NCBI RefSeq assembly: GCF_040869045.1
Contig: NC_090319.1
Location: forward strand, 394,335,601 to 394,399,600
Source: Eurosta solidaginis
Lineage: Eukaryota > Arthropoda > Insecta > Diptera > Tephritidae
Reading direction: 5' to 3'
DNA length: 64,000 nt
Shown: positions 1-64,000 of the stretch, one piece after another
Numbering within the stretch: the first letter of the stretch is position 1
Layout of the letters: each line of letters begins with the position of its first letter
Program-made: the position numbers and the translations under genes
The notes under the pieces: model-generated
Seen by the model: the letters and a program-made list of their open reading frames with translations, nothing else
Databases searched by the model: none
What the model was told of the DNA's origin: nothing

Positions 1-450
1 CTGCTCGACATACTTCCAATTTGCGAGATAGAGATTATGAGGCATTCAATTGCGGGAGCCAGGTGTCGCCCCTTGCGGCTGACTCGCTTTAGTTTAACGA
101 TTGACTAGATTTGGAGATTTGCTCATCTCCTTCAGCTCTGCGTTTACGACCATCCAAGTTGGAACTACTAGGGTTGGTACTGCAACGACGTGCAATGTGA
201 CTTGGGTTGCCGCACTTGCAACATTTGATAACTCGGACATTTTTCTGTTGCGATCCCTTCAATGCTTCCAAAATTGTGTCTACCCAGTCTGGCCTTTCTA
301 TTTCCACACGATGAGCTTTGTATACTCGTTTGCTCAAAAGTGAGGCGACCGTCTCCTGAGTCAAAGCATGTGATACTGTTTCTTCGAAGGTAGGTTTTGA
401 GTATGTCCTTGCTTCGTTTCGACATCCCGTATTCCATTAATAAAGCTCTG
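1..450 (-). pseudogene. Gag C-terminal fragment of a decayed Ty3/gypsy element
   Basis: The minus strand matches the gag C-terminus and gag-pol junction of the intact element at 15184-21622 (its 19374-19830), base by base with scattered changes. The CCHC zinc knuckle is recognisable near 180-235, altered (CGNPSHIARRC), and followed by the basic tail and the SLN end before the stop. The GTTAAAC heptamer that precedes the intact gag stop is kept here at 92-98. The element runs off the left window edge, so its pol lies outside. Family assignment is secure by alignment. The copy is dead because the middle of gag is missing. Confidence 0.9.
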
Positions 451-630
451 GGGCCGAATCATAACATACGATCCGTGATCGAATGCCGTTTTTTAAATCA
501 CAATAGCTCCGAAATGGTGTATCGGATTAATGAAATATGTAAACTAGGGACAACGCGTACTCACTAGATCCATAAAATATTATTATTTTGTTAAATAGTT
601 GGATAGCCTAATTTTTATTGCTTGCGTGAA
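451..630. repeat. Foreign repeat fragment replacing the middle of gag
   Basis: This piece has no counterpart in the intact gag. It aligns instead with 38378-38565, sharing the GATCCGTGATCGAA core, the AAATCACAATAGCTC block, AGATCCATAA and the ATTGCTTG/ATCGCTTG end. Both copies could encode a similar peptide with the motif FLNHNSSEMV. It replaces roughly 19831-20225 of the intact gag, so a deletion or insertion happened here. The parent repeat is not identified. Confidence 0.7.
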
Positions 631-1290
631 TTAATTTTCAACTTCTGGATACGTCCATTCAAAGCATCCTCCTCGGTCTCTATTTTTTCATCAAACTGCA
701 TTATTTGCTCGACCATACGTGCTTCCAGTTTTGATGATATACGTGCCTTTGTGCTACGAGTTGTACTGTTATGCGTTTCTTGTTCTTTCAGTTGTGTTTC
801 CATCTTGGTTGTTATACGAGTCTCCTGCGATTCCAGCTGAGATGCCATATATGCCTTCTGTTCTTCCAGTTGAGATGACACTTGCGATGACATTTCTGAA
901 ATACGCGTCTCCTGTGCTTCAATCTTAGATGATATGCGCGTCTCCTGGGATTCCATCTTGGATGTTATACAAGTCTTCTTTTTATCCAGCTGTGATGATA
1001 CGTTTGTGGATATTCCTGATGACATTTCGCACATTTGTGCCGATATCGCAGCCAATATCATGTTCAGTTCTCCATTGTCGGCGGTGTTTGGTTTTTCTCC
1101 TCCAATTTTGTTGTCTCATCGCCATCAGGATGAAGACATACTCTTCCACATTGATTCCATTGCCTCTGGTAGTCGTGTTTGTAGTTCAGATTTATTGCCG
1201 GTTGTATTCAACCCACGGTTCTCCAACTCCTTTTTGAGCTGTTGGATCTTTAATTCACTTAACTTGGCGGAATATATTCAATAATTCCTC
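631..1290 (-). pseudogene. Gag N-terminal coiled-coil fragment of the decayed gypsy element
   Basis: The minus strand aligns with gag residues of roughly 1-225 of the intact copy (20225-20930). It shows the same repetitive heptad-like sequence built from QLESQETRI and SSKLEA-type segments, predicting a long coiled coil. Stops and indels break the frame, and the longest open piece is 615-1061. The SAP-like start region can be seen near 1200-1270 but is mutated. Together with 1-450 it makes one dead gag. Confidence 0.85.
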
Positions 1291-1301
1291 TTCTGACACC
1301 A
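1287..1301 (-). other. Primer-binding site of the decayed gypsy copy
   Basis: The minus strand reads TGGTGTCAGAAGAGG directly inside the LTR, identical to the site at 20935-20949 of the intact copy. It resembles the tRNA-Leu type primer site I recall for Mdg3-like elements. The tRNA assignment is from memory. Confidence 0.6.
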
Positions 1302-1303
1302 AT

Positions 1304-1600
1304 TGTAACGAATTTCGGGAAAATCCTGATTATTATACACCTTTTGTTAACGTTCGAATGGCTGAACTGTCGAATAAATAACTCCAATATTCAGCATGGC
1401 AAAATGGTTTTTACTTACAATTTTACTGTGGCAGTAGTACTTCACAATTACAATTATTGCGTACTTCACTAATAGCGTGTTTAAATCAAACTGATTATTA
1501 TTCCTCAGTTTACACTGCTTTATACTCTCTGATGTTCGCATATCTCTCCAAGGGTCTAGACCATGGCTCTTCAAAATTGAAAGTGCGCTTGTATTAGTGA
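1304..1600 (-). repeat. Degraded 5' LTR of the decayed gypsy copy
   Basis: It starts with TGTAACGAATTT exactly as the intact LTR does at 20952, directly next to the primer-binding site. It shares the GAATAAATAACTCCAAT and AAAATGG blocks and the GTACTTCACAAT block, then fades near 1580-1600. The outer LTR end (TTCGTAACA) is not found, so the LTR is truncated or too diverged. It is much older than the copy at 15184. Confidence 0.75.
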
Positions 1601-3159
1601 GACCGCAATCGTCGCGATGCTCGTGCGGGTCAATTGATTTTTCATTTATTCGCTTACTAGCATAGTGGTGGGTAATGACACTATTTTTTGAGTGTTAACA
1701 CAGTAGCACAGACACACTTTGCAGTGTTAACACATTGTGTTGACACAATTGTGTTATAACTGATTATCGAAAGTCGATATGAGTGTAGGCACAATATCAG
1801 AGCACAGTATTGTGTTACTTACCTCTAACGCCACGTTTGACGCCATTTAGAAGAGTAAATCATGGCAACATTTATCTTCTTTCATACTCCAATTTTTCAA
1901 AGTCATATCATCTGATCAAGAGGATAGTAAGTGCCCCTGTGGACACCATTTTTTTATGAAAAAATCAAAATAAAATAAAAATTATGAGAGCGCAGTGAGA
2001 ATTTTAAAATCTTTTTAAATGTCATTATCCTCTCACCGGTTTTATCTTGTAATATTTGTATCATGTGTATAAATATGTTTTGAGTGAAGTGTCATTGGAA
2101 AGCAATACAATCAACACACAAGCACAATGGACTATGTATGTATGTGCTCTTACGATCTGAGTGTCATTCTCTGTGCTATAGAGCAAAGCCGGCCAAGAGT
2201 TGCAAATTGTGCAATTTGAGTTCGTATTTTCACACCGACACTAATGTGTGATCACGATCGTTTGCTTTCGCTTGTCACTCACTAAAATCAACAGTGAATG
2301 CAAAAGGAAAAGTCCATGCTACTTTTTGGTCACATAATAAAAACAATATGCTGCAATGTTAAAGTGACTTTTAATACGTTTTAGTTAGTATTATTAAGTT
2401 CCTTTGAACTTGAATAACAATTAATTAATTATTAATAAATATTCACAATTTAATGTAAGTAACTTTTTATTCGTTCTAGTTAGTTTTATTAATTTTTTTT
2501 ATTGAATAACTTTATGTTTTGAAAATATATTTCTATCTTTATATTTACTTTGTTTTATAGTTCTTTTTTAATGAAAAAGTGAATTCTTTAAGTAAATTTT
2601 GCATTGAAGACACACCATACCTTATTTTATAAAAAATTTTATCTGGCTAGCTCGACCTCCGCGTTCTTAGTTAAACGAATATAAACAAAAATATAGTCAG
2701 GATTAGCTTGAAATCAAATAACCAAAGTTCTTTTTAATTTCAGACTTCACAGTGCACATTTTCTTTTAGCTCACTGTGGGGAGTTGTCACTCAATTTTTA
2801 CACACACTTATACAATTGTTTTAGGATTTGTGTGGCTCTGCTATAGAGCGTGTTACTGTGTTATGAGCATTTACCAGTTTGAGCGGAATTGGACAGTCAG
2901 CTTTGTGCCATCGAGTGTGCCACTGTGTTATAAATTAATCGATAAGTGTGCGTGTGCGTGCCGCACATTACTGAGTGTTAACACAATAACACAGCACAGT
3001 GCTGTGTTCCTCAGCCTTATACTAGCAAGCAAAGCTAACAACAAGCGCATGTATCGCGCATAATTATGCATACATATTTTGATACCGATCAGCCGATACC
3101 TATCACCGATGTTGCTACGCCAAGTGCCGAGCGGCGCCTAACTCAATTAAAGCTGCAGA
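1601..3159. other. No gene recognised; stretch with repeated GTGTTAACAC palindromes
   Basis: This stretch is AT-rich and non-coding. The palindrome GTGTTAACAC occurs at 1692-1701, 1724-1733 and 2975-2984, each in a CACAG/CTGTGTT-rich context, and CTATAGAGC occurs near 2178 and 2840. This may be an unrecognised element of about 1.3 kb with related ends, but no target-site duplication could be read. Confidence 0.4.
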
Positions 3160-3366
3160 CATTGGTGCTTTATCGGTAACCGTATCGGTAACCCTATAAC
3201 AGCTGATTCGACCAACTTTATGAGAATCAATGCAATCGATTATTGGTGCCGCTGAGGTCGTAACCGTATCGTAGCCAACCAATTGGTTTTTGGTTTACCG
3301 TCGTAACGATAAACAGCTGATTACGTTAGGGATACGACTACAGCGATACGACATACGGCACCAATG
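3160..3366. repeat. Short inverted-repeat element (MITE-like)
   Basis: The left end CATTGGTGC and the right end GCACCAATG are inverse of each other, and both are followed inward by GTATCG-rich sequence and a CAGCTGATT block. A second left-like arm, ATTGGTGCCG, lies at 3240. No convincing target duplication is visible, so the superfamily is open. Confidence 0.45.
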
Positions 3367-4052
3367 ACTCCCGCTTAACGACGACAGAGCGAATTATATG
3401 CGTGTAAATTGAGAGGGCACAATTTTGCTATGAAATGTATAGCCCTGGTCTAGACTCTTCACGAACAACCTTCTCGAAAAGCTGCTTATTTATTTCTCTT
3501 TAATGTATTTGGTATTTACTTTTGTATTCTAATTATATGTGTGAAGATGTGTGAGTAATAACTTCTGCTCTTAGGTGATGACTACATGTATATATGTGAA
3601 ATAGTCTCTTCGCTCTTAGCTCCTTAATTGCATTTATTTGTGGTTGCTTGCTTTGTTGTTGTTGTGCATTTATTTACTAGCAACACAGCGACGCATCGAA
3701 ATTGCTCACATTCACCACATTGCCATAGCTTCGAATGGAAATTTGTTAGCGATCAGATGTTTTCTTATCTAGAAAAGTGTACACCTGTGCTAACGAATTC
3801 AATTTTATCAAGTCATTTTTAGGAAATAACTTAGCTACATACATTCATATGTGATGGCCATATACAATGGCCTACATAGTGATATCACAGCATGCGTACT
3901 GCACTATGCAAATCAATCGTTACAACTTAATACTGAGTTTAAAGAATTACTCCTAGCTATAAGTTCGAAATGATATCCGGAGCATTTTGGCCAGATGGCG
4001 CTAGTGTCACTCGATCTGCCGTTCTCCATACGTGCAATCTACTCATAATGCA
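3367..4052. other. No gene or repeat recognised
   Basis: Non-coding sequence. A 64-codon frame at 3628-3822 has no recognisable motif and looks like chance. Confidence 0.5.
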
Positions 4053-4055
4053 TAA

Positions 4056-4427
4056 AGGGCCCTTTACTGATACTTAGCATAGACTTGACTTGGCTTGAGA
4101 ACTGTCACTTACAGTTCTGTTAAATGAACATTGCATGGCATGTTACTGATTACTCAAAATTTAGCAACACTTAACTTGACTTAGAAAGTCTGTTGAATTT
4201 TGATTTTCTATGTAAGTTCTAAGTGACGTTTACATTTTGAGATGCCATTTGTTTGTTTCCATTTCATTTTGACATTTTGTCATACGAATTGACATTTATT
4301 TAAAAATAAATTTCAACGCTGACTATGATGCCAGATTGTATGCGCCAAGTGGAGTATAATCGTGGCTAAGTTGCCAAGTTTACGCCAAGTCAAGTCAAGT
4401 CTATGCTAAGTATCACTAATGGGGGCT
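4056..4427. mobile_element. 372-bp PIF/Harbinger-type MITE
   Basis: The ends are inverted over about 35 bp. The left end reads AGGGCCCTTTACTGATAC and the right end, inverted, reads AGCCCCCATTAGTGATAC. Both continue TTAGCATAGACTTGACTTGG. The element is flanked on both sides by TAA (4053-4055 and 4428-4430). A 3-bp TAA/TTA duplication is the habit of the PIF/Harbinger superfamily, hence the assignment. There is no coding capacity, so it would depend on a transposase from elsewhere. Confidence 0.8.
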
Positions 4428-4522
4428 TAAGACTACGCTGAACGCGTGACTGGGCTTTAAACCAAAAAGATTCACAACTCAAAATCAAGCAAATGCTTCC
4501 GGATAGCAGAAAAATAACTAAA

Positions 4523-4725
4523 CCATTGTGGATAAAACAAGTGTGATAACTTCTGCATGGACGTCAAAATAACAAATAGAATGGATCATCTGATTTTTAA
4601 TTGACTATCGCTGTCTCATTCTGTATATCTTTCTATCACCCGCCGAAATGCTAAGAAGTTCCCATATTGAACATCCTGTCAGGCAGTTGACGGATAGGAT
4701 ATCACACTTGTTTTATCCACAATGG
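4523..4725. mobile_element. 203-bp MITE with 26-bp perfect terminal inverted repeats
   Basis: Bases 4523-4548 (CCATTGTGGATAAAACAAGT...) and 4700-4725 are perfect inverted repeats of 26 bp. ACTAAA precedes the left end and follows the right end, a likely 6-bp target duplication. A perfect inverted repeat suggests youth. The superfamily is not clear from a 6-bp duplication. Confidence 0.75.
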
Positions 4726-4775
4726 ACTAAACTTTTACATAAACAAGCTTGACGATATGTCAAATAGATTTACAC

Positions 4776-5633
4776 TAGAGCTGGATTCGATTCGATTTTT
4801 TCGATTCCATTCTCAAAACCAATCGATTTAATCGATTAAATCGAGTCGAAAAATGTTGATTGCTGCTTAATTTACGGTAGTAGTAGAGAAACCAACCTCG
4901 GGTACCAAGGAGCATGAAAACTTTTTGTTTAGGATATTTCATTTTGTACGCAGAAATTTATTAAGTAAATTCTGCCTTCTCTGCACTGCTATCTTAGAAA
5001 GCAAACAGAGATAAACTCTTGTCAATAGCCATCATCCGGTGGCAAAGAGCCTGAGCCAGATAAATAATTTTGCATGTAAATGCAACAATAACGATTTGAG
5101 CCAGATAAATCCAGATAGAAGTCTGGTTCAGACCTGGGAGACCTTCAGTAAGAAGACTTGATCTGCCTTGGTGTCAGTTATGTTGAAACAGGGATGCTGG
5201 CGTGATTTGTTATGCAACCAAAACCATCTAAGCCGTTGAGGGCTAATCGATGGTGATGATAAAACCTACTCATCTTTCCCCCTTCACTCGAAGTCATAGT
5301 CATGGTTTATGGTTCTAAATAAAGTCGAATCTATTTTATTTTGACTATGAATGTGAGCCAGTGAAGGTAAATTTTATAAAAAATTACAATAAATATATTT
5401 TCTGCCCATTTTGAATGTGAGCCAGTGAAGGTAAATTTTATAAAAAATTACAATAAATATATTTTCTGCCCATTTTGATTAATCAATGTTAAATTGTGCC
5501 TACTATAACTGTAAGATGATCAAAATTTCGAAGGCTAAAAAAATCGAACGATTCTTGAAAAAAAAATAGATTCTTCATTCTTCGAAAAAAGATCGATTAA
5601 ATCGATTAAAAATCGAATCGAAATCCAGCTCTA
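4776..5633. mobile_element. 858-bp non-autonomous hAT-like element
   Basis: The left end TAGAGCTGGATTCGATTCG and the right end (inverted) TAGAGCTGGATTTCGATTCG form terminal inverted repeats, followed inward by ATCGATTAAATCG-rich arms. ATTTACAC lies on both sides (4768-4775 and 5634-5641), giving an 8-bp duplication typical of hAT transposons. No transposase is encoded. Confidence 0.85.
5349..5476. repeat. Two tandem 64-bp units inside the hAT-like element
   Basis: Bases 5349-5412 and 5413-5476 are the same 64-bp sequence in tandem, starting GAATGTGAGCCAGTGAAGG and ending TCTGCCCATTTT. The copies look identical by eye, so this is a recent internal duplication. Confidence 0.85.
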
Positions 5634-6012
5634 ATTTACACCAACAAATCGATGTAAAATTTAGTTCAGTTGTGACTTCTTTTTTTTCCGACTTCAATTT
5701 ATGAGCCGATTTAAAATAGTGGAAAACCTTCCACTAGCAATAAAAAATTATAAAAAGAGGTGGGCAGATAACTCCACCAAAATTTTCTTTTTCCATATAA
5801 ATTATGATTGCATAGGTCTGGGCAAAGCATTGAAAGCAGAACGATTAAATCAAAGGTTGAAAAAAAAATTGTACTGGGATGAAAAAAGTGAAACAACACT
5901 TCAGCAAACAGAAGAAGTCGTTGTAGTAAATTACACGAAATCTTTCTATTAGAGGCTATTTCTTCAAGAGATTTTAAAAGCAGATTTTGTTTGCCTTGTT
6001 GACAGCACACAG

Positions 6013-6335
6013 AGGGTGTTGTGGTAGCGTACTCCGCCTCCTGAGGGTCCTGAGCCCGGGAGGGGCAAAGTAATATCAAAAATATAGAAACAAGTTTTCT
6101 CAATTAGAAAAAAGTTTGTATCGGTTTCGGGAGCGAGTGTATTTCTGCCATGAAAAGTTTTCAGTGAAAACTCATCTGCCTTGCAGATGTCATTCGGAGT
6201 AGGCATAAAACAAGTAGGTCCTGTCCGGCCAAATTGTAGGGAAAATTAAAAGGAGCACGACGCACATTTGAAGAGAAGCTCGTCCTAAAATCACTTCGGA
6301 GGATATCACGCCTTGCATTTATTTATTTTTTTAGT
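6013..6335 (+). mobile_element. tRNA-derived SINE, copy 1
   Basis: The head has a tRNA-like box A region (GTTGTGGTAGCGTACTCCGCC) and a box-B-like GGTCCTGAGCCCGG about 30 bp on. The tail half (CCGGCCAAATTGTAGGGAAAA through CTTCGGAGG) is shared with 59517-59665. It ends in a T-rich stretch (TTTATTTATTTTTTT). The middle, 6070-6210, is absent from copy 2. Confidence 0.7.
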
Positions 6336-6720
6336 AGTTTGTTTTGTTTTCGTTTGTATATTTCAATGTTTCCCTAAAACTTAATAGCAGCTCATTGCTA
6401 AACGCAAATAAATAGCCAGTAAAATAACCTAGTTCCATCGTAACTAGATCTTCACAAGTCAAATAGAGGTAAGTAATTTAACGTATTAAAATTTGTGTGA
6501 AATTTCAAATAGAATTACCTATTTCAAAATATCAGCCGATAAACAAATTGAGATGTGCAATTTAAAACTAGTAGTTTATAACTATAGACAAAGTAAAGAG
6601 TATGATATCGCATTGTAATATTTGTGGAACTAGAGGTTTTAATTACACTAGCAAAGCACTCCGTACTGGGGTATTTGAGATAAGGGTAAGTGTGTATATA
6701 ATCTTCCCTCGTTAGCTTCA
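6336..6720. other. No gene recognised
   Basis: AT-rich spacer between the SINE and the LINE 3' tail. Confidence 0.5.
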
Positions 6721-6942
6721 TATTCATATTCATATTCAGTTTATTCAGTCTATGATTTACATCTTACAGACTAGATATAGAAAGTTTAAAAAAAAATAGT
6801 AAAAAATTATAATATGCATTGATAATAGCTAAAGAAAGTATATGCATAATAATAGAAAAAAGTTAAATCAAATATCTAAATGTAAATGCAAAAGTATTTG
6901 GGACTTGAAAACATCCCTCGACTGAGAGAAATCAATATTTAG

Positions 6943-7640
6943 TCATCTCGGAAGTTTATTGAATTCTGCTAGAGAGCGAAGAATAGGATCGAAAAGGACA
7001 TAGTTCATTCTGAAAGAGGCCACATAAAAAGGTAGGGAAAAACGATGTGATCTACTGGGCACATTGAACGTGATTTTCCCGAGCAGGTCAGGGCAGTTTA
7101 CCAAACCTGCCACGAGATCAAACAAGAACATAAGCCCGTGCAGGGTTCTTCTAGAGTACAGGGGTTGTAGGTTAATCAACGTACACCGAGACATATAAGA
7201 AGGCAGCGGATCCACGAAATGAAGAGATCCAAGCCCAAACCGAACAAATTTCCTTTGAACCCTTTCAATTCTAGCCGTATGACAGCTGTAAATAGGGTTC
7301 CAAATAATAGAAGCATACTCGAGCTTTGAGCGAACTAAGGAAATATAAAAAGTCTTCCTGGTATAGGGATCCTCAAAGCCCTTAGCATAACGACGCAGGA
7401 AACCAAGGTTTCTATAAGCTTTCGGAAGAACATAACAGATATGATTAACAAAAGAAAAATTAGTATCAAATACAACACCAAGATCACCAAATTCATTGAC
7501 TGCATTCAAGAGACTGCTTTCTAAATAGAAATGTGAAACAAAATTATTACTGGACTTCGAGACATGTGAAAACATTTTTTAACGTTTAGGTAGAGCATGT
7601 TAGTATTACACCAGTCAACTAGATTATTCAGGTCACGCTG
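6943..7640 (-). pseudogene. LINE ORF2: C-terminal region after the RT
   Basis: The peptide includes a segment with LVRSKLEYAS and WNP, then YSRRTLHGLMFLF and a FNVP block, which is the usual post-RT domain of Jockey/CR1-type LINEs. It is separated from the RT by a one-base frameshift near 7640: the upstream frame ends in SPSYAA then a stop, while the next frame continues with QRDLNNLVDW. It ends with FNKLPR at a stop at 6943. Confidence 0.8.
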
Positions 7641-8460
7641 CATATGATGGACTATCAATCCTACGAAAGATCTTCAGGTCATCAGCATAAAGTAGAAAAT
7701 TGGAAAACTGAAAGCAAGCACCAATGTCATTGATAAAGAGAACGAACAAGAGCGGCCCAAGGATACTACCCTGAGGAACCCCAGAGGTTGCCACAAAAGT
7801 GTGCGACTTACAATTTTCAATATCAACACAAAGGGATCTATTAGACAGATAAGATTTCAACCAACCCAAGAATACCGAGTGGAAACCAATGAACTCCAAT
7901 TTCTTCAGTAGAAGCTGATGAGGCATCTTGTCAAATGCCTTGGGTAAGTCTGTATATATGGTATCTACCTGCGAACCGACTTTAAAGGCTGATATGCAAA
8001 AGTTCGAAAAAGAAGCCAAATTAGTGACTGTAGAGCGACCAGAAACAAACTCATGTTGGCGCGGATCTATAATGCTCTTAACAACAAAGAAAAGTTTTTC
8101 CTTAATTATTATTTCGAAAAGCTTAGAGCAAACTGAAAGCTTAGCAATGGGTCTGTAATTAGAGACATTATTCTTATTTCCAGACTTAAAGATCGGCGTG
8201 ATTGACGCGGACTTCAACCTGTCAATAAATAATCCAGAAGATAGAGAAAAATTAAATATGTAGCAAAGCGGAATGCATAAAGTAGAGCTACAATGCTTCA
8301 GAACAAATGCACAAAGTCCATCAGGATCACATTTTAGCGAGGGCTTTAACATGCACATAGCCTTACTGATATCCTGCACATATAAAAACAGTGAACCGAA
8401 ATCTATGCGTTCAAATAAGTAAGAGCTAGAGTGGAGGGTATCCTGAATAGTAACTTCAAC
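7633..8460 (-). pseudogene. LINE ORF2: reverse transcriptase
   Basis: This is the reverse transcriptase of the LINE. In order it shows a SITPIFKSGNKNNVSNYRPI block, the DLPKAFDKMPH motif (normally DFSKAFD), SGVPQGSILGPLLF and the catalytic YADD in LLYADDLKIF. The frame is open from the nonsense codon at 8461-8463 down to 7633; the ATG-type start reported near 8379 is only an internal codon. Catalytic residues are present, but flanking breaks make the protein non-functional. Confidence 0.9.
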
Positions 8461-9640
8461 TTAGAAGTTAGGTTTGAAAAATTCAACAGTGCCATTTAGA
8501 GACTGTGAGCAATTGTCATTGTACTTCATGCAAATAGGAATATTGGAAGAACCACGCTTGGATCGAATAAAATTCCAAAATGCTTTTGGATTTTCTTTCA
8601 ACTCCGATTCTACCTTACTCATATACCGATTGTATAAAAATTTATCAAGAACATTGAACTCCTTCACACTGTTTAAATACTGATCTCTAAGAGCAGAACT
8701 CGAAGAATCAGCCTTGTACAATTTTTCATATTTATTACGTTTGTTTTTCAACTTTTTAAGAGTAATATTGTACCAGGGTAATTTATGTATTTTGGGGACT
8801 CGCCGAGGCACCTTATCAGAAAAAACCTGAGCCAACGTCCCCAAGAAAATCTCGAAACAGACACTAACATCATTAGACTGCAAAATAGTTTCCCAGGGTA
8901 TATCACCAAAGGTATTGTTTAGTTCACTAAAGTCAGTTGACCGAAAATTAAAAGAATGGTTACTTAGATCCGAAGAGATCGGGATGGAATCAATATTAAA
9001 AAGGGTAATGACGAGCGCAACATGATGCCTATCAGGTTCCCACAACGGAAAAATGCTTTCAGAGAGGCTAAAAATCGAATTCTCATCAACAAAAACAAGA
9101 TCTAAAAGCTTAGCAAGTGCATTAAATACATTATTAATTTTAATGAGATTACAACTTAAGAGGCTATCTATAACATTTATATAAAGAGTACGCGTAACAT
9201 TAGCCGGAAACATAATACCATTATTTTGGAGATCTAACCAAGTAAATTCGGGTAAGTTAAAATCCCCGAGAATACAAAAATTATCATCACAGTTAGTTTC
9301 GCAAATATTAACAATGTTTTCAATGTGAGAGTTATATAAGCTTTCCGCACTATTTGGTGGAATATAAGATACACAAATGAATGTAGATCCAGCGGAACCG
9401 ATTATGCGAACACAGAGTTGGTCAATTAACGAATCATTGTGTAAAAGTTGATATTCCGAGTAGCGTAGATTTCTTTTTATGGCGATTAGAACTCCACCTC
9501 CTTTTCGGTGCCCAGTCTTTACAGAGTCCCTGTCTTTCCGAAAGGTATGAAAAAGACAAGGATCAAAAAACTTTTCGTCGAAAAAGTCACTATTCAGACA
9601 TGTTTCAACGCAATATTAGCATTATTCATTAGATTTTCGA
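8461..9640 (-). pseudogene. LINE ORF2: endonuclease C-terminus and linker
   Basis: Reading minus from about 9600, the frame encodes CLNSDFFDE, then RKGGGVLIAIK, CVSYIPPN and LGDFNLPEFTW, the late motifs of the exonuclease-endonuclease-phosphatase domain used for target nicking. The frame continues without a break into the long open piece 9213-8461 and ends at a TAA (8461-8463). After that stop, the same frame runs straight into the RT, so a single nonsense mutation separates the two. The N-terminal half of the endonuclease, with its first catalytic residues, is missing, and a small frameshift lies near 9610. Confidence 0.85.
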
Positions 9641-9650
9641 ATAAACTTTG

Positions 9651-10310
9651 AGCAACCACATCTGTATAAATAGATTTTTTCCCCCTGATGCAATTGTTTA
9701 AGTAATATAATTGATTTGTGTGATCTACAAAAAAGTTTGACTCAACACTAAAATGTTATAAACACGTGCTATATACATATATGTATGAAGGTAGTACAAA
9801 GAGTACAAAACAAAATGTTATACAAAAATGTATAACTTGCCTCCCACTCTTATCACCAGCTCCAGTTACTTTAGGCGGGTGACTTGGAATCACGTCCTTT
9901 CCAACCTCCCACACATCGCAGCCCTACTTATTGTGTGTTAAATATACATCAGCTGCTCGAAATCACGTTCACTCCGACCGCACTAATAATGAATTCCTTT
10001 GCTCGGCGTCACAGCCCATCCCGACAACTGATTTAATAATATAAATACATATTTTATAATATAATTTTGTTCACTATGTAGGTATGCTTCTGTAATATAT
10101 TCTGTATTCCGTAATTATATTTAGTCTGATTAATTGTTAAATTTGTAGACTAATAAATAGATAAATGGTGGTGTGCAAAACTAAAGCATGAACCAGTATT
10201 TTGAAAATCGGCCTTTCTCTTTGAGTAGGTAACAAAATCTTCAAAACAAAGGTATGTGTTGAAGCCAAAAGGCTTGCAATGGTTGGGAATCGCTGGTGTT
10301 CTCCCAATGC
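9651..10310. other. No gene recognised
   Basis: Non-coding sequence between the truncated LINE and the BEL-like LTR piece. Confidence 0.5.
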
Positions 10311-10659
10311 AGCAGTTCCCTACAAAGCAACTCTGTCATTGGAAAATTACCAGTGATCACTTGCATACTAAGAGAGAAGTAACTAATGATTGGCTGGAAC
10401 GATGAGTCTTTTGATAACTATCATCGGAATCGCATCCAGCCATCATCGTATCTTACAGGTAATATATAAGTTTCTCTCTTGTGATTAACTTTCTAGTTTA
10501 CCTACAAATCTATATGCTTACTTTGCTTGTATACCTTTGTATTTATCCTTTTAAATACACTTTTATCATTATTCTAATTCGTTGGTTTTTATTTCTTTTG
10601 GTACCAAATCTGCCGTGAGTTCGTACCGGCATATTCTTCGTTCCATCGCCGCCCGATCA
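10311..10659 (+). repeat. BEL-like LTR fragment, copy 1
   Basis: It aligns over its whole length with 29391-29708, from CAGTTCCCTACAAAGCAAC to the end CCGCCCGATCA. The differences are a handful of substitutions and a stretch of about 33 bp (near 10525-10557) missing from the other copy. It ends in CA, as an LTR should, and is followed by a primer-site-like sequence. The upstream part of the LTR seems absent. Confidence 0.7.
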
Positions 10660-10680
10660 TTTGGTCCATCGAGCCGTCGA
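10660..10680 (+). other. Probable BEL-type primer-binding site
   Basis: TTGGTCCATCGAGCCG follows the LTR end directly. A sequence of this form is what I recall at the start of the internal region of insect BEL/Pao elements. This makes 10311-10659 a 5' LTR of a plus-strand element. The tRNA partner is not assigned. Confidence 0.5.
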
Positions 10681-13600
10681 ACTGCACGGGATTTTGTTGT
10701 AGAAAAGTAAACTCAAATACATATACAATTACAGCAAAGAGAGGCAGAAAAACGAAGACATCAACACAAAGAATGTAATGGTCGCTTGGGCTGCAATATG
10801 TCTTTTTGCGTGTACCTATCCCCCTGTGAAATAAAATTTTTCGCATGTGAGAAATTGATTTAAGAACTATATTGCCGCTCTAGGGCATTTAATTGATTAC
10901 CTCTAGTAAAAACGACAAATTGTCACCTATTGGCGGAAACGTGAACAATAATCGCTTGGATTTTCCCAAGGTAAATCTGTTCGAAATTTTCAAATTCTGA
11001 AATGCGCCAGAGTAGTTAAATATGTCTCGTAGGCTAGGACAATTGCAAACAGTAGCAAAATCAAATCATTCAAGTCATTCTGTCTTAGTTTTATTACAAT
11101 GATTGAAAAGACGCATTTAAGTGACATTAAACATTTTCTCAAACGAAGTTAGGAAAGTGTCAAAGACAGAAGCCAAAAGATAGGAAGTCCGAGGGCTCTT
11201 TCATCCTGAACGGCTACAGTTAGCTCTCCTTCCTGTTTTTCATCGTACCAGACGGACAGCTCCAGTAAAGATATTCAGGCAGTTCCCGTATACCACATGG
11301 GTTTTGTTTTCTCGTAATAAGGTAAGACATTTTCATTTAAATCTCCTTAGATAGGAAATAATTATAGGGCATTTTTCTTCAATAGGCGTGCCTATCATAT
11401 AGGCAGAAATTCCTACCCACACTCATCGCCTCCTGGCAAGTTGGAAGTCACTTTCCCAGTGCACATAGGTGAGGGTGTGGAAGCTTTTTGGTTACGAACC
11501 ATTTGTAAAAATTGGAGCTGAGGAGCATCAAGAGTGAGCCTCCACTAATTCACACGCGACCAACGAAGATTAGGAATCTAGAAGGATCCTGGGGCTTGGT
11601 TTTGCCACCCCACCTCATTCAAGCACCATCAGGCGCACATGAAATAGGCAGCATTTTCGTCGCTGTTTGCCATCCACCACCCATTTGCAGAACAAATTAG
11701 TGCACAGTGTGACAAATATTAAAAGTGTCATAGTGAAAAAAAAGTCCCCAAAAAGAAAAAAAAAACCAAAAAAAAAAAAAAAAACGAGGAATAAGCCAAA
11801 AAAAATAATAAGTTTAGCGCAGTGAATTAAATGGAAAAACCTAGAAAAAGTATTAACAATTAGTGTTAAACAGAAAATGTTGTAGAAAAAAGTAGATAAA
11901 TTTAGTAACCAAAAGCCTAATATAAGGTTAAACGAAATTTCAAGTAGTTAAAAGTAACTAAACGAAACGATATGTGAAAATATTTGGGTGCATATGTGTG
12001 GTAGGCATTCCTAACCCCGTCTTTCCCTCCAAAGAAAAAAAAACATAAACTTAGTTAAAAATCAAAAAGAAAATTATAATAATATTTTGGTTAACAAAAT
12101 TATTCAAATTAAATTTTGCGGCTACCGAACGGTTTTATGTGTCACTGTAAGCGAGCGACTCCCTTACAGTGTAAGTCACATCATAGCCCAAAAACAAAAC
12201 CAAAGCAATAAATTTGTCAAACAGATGTTCCAACTGCATCAACACCGCTGAAAGGCCTTTCATCGCTGGATTGCATCACCCACATACATATCTACCACAA
12301 TAAAACATGTAAGTAATATTGTACCGATATATTTGAGGCCTTTGTTATTGTTTAAATTTTTTGCTTTGATTTGCAACCAAAACAAATCGGCATATTAGTG
12401 GGCATAATTACCCAACTACTTTTACAAAGGTATGTACATACATCGGTACACCTGTTGTGCGTACTTATGTATGTAAATTCGTAAAAATCGTTTTGTAGCT
12501 AAAAAAGTTCTACATAAGTATGTATGTAAAGCCGAGATTGGTACATTAAGTTAAAAAAATGTACGTTCAATCGCTTACATTTTTCTTCTTTAAAATTTAA
12601 TTATTTACCACAATTATTTGGTTGGGTTGCGTTAATACACACCAAACAAACTACTTTATTATGTAAAATGTATAAAAATTCTAAAAAAAAAGAAGAAAGA
12701 AAAAAAAAAAACGAGGCAATCATAATCATCATGTGCAAAAGTACAGGCTATCGTTCTTCCGAACCAATTAAGTTTTGCTTGTAGTATTTTTAGTTAAAGT
12801 TCGTAAATTTTGCTACCAAACCTTAACAAAGAAAAAAAAAACAAACAAAAAAAAGATTTTTTTAATAAGGTAAAATCAACCAAATAATTGTGGCATGCCC
12901 CTCTGATGCAAATATACACACATTTCTACATAGTTATGAACCGGCATATAATTTTTTTTGTACAAGTTTAAGAAAAGAGGAAAACAAAATTTCATATTAA
13001 TACCTAAAGCAAAGAGGGCAACCAAAATTCTTTGCAGAGTGTAGCTTGTTGTTGGCTTATGATGCCCTGGTATGTCCAGTAATTTCAATCGAGTAAATAT
13101 ATATAATTTTTCCATATGATGATTGATTTACCTTTTGCTCATATGATCTTCCGTCCGCAAGTTTGTTTTATATTCTTTGTCTTTGCTCAAACCGGGTAAA
13201 TTTAAATATACCTCGTAACAATATGTAATATTGGTAAATTGTTATAGAGTACGTTTTTGTTCAATAATTTTCGATAAGAGTTGAAAGTATAAAAGTGACC
13301 CATAAAACCCATTTGTCATGGAACTTCCCCCTTCCTATTAGTTTACCTACCTAAATACACACTTATGCACGTAAATATGAATTTATTTCCAAATGTAAGT
13401 TAAAGAAAAACAGAAAAAAAACCTTTACCCAAAAATGTAAGAAAATAAAGTCAGCTAGTAAAGTTTATGACGCCCGGGTATTTTCAGTAAACTACCTATC
13501 GTCAATAAGGCTTTTGTCAATTGATCTGCTATACCTTAATGATAGGAACTTATTTAGATATTAATGTTCTAACGTACATGTTACGTCATTCATTTGGTTA

Positions 13601-13890
13601 ATAGTTTTTGAAAAACATGTTAATCTATTTAAATTAATTTATTACGCTAGAGAATGGAAAGGTTTTCTATTAAATTATGGCTTCGGTCCAAAATTTTTAA
13701 CCCGCATTGAAGTTATCAACCTTAAAAAAAAACATTAAATTTATTTTAATTGTTAAAAATACCATTTGTTATGGAATGCCCCCATCTGATCTTAGTCCAT
13801 GCACATACACATTTATGTACTTACCTATAAACATATCCTAGTTGTAGTTAAAAAAAAAAAAAGAAGAAGGGAAAAATCGAAACAAAAAAA
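10681..13890. other. No gene established; AT-rich, possible untranslated leader
   Basis: No protein-like frame. 11697-12309 reads like a fly 5' leader (A-rich, repeated AGTG and AAAAG) and ends in ACATGTAAGT, a good splice-donor context at about 12309-12314. No promoter or downstream coding exon is visible, so a host gene start here is only a possibility. Poly-A and poly-AAG runs are frequent (11745-11785, 12690-12710, 13850-13875). Confidence 0.35.
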
Positions 13891-13891
13891 C

Positions 13892-15183
13892 AACAAGTAA
13901 GGAAGGCTAAGTTCGGGTGTAACCGAACATTACATACTCAGTTGAGAGCTATGGAGACAAAATAAGGAAAATCACCATGTAGGAAAATGAACCTAGGGTA
14001 ACCCTGGAATGTGGTTGTATGACATGTGTATCAAATGGAAGGTATTAAAGAGTATTTTAAGAAAGAGTAGGCCATAGTTCTATGGATGGACGCCATTTAG
14101 GGATATCGCCATAAAGGTGGACCAGGGCTGACTCTAGAATTTGTTTGTACGATATGGGTATCAAATGAAAGGTGTTACTGAGCATTTTAAGAGGGAGTGG
14201 GCCTTAGGTCTATCAGTGGACGCCTTTTCGAGATATCGCCATTAAAGTGGACCAGGGGTGACTCTAGAATGTGTTAGTACGATATGGGTATCAAATGAAA
14301 GGTGGTAATGAGTATTTTAAAAGGGAGTAATCCTTAGTTCTATAGGTGGACGCCTTTTCGAGAAATCGCCATAAAGGTGGACCAGGGGTGACTCTAGAAT
14401 ATGTTTGTACGATATGGGTATCAAATGAAAGCTGTTAATGAGTATTTTGAAAAGGAGTGATCCCTAGTTCCATAGGTGGACGCCGTTTCGAGATATCGCC
14501 ATAAAGGTGGACCAGGAGTGTCTCTAGAATGCGTTAGTACGATATGGGAATCAAATTAAAGATATTATTAAGCATTTTAAGAGGGAGTGGGCATTAGGTC
14601 TATAGGTGGACCGCCTTTTCAAAATGTCGCCATTAGGGTGGGCCAGGGGTGACTCTAGAATGTGTTTGTATGATATGGGTATCAAATGAAAGATGGTAAT
14701 GAGTATTTTAAAAGGGAGTAATCCTTAGTTCTATAGGTGAACGCCTTTTCGAGAAATCGCCATAAAGGTGGCCCAGGGGTGACTCTAGAATATGTTTGTA
14801 CGATATGAGTATCAAATGAAAGGTGGTAATGAGTATTTTAAAAGGGAGTAATCCTTAGTTCTATAGGTGAACGCCTTTTCGAGAAATCGCCATAAAGGTG
14901 GCCCAGGGGTGACTCTAGAATATGTTTGTACGATATGAGTATCAAATGAAAGGTGGTAATGAGTATTTTAAAAGGGAGTAATCCTTAGTTCTATAGGTGA
15001 ACGCCTTTTCGAGAAATCGCCATAAAGGTGGCCCAGGGGTGACTCTAGAATATGTTTGTACGATATGAGTATCAAATGAAAGGTGGTAATGAGCATTTTA
15101 AAAGGGAGTAATCCTTAGTTCTATAGGTGAACGCCTTTTCGAGAAATCGCCATAAAGGTGGACCAGGGGTGACTCTAGAATAT
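13892..15183 (+). repeat. Dispersed repeat with ~120-bp tandem core, left part
   Basis: It begins AACAAGTAAGGAAGGCTAA, then a hairpin (GTTCGG at 13911-13916, CCGAAC at 13923-13928), then a CATACTCAGTTGAG block. From about 13990 it becomes a tandem array with units of about 120 bp, each containing GTACGATATGGGTATCAAATG, GGACGCCTTTTCGAGA and GACTCTAGAAT. Three consecutive units around 14761-15120 have an exact 120-bp period and are almost identical. No unit has coding content. The array resumes at 21623 after the gypsy insertion. The same family occurs inverted at 56044-58061. Confidence 0.9.
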
Positions 15184-15854
15184 TGTAACGAATTTACTTG
15201 CAAATCCTTTTATTTGCAATCCTCTGCTGAGTTCGAATCACTAAACTGTTGAATAAATAACTCCAATTTGTAATAATGCAAAATGGCCTTTATTAAAGTA
15301 CTTCACAATACTGTGCAACGAATAGCTTGCTTAATAACCACACTGATTGATAGCTCAATGAAACTCTACTATTCAAAATAATACTGCTATTGCTCGCTAG
15401 ATATCGTCTTAATCGCAACTGCTTGACAACTCAAATCAAACTGAATTACTTCTTACTCGCCTGCATCGCTTTTATAGTTTACGCTGCATACTTCTAGGCT
15501 CTTCGATTTCCAGAAGTTACTAGTTGTTTCGGCTACAAAATCGCCAGCCACAACTACGTGCACAAATTATTGCTCTCTCTTGTGACAACTCAGATAAGGT
15601 ATATGCATGTGTTTGTAGTTTACAGTCTCCCGCACACACATAAGCGTATAAGTAAATTCATCGGTGTGTGACATCTCATCTCTCGCTGTCTTGTATGTAA
15701 ATGTTGCTCGTCGGAATGTGTACATATGTGTAGACGCAATTATTGATTCGTTTATGTAGATACATAATGATTGAATTATTGATGTGCATTCACGTCACTG
15801 CTTAGATCGGCTTAGAGCTGGCAGCACTCCTTAGTTTTGCTAATATTCGTAACA
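15184..15854 (-). repeat. 3' LTR of the intact gypsy element
   Basis: On the plus strand it begins TGTAACGAATTT and ends AATATTCGTAACA, giving a short imperfect terminal inverted repeat. It is preceded (in minus sense) by a purine-rich tract. Two differences from the other LTR are visible, one near 15209 (T for C) and one near 15844 (A for T). Confidence 0.95.
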
Positions 15855-15867
15855 CTGCCCTCCACCT
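15855..15867 (-). other. Polypurine tract of the intact gypsy element
   Basis: The minus strand reads TAGGTGGAGGGCAG immediately before the LTR, the primer for plus-strand DNA synthesis. The pol stop codon overlaps its beginning. Confidence 0.7.
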
Positions 15868-18800
15868 AAGTCTGATCGTCCCGATCAGACAAATCTCTCG
15901 ATCTAAACGCTGCTAATCTCTCCAAATGAACCACTTTCATTTTGGTTCGTGGTTTGGTAGTGGTTTGTATGCGGTACACTACATCGTTGATCCGTTTTAC
16001 AACTTTGTATGGGCCTTCCCAGTTACACTGCAATTTCGGGGACAAACCTTTTTTTCGTTGTGGGTTGTATAGCAGCACCAAATCTCCTTCCTGAAACCCT
16101 TCCGAATTAATTGCTTTATCGTACCTCGCTTTCATCTTGTCACTCATAATCTTTGCTCGTTGCCTTACCAGATCGTGTATCTCTCTCAGCTCTTCTTCTA
16201 AGACATCAGTGGATTTCTTGACATTCCTCTCCGCATCGGCATCTATCCCATACTTCAAATCAGCTGGCAGTCGAAGGTCATTGCCAAAAATTACCTTTGC
16301 TGGAGTTTGGCCCGTTGTGTCATGTACTGCCGATCGGTAGGCCATCAAGAATAATGATATGTGTGTATCCCAGTCCTTATGGTACTTGTCGACTACTTTC
16401 CTTAAATGCTCCTCCAATGTTCTATTGAAACGTTCCACCATACCATCGGACTGAGGATGCAATGCAGTTGTCCGTGTTTTTCGAATGCCCAACTTCTTGC
16501 ACAGTTCTTGGAACACAGCTGATTCAAAATTCCTGCCTTGGTCAGAATGTAACTCCATTGGTACACCATACCTTGCAACCCATTCGTTTTTAACCACTTC
16601 TGCTACTGTTTCTGCTTCTTGGTTTGGGATTGGGTATACCTCTGGCCATTTACTGAAATAATCCATAACCACCAGTACGTATTTGTTTCCGCGGTTGCTA
16701 GTAGGAAATGGACCTGCGACATCCATGGCGATCCTTTCAAATGGTGCACCTGAAATATACTGCTTCATCTGGCCACGACTTCGGGTTTTGGGCCCTTTCG
16801 CTCTGTTGCATACCTCGCAATTGGCAATCCACTCGGTGACCGACTGACGGCAACCAACCCAATAGAATCTCTGCTTAATTTTCTCGAGTGTCTTTGTGAT
16901 TCCAAGATGGCCTCCACTTGGACCATTGTGCAACTCGCTGAGTACGTCAGGAATCCTCTTTCTGGGAACAACTATAAGTTTCTTCTTGCACTGACCATCC
17001 TCACTCTCCCATACTCGATGCAAGCAACCGGATATCAATTCCAAACTGTTCCACTGTGCCCAATATGACTTCGCAATGGGACTCTCTGCTGACATATCCT
17101 CTCTGCTTGGTCTTTCGTTTCGTTCGAGCCCTTGCATAACATGTGACAGATCTGTATCTTCTAGCTGACACTTTCTTAGTTGTTCCTTGTCCCATTCATC
17201 CGTACACGTTATAGTTATTAGCCGGACATCTATAATGTCTTCTTTAGCCTCGGCCTTTGAACAGTGCTTGCATTCCAAACTACATGGCCTTCGTGACATT
17301 GCATCGGCATTTCCATGGGTACTACCTTTTCGATGCTCAATGGAAAAGTCATAGCTTTGAAGTCGCTCGATCCACCGTGCCAATTGTCCTTCCGGATTAC
17401 GGAACTGCAGAAGCCATTTCAATGCTGCGTGATCTGTCCTGACATGGAATCGCTGGCCGTAGAGGTATTTGTGAAAATGTTTAATGCACTCTACCAATGC
17501 CAACAGCTCTCTCCGCGTAACACAGTAGTTCCTCTCTGGTTTTCCAATCGAACGGCTGTAATATGCAACTACCTTCTCCTGTCCATCGACCAGTTGTGAT
17601 AAAACGCCTCCTATAGCATATCCACTTGCATCTGTATCTAGAATAAATGTTGCTCCTGGAATCGGATATGCTAACATTGGGGCAGTGCACAAACGCTCCT
17701 TCAATGTTTGGAAAGCCACTTCTTGCTCCTTCTTCCATTCAAAAGCTTTGTTTTTTCTTGTAAGCTCATGGAGGCTATGGGCTACGCTGGAAAAATTTGG
17801 TACAAATCGGCGGTAATATGTGCACAGCCCAAGAAAACTTCTCAATTCATGTAGATTCTGTGGTCTTGGCCAATCCTGTACAGCCTCTATTTTTTCCTTC
17901 GCAGTGCAGATGCCCTCTGTCGTTACCTTGTGACCCAAATAATTGACTTCCTTTTTAAACAGCGCACACTTTTTGGGACTTAACTTCAGACCAGCGCCAG
18001 CTATTCTCTGGAAAACTTCCTCCAAGTTCTTAAGATGTTCATCAAAGTTCTTGCCCAATACGATGATGTCGTCCAGGTACACCAAGCATGTTTTCCAATG
18101 TAGTCCTTTCAGTACCTGGTCCATGAGTCTCTCAAAAGTAGCTGGTGCATTACAAAGTCCAAAAGGCATCACTGTAAATTGCCAAAGACCATCACCGACA
18201 CTGAAGGCTGTTTTCTCTTTATCTTCCTCCTTCACCTCCACTTGCCAGTAGCCGCTTTTCAAGTCCAGCGTGGAAAACCATTTCGTACCAGATAGCGAGT
18301 CCAGAGTGTCGTCAATTCTTCGCAATGGGTAGCTATCCTTTTTCGTTACGTCATTCAACTTCCGGTAGTCCACGCAAAACCTCATTTTTCCATCCTTCTT
18401 TTTTACAAGTACTACCGGTGAGCTCCATGGACTAGCTGATGGTTCGATGACGCCGCTGTCGTTCATTTCTTGAATGATTTGACTCACAACTTCCCGCTTC
18501 GCCAGTGGAACACTACGTGGAGCTTGACGGATCGGTCTCGCATCTCCAGTGTCAATTTGATGTTTCACAACGTTGGTGCGGCCTGGTTTAGAATCATCCT
18601 GGTCAAATATGTTCGCGTACTTTAGGAGCAGTTGTTTTGCCTTACTCTGATATGCTTCCTCTAGTCCCTGCATCCATGCCGTGATGTTATTTGAAAGATC
18701 AGTATTACTAGGTGAAACGTGTTCCTGGAGCTGTTCACAGTTAATAACCACTTCAGCCTCTTGGCATCTTCCCAAAATAGCTCCTTTAGTCAGTTTGAGT

Positions 18801-19471
18801 GGTGACTTGAACTCATTGAGTACTCTTACCGGAATACGTCCATCTTGTTTTGTCATAGCCAGGGTTTTTCCTACAAGTATGTTTAGTGCTGATTTGTTTG
18901 CTGCTTCGACAACCCACAATTTGTTTGTCCCACAATCTCCATCAACCTTTGCCCAGATGACTGCTTCGGATTTTGGTGGTATTTGCTGACTCTCTTCCAC
19001 CAGCACTCGTTTACTGCTGTAGCCTCTCTCGTAGCCGAAATTAAGTGGTACATCCATGTTTTTATATCGCATCGTCTTGCTTTGCATGTCGATCTTGATG
19101 CCCTGGTCGGTTAAGAAGTCCACTCCAATTATGATTTCATCAACAATTTCTGCCACTATAAAATTGTGTACTACCATGACGTTCCCAATTGCGACTTCAC
19201 ATTCTACTTCTCCAATTACCTGGGTGTCCTCTCCCGTGGCTGTACGTAATCTTGCTCCAAGCAATGGTCTTATCTTTTTGTTGACTAAATCCGCTCGAAT
19301 GATGGAATGAGATGCACCCGTATCTACAGTCAATAACCGTTCCTTTCCGTCCACATGTCCTCCAACAGTAAGGTTGCTCGATCTTCTTCCAATCTGCGAG
19401 ATAGAGATTATGGGGTATTCAATTGCGGGAGCCAGCTGTCGCCCCTTGCGGCTGACTCGATTTAGTTTAAC
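15866..19471 (-). CDS. Pol polyprotein: protease, RT, RNase H, integrase
   Basis: This is the polyprotein that copies the element RNA and inserts the cDNA. Reading minus, the open frame is continuous from the GTTAAAC heptamer at 19471 to 15866, about 1200 codons. In order it has an aspartic protease (DTGASHS near 19325-19300), then reverse transcriptase with WSSPVVLVKKKDG, LDLKSGYWQ and the catalytic YLDD about 415 residues later. RNase H follows (ILDTDASGYA, RRELLALV). The integrase has an HHCC finger (HLGITKT to CEVCNRAKG), a DDE core (AMDVAGPF, HSDQGRNFE, HPQSDGMVERFNRT) and a C-terminal basic region. No ATG opens the frame near the protease; the first start-like codon is GTG at 19354. It is therefore most likely made as a Gag-Pol fusion by -1 frameshifting. 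All catalytic motifs look intact. Confidence 0.95.
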   Translation of the reverse strand, partial: VKLNRVSRKGRQLAPAIEYPIISISQIGRRSSNLTVGGHVDGKERLLTVDTGASHSIIRADLVNKKIRPLLGARLRTATGEDTQVIGEVECEVAIGNVMVVHNFIVAEIVDEIIIGVDFLTDQGIKIDMQSKTMRYKNMDVPLNFGYERGYSSKRVLVEESQQIPPKSEAVIWAKVDGDCGTNKLWVVEAANKSALNILVGKTLAMTKQDGRIPVRVLNEFKSPLKLTKGAILGRCQEAEVVINCEQLQEHVSPSNTDLSNNITAWMQGLEEAYQSKAKQLLLKYANIFDQDDSKPGRTNVVKHQIDTGDARPIRQAPRSVPLAKREVVSQIIQEMNDSGVIEPSASPWSSPVVLVKKKDGKMRFCVDYRKLNDVTKKDSYPLRRIDDTLDSLSGTKWFSTLDLKSGYWQVEVKEEDKEKTAFSVGDGLWQFTVMPFGLCNAPATFERLMDQVLKGLHWKTCLVYLDDIIVLGKNFDEHLKNLEEVFQRIAGAGLKLSPKKCALFKKEVNYLGHKVTTEGICTAKEKIEAVQDWPRPQNLHELRSFLGLCTYYRRFVPNFSSVAHSLHELTRKNKAFEWKKEQEVAFQTLKERLCTAPMLAYPIPGATFILDTDASGYAIGGVLSQLVDGQEKVVAYYSRSIGKPERNYCVTRRELLALVECIKHFHKYLYGQRFHVRTDHAALKWLLQFRNPEGQLARWIERLQSYDFSIEHRKGSTHGNADAMSRRPCSLECKHCSKAEAKEDIIDVRLITITCTDEWDKEQLRKCQLEDTDLSHVMQGLERNERPSREDMSAESPIAKSYWAQWNSLELISGCLHRVWESEDGQCKKKLIVVPRKRIPDVLSELHNGPSGGHLGITKTLEKIKQRFYWVGCRQSVTEWIANCEVCNRAKGPKTRSRGQMKQYISGAPFERIAMDVAGPFPTSNRGNKYVLVVMDYFSKWPEVYPIPNQEAETVAEVVKNEWVARYGVPMELHSDQGRNFESAVFQELCKKLGIRKTRTTALHPQSDGMVERFNRTLEEHLRKVVDKYHKDWDTHISLFLMAYRSAVHDTTGQTPAKVIFGNDLRLPADLKYGIDADAERNVKKSTDVLEEELREIHDLVRQRAKIMSDKMKARYDKAINSEGFQEGDLVLLYNPQRKKGLSPKLQCNWEGPYKVVKRINDVVYRIQTTTKPRTKMKVVHLERLAAFRSRDLSDRDDQT

Positions 19472-20898
19472 GATTGAATGGTCTTGGATATTTGCTCATC
19501 ACCTTCTGCTCTGCGTTTACGACCACCCACATTGTTGGAGCTATTGGGACCGCTGCTGCAATGTCGTGCAATATGACCTGGGTTGCCGCACTTGAAACAT
19601 TTAATAACTCCGGCATTTTTCTGTTGTGATCCCTTCAGTGCTTCCAAAATAGTGTCTACACAATCTGGTCTTTCCACTTCTACACGATGAGCTTTGTATG
19701 CTGGTTTACTCAATAGTGAGGCCGTTTCCTGAGTCAATGCATGTGATACCGTTTCAGAAAATGTCAGCTTTGGGTTTGCGTATGTAGCTCGCTTCGTTTC
19801 CACGTCCCGTATGCCATTTATGAAACTCTGGATTTTTACCCTTTCAGTGTATTCCACGGGTGCGTCCGCATTTGCAAGATGAGCCAATCTTTCAATATCT
19901 GAAGCAAACTCCTGCAATGTTTCATTTGCTTTTTGGCAGCGGTTTTGCAACTCAATTTGGAATATCTGTTTCCTATGCTCGCTTCCATAACGGCGTTCTA
20001 CAGCAGCCATCAATGCTTCATAATTGTTCCGCTCTCCTTCGGGAATCGTCTGTAGAATTTCCGCTGCTGGCCCCTTCAATGCCACGAATAGTGCAGCAAC
20101 TTTATCTTCCGAATTCCAGTTGTTCACTGCTGCGGTCTTCTCAAACTGTAGCTTAAAGACCTGGAAAGGAACAGAACCGTCAAAAGATGGGGTTTTTACC
20201 TTTGTATTGCTTGCTGAAACAGCTGGGCGGTTTAATTGCAACTCTTGTATACGACCTCTCAAAGCATCCACCTCGGCTTCGATTTTTTCCTCAAACTGCG
20301 TTATTTTCTCGTCCATACGTGCTTCGAGTTTTGATGATATACGCGCCTCTTGTGCTTCGAGTTGTACTGTTATGCGTGCCTCTTGTGCTTTCAGTTGTGT
20401 CTCCATTTTTGATGTAATCTGTGTCGACATTTCTGACATACGCGTTTCTTGTGCTTCAATCTTGGATGTTATGCGTGTCTCCTGCGATTCCAGTTGAGAT
20501 GACATTTGTGACGACATTTCTGAAATGCGTGCCTCCTGTGATTCCAGTTGGGATGCCATATATGTCTTCTGTTCTTCCATCTTCGATGTTAAACGTGTCT
20601 CCTGCGATTCCAGCTGAGATGCCACTGTCGATGTTTGAGCAGTTATTGCAGCCAATATCACGTTCAAGTCCGTGCTCGTAACTGTCTGCGATGTTTCGCC
20701 TTTCTCCTCAATTTTTGTCGTTGTTTCGTCCCCATCAGGATAAAAGACAAACTCGTCCACATCAATTCCTTGCGACTCCATTACCTCTCGTAGCCGTGCT
20801 TGAAGTTCGATCTTATTGCCGGTTGTATTTAATCCACGGTTCTCCAACTCCTTTTTCAGTTGCTGGATCTTCAATTCACTGAACTTTGCCATGTCCAA
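19462..20898 (-). CDS. Gag structural polyprotein
   Basis: 478 codons starting at an ATG. Residues of about 1-45 form a SAP-like helix-turn-helix (FSELKIQQLKKELENRGLN). Residues 85-230 form a long coiled coil of repeated units such as QLESQETRI and SKMEAQETR. A capsid-like helical part follows, and near the end is a CCHC zinc knuckle (CFKCGNPGHIARHC) for RNA binding, then a basic tail ending SLN and a TAA stop at 19462-19464. It would form the intracellular particle that packages the element RNA. The capsid and knuckle are standard for Ty3/gypsy; the repeat-rich coiled coil is longer than usual in my experience. Confidence 0.95.
   Translation of the reverse strand: MDMAKFSELKIQQLKKELENRGLNTTGNKIELQARLREVMESQGIDVDEFVFYPDGDETTTKIEEKGETSQTVTSTDLNVILAAITAQTSTVASQLESQETRLTSKMEEQKTYMASQLESQEARISEMSSQMSSQLESQETRITSKIEAQETRMSEMSTQITSKMETQLKAQEARITVQLEAQEARISSKLEARMDEKITQFEEKIEAEVDALRGRIQELQLNRPAVSASNTKVKTPSFDGSVPFQVFKLQFEKTAAVNNWNSEDKVAALFVALKGPAAEILQTIPEGERNNYEALMAAVERRYGSEHRKQIFQIELQNRCQKANETLQEFASDIERLAHLANADAPVEYTERVKIQSFINGIRDVETKRATYANPKLTFSETVSHALTQETASLLSKPAYKAHRVEVERPDCVDTILEALKGSQQKNAGVIKCFKCGNPGHIARHCSSGPNSSNNVGGRKRRAEGDEQISKTIQSLN
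19465..19471 (-). promoter_or_regulatory. Predicted -1 ribosomal frameshift heptamer GTTAAAC
   Basis: In gag frame the codons are TCG TTA AAC TAA. The heptamer G TTA AAC fits the X XXY YYZ slippery form in its relaxed version, and GUUAAAC is used by some nidoviruses. A -1 slip here reads GTT AAA CTA AAT CGA, exactly the open pol frame, and the gag stop follows the heptamer directly. The heptamer is also kept in the decayed copy at 92-98. A downstream pseudoknot was not modelled. Confidence 0.75.
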
Positions 20899-20934
20899 GT
20901 TGTATTCCCAATCTTTGGAATTTATTCAACAATT

Positions 20935-20949
20935 CCTCTTCTGACACCA
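20935..20949 (-). other. Primer-binding site of the intact gypsy element
   Basis: The minus strand reads TGGTGTCAGAAGAGG two bases inside the 5' LTR. It begins TGG as expected for pairing with a tRNA CCA end. I recall a very similar tRNA-Leu-type site in Mdg3/micropia-like elements. Confidence 0.65.
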
Positions 20950-21056
20950 ATTGTAACGAATTTACTTGCAAATCCTCTTATTTGCAATCCTCTGCTGAGT
21001 TCGAATCACTAAACTGTTGAATAAATAACTCCAATTTGTAATAATGCAAAATGGCC

Positions 21057-21062
21057 TTTATT
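21057..21062 (-). terminator. Polyadenylation signal AATAAA in the gypsy LTR
   Basis: AATAAA on the minus strand within TTTAATAAAGGCC, with the equivalent position in the 3' LTR at about 15289-15294. Confidence 0.55.
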
Positions 21063-21237
21063 AAAGTACTTCACAATACTGTGCAACGAATAGCTTGCTT
21101 AATAACCACACTGATTGATAGCTCAATGAAACTCTACTATTCAAAATAATACTGCTATTGCTCGCTAGATATCGTCTTAATCGCAACTGCTTGACAACTC
21201 AAATCAAACTGAATTACTTCTTACTCGCCTGCATCGC

Positions 21238-21244
21238 TTTTATA
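21238..21244 (-). promoter_or_regulatory. TATA box in the gypsy 5' LTR
   Basis: The minus strand reads CTATAAAAGCG. It is the only good TATA motif in the LTR located upstream of the AATAAA at 21057-21062, so transcription probably starts about 30 bp further on, near 21210. Confidence 0.6.
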
Positions 21245-21622
21245 GTTTACGCTGCATACTTCTAGGCTCTTCGATTTCCAGAAGTTACTAGTTGTTTCGG
21301 CTACAAAATCGCCAGCCACAACTACGTGCACAAATTATTGCTCTCTCTTGTGACAACTCAGATAAGGTATATGCATGTGTTTGTAGTTTACAGTCTCCCG
21401 CACACACATAAGCGTATAAGTAAATTCATCGGTGTGTGACATCTCATCTCTCGCTGTCTTGTATGTAAATGTTGCTCGTCGGAATGTGTACATATGTGTA
21501 GACGCAATTATTGATTCGTTTATGTAGATACATAATGATTGAATTATTGATGTGCATTCACGTCACTGCTTAGATCGGCTTAGAGCTGGCAGCACTCCTT
21601 AGTTTTGCTTATATTCGTAACA

Positions 21623-23330
21623 ATATGTTTGTACGATATGGGAATCAAATGAAAGGTGTTACTGAGCATTTTAAGAGGGACTGGGCATTAGGTCTATAGG
21701 TGGACGCCTTTTCAAAATGTCGCCATTAGGGTGGGCCAGGGGTGACTCTAGAATGTGTTTGTATGATATGGGTATCAAATGAAAGATGGTAATGAGTATT
21801 TTAAAAGGGAGTAATCCTTAGTTCTATAGGTGAACGCCTTTTCGAGAAATCGCCTTAAAGGTGGACCAGGGGTGACTCTAGAATATGTTTGTACGATATG
21901 GGAATCAAATGAAAGGTGGTAATGAGTATTTAAAAAGGGAGTAATCCTTAGTTCTATAGGTGAACGCCTTTTCGAGAAATCGCCATAAAGGTGGCCCAGG
22001 GGTGACTCTAGAATATGTTTGTACGATATGAGTATCAAATGAAAGGTGGTAATGAGCATTTTAAAAGGGAGTAATCCTTAGTTCTATAGGTGAACGCCTT
22101 TTCGAGAAATCGCCATAAAGGTGGACCAGGGGTGACTCTAGAATATGTTTGTACGATATGGGAATCAAATGAAAGGTGTTACTGAGCATTTTAAGAGGGA
22201 CTGGGCATTAGGTCTATAGGTGGACGCCTTTTCAAAATGTCGCCATTAGGGTGGGCCAGGGGTGACTCTAGAATGTGTTTGTATGATATGGGTATCAAAT
22301 GAAAGATGGTAATGAGTATTTTAAAAGGGAGTAATCCTTAGTTCTATAGGTGAACGCCTTTTCGAGAAATCGCCTTAAAGGTGGACCAGGGGTGACTCTA
22401 GAATATGTTTGTACGATATGGGTATTACTGAGCATTTTAAGAGGGACTGGGCATTAGGTCTATAGGTGGACGCCTTTTCGAGATATCGCCATTAGGGTGG
22501 GCCAGGGGTGACTCTAGAATGTTTGTACGATATGGGTATCAAACGAAAAGTGTTACTGAGCATTTTAAGAGGGAGTGGGCATTAGGTCTATAGGTGGACG
22601 CCTTTTCAAAATGTCGCCATTAGGGTGGGCCAGGGGTGACTCTAGAATGTTTGTACGATATGGGTATCAAACGAAAGGTGTTACTGAGCATTTTAAGAGG
22701 GAGTGCGCATTAGGTCTATAGGTGGACGCCTTTTCGAGATATCGCCATTAGGGTGGGCCAGGGGTGACTCTAGAATGTTTGTACGGTATGGGTATCAAAC
22801 GAAAGGTGTTACTAAGCATTTTAAGAGGGAGTGTGCATTAGGTCTATAGGTGGACGCCTTTTCGAGATATCGCCATTAGGGTGGGCCAGGGGTGACTCTA
22901 GAATGTTTGTACGGTATGGGTATCAAACGAAAGGTGTTACTGAGCATTTTAGGAGGGAGTGGGCATTAGGTCTATAGGTGGACGCCTTTTCGAGATATCG
23001 CCATAAAGGTGGACCAAGGGTGACTCTAGAATGTTTGTACTATATGGGTATCAAATGAAAGGTGTTACTGAGCATTTTAAGAGGGAGTGGGCATTAGGTC
23101 TATAGGTGGACGCCTTTTCGAGATATCGCCATTAGGGTGGGCCAGGGGTGACTCTAGAATGTTTGTACGATATGGGTATCAAACGAAAGGTGTTACTGAG
23201 CATTTTAAGAGGGAGTTGGCATTAGGTCTATAGGTGGACGCCTTTTCGAGATATCGCCATTAGGGTGGGCCAGGGGTGACTCTAGAATGTGTTTGTACGA
23301 TATGGATATCAAATTAAAGGTATTAATGAG
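21623..23330 (+). repeat. ~120-bp tandem array, right part
   Basis: The array continues after the gypsy element for about 14 units of 117-130 bp. Higher-order structure is visible: the stretch starting ATATGTTTGTACGATATGGGAATC at 21623 recurs at 22143, so a block of about 520 bp (four units) was duplicated. From 22500 the units are a subtype with GAATGTTTGTACG and ATCAAACGAAAGG. Confidence 0.9.
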
Positions 23331-24190
23331 GGTTTTAAAAGCGAGTGGCCCTTAGATGTATATGTGAAGGCGTTCTCGCGGTATCGACCAAAATGTGGAC
23401 CAGGTGATCCAGAAAATCATCTGTCGGGTACTGCTAATTTATTTATATATGCAATACCACTAACAGTATTCCTGCCAAGATTCCAAGGGCTGTTGATTTC
23501 GCCTTGTAGAACTTTTTCATTTTCTTCTACTTAATATGGTAGGTGTCACACCCATTTTACAAAGTTTTTTCCAAAGTTATATTTTGCGTCAATAAACCAA
23601 TCCAGTTACCATGTTTCATCCCTTTTTTCGTAGTTGGTATAGAATTATGGCATTTTTTTCATTTTTCGTAATTTTCGATATCGATAAAGTGGGCGTGGTT
23701 ATGGTCGGATTTCGGCCATTTTTTATACAAAGATAAAGTAAGTTCAGATAAGTACGTGGGCTGAGTTTAGTAAAGATATATTGGTTTTTGCTCAAGTTAT
23801 TGTGTTAACGGCCGAGCGGAAGGACAGCCGGTGGACTGTGTATAAAAACTGGGCGTCGCTTCCACCGATTTCGCCCATTTTCACAGAGAACAGTTACCGT
23901 CATAGAATCTATGCCCCTACCAAATTTGAGAAGGATTGGTAAATTTTTGTTCGACTTATGGCATTAAAAGTATTCTAGACAAACTAAATGAAAATGGGCG
24001 GAGCCACGCCCATTTTGAAATTTTCTTTTATTTTTGTATTTTGTTGCATCATGATGAATTGTTATCAACTTGAAAATATGAATCTGTAAGTTTTTGTATG
24101 TTCCTGGAGGCAAATGTGTTGTTGACATAAAAGGTAGTATACGTTTTCTTTTGGGATCTTCGAATTCTATTCGCATCAAAGATCATGGTA
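23331..24190 (+). repeat. Non-repetitive part of the 120-bp-array family
   Basis: This segment aligns inverted with about 56690-57310. It has GATCCAGAAAATCATCTGTCGGGTA, AATGGGCGGAGCCACGCCCATTTTG and TGTTAACGGCCGAGCGGAAGGACAG. It is non-coding and rich in CGCCCA-type motifs found in many dipteran dispersed repeats. The distal part present in the other copy (56044-56680) is missing or too diverged here, so this copy is truncated or rearranged near 24060-24190. Confidence 0.75.
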
Positions 24191-24802
24191 GGGTAGGGTA
24201 AAGACAGCGAGTGTCGACTATCAGCTTAGACCTCGCCCCAATATTCACGTAAACAGATGTCCGCTTTCACCTCTTTAGCATTTAAAGTTCGTTGTTTGGT
24301 TCTTTTGAGTTGGTTAGTTACCGATCTCGTTTTTTTTTTTTCATTTCGCACATATGTATCTAGTTTTTGAGTTAAGGGAGTGTAGCTCCTGTATTTAGAT
24401 TCTGGTTTGGAGTCCTAAAATTAAACTTTATGTAATGTCGGTTGAGAAATGGCAAAAACCCACCCCATCCCGAAAGAGCTACGATCAAGAGGACTCCCCC
24501 GCCGTGACCTCTCAACTGCCTGTGTGGTTACCAGAATTCCACCCAATGGGAACGTGCCTCTTCATATGTGTATGCGTGCATGTATGGGGAATCACACACA
24601 CATACAAACATTATATACCCCTTCTCTTCGGGGTAGGTTACAAGAAGAAGAAAGACTAACAAATTAATTTCGATACAAACAAACAAAATATTCTTCAATC
24701 AAAAAATCATAAAACAGGTGCGTGTAATATAATTAATTTGTTGAGCAATTAGGTTTTTTCTTGTGTAAAAAATATACTTACATAGTATGTGCAAGTGAAA
24801 AA
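24191..24802. other. No gene recognised
   Basis: Mixed sequence. Small overlapping frames at 24435-24667 have no recognisable motif. It may contain BEL leader sequence, but I cannot show it. Confidence 0.4.
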
Positions 24803-25010
24803 TTAAAAACTAAACAGAAATTGTTTTATTAGTGCTAATAGTGGTGGCCAAGAGACATAATCACCATGGAATATTTCCGTATCACATGGCGGTAAACGCA
24901 GACTATTAGATTGGGGGGCTACTTGGGCAGGGGCAACGCTTGCTTCGGCCTTTTGAATGTATTTGCTAATACGCGAAAGGCAGGATATGTAGTCCAACAT
25001 CGAATGAAGA
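24803..25010 (-). pseudogene. BEL gag fragment in inverted orientation
   Basis: On the minus strand a frame reads KAEASVAPAQVAPQ, then LRLPPCDTEIFHGDYVSWP. The last part is the typical entry to the DUF1759 gag region of BEL/Pao elements (LRLP-x-FxGDYxxWP). The adjoining BEL protease and pol at 25015 run on the plus strand, so this gag piece was inverted and cut short. The frame decays after VSWPPL. Confidence 0.65.
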
Positions 25011-25014
25011 AAAT

Positions 25015-25490
25015 TTGAAATCGTCGAATTTATCTTCAGCTCTACTAGGAACTGCGATGGTTCATATTTGCCACTTAGGGTCAACATATGTCGCTCGAGC
25101 TTTAATTGATTCAGCTGCCGAAACATCGTTCATCTCGGATCGACTTCGGAAACTTTTAAAGCTGCCATGCTCAAAAACCAACGCGGTTATTTCGGGACTT
25201 AGTCAAAGAGTTTGCAACAATACCTCGAAGAGTTGCTTGTTCGTTTTGGGCTCACCCCGTGACCCAAATATTTTCATATATGCAATGCTTTCATTTTACC
25301 AAACATCACTGGCAACTTACCTCCAATCTCAATAGATGAATCGATACTAGATCAACTGCCTAAAGTACCTTTAGCAGATTCTAATTTTCTTCAAAGCGGT
25401 CCTATAGATGTTTAGATAGGAGGGGATTTATATCCCAAAGTAATGTTAGGTGGCGTAAAGCGCAGTTTAAATAAAAATTTCCTGTCCTAA
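25015..25490 (+). pseudogene. BEL protease (peptidase A17-like) remnant
   Basis: The frame shows TAMVHICHLGSTYVARALID, SAAETSFI and an ISGL block, matching the retropepsin-like A17 domain of BEL/Pao elements. The catalytic D-S/T-G region reads DSAAET, so the expected glycine is replaced. After 25335 the frame continues with stops, through VPLADSNFLQSGPIDV, stop, IGGDLYP, up to the FGW motif at 25500. Confidence 0.8.
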
Positions 25491-25496
25491 GAGACC

Positions 25497-26918
25497 GTGT
25501 TCGGGTGGATCATCACTGGAGCATCTTCCACTGCACAGGTTTCTTGCTTTGCTACCAAAGTCTCAATCCGGGAGGATATCTCGTTAGATTGTCAACTGCG
25601 CAAGTTCTGGGAACTGGAAGAAGTTCCTAAAAGAACTCTTCAGTCTGCAGAGGACTCGTTTTGCGAAGAACTGTACTCGAAGACGACTATACGAAACCCG
25701 GATGGTAGATATGTCGTGTCGTTGCCGTTTAAAAGTTTTTATCCCACGGATTTAAAATTAGGTGCAACTCGGCCAATCGCGCTGCAGCAATTTTATCGCA
25801 ACGAAACAAGATTGTTAAAAACCCCTTCGTTAAAAGAAGAATACGACAATGTCGTTAAGGAATACCTTGAATTAGGACATATGTAGCGAGTAGAAGCTCC
25901 AAATTTCGAACATTCACCCAGCCACTTTTACCTTCCACATCACGCGGTTCTGAAACCGGAAAGTACTTCGACGAATTTGAGAGTAGTTTTTAACGCGTAA
26001 TGTAACTCTTCGAATGGCGTCCCGTTAAATGATATTCTCCATGTAGGCCCGGCTCTGCAATTGGATTTAACTCTTTTTATAATTCGGTGGCGGCTGAACA
26101 AGTTCGTTCTAAGTAGCGACATACAGAAAATGTATCGTCAAATTCTGGTCAAACCTGAACACAGACCTTATCAGAGGATTATTTTTAGGGATGACCCGCA
26201 AGGTAGCATACAAGACTGTCAACTTAAAACCGTCACTTTCGGAATAAATTGCGCGCCATACTTGGCAATTAGAACACTTATTCAATTAGCTTAAGACTGT
26301 CAGGATTCACATCTATTGGCAGCTCAAATTCTCCGGAGCTCCATGTACGTTGATGATGTATTAGCTGGATTCCACGATATAGCCACAGCTTTACAAGCGC
26401 GAGATGAACTTATCGAATCACTAGATAGCGCTGGCTTGACCTTGAGGGAATGGTCCTCAAATTCGAAAGATATTCTGAGAAATCTTCCGCAAGACCATCT
26501 CTTGGACAAAGACTTCTTGGAATTAGACGAAACAAGTACGACAAAGGCATTAGTAATTCGATGGAATGCTAAATCAGATCGGTTCTTCTTTAAAATTCAT
26601 GTTCCCTCGTTGCAGGACACGTATACGAACCGCGAAGCATTGTCTCTTATAGCGAAGCTTTTTGACCCAGCAGGTTGGCTAGCACCAATCGTGGTGCTAG
26701 CAAAAATAGTTATGCAGCAAATATGGTCTGACGGTACTCCCTGGGATAAGCCCTTATCTCCACAAACTCTTTTCAAATGGAAAGCATTTTTAGAAAATTA
26801 CCAATTTGTAGAAGAAATCGAAATTCGGCGATGGGTATGTTATTCTGAGGAATCACCTTTACAAGTTCATGCCTTTTGCGATGCCTCGGAAAAGGCATAC
26901 GCGGGGCGATATATTTAA
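25497..26918 (+). pseudogene. BEL reverse transcriptase remnant
   Basis: The frame starts at the FGWIITG motif typical of the BEL protease-RT boundary. It shows YLPHHAVLKPES, LRVVFNA, DIQKMYRQI and the catalytic YVDD in SSMYVDDVLAGFH. Then comes the BEL connector with FDPAGWLAPIVVLAK and HAFCDASEKAY at the RNase H start. In-frame stops at about 25885, 25999, 26292 and 26916 break it. All pieces lie in order on the plus strand. Confidence 0.9.
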
Positions 26919-28138
26919 GAGTAGAAAACCAGGGAATCACGTCTTCCAATATTTTACTGGCCAAAACAAAGGTCGCACCAATCAAAAACATTTCACTTCC
27001 CCGTTTAGAGCTGTGTGGTGCTGTTCTGGTGGTCGATATGCTTCAACCACTTCTAAAGGAACTTCCATTCAAAGTAGAAAATATATACTGCTGGACAGAT
27101 CGTTCTCGCGTGGTTAAGAAAAAGGCACTGCTCTTGGACCACCTTTGTCGCTAATCGAGTGGCAAAGATCCAAGATGCTCTCAGCGTTAGGCATTGGAGT
27201 CACGTTGATTCCAAGGATAATCCCGCGGATCTTGGTAGCAGAGGAACTTACCCACAGGACTTATGCCCGAATAAGTTGTGGTGGCACGGCCCCTCGTTCT
27301 TAGCCAAATCCGTAGAACAGTGGCCTTCCTTGGATGTAGATATAGACGACATTACGCTCGAAGCGAGGGGATTAAAGGCACACACTTCACAAGTGTCGAA
27401 GCAGGAGGATCCCTTAGAAAGATTTTCGTCGCTTCCGCGTACACTGCGGGTCTTAGCATATGTGTTTAGGTTCTACAATCGAACTAACCGATATACCCGA
27501 CGGTTTCATTCTTACCCCTCTCTAATTATTTCTGGAGAAGAAATTTCTAAAATTCGAGTTCGGCTCATAATACTTGCCCAGATGAATCACTTTCCAGAGG
27601 AACACAAGAATATTACCTCTAAAATTGCAATATCGTCAAAGAGTAAAATTCTCTCCTTAAACCCATTCCTCGATATTTATGGTGCAATTCGAGCCAACGG
27701 TCAACTAACAAATTCGCAGATGTTGTCTGAAGACGAAAAGCTTCCGATTATTTTACCCTATAGTTTTTATTTCGCAAAGTTGTTGGTAGAACTTATTCAC
27801 AAGGGCTCTCTTCATGGCGGAAATCAATTGGTATTTCGGTTACTGCGCCAACAATATTGGATTCCGAAAGCCAAAATTCTCATAAAGACCGTCATTCATA
27901 ATTGTGAACCGTGTGTTATACACAGAAAACAAAATCAATGTCAAATGATGGCGGCTCTCCCGGAAGAACGGACCGTACTTTCCAGACCCTTTGGAAATAC
28001 AGGTGTAGATTTCGCAGGTCCATTCGACATTAAAAGCTTTTCGGGAAGATCTTACAAGATGACTAAAGGTTACGCTTGTGTTTTTGTATGCTTTTCTACG
28101 AAAGCGATTCACATAGAAGCTGCCAGCGATCTTTAAAC
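26919..28138 (+). pseudogene. BEL RNase H end and integrase N-terminal half, remnant
   Basis: After a frameshift near 26915 the sequence encodes ISLPRLELCGAVL and IYCWTDRS (normally WTDS) of RNase H. It then reads HVDSKDNPADLGSRG, LWWHGPSFL, and the integrase finger (HGGNQLVFRLLRQQYWIPKAK to CEPCVIHRK). The catalytic core follows with NTGVDFAGPFD. It stops at 28134-28136 (TAA) just after STKAIHIEAASDL. Frameshifts lie near 27110-27160. Confidence 0.88.
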
Positions 28139-28898
28139 AGAAACCTTTCTAGACGCATTTTCAAGGTTCATTGCCAGAAGAAATTGTCCAAAAAATATCT
28201 TTTCGGATAATGGAACTAACTTTGTAGGCGCATCCACCGTTCTTAAACGGGACTTTAAAAAATTCATTACCACAACCCAAGAGTCTGTGTGCAACCTATA
28301 TAGCCTTCAAGAAGTCTCCTGGTATTTTATACCGGCAGGAGCTCCTCATATGGGTGGTCTCTGGGAAGCAGGGGTTAAAGGTTTAAAATTCCATCTTCGT
28401 CGTACCGCTGCTTCTCAGAAATTCAGCTTTGAAGAATTTCAAACCCTTCTTTGTCGCGTCGAAGCCTGTCTAAATTCAATACCGATATCACCTAATTCCA
28501 ACGACCCCGCTGATTGCGCAGCTCTCACTCCGGGTCATTTCCTAATTGGGGGGGCCAATACTCGCCCCACCGGAACCCTCAATCGAAACAAATCCAATCT
28601 CATTAATCAACCGATGGCAAAAACTTAAGGCTCTTAGTCAACAACATTCCCTTCGCTGGAAGGAGGAATATTTAAAGGAACTTCACAAACGTCATAAATG
28701 GAAGCCCCTCAAAAGGGTATTGCCATCGACGACCTAGTTGTAGTTCGCCATGAAAATCTTCCACCTAATGAATGGCGCTTGGGTAGGGTAACCAATATAT
28801 ACCATGGAACTGATAAAAGAGTTCGAGTGGCCGACATTCGCACCCAAAAGGGAATGATAACCCGCCCCATTGTAAAGTTAGTTGTTTTACCAAACTAA
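28139..28898 (+). pseudogene. BEL integrase C-terminal half, remnant
   Basis: The frame continues after one stop with FSDNGTNFVGA (second catalytic Asp) and APHMGGLWEAGVKGLK (catalytic Glu), then LTPGHFLIGG. A frameshift near 28600 follows. The last piece ends in VVVRHENLPPNEWRLGRV and KLVVLPN, the usual C-terminal DUF5641-like end of BEL integrases. Confidence 0.88.
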
Positions 28899-28949
28899 CC
28901 TTTAGCGTTTATCATCTCTTTTAATCCAGGCTATCCGACAGCCCGAAAT

Positions 28950-29095
28950 TCCGTGTTCGGATGGGTCCTTTCTGGCCCATGTGTCCTTTAAGGCACAGCG
29001 ACCCCTTAATGGGTACCGTTTCGCGTTCGCGTGGGTCCTATCCGGCGCAGGTGTCCTTTCAGGCACAGCGACCACCTAATGGGTACCGTTTCGCA
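28950..29095. repeat. Imperfect 70-75 bp tandem duplication before the BEL LTR
   Basis: Two units share GTTCG(C/G)(G/A)TGGGTCCT, GTGTCCTTTNAGGCACAGCGACC and CTAATGGGTACCGTTTCGC. They are non-coding and lie between pol and LTR. Confidence 0.8.
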
Positions 29096-29708
29096 TGTTG
29101 TAATTTTTATTAAGTCAAAGTATTAAATTGAATTGAACTTAATACATGAATTATACTATCTGGGTAATTAATCATATAAGTCGCCGTTACATTATAACCC
29201 CTACGGGGCAGCAATTATGAATTTATAGCGAATTATGAATTAAAGCACATTGAAAAAAGCTCAACAATTGATTATTATTGCACGCATGCTAGGATAGAGA
29301 CTAGTACATTCTTATAGTTGAATTCATGTAAATAATACCTTCTTTCACGTTACCACCTTAAGGAGCTTCTCCTTTAGTAGTTGCAATTCCTCAGCAGTTC
29401 CCTACAAAGCAACTCTGTCATTGGAAAATTACCAGTGATCACTTGCATACTATGAGAGAAGTAACTAATGATTGGCTGGAACGATGAGTCTTTTGATAAC
29501 TATCATCGGAATCGCATCCAGCCATCATCGTGTCTTACAGGTAATATATAAGTTTTTCTCTTGTGATTAACTTTCTAGTTTACCTGCAAATCTATATACT
29601 TACTTACACTTTTATCATTATTCTAATTCGTTGGTTTTTATTTCTTTTGGTACCAAATATGCCGTGAGTTCGTACCGGCATTTTCTTCGTTCGATCGCCG
29701 CCCGATCA
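29096..29708 (+). repeat. Probable 3' LTR of the decayed BEL element
   Basis: The right end CCGCCCGATCA and about 320 bp before it are shared with 10311-10659. TGTTGTAATTTTTATT at 29096 is a plausible LTR start, directly after the 70-bp duplication, but is not confirmed because the other copy lacks this part. No clear polypurine tract precedes it. Confidence 0.55.
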
Positions 29709-30371
29709 GTATGATTGTAATTCGGGTAGTGATCTCATATGCCACTTCCCAATCGGATAGAATATCAAGGGGTTTCAAGTTTATTTACTAAGTGAACGAA
29801 TAAGAGAATATACACCCGTTGATTCCTTAATGATATCTTATTTCGGGTTGTTGTTATACTAAACAATTATTCTACACATCATATTCCACTGTTCTTGTTA
29901 AATTATTTTCGTTTCGAATAAATTTTTATACAAAAAATTTGCTGTTCTCAAAACAATGCTCTGTCACAAGCAGAATAAGCAGTTCTTACCATAATTTTAG
30001 TTTATTTTGTCTTTGCACACCTCCATTCTGGAAAACATAACACATTTTTGCTGTTGTGCTTGCGACGGCTTTAAGTTAGTAAGTGCTTTATAAATGGTTA
30101 ACAACTTAATGGCTATTTCATATTTAAAAAAATAAAAATGAAAAGTTCAGCCAATTTTATATTTGCATTGAATTTGTTGCTTTGGTTTTGCACAACACTG
30201 TATACATATATGTACATGAATATGAGTAATTTTTCTGAAGAGGCTACATGTAATGTAAATCTCTTTTTGCAATGAAAAATGAAATATATTAGCCCTAGAG
30301 AGAAAATATATGGGCAATGAAAAATAATAAAATTTAGTTTTATTTTTGATTTAAATAAAATCAATCGCAAA
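29709..30371. other. No gene recognised
   Basis: AT-rich. The minus-strand frame 30113-30439 has no recognisable motif. Confidence 0.5.
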
Positions 30372-30525
30372 GTTAAGGTTAGGTTAGGTTGAACCGGTAG
30401 CCGGCCAATAAAGGACTCACATAGACTGAATGTGCCCATAGTCTTACCAGAATTTGTCTAACGGACAAACCCCAATTAAGTACCCGGACTTATAGAATAA
30501 TCCGCCCTCTTGGCAAAATAGTTTA
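30372..30525. repeat. Dispersed repeat beginning GGTTAGGTTAGGTTG
   Basis: AGGTTAGGTTAGGTTGAACCGG, followed by GGACTCACATAGACTGAATG and CAGAATTTGTCTAACGGAC, matches from memory a very common dipteran interspersed repeat. It is a single partial copy here. Confidence 0.5.
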
Positions 30526-31129
30526 TTTATTTATTCAAAAGCTAAAATTATCATCATCATATACATATATTATTTCTGTAAGGTCTTTTTGTGTTATTTC
30601 CTAATTTTCTGCTCTCATTTGGAACCAATATTAATAAATAAGGTATCGTGTTAAAGGTGGGAGTTAGCTCTACATGCAAAACCATGTTTTAATTACCAGA
30701 GTGCTTTTGTTTAAGCGTATTTAATAAAAATAAATTATTTAAAATGAGCGATTGTGAATGCACAAAAAAATCAATTAGTACTGCAACGCTATTGTGACTG
30801 AACAATATTAGGCAGTGGTGAATATGGTGAATATCACCCACTGCGAGCGCGCTATCTACACGTGAAATTTGAAATGCGAAATTAAAGGCAGTAGTGAACC
30901 AACCCACTGGGAGCGCGCCATCAAGTTTTACACTTGAATATTGAAATTCAAACAGCTGTTTAGGCATATTTGTATAATGTTTTGTGGTCTCACAAGAGTA
31001 GCTGATTTTATTCGTAATTGAAAATCTTTTTTATACACCTGTCATAAAATACATAATTGGTAAGTTCTAAAATGTGCATTTTTACATGAATTACATGTGA
31101 ACACATTTTGTTCATATTGTTAGATTATA
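30526..31129. other. Spacer with a diverged local duplication
   Basis: 30811-30885 and 30886-30955 are related: both have GGCAGT(G/A)(G/T)TGAA, CCCACTG(C/G)GAGCGCGC(T/C)ATC and a TGAAATT-like end. No coding signal. The 5' part may belong to the Helitron that starts coding at 31130. Confidence 0.5.
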
Positions 31130-31815
31130 ATGCCTAGGGCCACCTTAAATCCTTCAACTGAGCGAAGAAGACGTCAAGAAGGTAGAAGAAGTCGACCAAG
31201 TCAGGAACGAAATATTCATCTAGCCCATGCAAGGCAAACAATGCGTAACCGCCGACAGGAACAAAGTGCTCAAATGGTAGTCCAGCGTAGGAGTGACTTG
31301 GTACCATCATATATTTTAAAGTTAAGCAGCGACACAAATTCTAGGAGAATACAGGAAAAGCTTCCAAAAACTTATTGTTGGGCACGCCTCGGAATCATTC
31401 AAGAACCACATAGCGTTGGACGTATGGATCAACAATGTATATTTTGTATGGCCAAACTATTTGCCAGTGAAGTTAGCGATAGAAGTTCTCCAATTTGTTG
31501 TCACAAAGGGAAGGTGAGTTTGCCAGAAATTTCTGTATGTGAAGAACTTAAAACTATAATCGAACGCAATGATTCTGTAACAAAAAACTATTTGGAAAAC
31601 GTAAGAAAATTTAACAACGCTCTAGCATTTGCATCAGTTCAAGTAAACTTTGTTAACATCCCTGGAAGAGGCCCCTTTTGTTTCAAGCTAAACGGTCAAG
31701 TATATCATAGAATTGGAGCTTTACAACCACCTGAGGGCGAAACACCCTCATATGTTGGCCTCTTTATTTTAGACAATGATGATGCTTTGCAGTATCGTGC
31801 GATTTCTTTAATTTG
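31130..31815 (+). pseudogene. Autonomous Helitron, N-terminal part of the Rep-helicase
   Basis: 228 codons with an ATG start. It opens with a very basic stretch (STERRRRQEGRRSRPSQER), then a Helitron-like N domain: CIFCMAKLFASE, ICCHKGKVSLPEI, NNALAFASVQ, PFCFKLNGQVYHRIGAL and YVGLFILDNDDA. This is the part that precedes the HUH Rep nuclease in Helitrons. It stops at 31814-31816. The HUH core and the middle of the protein are absent: one base out of frame, the sequence moves directly to helicase-linker codons at 31813. So this copy has lost more than a kilobase internally. Confidence 0.85.
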
Positions 31816-31887
31816 ATGCTGGAGAAAATTATACTAGCTGCAGAACATAACCGCACTGGAACAATCTAATATATATTATAAATGGGA

Positions 31888-31972
31888 AAGTTTGGATGTT
31901 AAGATGTTTGGATGTTTGGATGTTTAGATGTTTGGATGTTTGGATGTTTGGATGTTTGGATGTTTGTCCAGA
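31888..31972 (+). repeat. 8-bp minisatellite near the Helitron 5' end
   Basis: About nine copies of GATGTTTG with small variations (GATGTTAA, GATGTTTA) directly inside the 5' terminus, then TTTGTCCAGACGTTTGTC. Confidence 0.85.
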
Positions 31973-32149
31973 CGTTTGTCTTTGTGACTCAATAACGCAA
32001 GAACGGCTGGACCGATTTGGATGAAATTTTGCACACATATAGCCAATAGTCTAGAAGGATCTACTAGCTATATATTTTTCAAAAGGGGCGTGGTCCCCGC
32101 CCCCCAGGAACAGTTATAATTTAATTATTATATTTTTTCGTCTTTGCGA

Positions 32150-32200
32150 CTGAATCACGCCAGAATGGCTACACGGATTTTGATGAAATTTGGGACACAG
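32150..32200 (+). repeat. Second, diverged copy of the Helitron subterminal block
   Basis: GAATCACGCCAGAATGGCTAC followed by GATTTTGATGAAATTTGGGACAC repeats, with changes, the block at 31986-32037 (CAATAACGCAAGAACGGCTGG and GATGAAATTTTGCACAC). Confidence 0.6.
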
Positions 32201-32704
32201 ACAATAGTCTACTAGCGAAATTTTTTTCGAACATGGAAAGAGGGGTGGGGTCCCACGACCCCTTCTAGAAATTATTTTTCATAATTTTTACACATTATAA
32301 CTTTACGTATACTGGCCTTCACCAATATCACAGACTCAAGGTGTCAAATAAGTCGAGGGCTTACAAAGTAAGCAGTGACACCCTCCGCCCGCCCCCCTTT
32401 ATCTCCCCCTCTGGTGTAAAATCCATAAATTGTTATAACTCAATCTAAATTTTCTCCTAAATCAATAGTTTTTGGTATCTGGTACATAGAGAACGAGATC
32501 TAGACAATTTTGGAGGAACGATCAGTGGTCCTCTCCTCTACTTCCGCCATCCGCCCTCCATCAATTGTTTTTATTAGCACGCTTTTATTAGCTTTACCTG
32601 TATGTTTCTATCTAACTTTTTATTCGCTCCAATACGCCTGCTGCCTTATTAACATGGTTTTATAATTAGCTTCACCTTATTTGTAATCCCGTAAGGGTCA
32701 TATC

Positions 32705-35700
32705 GAGACCCTTCCGGGATCATTTCTGGATGGTTTTCGGGATCGGTCCGGGATTACGCCGGGGTAATTTGGGGACTTTTTCGGGACTATTTCGGGATCA
32801 TTTTGGGACCCTTCCGGGATCATTTCTGTATAGTTTACGGGATCCGTCCGGGATCCCGTCGGGGTTATTTTGGAACATTTTCGGGACTATTCCGGAATCA
32901 TTTCGGGACTATTTCGCGATCATTTGGGGACCCTTCCGGCATCATTTCTGGATGGTTTTCGGGATCCGTGCGGGATCTCGTCGGGGTCATATGGGGACTT
33001 TTTCGGGATCATTTGGGGGCTCTTCCGGCATCATTTCTGGATGGTTTTCGGGATCCGTCCGGGATATCGTCGGGGTCATTTGGGGACTTTTTCGGGATCA
33101 TTTGGGGGCTCTTCCGGCATCATTTCTGGATGGTTTTCGGGATCCGTCCGGGATCTCGTCGGGGTCATTTGGGGACTTTTTCGGGATCATTTTGGGGCTC
33201 ATCCGGCATCATTTCTGGATGTTTTTCGGGATCCGTCCGGGATCCCGTCGGGGTAATTTCGGGACTTTTTCGCGACTAATACGGGATCATTTGGGAACCA
33301 TTTCGGCATCATTTCTGGATGGTTTTCGGGATCCGTCCGGGATCCCGTCGGCGTCATTTCGGGACTTTTTCGCGACTAATACGGGATCATTTGGGAAGCC
33401 TTTCGGCATCATTTCTGGATGGTTTTCGGGATCCGTCCGGGATCCCATTAGGGTAATTTCGGGATTATTAGGGGATCATTTGGGAACCTTTCCGGCATCA
33501 TTTCTGGATAATTTTCGGGATCCGTCCGGGATGCCGACGAGGTCATTCCGGGACTATTTCGGGATCATTTGGGATACCTACCGGCATCATTTCTGGATGG
33601 TTTTTGGGATTCGTCCGGGATCCCGTCGTGGTCCTTTCGGGACTTTTTTTTCGACTAATACGGGATCATTTGCGGACCCTTTCGGCATCATTTCTGGATA
33701 GTTGTCGGGATCCCGTCACGGCCATTTCGGCACTATTAGGGGATTATTTGAGGACCTTTCCGGCATCATTTCTGTATTGTTTTCGGAATCCTTTCGGGAT
33801 CCCGTCAGGGTCATTTTGGGACTTTTTCGGGGCTAATACGGGATCATTTGGGGATCCTCTAGGGGTCGTTTCGTGACTTTTTCTGTTTTATTTCGGGATA
33901 ATTTGGGGACCCTTCCGGCATAATTTCTTGATGGTTTGGCGGATCCATCAGGGTCATTTCGGGACCATTTTATGATCATTTGGGGACCCTTCCGAGATCA
34001 TTTCTGGATCCGTCCGGGATGCCGTAGGAGCCATTTCGGGATTTTTTGTTACTTTTCCGGGATCATTTCTGGATATGTGCGGGATCCCATCTGGGTCATT
34101 TCCGGACTATTTCGGGATCATTTTGGGATCCTTCCGGAATCATTTCTGTATGGTTTTCGCGATCCGTCGTTGATTCCCTCGGAGCCATTTCGGAACCTTT
34201 TCTGGAGTATGTCGGGGTCATTTGGGGACTTTTTCGGGATCATTTGGGGCTCTTCCGGCATCATTTCTGGATGGTTTTCGGGATCCGTCCGGGATCCCAT
34301 CAGGGTAATTTCGGGACTATTAGGGGATCATTTGTGGACCTTTCCGGCATCATTTCTGGATAATTTTCGGTATCCGTCCGGGATGCCGACGAGGTCATTT
34401 CGGGATCATTTGGGATACCTACCGGCATCATTTCTGGATGGTTTTTGGGATTCGTCCGGGATCCCGTCCGGGTAATTTCGGGACTTTTTCTCGACTAATA
34501 CGGGATCATTTGCGGACCCTTCCGGCATAATTTCTGGATAGTTGTCGGGATCCGTTCGGGATCCCGTCACGGTCATTTCGGAACTATTAGGGGATCATTT
34601 GAGGACCTTTCCGGCATCATTTCTGGATTGTTTTTGGAATCCTTTCGGGATCCCGTCAGGGTCATTTCGGGGCTTTTTCGGTATCATTTAAGGATGGCTT
34701 TCAGGATTCGTCCGGGAACCCGTCAGGGTAATTTCTGGACTTTTCCGAGACTATTTCGGGATCATTTTGGGACCTTCCCAAGATCATTTCTGGATGGATT
34801 TCGGGATTTGTCCGGGATGCCCTCAGGGTCATTTTGGGACTATTAGTTGAGCATTTGAGGACCGTTCCGGCATCACTTCTGGATGGTTTTCGGTATCCGT
34901 TCAGATTTCCGTCGGAATAATTGCGGGACTTTTTCGGGATCATTGGGGTCCCTTCCGACATCATTTCTGGATGGTTTTTGGGATTCGTCCGGCATCCCTT
35001 CGGGGTCATTTCGGGACTTTTTTTCGACTAATACGGGATCATTTGCGGGCCCTTTCGGTATCATTTCTGGATAGTTGTCGGGATCCGTTCGGGATCCCGT
35101 CAGGGTCTTTTCGGAACAATTGGGAGATCATTTGAGGACCTTTCCGGCATCATTTCTGGTTAGTTTTCGGGATCCTTTCCGGGTCCCATCAGGGTCATTT
35201 CGGGACTTTCGGCATCATTTAAGATTGGTTTTCAGGATTCGTCCGGGATCCGTCAGGGTAATTTCTGGACTTTTCCCAGACTATTGACGGATAATTTTGG
35301 GACCCTCCCAAGATCATTTCTGGATGGATTTCGGGATCTGTCCGGGATGCCGTCAGGGTCATTTTGGGACTATTAGGTGATCATTTGAGGACCTTTTCGG
35401 CATCACTTCTGGATGGTTTTCGGTATCCGCTCAGGATCCCTTCGGAATTATTGCGGGACTTTTTCGGGATCATTTGGTGTCCCTTCCGGCATCATTTCTG
35501 GATGGTTTTTGGGATTCGTCCGGCATCCCGTCGGGTTCATTTCGGGACTTTTTCTCGACTAATACGGGATCATTTGCGGGCCCTTTCGGCATCATTTCTA
35601 GATAGTTGTCGGGATCCGTTCGGGATCCCGTCAGGGTGTTTTCGGAACTATTAGGTGATCATTTAAGGACATTTCCGGCATCATTTCTGAATAGTTTTCG

Positions 35701-37075
35701 GGATCCTTTCGGGGTCCAGTCAGGGTCATTTCGGGACTTTTTCGGGATCATTTAGAGATGGCTTTCAGGATTCGTCCGGGAACCCGTCAGGGTAATTTCT
35801 GAACTTTTCCGAGACTATTTCGGGATAATTTTGGGACCTTCCCAAGATCATTTCTGGATGGATTTTGGGATCAGTCCGGGATGCCGTCAGGGTCATTTTG
35901 CTATTAGGTGATCATTTGAGGACCTTTCCGGCATCACTTCTGGATGGTTTTCGGTATCCGATCAGGATCCCCTCGGGATCATTGCGGGACTTTTTCGGGA
36001 TCATTTGGGGTCCCTCCCAAGATCATTTCTAGATGGATTTCGGGATCTGTCCGGGATCCCGTCAGGGTTATTTAGGGGTGCGTTCGAGATCCCGTCAGGG
36101 TCATTTCGGGACTTCTTCGGGACTATATCGGGATCATTTCTGGATGGTTTATGGGATCCGTCCATGACCCCTTAAGGGTCATTTCGGGACTATTAGGTGA
36201 TCATTTGAGGACCTTTCCGGCATCACTTCTGGATGATTTTCGGTATCCGTTCGGGATCCCGTCGGAATCAATGCGGGACTTTTACGGAATCATTTGGGAT
36301 TCCTTCCGGCATCATTTCTGGATGGTTTTCGGGATTTGTCCGGGATACCGTCGGGGTTATTTCGGGACCTTTTCGGGGCTAATACGGGATCATTTGGGGA
36401 TCCTCTAGGGGTCGTTTCGTGACTTTTTCTGTATTATTTCGGGATCATTTTGGGACCCTTTCGGCATAATTTCTTGATGGTTTGCCGGATCCATTAGGGT
36501 CATTTCGGGACCATTTTGGGATCATTTGGGGACCCTTCCGAGATCATTTCTGGATCCGTCCGGGATGCCGTATTTCGGTATTTTTTGTTACTTTTCCGTG
36601 ATAGTTTTTGCACCCTTCCGGGATCATTTCTGGATCTGTGCGGGATCCCATCTGGGTCAATTCCGGACTATCTCGGGATCATTTGGGAATCCTTCCGGAA
36701 TCATTTCTGTATGGTTTTCGCGATCCATCGTGGATCCCCTCGGAGCCATTTCGGAACTTTTTCTGGAGTTAGTCGGGATAATTTAGGGACCCTTCCTGGA
36801 TATTTTCTGAATGGTTTTTGAGATCCGCCCGGGAGCCCGTCAGGGTCATTTCGGAACCTTTTCGGGATCATTTTGGAACACCTTCAGGGATCATTTCTGT
36901 GTGGTTCTCTGGATACTTCTAGAATCGTGTCGCTCTCATTTCGGGTTTTTTTGGGACTATTCGGGGAACTTTTGGAGACCCTTTCGGGGCATTTCTGGAT
37001 GGTTTTCGGGATCCGTCCGCGATAGCGTTGGCGTCATTTCGTAGCTTTTTCTGGATAATTTCGGGATCATTTGGG
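32705..37075 (+). repeat. ~4.4-kb tandem array of 89/100-bp units inside the Helitron
   Basis: Units carry GGCATCATTTCTGGATGGTTTT, CGGGATCCGTCCGGGATCCCGTC and CATTTCGGGACTTTTTCGGG. TTCTGG landmarks at 32946, 33035, 33124 and 33213 are 89 bp apart. At 33213, 33313 and 33413 the spacing is 100 bp, because a variant unit carries CGACTAATACGGGATC. That gives about 45-50 units. Units diverge by roughly 10-25%, so the array is not young throughout. It contrasts with the AT-rich surroundings by its GGGATC/GGATCC content. Long open frames here are by-products of stop-poor repeats. Confidence 0.92.
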
Positions 37076-37239
37076 ATCCTATCAGGTTATCAGCTCATTT
37101 AGTTCTTTTTTTTACTCAATTACAAAAATAAAATGCATTAGACAGAAAACAAAATTTTAAACAGATAATAAGCAGGCTAACGCGAATAGCCCATATATTT
37201 AAAATTTTCCTTGCGGACGGGGCCGCGGGTAAAGGCTAG

Positions 37240-37810
37240 TATACTATAAAAGCGTGCAATTACAGCCTAACATACTCTACAACGTTGAACAAGAACGTCA
37301 ACATGGACAAAAAGCTTTTAGCAAACTGAATCAAGAGCAAACGTCAATAGTGGAAGAAGTCTTGAGTTCGGTTAGAAATGAATCTCCAAACTGCTATTTT
37401 ATTGACGCACCAGGTGGTTCAGGAAAAACATTTATTTACAATACGCTATGTCACATCCTCCGAGGGGAAAATAAAGTGGTTTTACCAGTTGCATGGACAG
37501 GCATTGCTGCGAATCTGTTACCTAGGGGACGAACTTCACATGCTCTTTTTAAGCTACCTGTGCCTATTTTAGATACTTCAGTGTCATCTATGTGGCCAAA
37601 CTCAAAAGAGACACAGCTTTTACGCGAAGCAGATTTATTTATTTGGACGAAGTATCTATGGTACCTAAGGATGCAATAACCATTGTTGATAAGCTTTTGA
37701 AAGATATAACAAATGTGAATTTGCCATTTGGAGGAAAAATATTTGTATTTGGAGGTGATTTTTGAAGGAAACTTCAAATTTTGAGAAAAAGGTTTGAAAA
37801 ATCCTGGACC
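37240..37810 (+). pseudogene. Autonomous Helitron, Pif1-like helicase part
   Basis: This is the superfamily 1 helicase of a Helitron. It shows VQLQPNILYNV, then KLNQEQ, Walker A in FIDAPGGSGKTFIYNTL, then LPVAWTGIAANLLPRGRTSH and FKLPVPI. A one-base deletion near 37650 (TGGACGAAG) shifts the frame from LFIW. The next frame gives Walker B, DEVSMVPKDA, and motif III, FVFGGDF. It ends at a stop and decays (QILRK) by 37810; the C-terminal half is gone. The frame opens upstream at 31813-31864 on the other side of the inserted Helitron. Confidence 0.9.
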
Positions 37811-38228
37811 TGGACTAATAAAGGTTTCAAACCATTTTTGTTTTTTTTTTTTTTTTGCGCAAGGCGCGCACGGGTCCACCTAATAATATGAAATTATAAT
37901 ATAGCTATATAGCCATATCAGCAAAGGCCTTAGGCTATGGCAAGATAATGATTCACTAAAATTGTCGTTAAGTTCGGGAAAGTTTTTATGAATTAAAATC
38001 ATTGTTTTTTAAAATGAAAAAAAAAAAAAAAATGTAGAAAAAATTGGTCTATTCACGTCACCATGATTATCAGTTTATCAATTTAAAAATTATTTCTGTT
38101 CAGTGCGTTTTGTTTTATTGATAAAGTATAATTTATTAGCACATAAGCAGACTGATAAGCTCGCATATTTTTATTTAATCATTGTTCAACCATTTTTCAT
38201 TCTTTTTTGGGCATGAAAAAACAACCTA
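37811..38228. other. No gene recognised
   Basis: AT-rich with poly-T (37840-37855) and poly-A (38017-38031) runs. It may be decayed Helitron sequence. Confidence 0.4.
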
Positions 38229-38565
38229 ATGCAATTATTCCGATATCCGGAAGTCTTTGATTGTTTCAACTGTAAACATAAAAATAATCATATTATTATA
38301 AAAGATACTAAATATCTACAAAAATCGAATTACAAAATTGCAGGTTTTGTTAGAAATTTTACTTCAACGAGAGCGGGGCCCGTTTATGGATGTGTTGCGA
38401 TCCGTGATCGAAACTTATTTTTTTTAAATCACAATAGCTCTGAAATGGTGGATTGGATGAATGGCATATGTGAGCTAGCGAATACACATAGTACCCGTAA
38501 GATCCATAACTCATAACTCATTATAATTTTCATAAATAGTTTGCCAGTTTCATAGTTATCGCTTG
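38229..38565 (+). pseudogene. Unidentified repeat-borne frame, 95 codons
   Basis: The frame encodes RYPEVFDCFNCKHKNNHIII, then YKIAGFVRNF, GPVYGCVAIRDRN and FLNHNSSEMVDWMN. A diverged copy of its 3' third lies at 451-630, with FLNHNSSEMV conserved. The pattern Y-x-I-x-x-F-x-R then G-x-x-x-G-x-x-AIRxR vaguely recalls the strand core of AP-type endonucleases. Since a Helitron helicase lies 0.4 kb upstream and Helentrons can carry such a domain, this is one guess. Confidence in any function is low. The gypsy element at 38566 was inserted into its 3' end; the downstream continuation is at 43852. Confidence 0.4.
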
Positions 38566-38756
38566 TATTAAAACCCGATTAAATAATAAAACGTTCCGAG
38601 TTATGTTTATGTAATTTAATAAAAGTAATTGAATTTGACATTTATGTTTAAAGAAAGAATAGAAAATAGAAATTCATATGCCGATTGTCGTGAGCTTATG
38701 CACGCTCGCACGTCTGCACTCTTCGAATGTTCACCCGTAACTAACTGTCTTTGACA
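38566..38756 (-). repeat. 3' LTR of the second gypsy element
   Basis: 191 bp, starting (minus sense) TGTCAAAGACAG and ending TTTTAATA. The unusual TA-type right end is supported by the CTTG duplication on both sides. Confidence 0.9.
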
Positions 38757-38783
38757 GCTCGGCCTTTCCTGACATTCGTCCTC

Positions 38784-41700
38784 CTAGGACGTCTCATCCT
38801 CGGTACTTTCGTTTGCTTCATTATAGTCGCCTTCGAGATCTGGACTTAAACGGCACCATGGTTTCATATGGTCGCTGGAGACTACATTACAGTATCTTCG
38901 TTGTGTACGTGGTGCGTCGGGTAGATCTTCCACAACGTATCGATCATGAACCAGCTGTTTTGTGACAATATAAGGCCCCTTGAATTTCGGATCGAGTTTG
39001 TGTGTGTCACCTGTTGCGGTTGGTACATGGTCAATAACGACCAATTGTCCTTCGTTGTATACTGGTGGACTCTGATGCTTTTGGTCGTATCTTTGCTTCC
39101 ATTTTTGCCTCTCGTTGCTGATATTCTGTATGGCGTTCTGTAGCTTCTCCTGTTTGTCGTCGTCATCTGACATGGATATTTCGTCGCTTAGTGCTTGTAT
39201 TAGTCGATTATCGCTGACGCATCGTAAATCGAAATTGAACACAAGTTCGTTGGGACTTATCTTTGTTGTGCTATTGTTTTGCGAGTTAATGCACCACTGG
39301 ATGTTGGAAAGGGTGCTGTCCCAATCTTTGGTGGTCTTTGTTGAGCATCGAATTGCTGATAATACGGTGCGGTTGACGCGCTCTGCCTGGCCGTTTGCTC
39401 GGGGCGTTCGTACAGCTGTTTTGACGTGCTGAATCCCAAAGCGTGTCATAAAGGATTCGAATTCCTTTGATGTAAAGGCAGTTCCTCGGTCAGTGGTAAT
39501 CCGTAAAGGCTGCCCGAAAATTGCCATAACTTCTTGCAGCATTGATAGGACTGGTGTCGTTTTTGTGTTACGTACCGCTTTCAATATCGTGTATTTGGTG
39601 AAACCACAAACTAAAACAATGACGTATTGGTTTCCTCGTTTGCTTTTGGTGAACGGTCCGAGATGATCCATATACATTGCTCGAAATGGAATTGGTAGAA
39701 CTTCGGTGAGATGCATTTGACTTTCCAGTTTGCCTCCTTTAATCTTATTTAAACAGCATTCGGGACAAGCTGCGATATAAGACTTTACGTATCGCCTCAT
39801 TTGCCTAAACCAAAAATACTTTTGCAGACGTTGTAATGTTTTCTCGACTCCAAAGTGGCCAGCGTCGTCATGACAAGATTTGGTGACACGCCACCTGATA
39901 GCCTGAGGAATAACTAGTCGTCGCTCATCTTGGACAATTCGATATAATCGACCGTTGTGAATGATGAAGTCATCCCGGAACTGAGATGCTCCATCGCCGT
40001 TTGTTTTCAAAGCTGTAACAATTGTTTTCACATGTTCATCCTGCATCTGCATTGTATAAATCCAGTCGTCGCTCTTTTCACTGGTTATAGCTAGAACTCT
40101 TTCAGCTACAGTCTCCGGCTCAGATGGAGGTAGGGTAGGCGAACGGCTTAAGCAGTCGACGTGCTGCATCTTCGAGCCTTGACGATGCCTACACTCAAAT
40201 TCATATTCTTGTAGGCGTAGCCACCATCTGGCTATACGTGGTGGTAATTTCGACGTTGCTTTTGTTGTCACGATCGCATTGCAGTCCGTAACTACGGTGA
40301 ACTTCGTGCCTAATAGATACATTCGGAATCTGTCTAGTGTTTCCACTATGGCTAGGACTTCTAATTCATGGCTTGCATAGCGTGACTCTGCATCATTGCA
40401 CTGACGGCTATAAAACGACACTGGTTTAAGACCATCAGCTTCCTCCTGCAGCAATATGCCTGACAAACCAAGGTGGCTGGCGTCCGTATGCACCTCATGT
40501 GATTTACTTGGATCGTACAAGACTAGTACTGGCTTAGACGTGATTGCTTGCTTTAGCTGGTCAAACGCTCTGTCTTGTTCTTCTGACCAAATGAAGACTG
40601 CGTCTTTCTTTAACAGCTTTGTTAGTGGTGCTGCGATGTGGCTATGCTTCTCTACAAACTTTCTGAAGAATCCGGTCAGTCCCAGAAACTGACGTACTTC
40701 TACGACATTCGATGGTTTGGGAAAATCGCTGATGCATTTCGTCTTGCCATTACCTGGACTTATGCCGGTGTCACCTACATTGTGACCTAGAAATTTGACG
40801 GTCTCGCAAAGGAAGTTACATTTGGAAGGTCTGAGTGTGAGACCATATTAACGTATCGCCTCCAAGACTTCTTTTAGCACGATCTTACCTTCGTCCACTG
40901 TTGGTGTTGCTATTATCATCTCATCGACGTAGCTGATGACTCGGTCTCGATTACATAATTTTGACGTTACTTTGGTGATCATTTCCTGGAAGTACATTGG
41001 GGCATTGACTAATCCGAATGGCATGACATTATATTCGACTAATCCATCATGAGTAAGGAAGGCAGTATATTTCTTGCTGCTTTCATCCATCGGAATCTGG
41101 TAATAGCCAGAGGTCATGTCCAATGTAGTGAAGAATTTCCCTCCAGCTAACTTAAAGAGTTGCTCTTCGACCACAGGCATTGGGAAGTTCTTACGTTCAG
41201 TGACGGCGTTCAGTGCCCTGTAATCGATGCACATTCGGCTCTCTCCGCTGGCTTTGCGTACTAAAAGTGCCGATGCAGCGTGTGGTGATGTACTTGGACG
41301 GATTATATCGTTGACCAATAAGTTGTTTAAAATTGACGTTAATTCTCGTTGTTGCGATAGTGGAACCTGATATCGTTTTCCGACTATTGGTCCCGACTGT
41401 GTCACTTTAATTTCCATAGTGGTAGTGTTACATCTTCCCAACGTTGACACATCTTCCGCAAAGCAATCTTCATACTCATGTAACATGGACTTTACATCGT
41501 TACGTTGTGTATCATTCAGCTGATCGTTGATTTTAAACATGTTCGATTTGACTTGTAACTGTAAAGACCCATTGTCGATGACCAGCCGTTTGTTGGCTCC
41601 GCACAAAATATCTCGTCCAAGTAGTAGGTCATACCCAAGTGTATTGCCCGGTACTACGTATAAGTTTGCGTGGACATTTTCGTTATTGATCATTAACTTT

Positions 41701-42944
41701 ACGTCGGCCTTTCGTGTAGATTCCACAGTTGAACCTCCGAAACCTTTAAAGCGCTTATATGCAGGGATGCATTGCGTCGTTGGTATTACTTGTTCGCTTA
41801 TTAGTGAGTGGTCGCTGCCTGTATCGACCAATGCGTCGTAAGATTTACCATCAATTGTGACGTGTTGAATTATAGGTGGCACTTGCGAAGGTTTTTTCGA
41901 CTCCACAATTTCTGCTACGTTTGGCTTGGTGTTTACTCGACATTCCTTGCTGTCATGGCCCACTTTCGAGCACTTAGAACAGCGTTGTTTCTTTTGTGGT
42001 TGCGGACATTTAACAGCGATATGTCCATGTTCATTGCAGTTGAAGCACTTCACTGATCTTTGCGATTGTTCAGAGCGTCCACTGCGCATGTTAGTGCTAA
42101 ACGTTGACGTTGGGTTTGGCTGTATCGAATTTGTTGACTGTACCGTTTGTAAGTTTTCTAGTGACTGTAGCAGCTCATTGCTTGTATTTAGATTCATTGC
42201 TAATAGCGTACGTGTTGTTTGTGGATCGCTTATACCATTGATCGTATAAAAGTTTATAGATGCGTCATCTAAATTACCCCGTCTTCCGAGCGTTAACATC
42301 TCGTAGTAATATTCAATCAATGTCTCGCCAGATTTTCGCTTGCGTCGGCCAAGTTCCCTGTGAATTTCCGCAGAATTTACTACACACGGAAAATCTTTCA
42401 ATAGCATACTCACCAAATCAGTCCAAGACTGGAACACCGGTTGAGCATCCAGCCAGCTTTTTGCTACGCCTACGAGCTTTTGTTGTGCCGCAAAAAGTAG
42501 CAAATTGTCACTCCATAAGTATGTTCGTTGCAGCTGCTCAGCCTTCGTTACAAATTGTTGTGCAGTGATTAATTTCTTCAACGGGTTAAACTCTGGTAAG
42601 ATTCCAACAATGTCTTGTATTTTGTACGTGGATGCCTGCTGTGTGGTCGATTGTACATTGGATTCTCGTACTGTTTCTTGGGATGTAACAGGTTCAACGG
42701 ATGGTCGTGATGCATTTTGCGTTTGCAATGACCTTGTTAATTCCGTGATCATATCCCTCAACTCACTGATTGGTCTTTCCCAAGGTTCTTCCTGATCGAT
42801 CTCATTGGCATCAATTTCATCAGACTCAAAATGTTGAATTAATGCCGCAACTTTGTGTGCTTTATTGCCTGTCGCTGAAATATTTGCGTTTCGCAATAGT
42901 TTATTTATTTGTGCCACGGTTAAAGATACTATTTTTATTTGCAT
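38784..42944 (-). pseudogene. Gag-Pol polyprotein with one in-frame stop
   Basis: From the ATG at 42944 a single frame of about 1385 codons encodes gag-pol, with one TAA at 40848-40850. Order: N-terminal SAP-like helices, gag helical region, two CCHC knuckles (CFNCNEHGHIAVKC and CSKCSKVGHDSKEC), protease (ALVDTGSDHSLI), RT (LDMTSGYYQIP, MPFGLVNAP). The active-site box reads YVDE (40920-40931) instead of YxDD. After the stop, RT continues with YGLTLRPSKCNFLC, then RNase H (EVHTDASHLG), integrase finger (HFGVEKTLQRLQKYF to CPECCLNK), DDE core (YMDHLGPF, TDRGTAFTS, PRANGQAERVNRT) and a basic tail. The stop probably arose from one substitution. The YVDE box should reduce or abolish polymerase activity. 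Confidence 0.92.
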
Positions 42945-43656
42945 GGTGACTTTTGCTTCAGTTTTTTCCCTTTATTTTACAAGCCGTTGCTTAAGCAATT
43001 AACTTTTGCTTCCTTTCGTCGCCGTTGCTTGCCAAAGACTGTCCGTTCATGTCGCTGTCTGCTTGCCACTCCAGTATTTTTCCACTTCGACCCCAAGCAA
43101 GCATGCCAACAACAACTTTCGTTTGTTTTCCCGTTAGGCAGAACAATTCTGCGTAGCGTCTGCTGCCGTTGTCCAATTCCTGTAAAGCTAGATCGCTGCG
43201 CCGTCTCTGCGTTAGCGTTGATTTGCGCCGTTTAAAACGTTGAGTAGTGTTTATGTGTATGTTCGCTTTACTGCTTCGTTTGCACCCGTAACGTTGATTG
43301 TCGTTGGCCTTTACACACATATACACATGTGACGTTGCCGCCTTGCCTTTAGCAGACTTAATTCGCTGAATTTTGCACTGTCTTTCGCTACAACAATAAC
43401 GTTGCTGTTTGCTGTGAAAGACTAGCCGTTGCCAGTGCCGTTTGAAATATTTTCCGTTGAGCCAAGTACGTTGCTCCTTTTGTTAAGCTTTTCGTTTTAA
43501 GTATTTCGTTTGAGCAGAGAACGTTGCTCTATTTTGGTACATACATCTGTACGCGTTGAGGAGAAACTTCGTTTTTGTACATTCGATAGGTAGACATATA
43601 TGTATGTACGTATGTCTAAAATATTTTGTAGGCCCGCGCGAATCCTACTTCTGAAC
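42945..43656 (-). promoter_or_regulatory. 5' leader of the second gypsy element, rich in CAACG
   Basis: A 712-bp untranslated leader between LTR and gag ATG. The pentamer CGTTG on the plus strand (CAACG in element sense) occurs about 15 times between 42985 and 43558, against less than one expected by chance. The same pentamer in the other orientation is essentially absent. It could serve RNA packaging, DNA binding or be a leftover of decayed short repeats. Confidence 0.55.
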
Positions 43657-43847
43657 TATTAAAACCCGATTAAATAATAAAACGTTCCGAGTTATGTTTA
43701 TGTAATTTAATAAAAGTAATTGAATTTGACATTTATGTTTAAAGAAAGAATAGAAAACAGAAATTCATATGCCGATTGTCGTGAGCTTATGCACGCTCGC
43801 ACGTCTGCACTCTTCGAATGTTCACCCGTAACTAACTGTCTTTGACA
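43657..43847 (-). repeat. 5' LTR of the second gypsy element
   Basis: 191 bp, identical to the other LTR except AACAG for AATAG near 43757. It is followed (minus sense) by GTTCAGAAGTAGGATTCG, presumably the primer-binding site, though I cannot name the tRNA. Confidence 0.9.
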
Positions 43848-43851
43848 CTTG

Positions 43852-44370
43852 ATTGAAAATGGTTTTCAGTCACTGATCGTAATACGGACCCAGTATCTAC
43901 AGTTTCGCGTATAAAGAATCAAATTCTTAACTTTTTTGGCATACATTTTTTATTTATCACATCAAAATTATAATTTGGCGCATAGTCATAGTCAAAATAA
44001 AATATATATATATAAATAGATACCCACATTCTTTATTAAGACGGCAATAAATATACTTAAGTACCTACTAAAAATTAAAGTTTATATTCAAATAAAAAAT
44101 ATTCCTACAAAAATACAAAGTAAAAAGAGTAGAAACATTAAAACAATCCACATGCTCCACAGAAACAAATACCACGCACAACGTGTTGTTGTCACCAACG
44201 ATGGGTTATTTTATTATTTTTACCGGTAACAAACTCCTAAACATCCACAACAACTTATTAAAAACAACATTACCTCATTACAAAAAACTAATATCGAAAC
44301 AAGAATAGATGAGAAGGGGGAGAAATTTAGGTTACATTTACAACTGCAGTTGAACGTTTGCGCATTTTTG
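43852..44370. other. No gene recognised
   Basis: AT-rich. The first bases continue the unknown repeat interrupted at 38565 by the gypsy insertion. Confidence 0.45.
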
Positions 44371-44372
44371 CA

Positions 44373-45524
44373 TTAGGGTGGTCGTTAAAATCTAAATGAA
44401 CAGTTTTTTAGACTGACGCCTTCAAAGAGTAGTTTCACGGTACATAAAAATAAAGTTAGGATTATTGGTTCGAATTTGATCTCAAGGCCATTAGCAATAA
44501 TTTTTGTTAGAAGATATAACGTATAAATACTTTAAAAAGTAGTAAATCTTCCAACATTTGGAAATAATCGCATTTTTGGAAATAAGCAGCTATACATGAG
44601 GAGATAGGTCTACATGTTATATTCAGGTCTTATTCTCGGTATACAAATTTCACGCTTTTAACTAAGTTTTCTCCAATTTATAATTTGGCGACTTAACTCC
44701 CTCACCAATCCATGCTCTCTCAACTTTTTCGACAATCCTTTTTCTTGAAACTTTCAATGTTTTTGTGTTGGGAGTTTATTACTAGCGATGGTAATATTCA
44801 TCACAGTATTTTCGAGCTTTATTTTGCAACAAGTAACATGTAGAGTGATTTTGATATATTAAGGGAAATTTGATTTAAAATTCAATGGTGTAGCCTCTAT
44901 GTAAAGCGGCGACACTGCCATCTATAGATATTCGTTATCGCAAATCTAAATATCGACCTTTGCCAAATTCTTGTCATCGCTGGTTATTATCGGTTTGTTT
45001 GGGAAAAAGTTGGGAGAGACCTGTTTAATCTTTGTAATGAAGTTATTGTCATTGCCACATAGTTCAGCGGTGGCAGAAAGAAAGTTTTCCGACTTAGCTT
45101 TAATTAACACGAAGCTAAGAAACAATCGAGATTTTAAAACTATAAACAGCATAATGCCATCAAAAGAGTAGTGTCCAAAAGGAAATGAAAAGAATTACGT
45201 ATGGTCGGCTAAACAATCGAGTGTATTTATTATTATTTGTAATTGCATTTACTTTTGATCTCATTACACATTTAGGTATGTAATTACTTCTAATGTTAAA
45301 CAAATTATTTTTCATACTCGTACACACAGCATATGTAATAACATGATTTTATGTTTTTGTTTTTTTAAATTTTGTGTAAAAAAATGTATTCTTAATTTTT
45401 TTCTAACTGTTTTTATGTTATATATCCGCTAAAATAAAACAAATATCAATGCTGCAGCAAAAACGCAAACTTTATCGGTTACTTTACTGCTCTCTGAATA
45501 TACTTTTTTGGACCACCTTAAAGT
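44373..45524 (+). mobile_element. hAT transposon remnant, ~1.15 kb
   Basis: The possible ends are TAGGGTGGTC at 44373 and GACCACCTTA near 45515, inverse of each other over about ten bases. The hAT transposase C-terminus lies between. No matching 8-bp duplication was found at these ends, so the borders are uncertain, but the coding remnant is clear. Confidence 0.5.
44950..45171 (+). pseudogene. hAT transposase, C-terminal dimerisation domain fragment
   Basis: The frame reads ISTFAKFLSS, then LFGKKLGETCLIFVMKLLSL and PHSSAVAERKFSDLALINTK, then LRNN, ending at TAG. LLSLPHSSAVAERKFS is a close match to the hAT dimerisation signature. The catalytic region upstream is gone. It is distinct in sequence from the hAT piece at 46388. 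Confidence 0.85.
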
Positions 45525-46199
45525 AGAAAGCCATGTTTTGTGTTCATCCAACAGCCTTAGGTATTTGTTTTGTTTTTCATATTTACCTTTACCGAGTACT
45601 GCCCTCGTTTTGTTTTATTTACTTTCCCTTTATGTTATTTCATTCACGTTTTATTCGATTGCCTTGCTAAGCGACAAGCGCAAGCATTGACTTTGAACTA
45701 CAAATTTGATTCTAATGCTTACAATAGCCAGTCGCTTGGTAAACTACATATGGTAACACCCTCTGCGTAATGAGTCTGGGTCGGAGCCGTGTAAATCGAA
45801 TGGTTTATTCACACATGGGAAGTTCTTTTTCAAATCGAGCACTTAATTTTGTTTTATGTTTAATTCAGTTTACGAATTCCTCACATAACATAATTTTACA
45901 TACATACATATACATATATATGTTTCTGAGGATATATTTGTTAATTTTCTTTTGTCTGTTTTGAGCATGAACAATGCAAATTATAAACTTATACATCTTA
46001 GCTTTTATTTATCCTAAATATATGAAGCAAATATTTCAAATCAAGGACCCCAACCGTTGCTTTCAGTTATACATATAAAGAGTCTTATACGTCATATATG
46101 TGACGATAGTTTTGCCAAAGAAATTCTGAAAAATAGGTAAATACTTATTTTATTTTAATACCGATCATAACCGGAGCCGGACTAGATTTGTGTGAATGA
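45525..46199. other. No gene recognised
   Basis: AT-rich. Small frames at 45508-45964 show hydrophobic stretches but no family motif. Confidence 0.45.
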
Positions 46200-46387
46200 G
46201 TCATAAGCAGTGTTGCCAGGTTAGCCTTTTCGAGGCTATATTTAGCCTTTTTTTTTGCCTTTAGCCTCGAAATTTTGTGTTTAGTTTCGTGACTTTTTTC
46301 TAGCCTTTTTTACTCCGAATATATTTTTAAAAATTTCTAAAATAAAATAATTTCAATAGTTCCTGTGAACACCTAATACCTAATAAT

Positions 46388-46786
46388 ATGAGTTCTCTAC
46401 AAAAGATTAATTCTTTTTCTGCTCAAAATTCGTTGAAAATTTCAAAGCCAGATGTATTTTCTTACTTTGAGAAAGAGAAGTATAGTTATTCTTCAAGTCA
46501 AATAGCATTAATAGAGCTGCAGTGGCGAAAACTTATAACTATACAATGGAAAAATGTACACTCCACCATGGAATTTTGGTCGGAAGTCCGAGAACATAAA
46601 AATGCATTAAACGAACTTCCTTTTTTAGAACTTGTCGAATTCATATTTAGTTTTTTAGTATTACCACTCAGTAACGCGGAGGTTGAAAGAGTTTTTAGTG
46701 GCATGAAAATTCTGAAAACTAAATTAAAGAACAAACTAAAAATTAAAATGCTTAATGCGCTGCTTAATATTAGATGCTCGTTAATA
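46388..46786 (+). pseudogene. hAT transposase C-terminal region, first part
   Basis: The frame opens at an ATG and encodes WRKLITIQW, FWSEVREHKN, LPFLELVEFIF and LPLSNAEVERVFSGMK, then KTKLKNKLKIKMLNALLNIR. SNAEVERVFS is the hAT dimerisation signature. The true hAT reading ends at the inserted element at 46786; the open frame runs to 46816 only by chance. The N-terminal and catalytic domains are missing, so this was already a deleted copy. Confidence 0.88.
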
Positions 46787-46962
46787 CTGTTTTCACACAG
46801 ACGGCTTATTGAATAATAAAGGCAGTTTTCTACATTAAGACGCTTATTGAGCTCAATCTTCCCTACAAATTTCGAATCTATAATTATTTCATTAGTAGCT
46901 AATCGAATGCCTAATGAAGTCAAAGGCACAATGCAACTCTGTTGGGAGCGTACAGTTTCTTA

Positions 46963-47778
46963 CACCCCTATTATGAATTTTCATACGATATACGATAAAC
47001 GCTTGCTAGCGTATCGTAAAAAATCAGCTTTGATATTGCGATTTTCACACGCCCGATAGATGTACTATTGTGAATGACAGCAGAGTTTTGTTTAAAAATT
47101 TTTGTGAATCTATACGAAACAGATAGCAAAACAAAACCTAAATACTAAAAATTCAATTGTTTTGTACGTAAAAGTGGCAAAAGTTTTTAAAACCTGTAAT
47201 AATAAAATGTTATCTGCAACCTCTGTTGCCTTTTTTATAAACTCAAATGAACAAATTGACGAAACTTGCATAGAGGTCATAGAAAGAAGAAAAATGAGAG
47301 ATGCTTCCAATCTTCTTGAAATGAACTTTACACTGTAAGTACTTGACATACTAAAAGTAAAAAAAAAGTTGAATAAAAAATATAGATTTCAGAGTATGTC
47401 TTAACAGAAGTAGAAGGCAATTTGCGCGCCAGTAAAAATAGGTCATCCATCCCAAATATTTTGAAGGTTTGTACTACTTTAAGGTTTCTTGCCCAGGGTG
47501 TTGCAACAGAGTGTTGGGGCTTTAGTTGGATTCTTTTGGATTTTTTAATAATTTTATATTTACTTTTATTTAAATAGCTCCCAACGTATCGTGCAAAAAT
47601 TTATCAACGATAGCTAGCTTAGAAAATTGAACAGCTGGTGCGGTAGTTAGCGTATGGCAATACCACGATAACCGATAAACGCTAACGATCGGATTTTACA
47701 CGCTTGAATTTATTTCATAATACGGTACAACAGATTGCAAGCGTTTATCGTGTATCGTATGAGTTCATAATAGGGATG
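46963..47778 (+). mobile_element. 816-bp PIF/Harbinger element with transposase remnant
   Basis: The left end CACCCCTATTATGAA and the inverted right end CATCCCTATTATGAA are terminal inverted repeats, continuing as CATACGATA(T/C)ACGATAAACGCTTGC. TTA lies on both sides (46960-46962 and 47779-47781), the preferred Harbinger target. It contains the N-terminal coding part of a Harbinger transposase with an intron-like gap but lacks the DDE catalytic part. Confidence 0.88.
47207..47540 (+). pseudogene. Harbinger transposase, N-terminal part with a putative intron
   Basis: Exon 1 runs from an ATG at 47207 and encodes MLSATSVAFFINSNEQIDET, then VIERRKMRDASNLLEMNFT. RRxxRDxSNPLE-like text is typical of Harbinger N-termini. 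A GTAAGT donor lies at 47335 and a TTTCAG acceptor at 47387-47392, an intron of 58 bp. Exon 2 encodes VLTEVEGNL, SIPNILKVCTTLRFLAQGVA, matching the helical region where LxVLxALRFxAxGS is usual. The phase across the splice is off by one or two bases, and the DDE domain is absent. Confidence 0.75.
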
Positions 47779-47906
47779 TTAGTTTTTGGTGTGTTCAGTG
47801 CTTAAAAATGTCATTTGTCAAAGTAAATGTCATTGTCTGCAATGCGGAACGATACAAGGTGGCCGCATCGAACAGCTGATTATAACCTTTTTTTATTTGA
47901 TTTGAT

Positions 47907-48286
47907 TGTCGCTGAATCAAACCAAGATTTTATATTACCTTAAACATTGTAAACATGACATAATAACTTGACAGTTTAAACTTCATTTTATTTAATTTCA
48001 TAAGTATGGCATCCTTTTATTATACATATAAATTTTCGTTAAACACGAAATTGAACGAAGCGTTTCTTCATAATATCTAAATCGCTTCCTTCAACTTCAT
48101 TTTATAGAAAAACCTTCGAGGAAATTAAACGAACAAGTAAGAATCTTGTTACAAAATTTTTAATTTAATCATTTACTTATTATAACTATCTTGTAGATAT
48201 TAAAACTTGCACAGTAAGACTGAATAAACACTGTCATGTTAAAATATTAGTTGTGTTTCCTTGAAGCGTTAGTTGCAGCGATAACA
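47907..48286 (+). repeat. 5' LTR of the BEL element
   Basis: Starts TGTCGCTGAATC and ends GCGATAACA. TATAAA lies at 48027-48032 and AATAAA at 48223-48228, a sensible U3-R-U5 order. Confidence 0.95.
48027..48032 (+). promoter_or_regulatory. Candidate TATA box in the BEL LTR
   Basis: TATAAA in the context ACATATAAATTTTCG, about 190 bp upstream of AATAAA. AT-rich surroundings make this moderate evidence only. Confidence 0.45.
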
Positions 48287-48353
48287 TTTTTTAATATTTG
48301 TTCTGAGACAAATCCGCAAACTATAATTACAGCGTGGAATCACATGAATACTC

Positions 48354-51011
48354 ATGAAACGATACGATCTTAGAAGCGACAAAAACGAAATACCATTGGT
48401 CGATACGGAAAACAATTCAACGGACTCGGACACCAGCGCTGAGATGGCTTCAGCCAGCGAGGGAGAAACTGATAAAACAATCACACAAACAGATAAGTCA
48501 ATTTATGAATTTAAAGCACAAATAAGAGAATTGCAGCTCCTATTGGCGGCCGCAGAAAAGGAAAAGTTAGATTTAAGAGAAACAATCGCATTACAAGCGA
48601 AATTTTGTACAGAAATTGCAAATAACACAGGTTTCGTCAAAACCCCTTTAGCCAGCATCATCTCTGCCGATGATGTCTCTGTTAACGTCACCTCTGCCGA
48701 CGTAATCTCTGCCAATGCCTTTTCAGCCCATGTCACATCTGCCGAAATACCCTCTGCAAACGTTAACGTAGTTAATGGTAGCTTTGCCAATGCTGCCGCC
48801 GTATCCTCTGCAAACGTCAACGTAGCCAGTGGTAGTTCCAACGCTGCCGCCACTAAAGTAATTTTTGCCGACAGCACTAGCGCAAGAGTTGGCTTTACAA
48901 ACAATAGCCCCTGCAACATGCTCCCTAATACTGATATCACTCTAGGCCATGGTAACTTGCCTAGTATCTATACTACTGCCGCATATGCTAGTGTACAGCC
49001 AGCCTACCTAACCTATGCCGACGTCATGAACACCAGAATCAGTCATTCTGTAAACTCTAATGTAAGCCAAGCGTGTAGTAATATTTATACTAGCACAGCC
49101 TTAAATGTGTCAAGTATTAATGGATTGTATTCCCCATTTGCCATAAGTCAAGCGCCACCAGCACAGTCAAGTGTGCAGCCAAACCAATTGCCACCGTCAA
49201 TTTCTATACAACAGCCGTATGTACGCAAATTACACGACCTGCCTGAATTCAACGGATCGCCGGAAGAATGGCCAATGTTTTTTGCAGCATTCAAGGAAAC
49301 TACCTCAATGTATATGTACACAGATTTGGAAAATTTATTCCGTTTGCAAAAGGCTTTAAAAGGGCCAGCCAGACAGCGAGTAGAATGCCTACTAATTCAC
49401 CCATCTAGTGTAGGTGCTGTAATATCTACGCTTGAATTCCATTTTGGACGTCCACAGCTACTAATACGTAGCCAAATAGCTAAAGCGCGAGCGTTTCCAA
49501 CCATAGCCGAAGGAAATATGTCCGAAATTGTAACCTTCAGTACAATGGTGAGCAACCTAACTGCTTTCTTGGAAAATGCAGGAGCAGCATCTCATCTTTC
49601 GAATCCGACGTTGTTAGACGAATTACTAAGTAAATTGCCGATGAATAAACGTGAAGAATGGGCCAGGTATACTTTCTCCACGAAATTGTGTTTCCCAAGT
49701 GTTCGCCATTTTAGTAATTGGTTACAAGAAGTCGCTATATTTATTTCAATTGCTACAGACGTTGTGCCGGTAGAGACTTCCAAAACAAATGAACAGTTGA
49801 TTTCGAAGGCAACCAAGACATTGAAACCAGTGCTAGTGATGACAGAAAGTAAATGTTTATATTGCAAAGGTAACCACAATTTAAGCCAGTGTGAAAAGTT
49901 CAAAAATATGGACTGCAGCGATAGATGGTCATTTGTGAAAGCAAATCACTTATGTTTCAGTTGTCTACGACCTGGTCACAGCACTATCAATTGTAATACA
50001 CGTCGCGAGTGCGGACTTGAATTTTGCCGTAGATATCATAACCGGCTATTGCACGAACGAAGTAGCAAAAATTTCAATGGCAATTTAAAGTCGACGTCGA
50101 CTGCGGACAATGCAGATGTGGAAAAGCAGGCAGCTGACACAGCAAATGTCGTCACTATATTCGCGAAGGAATTTAGTAAGCAAACGCTATTTAAATTTCT
50201 GCCTGTAGAAATAAAAGGACCAAAGGGTAGTTGTAAGGTTATTGCATTTGTCGATGATGGTTCTAAAATATCCTTGATCGAAGAGCAGGTAGCTAAAACT
50301 ATTGGCTTGAATGGTCCAGTTGATAAATTATCATTAAAATGGATAGGAGGTAAGACCACAAGCGAACTATCACAACGATTAGACGTCGAAATTTCTGGCT
50401 TGAATCAGAATACAACATTTCAGATGAGAAATGTACGCACAACAAGAAAGTTAGAGCTACCAGCACAAACGTTGAATGTTGACAGTTTTAAATTAAAGTA
50501 CGATAAAATTCGAAACTTGCCAGTGGATGATTATGTTAATGCTGTGCCACAAATTCTCATCGGTATGCCGCACACAAATTTGGTTCGTCCAATAGAAGTT
50601 ATAAACATAGACGATTGTTTTTCTGTCCACAGGTCAAAGTTGGGATATATGCTCTTCGGATCCAACGAAGATAGTGTAGAAGGAGTTGTTTGTCGTATAG
50701 ACTGCGAATTAGACGCAATCAACGATATTCAGCAGCAAATGAAAGAATATTTTACGCTGGAGAATTTTGGTATGAAGCCCCTACAGCCGGTTATGTCTGA
50801 AGCAGACAAACGAGCTGAAGCAATTTTATTGGAGACAACCAAGCAAATCGGTTGCCGTTATGAAACCGGTTTATTGTGGCTAAATAATGAGGTAGAATTT
50901 TGTGAAAGCTATAGTATGGCACTGCGTCGTCTGGAATCATTGGAGACAAAATTTGAAAAAAAAACCGTGAATTTGGGACTTGGTACATTGATAAGATCAA
51001 TGAGTATTTAA
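48354..51011 (+). CDS. BEL Gag and protease
   Basis: 885 codons from an ATG. Residues 1-90 include an acidic region and a short coiled coil (IRELQLLLAAAEKEKL). Residues 95-190 are a low-complexity stretch of repeated SA/FA-x-x-V segments. Residues of about 285-450 are the BEL gag core (LHDLPEFNGSPEEWPMFFAA, LQKALKGPARQRVECLL). Cys/His knuckles follow from about 500 (CLYCKGNHNLSQCEKF, CFSCLRPGHSTINC). The A17-type protease starts at about 631 with AFVDDGSKISLI, where DDGS stands for the usual D-S/E-G. The last domain leads into RT, and the frame runs out at TAA 51009-51011 because of a one-base shift at 50956-50964. Unshifted, the coding would join the next frame. Confidence 0.92.
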   Translation: MKRYDLRSDKNEIPLVDTENNSTDSDTSAEMASASEGETDKTITQTDKSIYEFKAQIRELQLLLAAAEKEKLDLRETIALQAKFCTEIANNTGFVKTPLASIISADDVSVNVTSADVISANAFSAHVTSAEIPSANVNVVNGSFANAAAVSSANVNVASGSSNAAATKVIFADSTSARVGFTNNSPCNMLPNTDITLGHGNLPSIYTTAAYASVQPAYLTYADVMNTRISHSVNSNVSQACSNIYTSTALNVSSINGLYSPFAISQAPPAQSSVQPNQLPPSISIQQPYVRKLHDLPEFNGSPEEWPMFFAAFKETTSMYMYTDLENLFRLQKALKGPARQRVECLLIHPSSVGAVISTLEFHFGRPQLLIRSQIAKARAFPTIAEGNMSEIVTFSTMVSNLTAFLENAGAASHLSNPTLLDELLSKLPMNKREEWARYTFSTKLCFPSVRHFSNWLQEVAIFISIATDVVPVETSKTNEQLISKATKTLKPVLVMTESKCLYCKGNHNLSQCEKFKNMDCSDRWSFVKANHLCFSCLRPGHSTINCNTRRECGLEFCRRYHNRLLHERSSKNFNGNLKSTSTADNADVEKQAADTANVVTIFAKEFSKQTLFKFLPVEIKGPKGSCKVIAFVDDGSKISLIEEQVAKTIGLNGPVDKLSLKWIGGKTTSELSQRLDVEISGLNQNTTFQMRNVRTTRKLELPAQTLNVDSFKLKYDKIRNLPVDDYVNAVPQILIGMPHTNLVRPIEVINIDDCFSVHRSKLGYMLFGSNEDSVEGVVCRIDCELDAINDIQQQMKEYFTLENFGMKPLQPVMSEADKRAEAILLETTKQIGCRYETGLLWLNNEVEFCESYSMALRRLESLETKFEKKTVNLGLGTLIRSMSI
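50956..50964 (+). promoter_or_regulatory. A9 run at the frame change between BEL protease and RT
   Basis: Before the run the gag-protease frame reads TKFEKK. With a slip back of one base on the A run, the next codons give NREFGTWYIDKINEYLSK, which joins the RT frame without a gap. This is either a one-base loss in a homopolymer, a sequencing error, or a site of programmed -1 frameshifting or polymerase slippage. Confidence 0.7.
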
Positions 51012-54000
51012 GTAAATCATATGCTAGGAAACTATCACGGGCGGAAGCAATGGAGGTTAAACCTCACACATGGTACCTACCCCATTTTGCGGTATGTAAT
51101 CAAAATAAAGAAAATAAACTACGTTTAGTATTCGATGCCACAGCGTCAGTAAATGGTGTTTCTTTCAACTCAAGGCTAATGAAAGGTCCAGATGCTTATC
51201 AGCCAAAGCCTTTATTGAGTATACTATTTAAATTTCGACAGGGTGTCATTGGCGTATGTGCAGACATACGAGAAATGTTTAACAGAGTTCTGATACGCCA
51301 AGAAGACCAGGATGCACAACGCTTTTTGTGGCGGGGTGGAAATTCGTCAAAGGAACCAGATGTATATATTATGAACGCGATGATATTTGGATCAGCCTGT
51401 TCACCATGTTCTGCACAATACGTGAAGAATACAAATGCGATGAAGTTTCGAGACCTTCATCCAAGAGCTACTAGTGCTATTATTGACCGCCACTATGTGG
51501 ACGACTACGTAGACAGTTTCGAAACAGGAGATGAGGCTATAAGTGTTACAAATGCGGTCAAGGAAATTCACAGCTATGCCGGGTTCGAGTTGCGAGGATT
51601 TAAATCCAACTCTGAAGAGGTCTGTTTTGCACTCGGGGAAACGAAGACCCCTCTTACGCACGTTGAAACAATGAGCTTTTGCTCCAACGAATCCATGGCA
51701 GAGAAGGTACTTGGAATGTACTGGCGTCCACTGGATGATTCTTTCTGTTTTAAACTAAAATTCGTGAAAGTTCCGAATGACGTCTTGACGGGAAAAAGGC
51801 GACCGACGAAAGCTGAAGTTTTAAGCCTTACCATGTCAATATTTGATCCGTTCGGGTATCTGGCGAATATTACAATCAAATCGAAAATTATCTTGCAACA
51901 ACTATGGCGGTTAGATGTAGATTGGACAAGTTCTATTCCGGAGCAGGTTTATCGGGAATGGTACAACTGGTATACAGAGCTCGACAAAGCTAAAAGTCTT
52001 ATCATTCCACGCTGCTATCACCGGAATTTTAGTAACTTGGTTTCCACAATTGATTTACATATTTTTGTAGATGCCAGCGAGTTTGCATTTTCTGCGGTTG
52101 CTTACTGGCGAATCAAATTCGATGGTGAAGTCAATGTAGTCTTCGTAGCTGGAAAATCTCGTTGTAGCCCCGTTAAAGCACTTTCGATACCACGACTTGA
52201 ACTGCTGTCTGCCGTATTGGGCGTTCGTCTGCAGGAGGCTATTTTAAATGGTCATGACAGGAGGCCTAACGTAATAACATTTTGGTCTGACTCAAAGACG
52301 GTTCTTAGCTGGATTAAATCAGATAGTCGTTGTTACAAGCAATTTGTATCACACAGAATTGCAGAAATTTTGGACTCGTCGAACGTAAACTGTTGGCGAT
52401 GGGTTCCCGGAAAGTTGAATCCTGCTGATGATGCAACACGATTGAACGCACGCCTTGTTTCGAACTCTCGATGGATATGTGGCCCAGATTTCTTGAAAGA
52501 ACCGGAGGATTCTTGGCCCAAGCTAGTTGATGGTGCTGCCGCGAAACCGTGCCTCGAAGAAAGGCGAGCGAAGTTCATACTTGCAATAAGTATTGACTCA
52601 TCGTTAATAGATTTTGACAGATTTTCGAATTATTATAGGCTGTTAAGAGTCATTTGCTGGGTAAAGAAAGCTATGATGAAGTTTAGGTCTGTTCAAAAGC
52701 TGGAATTCACTCCAATATCATCACATTTCGTGCCACAGTTGACAGCGGAGGACATTTCTCAAGCTGAAAAGATTGTATGTCGTTTCGTTCAGGAGAACGT
52801 ATATCCGGAGGAGATGCGCATTTTAGTAAACAGAAAACCAATCCCTAAAAACAGTCCGTTATTTAAGCTGACTCCGATAATTGACGACGAGGGAATATTG
52901 CGGCTATCAGGACGTATCGATTATGCTGATAGTGTCCCATTAGAAACAAAAAGGCCGATAATTTTACCGCATAAGCATCGATTATCCGGTCTCATTGCTA
53001 GACATTATCACGAAAAATACAAACATCAAAATAATGAGGCAATCATTTGCGCTATAAGAAGGAAGTTCTGGATAACTAATTTACGTAGTTTGGTTCGTGC
53101 AGCTAAAAGAGATTGTCAAATATGTAAAAACAGAATTGTGGAACCAAAGCCACCACTTATGGGACAGCTTCCAAGAGATCGCCTTACTCCGTACATTCGG
53201 GCTTTCAGCTATACTGGTGTAGATTTCTTCGGTCCATATAACGTAGCAGTTGGTCGCAGACAAGAAAAAAGATGGGGATGTTTATTTACATGTTTGACTG
53301 TACGAGCAATTCATTTAGAATTGGCAAAGGATCTGTCGTCTGATGCATTAATACTGTGCTTACGCAACTTCATAAACCGACGAGGAGTCCCGTTGAGAAT
53401 GCGCAGTGACAGGGGTACGAATTTCGTTGGTGTGAGTAAAGAAGATTGGGTATTGGTAGAGAGGAAGTTGGTCGATGAAGGTGTAAAGTATGGGGTAGAA
53501 TGGTTGTTTAACCCACCTGGTAATCCTTCAGCTGGAGGTGCATGGGAGCAAATGGTGGGCTGTGTCAAGCGAGTCCTTTCCTTTACGTTGAAGACAAAGG
53601 TGCCCCAAGTGGAGACGTTACAAAGTCTTTTAATTGAAGCTGAGAACTTGGTGAACTCTCGTCCACTAACTTATTTGCCATTAGACGAGGAAGATGCTGA
53701 ACCTCTATCACCAAATCATTTCATATTAGGCTGCCCGAATGATGTTCAAACACCGTCCGTAGATGAGGGTGCTTGTTTGCGTAAGCAATGGCAAATCCTC
53801 CAACAAATGAAGCAGACCTTTTGGAAGAGATGGGTCCTAGAATACCTTCCTACATTAACGCGTCGAAGCAAATGGTGTCAACGAGTAGATCCATTGAAAG
53901 TTGGTGATGTTGTGCTTATATGCGATGAAAACGAGAGACGTGGTGAATGGAAGCGAGGCATCGTAGTGGAAGTTTTTACGGCATCTGATGGTCAAGTCAG

Positions 54001-54151
54001 ATCAGCAATTGTCAAGACAGCTACAGGAAATTTAAGGAGACCTGCTTCTAAGTTGGCGGCATTAGACGTAGTTCGTGAATCTTCGGGCATCCAATCGATT
54101 CACGGGGGCCGGGATGTCGCTGAATCAAACCAAGATTTTATATTACCTTAA
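51012..54151 (+). CDS. BEL Pol: RT, RNase H, integrase
   Basis: The open frame extends upstream of the ATG at 51050 to the A9 run, so the first ATG is not the real start. RT has WYLPHFAV, LRLVFDA, ADIREMFNRV and the catalytic YVDD (residues 149-152 counted from 51050). The connector has SIFDPFGYLA. RNase H has LHIFVDASEFAFSAVAYW, LSIPRLELLSAVLG and WSDSKTVLSWI. The integrase finger spans HRLSGLIARHYHEKYKHQ to CQICK. The catalytic core has GVDFFGPYN, SDRGTNFVG and NPSAGGAWEQMV. The end has LTPL-type and KVGDVVLICDENERRGEWKRG motifs. It stops inside the 3' LTR at 54149-54151. All catalytic residues are present. Confidence 0.93.
54099..54114 (+). other. Polypurine tract of the BEL element
   Basis: ATTCACGGGGGCCGGGA lies directly before the 3' LTR start TGTCGC. 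It overlaps the end of the pol frame. Confidence 0.65.
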
Positions 54152-54494
54152 ACATTGTAAACATGACATAATAACTTGACAGTTTAAACTTCATTTTATT
54201 TAATTTCATAAGTATGGCATCCTTTTATTATACATATAAATTTTCGTTAAACACGAAATTGAACGAAGCGTTTCTTCATAATATCTAAATCGCTTCCTTC
54301 AACTTCATTTTATAGAAAAACCTTCGAGGAAATTAAACGAACAAGTAAGAATCTTGTTACAAAATTTTTAATTTAATCATTTACTTATTATAACTATCTT
54401 GTAGATATTAAAACTTGCACAGTAAGACTGAATAAACACTGTCATGTTAAAATATTAGTTGTGTTTCCTTGAAGCGTTAGTTGCAGCGATAACA
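54115..54494 (+). repeat. 3' LTR of the BEL element
   Basis: 380 bp. I found no difference from 47907-48286 by eye. Confidence 0.95.
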
Positions 54495-54773
54495 TTGATA
54501 CATCAACTTCCGGCGCAGTACGATTTTGACATTTGTCCATCGAATTTACAAAATCAAAGTACATGGAATTCTTATTTATGTATGTAGGTATGTCACCATG
54601 CTGCCACCTTGTATCGTTCCGCCATGATTGTCTGCCATATAGCATTGTCATTTTAATCGCTTGACATTTGATCCTTCATACTAATCGAGCAATTACTTCT
54701 GTGTGAAAGCAAAAAATGTACGATTTCATTAGAAGGTGAAATGAGATCATTAAGTTTCTGTGTGAAAACAGTA

Positions 54774-54901
54774 TAAAACGCTTATCTAAATGTTGTAATG
54801 ACTTTGAAATTACCTATGATCTCATATCTATGGTAAATAGCCAAAATTTATACCCAGACATAAGCTCTTCTGATTCTTCAGACGGGGAATATTTTATATA
54901 A
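54774..54901 (+). pseudogene. hAT transposase C-terminal region, second part
   Basis: The frame reads IKRLSKCCNDFEITYDLISM and ends with DISSSDSSDGEYFI and TAA at 54899-54901. The hAT reading at 46786 joins it directly except for one extra TA, so the two pieces were one transposase C-terminus before the TA element went in. The acidic tail after the dimerisation domain is usual in hAT transposases. Confidence 0.75.
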
Positions 54902-55257
54902 ATAATTAGTTTGTAATATTTTTTTATGTATATACACATATGCAATCATTTAAAGTAATTCCATGCGCTAGTCAAAGAAATGTGCCTGATATGTTTTGAA
55001 ACAGGAAGTTATGCTTAAGTTATGTTTATAAGTTTTTATATAAAAAAAATTTAATGAATTAACCAACAAATTTCTGGCCTTTTTTAGCTTCTTTTTTTCT
55101 AAATTTAGCCTTTTCTAACCTTTTTTTTGCCAATCTAGCTTCTTTTTTTTGCATCACCTGACAACACTGGTCATAAGGGTGATTGGTCCTCATGATATTG
55201 CCATCAGAAAAAAACATTAGATATTAAAGCAAATATTCACACTCAGGTTCTTCTAAC

Positions 55258-55450
55258 CATGACGGAACGATACAAGGTGGAAGCATGGGACAGCTGATTA
55301 TAAACTTTTTTTATTTGATTTGATACATCAACTTCCGGCGCGTACGATTTTGACATTTGTCCATCGCATTTACAAAAACAAAGTACATGGAATTTTTATT
55401 TATGTTTGTAGGTATGTCACCATGCTGCCACCTTGTATCGTTCTGCCATG
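55258..55450. mobile_element. hAT-type MITE, copy B (193 bp, uninterrupted)
   Basis: The left end CATGACGGAACGATACAAGG and the inverted right end CATGGCAGAACGATACAAGG. CTTCTAAC lies on both sides (55250-55257 and 55451-55458). It has the ATTTGATTTGATACATCAAC core that shows the empty BEL target of copy A. Confidence 0.92.
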
Positions 55451-55458
55451 CTTCTAAC

Positions 55459-56043
55459 AAACAAAGTCCCAATAGAGGAGAGAATGTGCGTATTTTACTA
55501 CTCTCTGCTCTGCCGTTCGCTCCATTGCACAGTGGGCTTTTGCCCCGCTTGCGTCGACAAATTAATACCTCTACCAAGTAAATTAGATATCTCCAATAGT
55601 ATTTTTTCAGAAAGTCGGAAAAAAATCAGGAATGCACTCGTTAAAAATGAAAAATAATCTGTTTTTTTTTTTTTGTTTTCTGGCAAGCTATATTTTTTTT
55701 ACAAACTAAAATTCAATAAACACAATAAAAGTCCATATGAATAAAACTAGTAAGCGCTGTTTTCAAAAGAATCACTTGAAATTTCAATATTATAATATTA
55801 TAACTACTTTTATGTGCATATGGCCCATTAGTGATCAGAGCTATCAATGTGTAAGAACTAAAAATTCGATATCTTCATTTGGGTTTTACGATATAAGAAA
55901 AGAAAAACGAATTAATCTTTGCAATGGACACAAATTTTTGTTTAACACCGAAATCAAATTACTGCGGGAAAATGTCTTACAACCAGACCTTTAAATTTCC
56001 ACTAGTATTTAAATATTTTAATTTTAATAATTAATTAATTTTT
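55459..56043. other. No gene recognised
   Basis: An 85-codon frame at 55737-55994 has no family motif I recognise and no repeat partner in the window. It is recorded as unknown. Confidence 0.4.
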
Positions 56044-58061
56044 ATACTCAGTTGAGCAGAGTTCACAGAGTATATTAACTTTGATTGGATAACGGTTGGT
56101 TGTACAGGTATAAAGTAATCGAGATAGATATAGACATCCATATATCAAAATCATCAGTATCGAAAAAAAATTCGATTGAGCAATGTCCGTCCGTCCGTCC
56201 GTTAACACGATAACTTGAGTAAATTTTGAGGTATCTTGATGAAATTTGGTATGTAGGTTCCTGGGCACTCATCTCAGATCGCTACTTAAAATGAACGATA
56301 TCGGACTATAACCACGCCCACTTTTTCGATTTCGAAAAATCGAAAAAATGCGATAATTCATTACCAAATACGGATAAAGCGATGAAGATTGGTAGGTGAG
56401 TTGAATTTATGACGCAGAATAGAAAACTAGTAAAATTTTTTAATTTAGAAGTTTGCAAGCTGTAATTTGGCATTCGTTGAAGATATCATGATGCAATTTG
56501 GCAGGAGCGTTACTCTTATTACTATATATATGCTTAATAAAAATTAGCAAAATCGGAGAACGACCACGCCCACTTAAAAAAAAAATGTTTTAAAGTCAAA
56601 TTTTAAAAGAAAAGTTAATATCTTTACAGTATATAAGTAAATTATGTCAACATTCAACTTCAGTAATGATATGGTGCAACAAAATACAAAAATAAAAGAA
56701 ATTTTCAAAATGGGCGTGGCTCCGCCCTTTTTCATTTAATTTGTCTAGGATACTTTTAATGCCATATGTCGAAACATATGTCAAAACATTACCAATCCTT
56801 GTGAAATTTGGTAGAGGCTTAGATTCCAGAACGATAACTATTTTCTGTGAAAAAGGGCGAAATCGGTTGAAGCCACGACCAGTTTTTATACATAGTCGAC
56901 CGTCTGTCCTTCCGCTCGGCCGTTAACACGATAACTTGAGCAAAAAATCGATATATCTTTACTAAACTCAGTTCACGTACTTATCTGAACTCACTTTATA
57001 TTGGTGTAAAAAATGGCCGAAATCCGACTATGACCAAGCCCACTTCTTCGATATCGAAAGTTACTAATAATGAAAAAAATGCCATAATAATATACCAAAT
57101 ACGAAAAAAGGGATGAAACATGGTAATTGGATTGGTCTATTGACGCAAAATATAACTTTAGAAAGAAACTTTGTAAAATGGGTGTGACGCCTACCATATT
57201 AAGTAAAAGAAAATGAAAAAGTTTTGCAGGGCGAAATCAAAAGCCCTTGGAATCTTGGAATGATAACTGTTGGTGGTATTACATATATAAATAAATTAGC
57301 GGTACCCGACAGATGATGTTCTGGGTCACCCTGGTCCACATTTTGGTCGATATCTCGAAAACGCCTTCACATATTCAACTACCACGACTCCCTTTTAAAA
57401 CCCTCATTAATTCCTTTAGTGTGATACCCATATCGTACAAACACATTATACAGTCACCTCTGGTCCACCTTTATGGCGATATCTCGAAAAGGCGTTCACC
57501 TATAGAACTAAGGCCCACGCCCTTTTAAAATACTCATTAACACCTTTCATTTGATACCCATATTGCACAGACGCATTCTAGAGTCACCCCTGGTCCACGT
57601 TTATGGCGATATCCCGAAAAAGCGTCCACCCATAGAACTAAGCCCATTCCCTTTTAAAATACTTCTTAACATCTTTCGTTTGATACCCATATTGTACAAA
57701 AGCATTCTAGATTCAACCCTAATCCACCTTTATGGCGATATCTCGAAAAGGCGTGCACTGATAGACTTAAGGCCCACTCCCTCTTAAAATGCTCAGTAAC
57801 ACCTTTCATTTGATACCCATATCGTACAAACAAATTCTAGAGTCAGCCCTGGTCCACCGTTATGGCGATATCCCTAAATGGCCCACTCCCTCTTAAAATA
57901 CTCTTTAATACCTTCCATTTGATACACATGTCATACAAACACATTCCAGCGTTACCCGAGGTTCATTTTGCTAAATGGTGATTTTCCCTTATTTTTCTCC
58001 AAAGCTCTCAACTGAGTATGTAATGTTCGGTTACACCCGAACTTAGCCTTCCTTACTTGTT
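56044..58061 (-). repeat. 120-bp-array family, second copy, inverted
   Basis: In minus sense it starts AACAAGTAAGGAAGGCTAA with the same hairpin (58025-58042). About six core units follow (57310-57990), then the non-repetitive part with the CGGCCGAGCGGAAGGACAG block (56905-56925), and it ends at ACTCTGCTCAACTGAGTATA. The ends share ATACTCAGTTGAG in inverse orientation. The long frames within it are not protein-like. GTCCGTCCGTCCGTCCG lies at 56184-56200. Confidence 0.85.
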
Positions 58062-59516
58062 TTAAAATAATCTATACGTCTGCTGTTGTTATTTTTTAAT
58101 TATTTTAAATTAGTTAAATAATTTGAATTAGTAAATTATGTGTTTAATTTTCATCCGGTTGAAGAGTAGTAAGAGTGGAAATGGTGAAAATGAATAAAAA
58201 ATAAGAATAAGTTATATTAATTGTGTTATTAAAAATTATCAAAAGTGCTTAAAGCAAATAGCTTTATTAATCTAATAAATATAGTAAAAAATTAAGCATA
58301 TATATATATATAGAAATATATATAATTATTATTCCTGGAATTAAAAACAATAAATAAATAATTATTAATAATTAAAATGGTACACCCGCTGGCAATAACA
58401 CGGGTGAAAATTTGAGACTAAACAAAATTTTAAACTTTTTTGCACTGATAAACCGATTTTTAATAACTCTCAGTTTAAAAAAAAAAACTAAACACACATT
58501 AATAGGCTTGCATAAAACAAACAAGCTGATTATAAGCTACTTAGACGAAGTATCTGTAAACGAAAGTAAATAAAAAATTCCTGCTTTATAAATCATAAAT
58601 AAATTTAATCGACCACTGTAAATTCCGCTCTCCAAATGCTCTACTATCTTAGCTTGCTCTTGATCAACCCCATAAACATACCTACATACATACAATAATT
58701 TATCTAATATTTTGCTTTTATGTTTGTACTCTATTACTATGTAGGTTTGTATATTTGTTGGTTGGTGCGGAAGACATCGGTGAGTGAAAATGTGATGTTT
58801 GGAATATATGAGTCAGTGGAGCCGGTCTCCTACAGTCAGTCATTGGTAGAAGTTCAATCTGTTAAAACCATTCATTCGTGACTGAACCGCGCTTGTATAG
58901 GTTCAAACGTCTAACGGTTATCAATTATTTTTTGCTCATATAGTGCAACTCATAAAAACATTATTTTAGTAAGAATTTTCAAATTTCTTAATTGATCACT
59001 CCATCCGCAACTCTAATTGGTGCGTTTATAAAGGTGACACAAATTGGAAAATGTTCAGAAATAATTTAAAACGTTTTTTTCATTTATTGTATAAAATGTT
59101 CAATTTGTAGTATTCGTGTTGCAAACGCTACATATTTTTTTTTAACTGATTAATGCAAAAACAAAAAAAATGTGCACATGCGAATGGCAGAAAATCTGTG
59201 TTTATGGAGCCAATCAGCCAGACGTTTTTATTCAAAAAATTCTGATTTTCCCAACATACATACATACAATACATTTGCTCTACATGGATGTGTGAATGTG
59301 TGTGGTGTTTCAATTTATATAAAGAATAAGGTTTGATTCTCACTTTTTTAATATGCATGGATACGTACAGACTTACACACTAATTTGGGTAAATTAGATA
59401 CCTATACATACATACATAGAACTGACTAAGAGTGGGAAGTGAAGCGAAAATAAGGAATATAGTAAAGAACAATGATCTGTAACTCAAACTAGTTTCGGAT
59501 CTCATCTAAGCGGCCG
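58062..59516. other. No gene recognised
   Basis: Very AT-rich, with ATATATATAT at 58300-58325 and ACATACATAC-type microsatellites at 58680 and 59265. No coding signal. Confidence 0.5.
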
Positions 59517-59665
59517 CTATGGTGTGGTGGTAGCGTGATTCGCCTACCACGTAGTCGGCCAATTTGTAGGAAAAATTAAAAGGAACACGACGAAAATTGG
59601 AGCAGAAGCTCGGCCTAAAATCTCTTCGGAGGTTGTCGCGCCGGCATTTTTTATTTACTTACCTA
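59517..59665 (+). mobile_element. tRNA-derived SINE, copy 2
   Basis: The tRNA-like head reads GCTATGGTGTGGTGGTAGCG, then the shared body CGGCCAATTTGTAGGAAAAAT through TCTCTTCGGAGG. It lacks the 140-bp middle of copy 1 at 6013. Confidence 0.7.
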
Positions 59666-60034
59666 TTTTTTCCCCTCACTAGGGTAGGCACCTTGTCGTT
59701 GGTGTGAGGGCTTAAGCGAACTCCATAGCTCCCGACTATGAGGCGGAGCTGTTTAGGACTGACATCTACGCCGTTTCGCCTCATAGGAGGGCAGCGGGAT
59801 GTCGGTGACCAAGAACTGCCAACCCCCTTATCCAGGGTGTTATGCGGACCGTGCCTATTGGACGATTTGCAGCCAGGGGATAAATTCGGCTATATTCGAA
59901 AGGAGCCTTCCCGATACCGGGCCACCTCGGGAAGTATTTAAGTAAGGGGCGCTGCTGCGGCGTACGGTTCTTTCCCCGTATATAATACTGGATCGCTGAG
60001 CCCGCCTTGTCGGGCAGGTGGTCGTACGACCAAG

Positions 60035-60510
60035 ATGAACGACTCATTACCTGATTGTAATAAGGACGATGTAATGAGGAGGACTGAGTCGCAATCCAAG
60101 GACGACAAATACGAATTAAGCGATGCGTCGAACTCGGGGAGCGAGAGTAGTGCTGATTCAATGAAATCCGTGTTGGAGAAGCACACAAATGAAAATGGAG
60201 TAGAAGAGTGGAGAGGGGACGGAGCAGAGAAAGTAAAAGAGCTCTCTCGCAGTACCGTGCAGCACTAAGAATTGTACAACGCTTTGGAGCAGTGGTCGAT
60301 CCAACAGAAGCGGAGATCGAGCGCTTGGAATGGGCCCATGAGGCGGTAGAAGCAGGCCGAAGGCAGTTCAAAAGGTTTGCTGCAACAAAACCCTCGGTTC
60401 TGCAACCGGTACGAGGAGGAAGAAGCACCGAATGGCAGAATGAAGAGGCAACGTTAGGCGGAAGCCGACAAGCCTACTTTCAAGAGGCAAATAGGACCCA
60501 GTCCTAGAGC
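60035..60510 (+). pseudogene. LINE ORF1, N-terminal part
   Basis: From an ATG at 60035 it encodes a charged leader (MNDSLPDCNKDDVMRRTESQ, ELSDASNSGSESSADSM). After a frameshift around 60210-60260 it encodes QYRAALRIVQRFGAVVDPTE, then LEWAHEAVEAGRRQFKRF. The second motif is found before the nucleic-acid-binding part in ORF1 of related fly LINEs, as I recall. Confidence 0.65.
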
Positions 60511-60689
60511 CACGAGGCAGGGCAGTCGCATAGACAAGACAAGTAGGCCCAAAGCTGTAAGACAGATGGGCCCCAATAGCGAGGTAGCAAGTATGTAGCT
60601 CGAAAGTTGCGAGTCAGAGGGAAGTTCCAACTACGGAAGTAGGAGATAAGTTAAAGGGAGATAACGCTAAGACTCCGGCTTTCTCGGAG

Positions 60690-61616
60690 ATGCTACAGGG
60701 AGTTAACGCTAGGACTCCGTCTTTCTCGGAGGTGCCAAAGGGAGATAACACTAAGACTCCGGCTTTTCCCGAGAAGATGAGTGATGTGGCAAAGCAGTCA
60801 CTGACTGTGGTGCTGGTTGATCGTAGCAGTCCTTTCGGACAAATCACTACTGAAAGGTGGAGATCTGTGGAAAGGGAGCTTGTTAGCTTAATGCTTAAGG
60901 TGTTGCGGGAACAACCAAGTAAGCCCCTTCCAACCTTTGATTCGGGGGGATGGTATAATGGTGTGAAGATGATAGCGTACGACAACATCGCGAGCTTGCG
61001 GTGGCTGGAGTAAGTGCTTCCAAACCTCCAAAGGCAAGGCACGAACGCGCGGATTTAGGTGGTGGATAAAGCGCAAATCCCCACGGTACCAAAAGTTAAG
61101 GTATGGATAATATGCGTGATGAAGTCGGAGGATACACTGCGATTTCTGCAGAATCAGAATCCGAATATACCGACACAGGATTGGAAGGTACTTACTGTAT
61201 CTCGGCCTACCGAGGATGGTCAGTTCTACATCTTCCAAATAAACAAGCGGGCGGAGGATATTTTGTACACGCAGCTTGGCAAAATGTCCTTTGGCACTGG
61301 CAAAATTTACATGCGACTCAGGAAAAGAAGTCCCGAGGATAAAAACCCTAACACGCTAGAGGTGGGCGAAGTCGAAAAGGACCTCAAAAGCCTAAGGGAA
61401 AAAAGACAGGTGGAGGTCCCCAACGTCACCACGAACGTACTAGAAGAGGACCAACCGCTAAATGGTGTTGTGACTCGCACAGAGGAACACCCGGCACAAA
61501 AGTCACGAGAGGCTGAAGGGGGCCTCGAATACTCTAAACCAAAAGGGCAAGGGGAGGACGACGAAGGTGCTGGAGGGGGACAAACAGCCCAATGGTGCTG
61601 CGAGTCCTATAGATAA
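60690..61616 (+). pseudogene. LINE ORF1, DUF4780-like domain
   Basis: Two frames separated by a break at 61011-61060 encode LTVVLVDRSSPFGQI, WYNGVKMIAYDNIASLRWLE and, after the break, FLQNQNPNIPTQDWKVLTVS, FQINKRAEDIL and GTGKIYMRL. The order and motifs agree with a DUF4780 domain of insect retroelement ORF1 proteins, to my recollection. Before it, a TPSFSEVPKGD/TPAFPE tandem repeat of about 14 residues is encoded (60655-60780). A lysine- and glutamate-rich tail follows. The tail overlaps the ORF2 start. Confidence 0.7.
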
Positions 61617-61665
61617 ACCTCCAACACAGTAAAGTGGCGTCGAGCGAACTCCTCCTAACCCTTAT
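61592..61665 (+). pseudogene. LINE ORF2, first codons
   Basis: An ATG overlapping the ORF1 end encodes MVLRVL, a TAG, then INLQHSKVASSELLLTL. VLRVLQINLQxSKxASxxLL is the usual beginning of the endonuclease of this LINE group. Homology ends abruptly at about 61665. Confidence 0.7.
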
Positions 61666-62479
61666 TTCACACATAAAATGGGGATTTATGTTAGATATAT
61701 TTCAAACAAAGCAGAAGAAATTTCATGTATAACGAATTTACAAATATTTAATAGGTAAATTGAAGAAAATGCAATACAACATGAATAAACTTACGTACAT
61801 ATATTATACAATCTATTATATAAATAAATACAAAATTCTTTGCTGTCGTTTATCAATAATATAAATACAATCGTAGCGATTTTAAACATAACCACGAAAC
61901 TAATTACAGCCATTTGAAAATGACGTAATTTGTGGTGCTGAGCCAATTTGAGTACAATTCTGGACAGACAAAAGTTGCCACATTAAGAACATATAAAAGT
62001 TCCAAAATTTTAAGAAAAATCACATTGAAAAAAAAAAAAGTAGGGTTAAGCAATCGCGCCCATTTTTTGTGAGGGGTATTTTTTTATCAATACTAACTTT
62101 TAAGGGATAAGACCCAGAAAAAAAAGAAATATTTTTTTTGCATCACCCTCATCTACATACATATATACATACATACATAAATAAATAGCTTGAAATGTTG
62201 GAGTACTACCCAGTAGAAAAGGGGATCATACTACGAGCGATTATGGATTGCTAAATAGGGAGCGTGGGAGTGCTCCCGCACTGTCCAAGACGTCAAACAA
62301 AACATGCTCCCTTTTAACATTGCATGTCCTAGGAGGGCGAGCGCTCTGTAAACGGTTGAAAAACGTGGAACTAGTAATTATAATTACAAAGTGAAATATT
62401 GAAGGCTATGGATTTCAAATAAGTTAGCTTATCTAAATTCAAGCGATTTTTAACAACTTTCTTAAATTTCTTGGCACGC
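61666..62479. other. No gene recognised
   Basis: AT-rich, with a TACATA-type microsatellite at 62155-62185. Confidence 0.5.
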
Positions 62480-63792
62480 TTCACATTTTTTTAATTTTTT
62501 CGTATCCCTGAACCTGATTTGATCTTTTCTATATCTGTTTTAACTTCAATCATTTCTTTTCGTAAGCGTGTTATCATTTCATACACACCACATTTTTTTT
62601 TTTTCCTGTAATTACTTTAAGCCTACGGCGCCAGGCCTCGATAGAGTTTTGAGTGCGTGGAAAATTTTCTCTAAATGTGTCTGAAACACACCAAAAATTA
62701 GGGTCATATTTCGGGACACCCGACCTTGTACTTGAACTAATATAATTTTTTTTAAACCAAATACATATTTTCTTAAAATCTTTATCAGTCGAGCTGTCAG
62801 TTGAATCAGTATAATACTCCGAAACACTTTCTGGAGGAACAAATGATAGAATTTTCAGCATACGGACAGATATGCACAAAACTTCATTATTTCCGTATTT
62901 TTGGGTAAACCTTTCTTTTGGGACTCGTCTCCAAATAATTTGACCGAAGTGAAATAAACATCCCTTATACTCGGCATCACGAAAATATTCTTTCGCCGCA
63001 GACGAGATGGTTTTTTCAAAATCCGAAATAATTCTTTTTGGATTCAAATTTATATTTTGTGCTGAAGCCAAATGAAGCAATTGATGAAAAAATTCAGTAT
63101 ATATGTACCTGCTTTGATTTTTTATTCATAAGGCAGAAAACGAGAGGCACAAATTGGCCATCAATTTACTCCCTAGATGGTGAAAAGCTGGCGAAAAACT
63201 GTCGGTACAACGAAAAACGTTCCATCCATCACCCAGCATTCCGATCTTCCTAATTCTTTTAAAGAATCCGACGTGCCTATAGTTATGTTTTTTGGCCGTC
63301 GAAATCCCAGTCGCTCAAAACGAAAAGTTCACCATCTAAGAAGTGTTCTGGAATATCGATTTGTTGTAAACTACTCGGCTCTCTGGCTGTATTTGTTGTT
63401 TTTCGAGTACGCGAAATTTTCATTTTTATGCTCGTTTTGATGGCAGGTACACTCGACACTCTGGTTGACAGTCAACAATTGCTTCCCTTATAATTTGGGA
63501 AGGTTCTAGAGAAGAGATGATGTACTCAGCTGTTTCACTTTATTGTTAGCATCACATATGGACCCAAGGTGGGCCTTTGGGTCGTGATTATGAGGGGTAG
63601 GATCCCGTTTTACTTCATGTGTGTCACTGGTTTCTTTAGTAATAATAACACTTTTACACAGCAGTGCCTTCCTTTGTGCACAAGACCATCGGCATTCTTC
63701 TTTTTTCTATTTTGCGAATGAAAATAGTATTCAAATTCATCAACAAATAGTTTTTGACCACCTTTATTAGATTTAGTTACTTTAACTTCCAT
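62480..63792 (-). pseudogene. FLYWCH-MULE transposase remnant
   Basis: Reading minus from the ATG at 63792: a FLYWCH-type zinc finger (SNKGGQKLFVDEFEYYFHSQ, then KGRHCCVKV and the HNHDP end near 63560), a linker with PSQIIREAIVDC (shifted frame), and IPEHFLDGELFVLSD. Next are LKELGRSECWVMDGTFFVVP, where DGTF carries the first catalytic Asp of MULE transposases, FVPLVF, and then the open piece 63080-62574. That piece reads PKRIISDFEKTISSAAKEYF and GCLFHFGQIIWRRV, where SDFE carries the second Asp. A coiled end (MITRLRKEMIEVKTDIEKIK) runs to about 62480. At least four frame breaks show it is dead. Confidence 0.88.
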
Positions 63793-64000
63793 TTTTGATT
63801 CAAATAAATAAATTACACTTCTTTCACTTCATGCACGCACTGAGGTTAAGAAATTAATGTAAGTTAAAAATTAGTAAATTCATTGCTGATAACTTAACGG
63901 TACAAGTTTTTTTTTTGCAATTTACATATAACCATATTGTTTTCCTAAATAGATGTTATGTTATCTTATCATCAGCAACGCAGCTGAAATCAATAATTTC
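63793..64000. other. No gene recognised
   Basis: AT-rich sequence upstream of the MULE remnant. No terminal inverted repeat is visible within the window. Confidence 0.5.

Follow-up and report, generated by a model that had tools for sequence, protein, structure and literature searches.

Structure of the element

The window (the whole stretch of 64,000 nucleotides that was analysed) contains, at 31865..37239, a non-autonomous Helitron of 5,375 bp, inserted as A|TC...CTAG|T without target duplication and matched by other copies. This and the other features located below are on the + strand. The borders, read directly from the sequence, are those placed by the earlier note: the 5' TC at 31865 is preceded by A, the 3' CTAG at 37236–37239 is followed by T, and both ends are conserved in other copies. 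There are five A|TC sites in 31700–32300, and CTRR followed by T occurs only once within 36950–37800, at the 3' end of the element.

The left arm (31865..32690, 826 bp), which we used as a blastn query, starts with the 5' terminus TCTAATATATATTATAAATGG (31865..31885), which holds the two self-insertion sites of the family (31871|31872 and 31869|31870). It also includes a (GTTTGGAT)n microsatellite of 9.6 copies (31890..31966) and a two-fold imperfect repeat (31975..32290, 67% over 168 columns). The right arm (37091..37239) is 149 bp long. In other copies, the blastn matches begin at element base 1 in several cases and extend to the last base of the right arm. In six clusters of copies (A to F, described below), the main matches of the left arm are 85.3–98.4% identical, some of them beginning only at base 50–82 because the microsatellite varies, and the right arm has 31 matches (85.1–100% identical), 28 of which span all 149 bp. 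No other copy was found within the 64 kb at E ≤ 1e-5, so that the window holds a single one. The uninterrupted target sites of two other insertions sit in the window (23429, +, and 57304, −), with flush joins, and the target site of the element itself is also occupied in cluster D; these are insertions at A|T without target duplication.

The short GC stem that the earlier note saw near the 3' end is there in part: GCGG-6-CCGC, at 37213..37226, is a 4-bp stem with a bulged extension, 9 nt before CTAG, but it folds no better than shuffled sequences (z-score 0.28). The 3' palindrome of canonical Helitrons is described, in the available part of the source, as 16–20 nt long and about 11 bp from the end (PMC4067079). 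It may be asked whether the element belongs instead to the Helentron/HINE (DINE-1-like) class, since a left-arm microsatellite followed by central tandem repeats is the layout of HINEs in the available parts of two papers (PMC7492417, PMC4067079), and this layout is present here. We consider this assignment very unlikely: the ends are TC and CTAG, insertion is at A|T, and exact inverted matches of the first 120 bases to the last 160 are no longer than 7 bp, so that no sub-terminal inverted repeats of 12–15 bp are shared by the arms. Insertion into TT or oligo-T was not found either, the sites being A|T with ATAWA downstream.

The satellite-like array

Between the arms, at approximately 32686..37090, lies an array of about 50 degenerate units of 78, 89 or 100 bp, constructed from an 11-bp module, all in one orientation. 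The strongest lags in it are 89, 100, 11, 22, 178 and 78 bp. The unit has 51 matches in the array at E ≤ 1 and 47 at E ≤ 1e-3, in agreement with the 45–50 units and 4.4 kb or so of satellite-like DNA first reported. A part of the array has a higher-order structure (34398..36077), in which a block of about 530 bp is repeated with about 90% identity (starts at 34398, 34932 and 35462). A protein search with the open frame of the array gave no candidate at E ≤ 1e-3 among the 7,988 that were scored.

The proposal that a Helitron carries satellite-like cargo is supported. Judging from sequence comparison, the array travels with the element: the arrays of the window copy and of six copies elsewhere are 97.4–98.0% collinear. 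All 1,251 unit matches inside elements, in the window and the clusters, are in the + orientation, and none was found outside elements in the window and five clusters. In the remaining cluster, E, 76 further matches (+ in those shown) lie inside a copy whose start was beyond the fetched stretch. An array separated from the ends, the case that the earlier note had opposed to its reading, was thus not seen in the window and five clusters, while the array in cluster E belongs to a copy with an unfetched start. Two further suggestions find no support here. No free satellite array seeded by the element was seen in the fetched stretches, that is, the window and the clusters, and the idea that the array expands afresh at every copying is at odds with its collinearity, the indels between the window copy and the six others being few, many of them near unit size.

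The insertion site

The element is surrounded by remnants of another Helitron. Upstream, 31124..31816 is what is left of its N-terminal ORF (230 aa), whose relatives include Rhagoletis zephyria LOC108373502 and Araneus proteins named Helitron helicase-like domain. Downstream, a remnant of its PIF1 helicase occupies 37266..37676 (left limit approximate); the frame shifts near 37640 and there is a stop near 37765.

The earlier note placed the insertion inside the helicase gene, on the grounds that removing the element restores an open frame. This has to be revised, since the restored codons (HNRTG, TIYYKSVQL) resemble non-LTR reverse transcriptase and PIF1 coding picks up again only at about 37266. 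The left half of the target (31793..31864, 72 bp) is 86% identical to the flank of cluster D, and the reverse transcriptase fragment resumes after the element with IYYKSVQL (37240..37265, right limit approximate). In cluster D, the homologous stretch lies in a reverse-transcriptase-like frame (GFRQGDPLSCDFFN...LLAYADYIDIIG), and the break in it is at the same position, give or take one or two bases, the terminal G of D being changed. A PDB search returned eight chains (E 0.0054–0.74 and 0.97), all with names of the reverse transcriptase type (reverse transcriptase-like, R2 retrotransposon protein, RNA-directed DNA polymerase, LINE-1 ORF2). In Pfam, the host sequence of cluster D matched RVT_1 below the cut-off only (E 0.048), and neither its downstream pieces nor the 30-residue stretch of the window had a match. 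The 13 proteins that matched the joined flanks did so all with PIF1; the one whose clear similarity extends furthest upstream, P0002, aligns from about YN onward and leaves out HNRTG...YYKS, a gap that is explained by the reverse transcriptase fragment. On this evidence, the codons that span the insertion site look like non-LTR reverse transcriptase.

Copy number and head-to-tail clusters

The 3' end of the element (30-mer, up to 3 mismatches) was found at 3,733 + 3,701 = 7,434 places in the 1.9 Gb genome, a count that rests on the 3'-end pattern and may miss copies with changed 3' ends; the intact 5' end (35-mer, up to 3 mismatches) was found at 1,762 + 1,670 places. The reversed control of the 3' end and the control of the 5' end both gave 0. 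The earlier note would have taken the lack of any other locus with these ends as a refutation, but they are present at thousands of loci. Copies with the same ends and different array lengths, which it had proposed to look for, exist as well: 30 bodies measured in the six clusters range from 2,188 to 6,174 bp. Their mean, 4,590 bp, multiplied by 7,434 gives about 34 Mb for the whole family, or 1.8% of the genome, an extrapolation from bodies taken in clusters only. Pattern scans of viral contigs gave a single match, which reads as chance.

It could be objected that TC and CTAG are short motifs, and that the array is a genomic satellite flanked by them by chance, with no mobile unit. We give practically no credence to this reading, which is refuted by the 7,434 copies of the 3' end and by whole-element copies elsewhere that have the same two ends and are collinear with the window copy.

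The flanks and clusters sampled below were taken from the window and from a single chromosome, within its first 26.2 Mb. The first 100 listed 3' ends form 99 neighbouring pairs, 55 of which are within 12 kb, with a median spacing of 5,012 bp; 54 of these 55 are on the same strand, as against 24 of the 44 pairs that are further apart. Outside the window, then, copies are stacked head to tail, about 5 kb apart.

Junctions and target preference

Among 51 sampled 3' flanks, 26 enter the 5' tail of the element itself and 25 lie elsewhere. The self joins continue with TATATT (12 cases) or TATATATT (11 cases), and 3 fall on the A|TC border or inside a stack of stubs. Hence 23 of the 26 are at TCTAATA|TATATT or TCTAA|TATATATT, so that exactly the first 7 or 5 bases of the 5' end are absent from the join, and both of these are A|T sites. 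The junction CTAG|TATATTATAAATGG occurs 1,070 + 1,051 times in the genome (control 0).

ATAWA is present at +6 to +9 in 21 of the 25 non-self insertions, compared to 2.7% of the 10,347 A|T sites of the window; all 25 flanks start with T, as the search pattern required. Insertions of the family fall between A and T and strongly favour sites with ATAWA 6–9 bases downstream. In a site matrix built from the 25 non-self insertions alone, the base-7 site of the element ranks first and its base-5 site fourth of 524 A|T sites. For the neighbouring A|T sites the matrix gives −0.99 (base 9) and −7.23 (base 11), and none of the 26 self joins falls on either of them. The copies appear to lie head to tail because the 5' start of the element resembles its own preferred landing site.

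Stacks of stubs

If a newcomer displaces the first 5 or 7 bases of a resident, these bases should remain upstream as a stub. At 10 of 16 loci, the stubs stacked at the 5' edge are as many as the junctions, of the same types and in the same order (mean of 2.5 loci in 100,000 shuffles, P 1e-5), the expected junctions having been entered by hand from the observed joins. Stubs are never fewer than junctions at the 16 loci. They exceed them at 6, which counts against self-insertion, and lost copies, slippage or the re-use of the TC of a stub as a 5' end are needed to explain this surplus. The test covered loci with known 3' flanks and copy sets (which leaves aside L078, L081, L082 and L089–L093) and, among the left ends of the clusters, passes over those of A, which was not parsed, of D, where stubs are irregular and joins are at A|TC, and of E, whose start lay beyond the fetched stretch. 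The distance from the 5' end to the first listed 3' end is 10.5 kb in L086 and 8.4 kb in L076, so that a copy could hide there.

Clusters of this kind could also be rolling-circle concatemers, formed when a single transposition failed to stop at the 3' end and delivered several copies linked together. The head-to-tail order fits, and tandem Helitrons in bat and plants are explained in this way in the available parts of two papers (PMC2267711, PMC12628747). However, concatemers are expected to have exact 3'–5' joins, while in 23 of the 26 joins precisely the first 5 or 7 bases are missing, and these bases are found upstream, as stubs that match the junctions at 10 of 16 loci. The divergence of the copies also bears on this explanation, which we find unlikely.

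Divergence among copies

The left arms differ within clusters by 7.0% on average in A (range 3.4–10.9%), 5.7% in B (0.6–10.8%), 8.4% in D (4.0–12.0%), 2.9% in F (2.3–3.7%), 1.4% in C (0.3–2.0%) and 0.4% in E (0.1–0.6%). For all 33 copies, the means are 7.4% within and 7.2% between clusters; without a truncated copy (A18.14_5), they are 6.2% (79 pairs, of which cluster D supplies 45) and 5.6% (417 pairs). The copies of A, B and D thus differ as much as copies of different clusters, unlike units of one concatemer, whereas the near-identity that concatemers predict is true of E and C.

These two clusters out of six are tight enough for local duplication, and 15 of the 33 copies have their nearest relative in the same cluster, against 5.2 by shuffling, so that some local duplication or local jumping takes place too. 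A first self-insertion followed by unequal crossing-over among a small number of adjacent copies would account for both observations. As the general origin of the clusters it seems doubtful to us, although less so than concatemers, since the copies of A and D are 3.4–12.0% apart and those of F 2.3–3.7%, and since such exchange would not supply matching stubs at the 5' edge. Self-insertion does not pass every test: if the 3'-ward copies were older they should be more diverged, and this was so in 29 pairs but not in 49 (truncated copy left out). The result goes against the expected order of ages, and differences between subfamilies confound it.

A model for the growth of the clusters

We consider it very likely that the element is a member of a very abundant family of non-autonomous canonical Helitrons in a large insect genome and, jointly, that new copies land mostly in the 5' ends of those already in place, which produces the head-to-tail clusters. 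The family would be mobilised by the RepHel protein of an autonomous relative. Its own 5' terminus is, by happenstance, an excellent A|T + ATAWA target, so that newcomers would repeatedly enter the 5' ends of residents in the same orientation. Every insertion would join the CTAG of the newcomer to the truncated 5' end of the resident and leave a TCTAA or TCTAATA stub upstream. Repeated events would build head-to-tail clusters of units of about 5 kb, a satellite of transposons each of which holds a satellite, and the stack of stubs would preserve part of the history of these insertions. The stacking would then be driven by self-targeting and not by local insertion at random.

With more reserve, we lean towards a stronger statement, that the 5' terminus serves its own family as the best target, and that the family has grown largely by landing on itself, in thousands of stacks with an ordered log of stubs. 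A dispersed transposon would in this way become megasatellite-like blocks, for the most part with no need of unequal exchange or rolling-circle concatemers.

Comparison with known systems

In the available parts of the literature, head-to-tail Helitrons are described in few cases, as rolling-circle tandems or consecutive insertions. The present family speaks for consecutive self-insertion on three counts: its junctions number in the thousands, its target preference was worked out without them, and the stacks of stubs match. In many cases the sequence itself tells in which order the copies inserted. The family also shows in concrete terms how a dispersed transposon may give rise to satellite-like blocks, and it provides, for a family of animal Helitrons, a target preference that can be tested.

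As far as the accessible parts of the cited papers describe them, several known elements share features with this one. Cg_HINE of the Pacific oyster (PMC7492417) is also a non-autonomous rolling-circle element whose flanks are constant, the left one holding a microsatellite, and whose central satellite-like array keeps to one orientation; it makes no target duplication. It is of the Helentron class, however, with sub-terminal inverted repeats, oligo-T targets, units mostly of 140–180 bp and arrays mostly of up to 5 monomers (about 29 in the longest), whereas the present element has TC/CTAG ends, A|T targets, about 50 units and head-to-tail stacks with stubs. DINE-1 and HINEs (PMC4067079) likewise combine a microsatellite with central repeats, but their SubTIRs and TT targets were not found here. 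Hel-2 of Lepidoptera and insect viruses (PMC4344730) is non-autonomous, with TC/CTAG ends, A/T flanks, a microsatellite near the 5' end and internal tandem arrays; its consensus is only about 250 bp, its microsatellite is (CTGT)n, and the accessible part of the paper describes no multi-kb array. The Helitrons of C. elegans (PMC4595182) carry and spread satellite families too, but these are short-repeat families, and no stacking is described in that part of the source. The closest parallel for the stacking is found in the self-insertions of FoHeli (PMC5148889) and similar reports, where copies lie head to tail, the extra 5' ends of one element are ascribed to self-insertion, and insertion at the A|T or 5' end of a resident is weighed against rolling-circle tandems. 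The cases are few there and the order of events is left open, whereas for the present family the choice is informed by junctions in the thousands, by a target preference that matches them and by stacks of stubs.

Head-to-tail copies and target preference

Both borders that the earlier note had given for the window copy are seen on reading the sequence: the 5' border is A|TC at 31865, the 3' border CTAG|T at 37239. Its 3' hairpin is short, with a strength that is not above that of shuffled sequences. In the 1.908-Gb assembly, where the window occupies 394,335,601–394,399,600 of C1 (396.9 Mb), the 3' end of the family is found at 7,434 places and the intact 5' end at 3,432, while the reversed control patterns are found at none. 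Of the 99 pairs of neighbours among the first 100 3' ends listed, 55 are no more than 12 kb apart, and 54 of these 55 are on the same strand, with a median spacing of 5,012 bp, whereas the strands of pairs beyond 12 kb are mixed (24/44 same). Six head-to-tail clusters (A to F), retrieved in full or almost in full, contain between 4 and 10 copies each.

We sampled the 3' flanks of 50 of the first 54 places listed (the four of cluster F were omitted) and that of the window copy, and in 26 of these 51 flanks the sequence goes over into the 5' tail of the element itself, reading TATATTATAAATGG in 12 and TATATATTATAAATGG in 11; in the remaining 3 the junction lies at the A|TC border or inside a stack of TCTAA or TCTAATA stubs. 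The first two are the remainders that a newcomer would give by entering a resident copy at TCTAATA|TATATT or TCTAA|TATATATT; the genome contains 2,121 junctions of the first kind alone. The 25 non-self flanks define a preference, since 21 of them have ATAWA at +6 to +9, versus 2.7% of the A|T sites of the window. When a matrix built from these 25 flanks only is applied to the 524 A|T sites of the element, base 7, counted from the 5' end, ranks first and base 5 fourth. Scores are poor for A|T at bases 9 and 11, where none of the 26 self flanks has its junction.

Stub stacks as a probable record of insertion

Whenever a copy entered a resident 5' end, a stub (TCTAA or TCTAATA) would remain on its upstream side, the outermost stub being the oldest. 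One to six stubs are indeed present upstream of 13 of the 20 intact 5' ends sampled. At 10 of the 16 loci whose junctions are known, the stubs have the predicted number, type and order (mean of 2.5 upon shuffling, P 1e-5); these 10 include four single copies without stubs, and the locus at C1:1.85–1.87 Mb, which reads TCTAATA then TCTAA. The other six loci have more stubs than junctions. A transposase nicking at the outermost TC would take stubs along, as has been proposed for the multiple 5' ends of Fusarium Helitrons (PMC5148889); deletion of copies, or slippage in the TCTAA run, would also produce an excess. In cluster C (L041–L042, C1:12.06 Mb), a second stack, with five stubs and one junction, follows a copy whose 3' end was not detected.

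Some results tell against self-insertion. Under it the copies toward the 3' side should be older, but their divergence is greater in 29 pairs and smaller in 49, in a comparison that is confounded by subfamilies of unknown age. The nearest relative lies in the same cluster for 15 of 33 copies, versus 5.2 by chance. Mean left-arm divergence is 7.0% in cluster A, 5.7% in B, 8.4% in D and 2.9% in F, compared to 5.6% between clusters, which makes these four unlike copies of a single template. The low means of clusters C (1.4%) and E (0.4%) would also fit an origin of these two by local jumping, unequal exchange or concatemers.

Insertion sites in other transposons

The earlier note placed the window copy in a helicase gene. 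The logic by which removing the element gives its exact borders stands, but the identity of the gene does not: the comparison with cluster D indicates that the codons across the site are reverse transcriptase-like rather than a helicase linker. Cluster D (C1:26.14–26.19 Mb) sits in a homologous stretch, at the same site within 1–2 bases, and its host frame reads RQGDPLSCDFFNSLLEKIM...SGK|IFYKNVKLLAYADYIDIIG, which we take, from its motifs, to be a reverse transcriptase. The Pfam RVT_1 match of this frame is under the cut-off, and all 8 chains found in a PDB search carry reverse transcriptase or retrotransposon names. In the window, the halves of the fragment (31793–31864 and about 37240–37265) lie on either side of the Helitron, and are themselves flanked by an N-terminal Helitron ORF and a PIF1 helicase piece. 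The window Helitron thus lies in a retrotransposon fragment that in turn lies in a Helitron remnant, three layers in all. Among named proteins, the best relative of the outer ORF (31124–31816) comes from Rhagoletis zephyria (58% over 71%); the host may accordingly be a large-genome, tephritid-like fly.

Another site, within a second satellite-bearing element, is common to two independent insertions (L070/L086 and L071/L087); it is present empty twice in the window (23429, plus strand; 57304, minus strand), and the joins are flush, with neither duplication nor loss. Together with the site shared by the window copy and cluster D, this suggests that the target preference leads to repeated insertions in other transposons too.

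The second element has 128/130-bp units and shared flanks starting near AACAAGTAAGGAAGGCTAAGTTCGGGTGTAACC. Its two copies, at 13892–15183 and 21622–24052 (plus strand, about 23 units) and at 56671–58061 (minus strand, about 4 units), both bear the empty site. The 128-bp array of the former is split by an LTR element (15182–21622) whose 673-bp repeats are 99.7% identical and whose minus strand carries a long pol-like ORF. Two more LTR elements are probable: one, judged very young, at 47907–54496, with two long ORFs (48348–51011 and 50957–54151) and 382-bp repeats that are 100% identical, and one in minus-strand orientation at 38566–43847, whose 191-bp repeats are 99.5% identical.

The array as cargo

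The left arm of the window copy holds an (GTTTGGAT)n microsatellite and a two-fold imperfect repeat, and the right arm is 149 bp long; the array between them (about 32686 to 37090) is GC-richer and runs in a single direction. Its strongest lags (89, 100, 11, 22, 178 and 78 bp) indicate units of 78, 89 and 100 bp, one 11-bp module apart, of which a single-unit profile search finds 51 at E<=1. A block of about 530 bp is repeated at 34398, 34932 and 35462 with about 90% identity, whereas the period-89 rows match at 63–81%, hence growth by multi-unit blocks, with no fresh homogenisation. A 343-codon open frame (32670–33698) across the array, for which a protein search gave no relatives at E<=1e-3 and Pfam no match, probably arises because the 11-bp module is mostly free of stops.

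The 30 measurable bodies of the six clusters are 2,188–6,174 bp long. In each of them the distance from the start of the 5' tail to the first array motif is 593–878 bp; the last motif is 158–217 bp away from the 3' end in 26 bodies and 380–536 bp away in the other four. All 1,251 unit matches inside elements of the window and clusters have one orientation, and none lies outside elements in the window and five clusters; in cluster E, 76 matches fall in a copy whose start lay beyond the fetched stretch. The 5'-most copy of that cluster (L048, C1:25.98 Mb) has at least about 6.6 kb of array.

The window copy aligns with six copies elsewhere at 97.4–98.0% identity over 5.06–5.37 kb, array included, with gaps of 20–32, 89, 100, 112, 155, 175, 178 and 465 bp. 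Three comparisons within cluster E, at 99.6–99.7%, show one gap of 388 bp, gaps of 35 and 978 bp, and no gap, respectively; B1 and B4 differ by a single gap of 22 bp, and C2 and C5 align poorly (85%, many gaps). The arrays are thus mostly transposed unchanged; where they change, blocks are gained or lost, many of them near whole units.

Comparison with known systems

Central satellite-like arrays are a well-known feature of rolling-circle elements, described for Cg_HINE (PMC7492417), C. elegans Helitrons (PMC4595182) and DINE-1-like elements (PMC4067079), and in a 2025 review (PMC12628747). The satellite cargo is therefore nothing unusual for elements of this type. Head-to-tail Helitron pairs in maize and bat have been debated (PMC2267711). 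In the portions of the open-licence literature that were covered, neither stub stacks nor a 5' end fitting its family's own target preference was described. Relative to these papers, what is new is the probably self-targeted stacking, with its insertion record.
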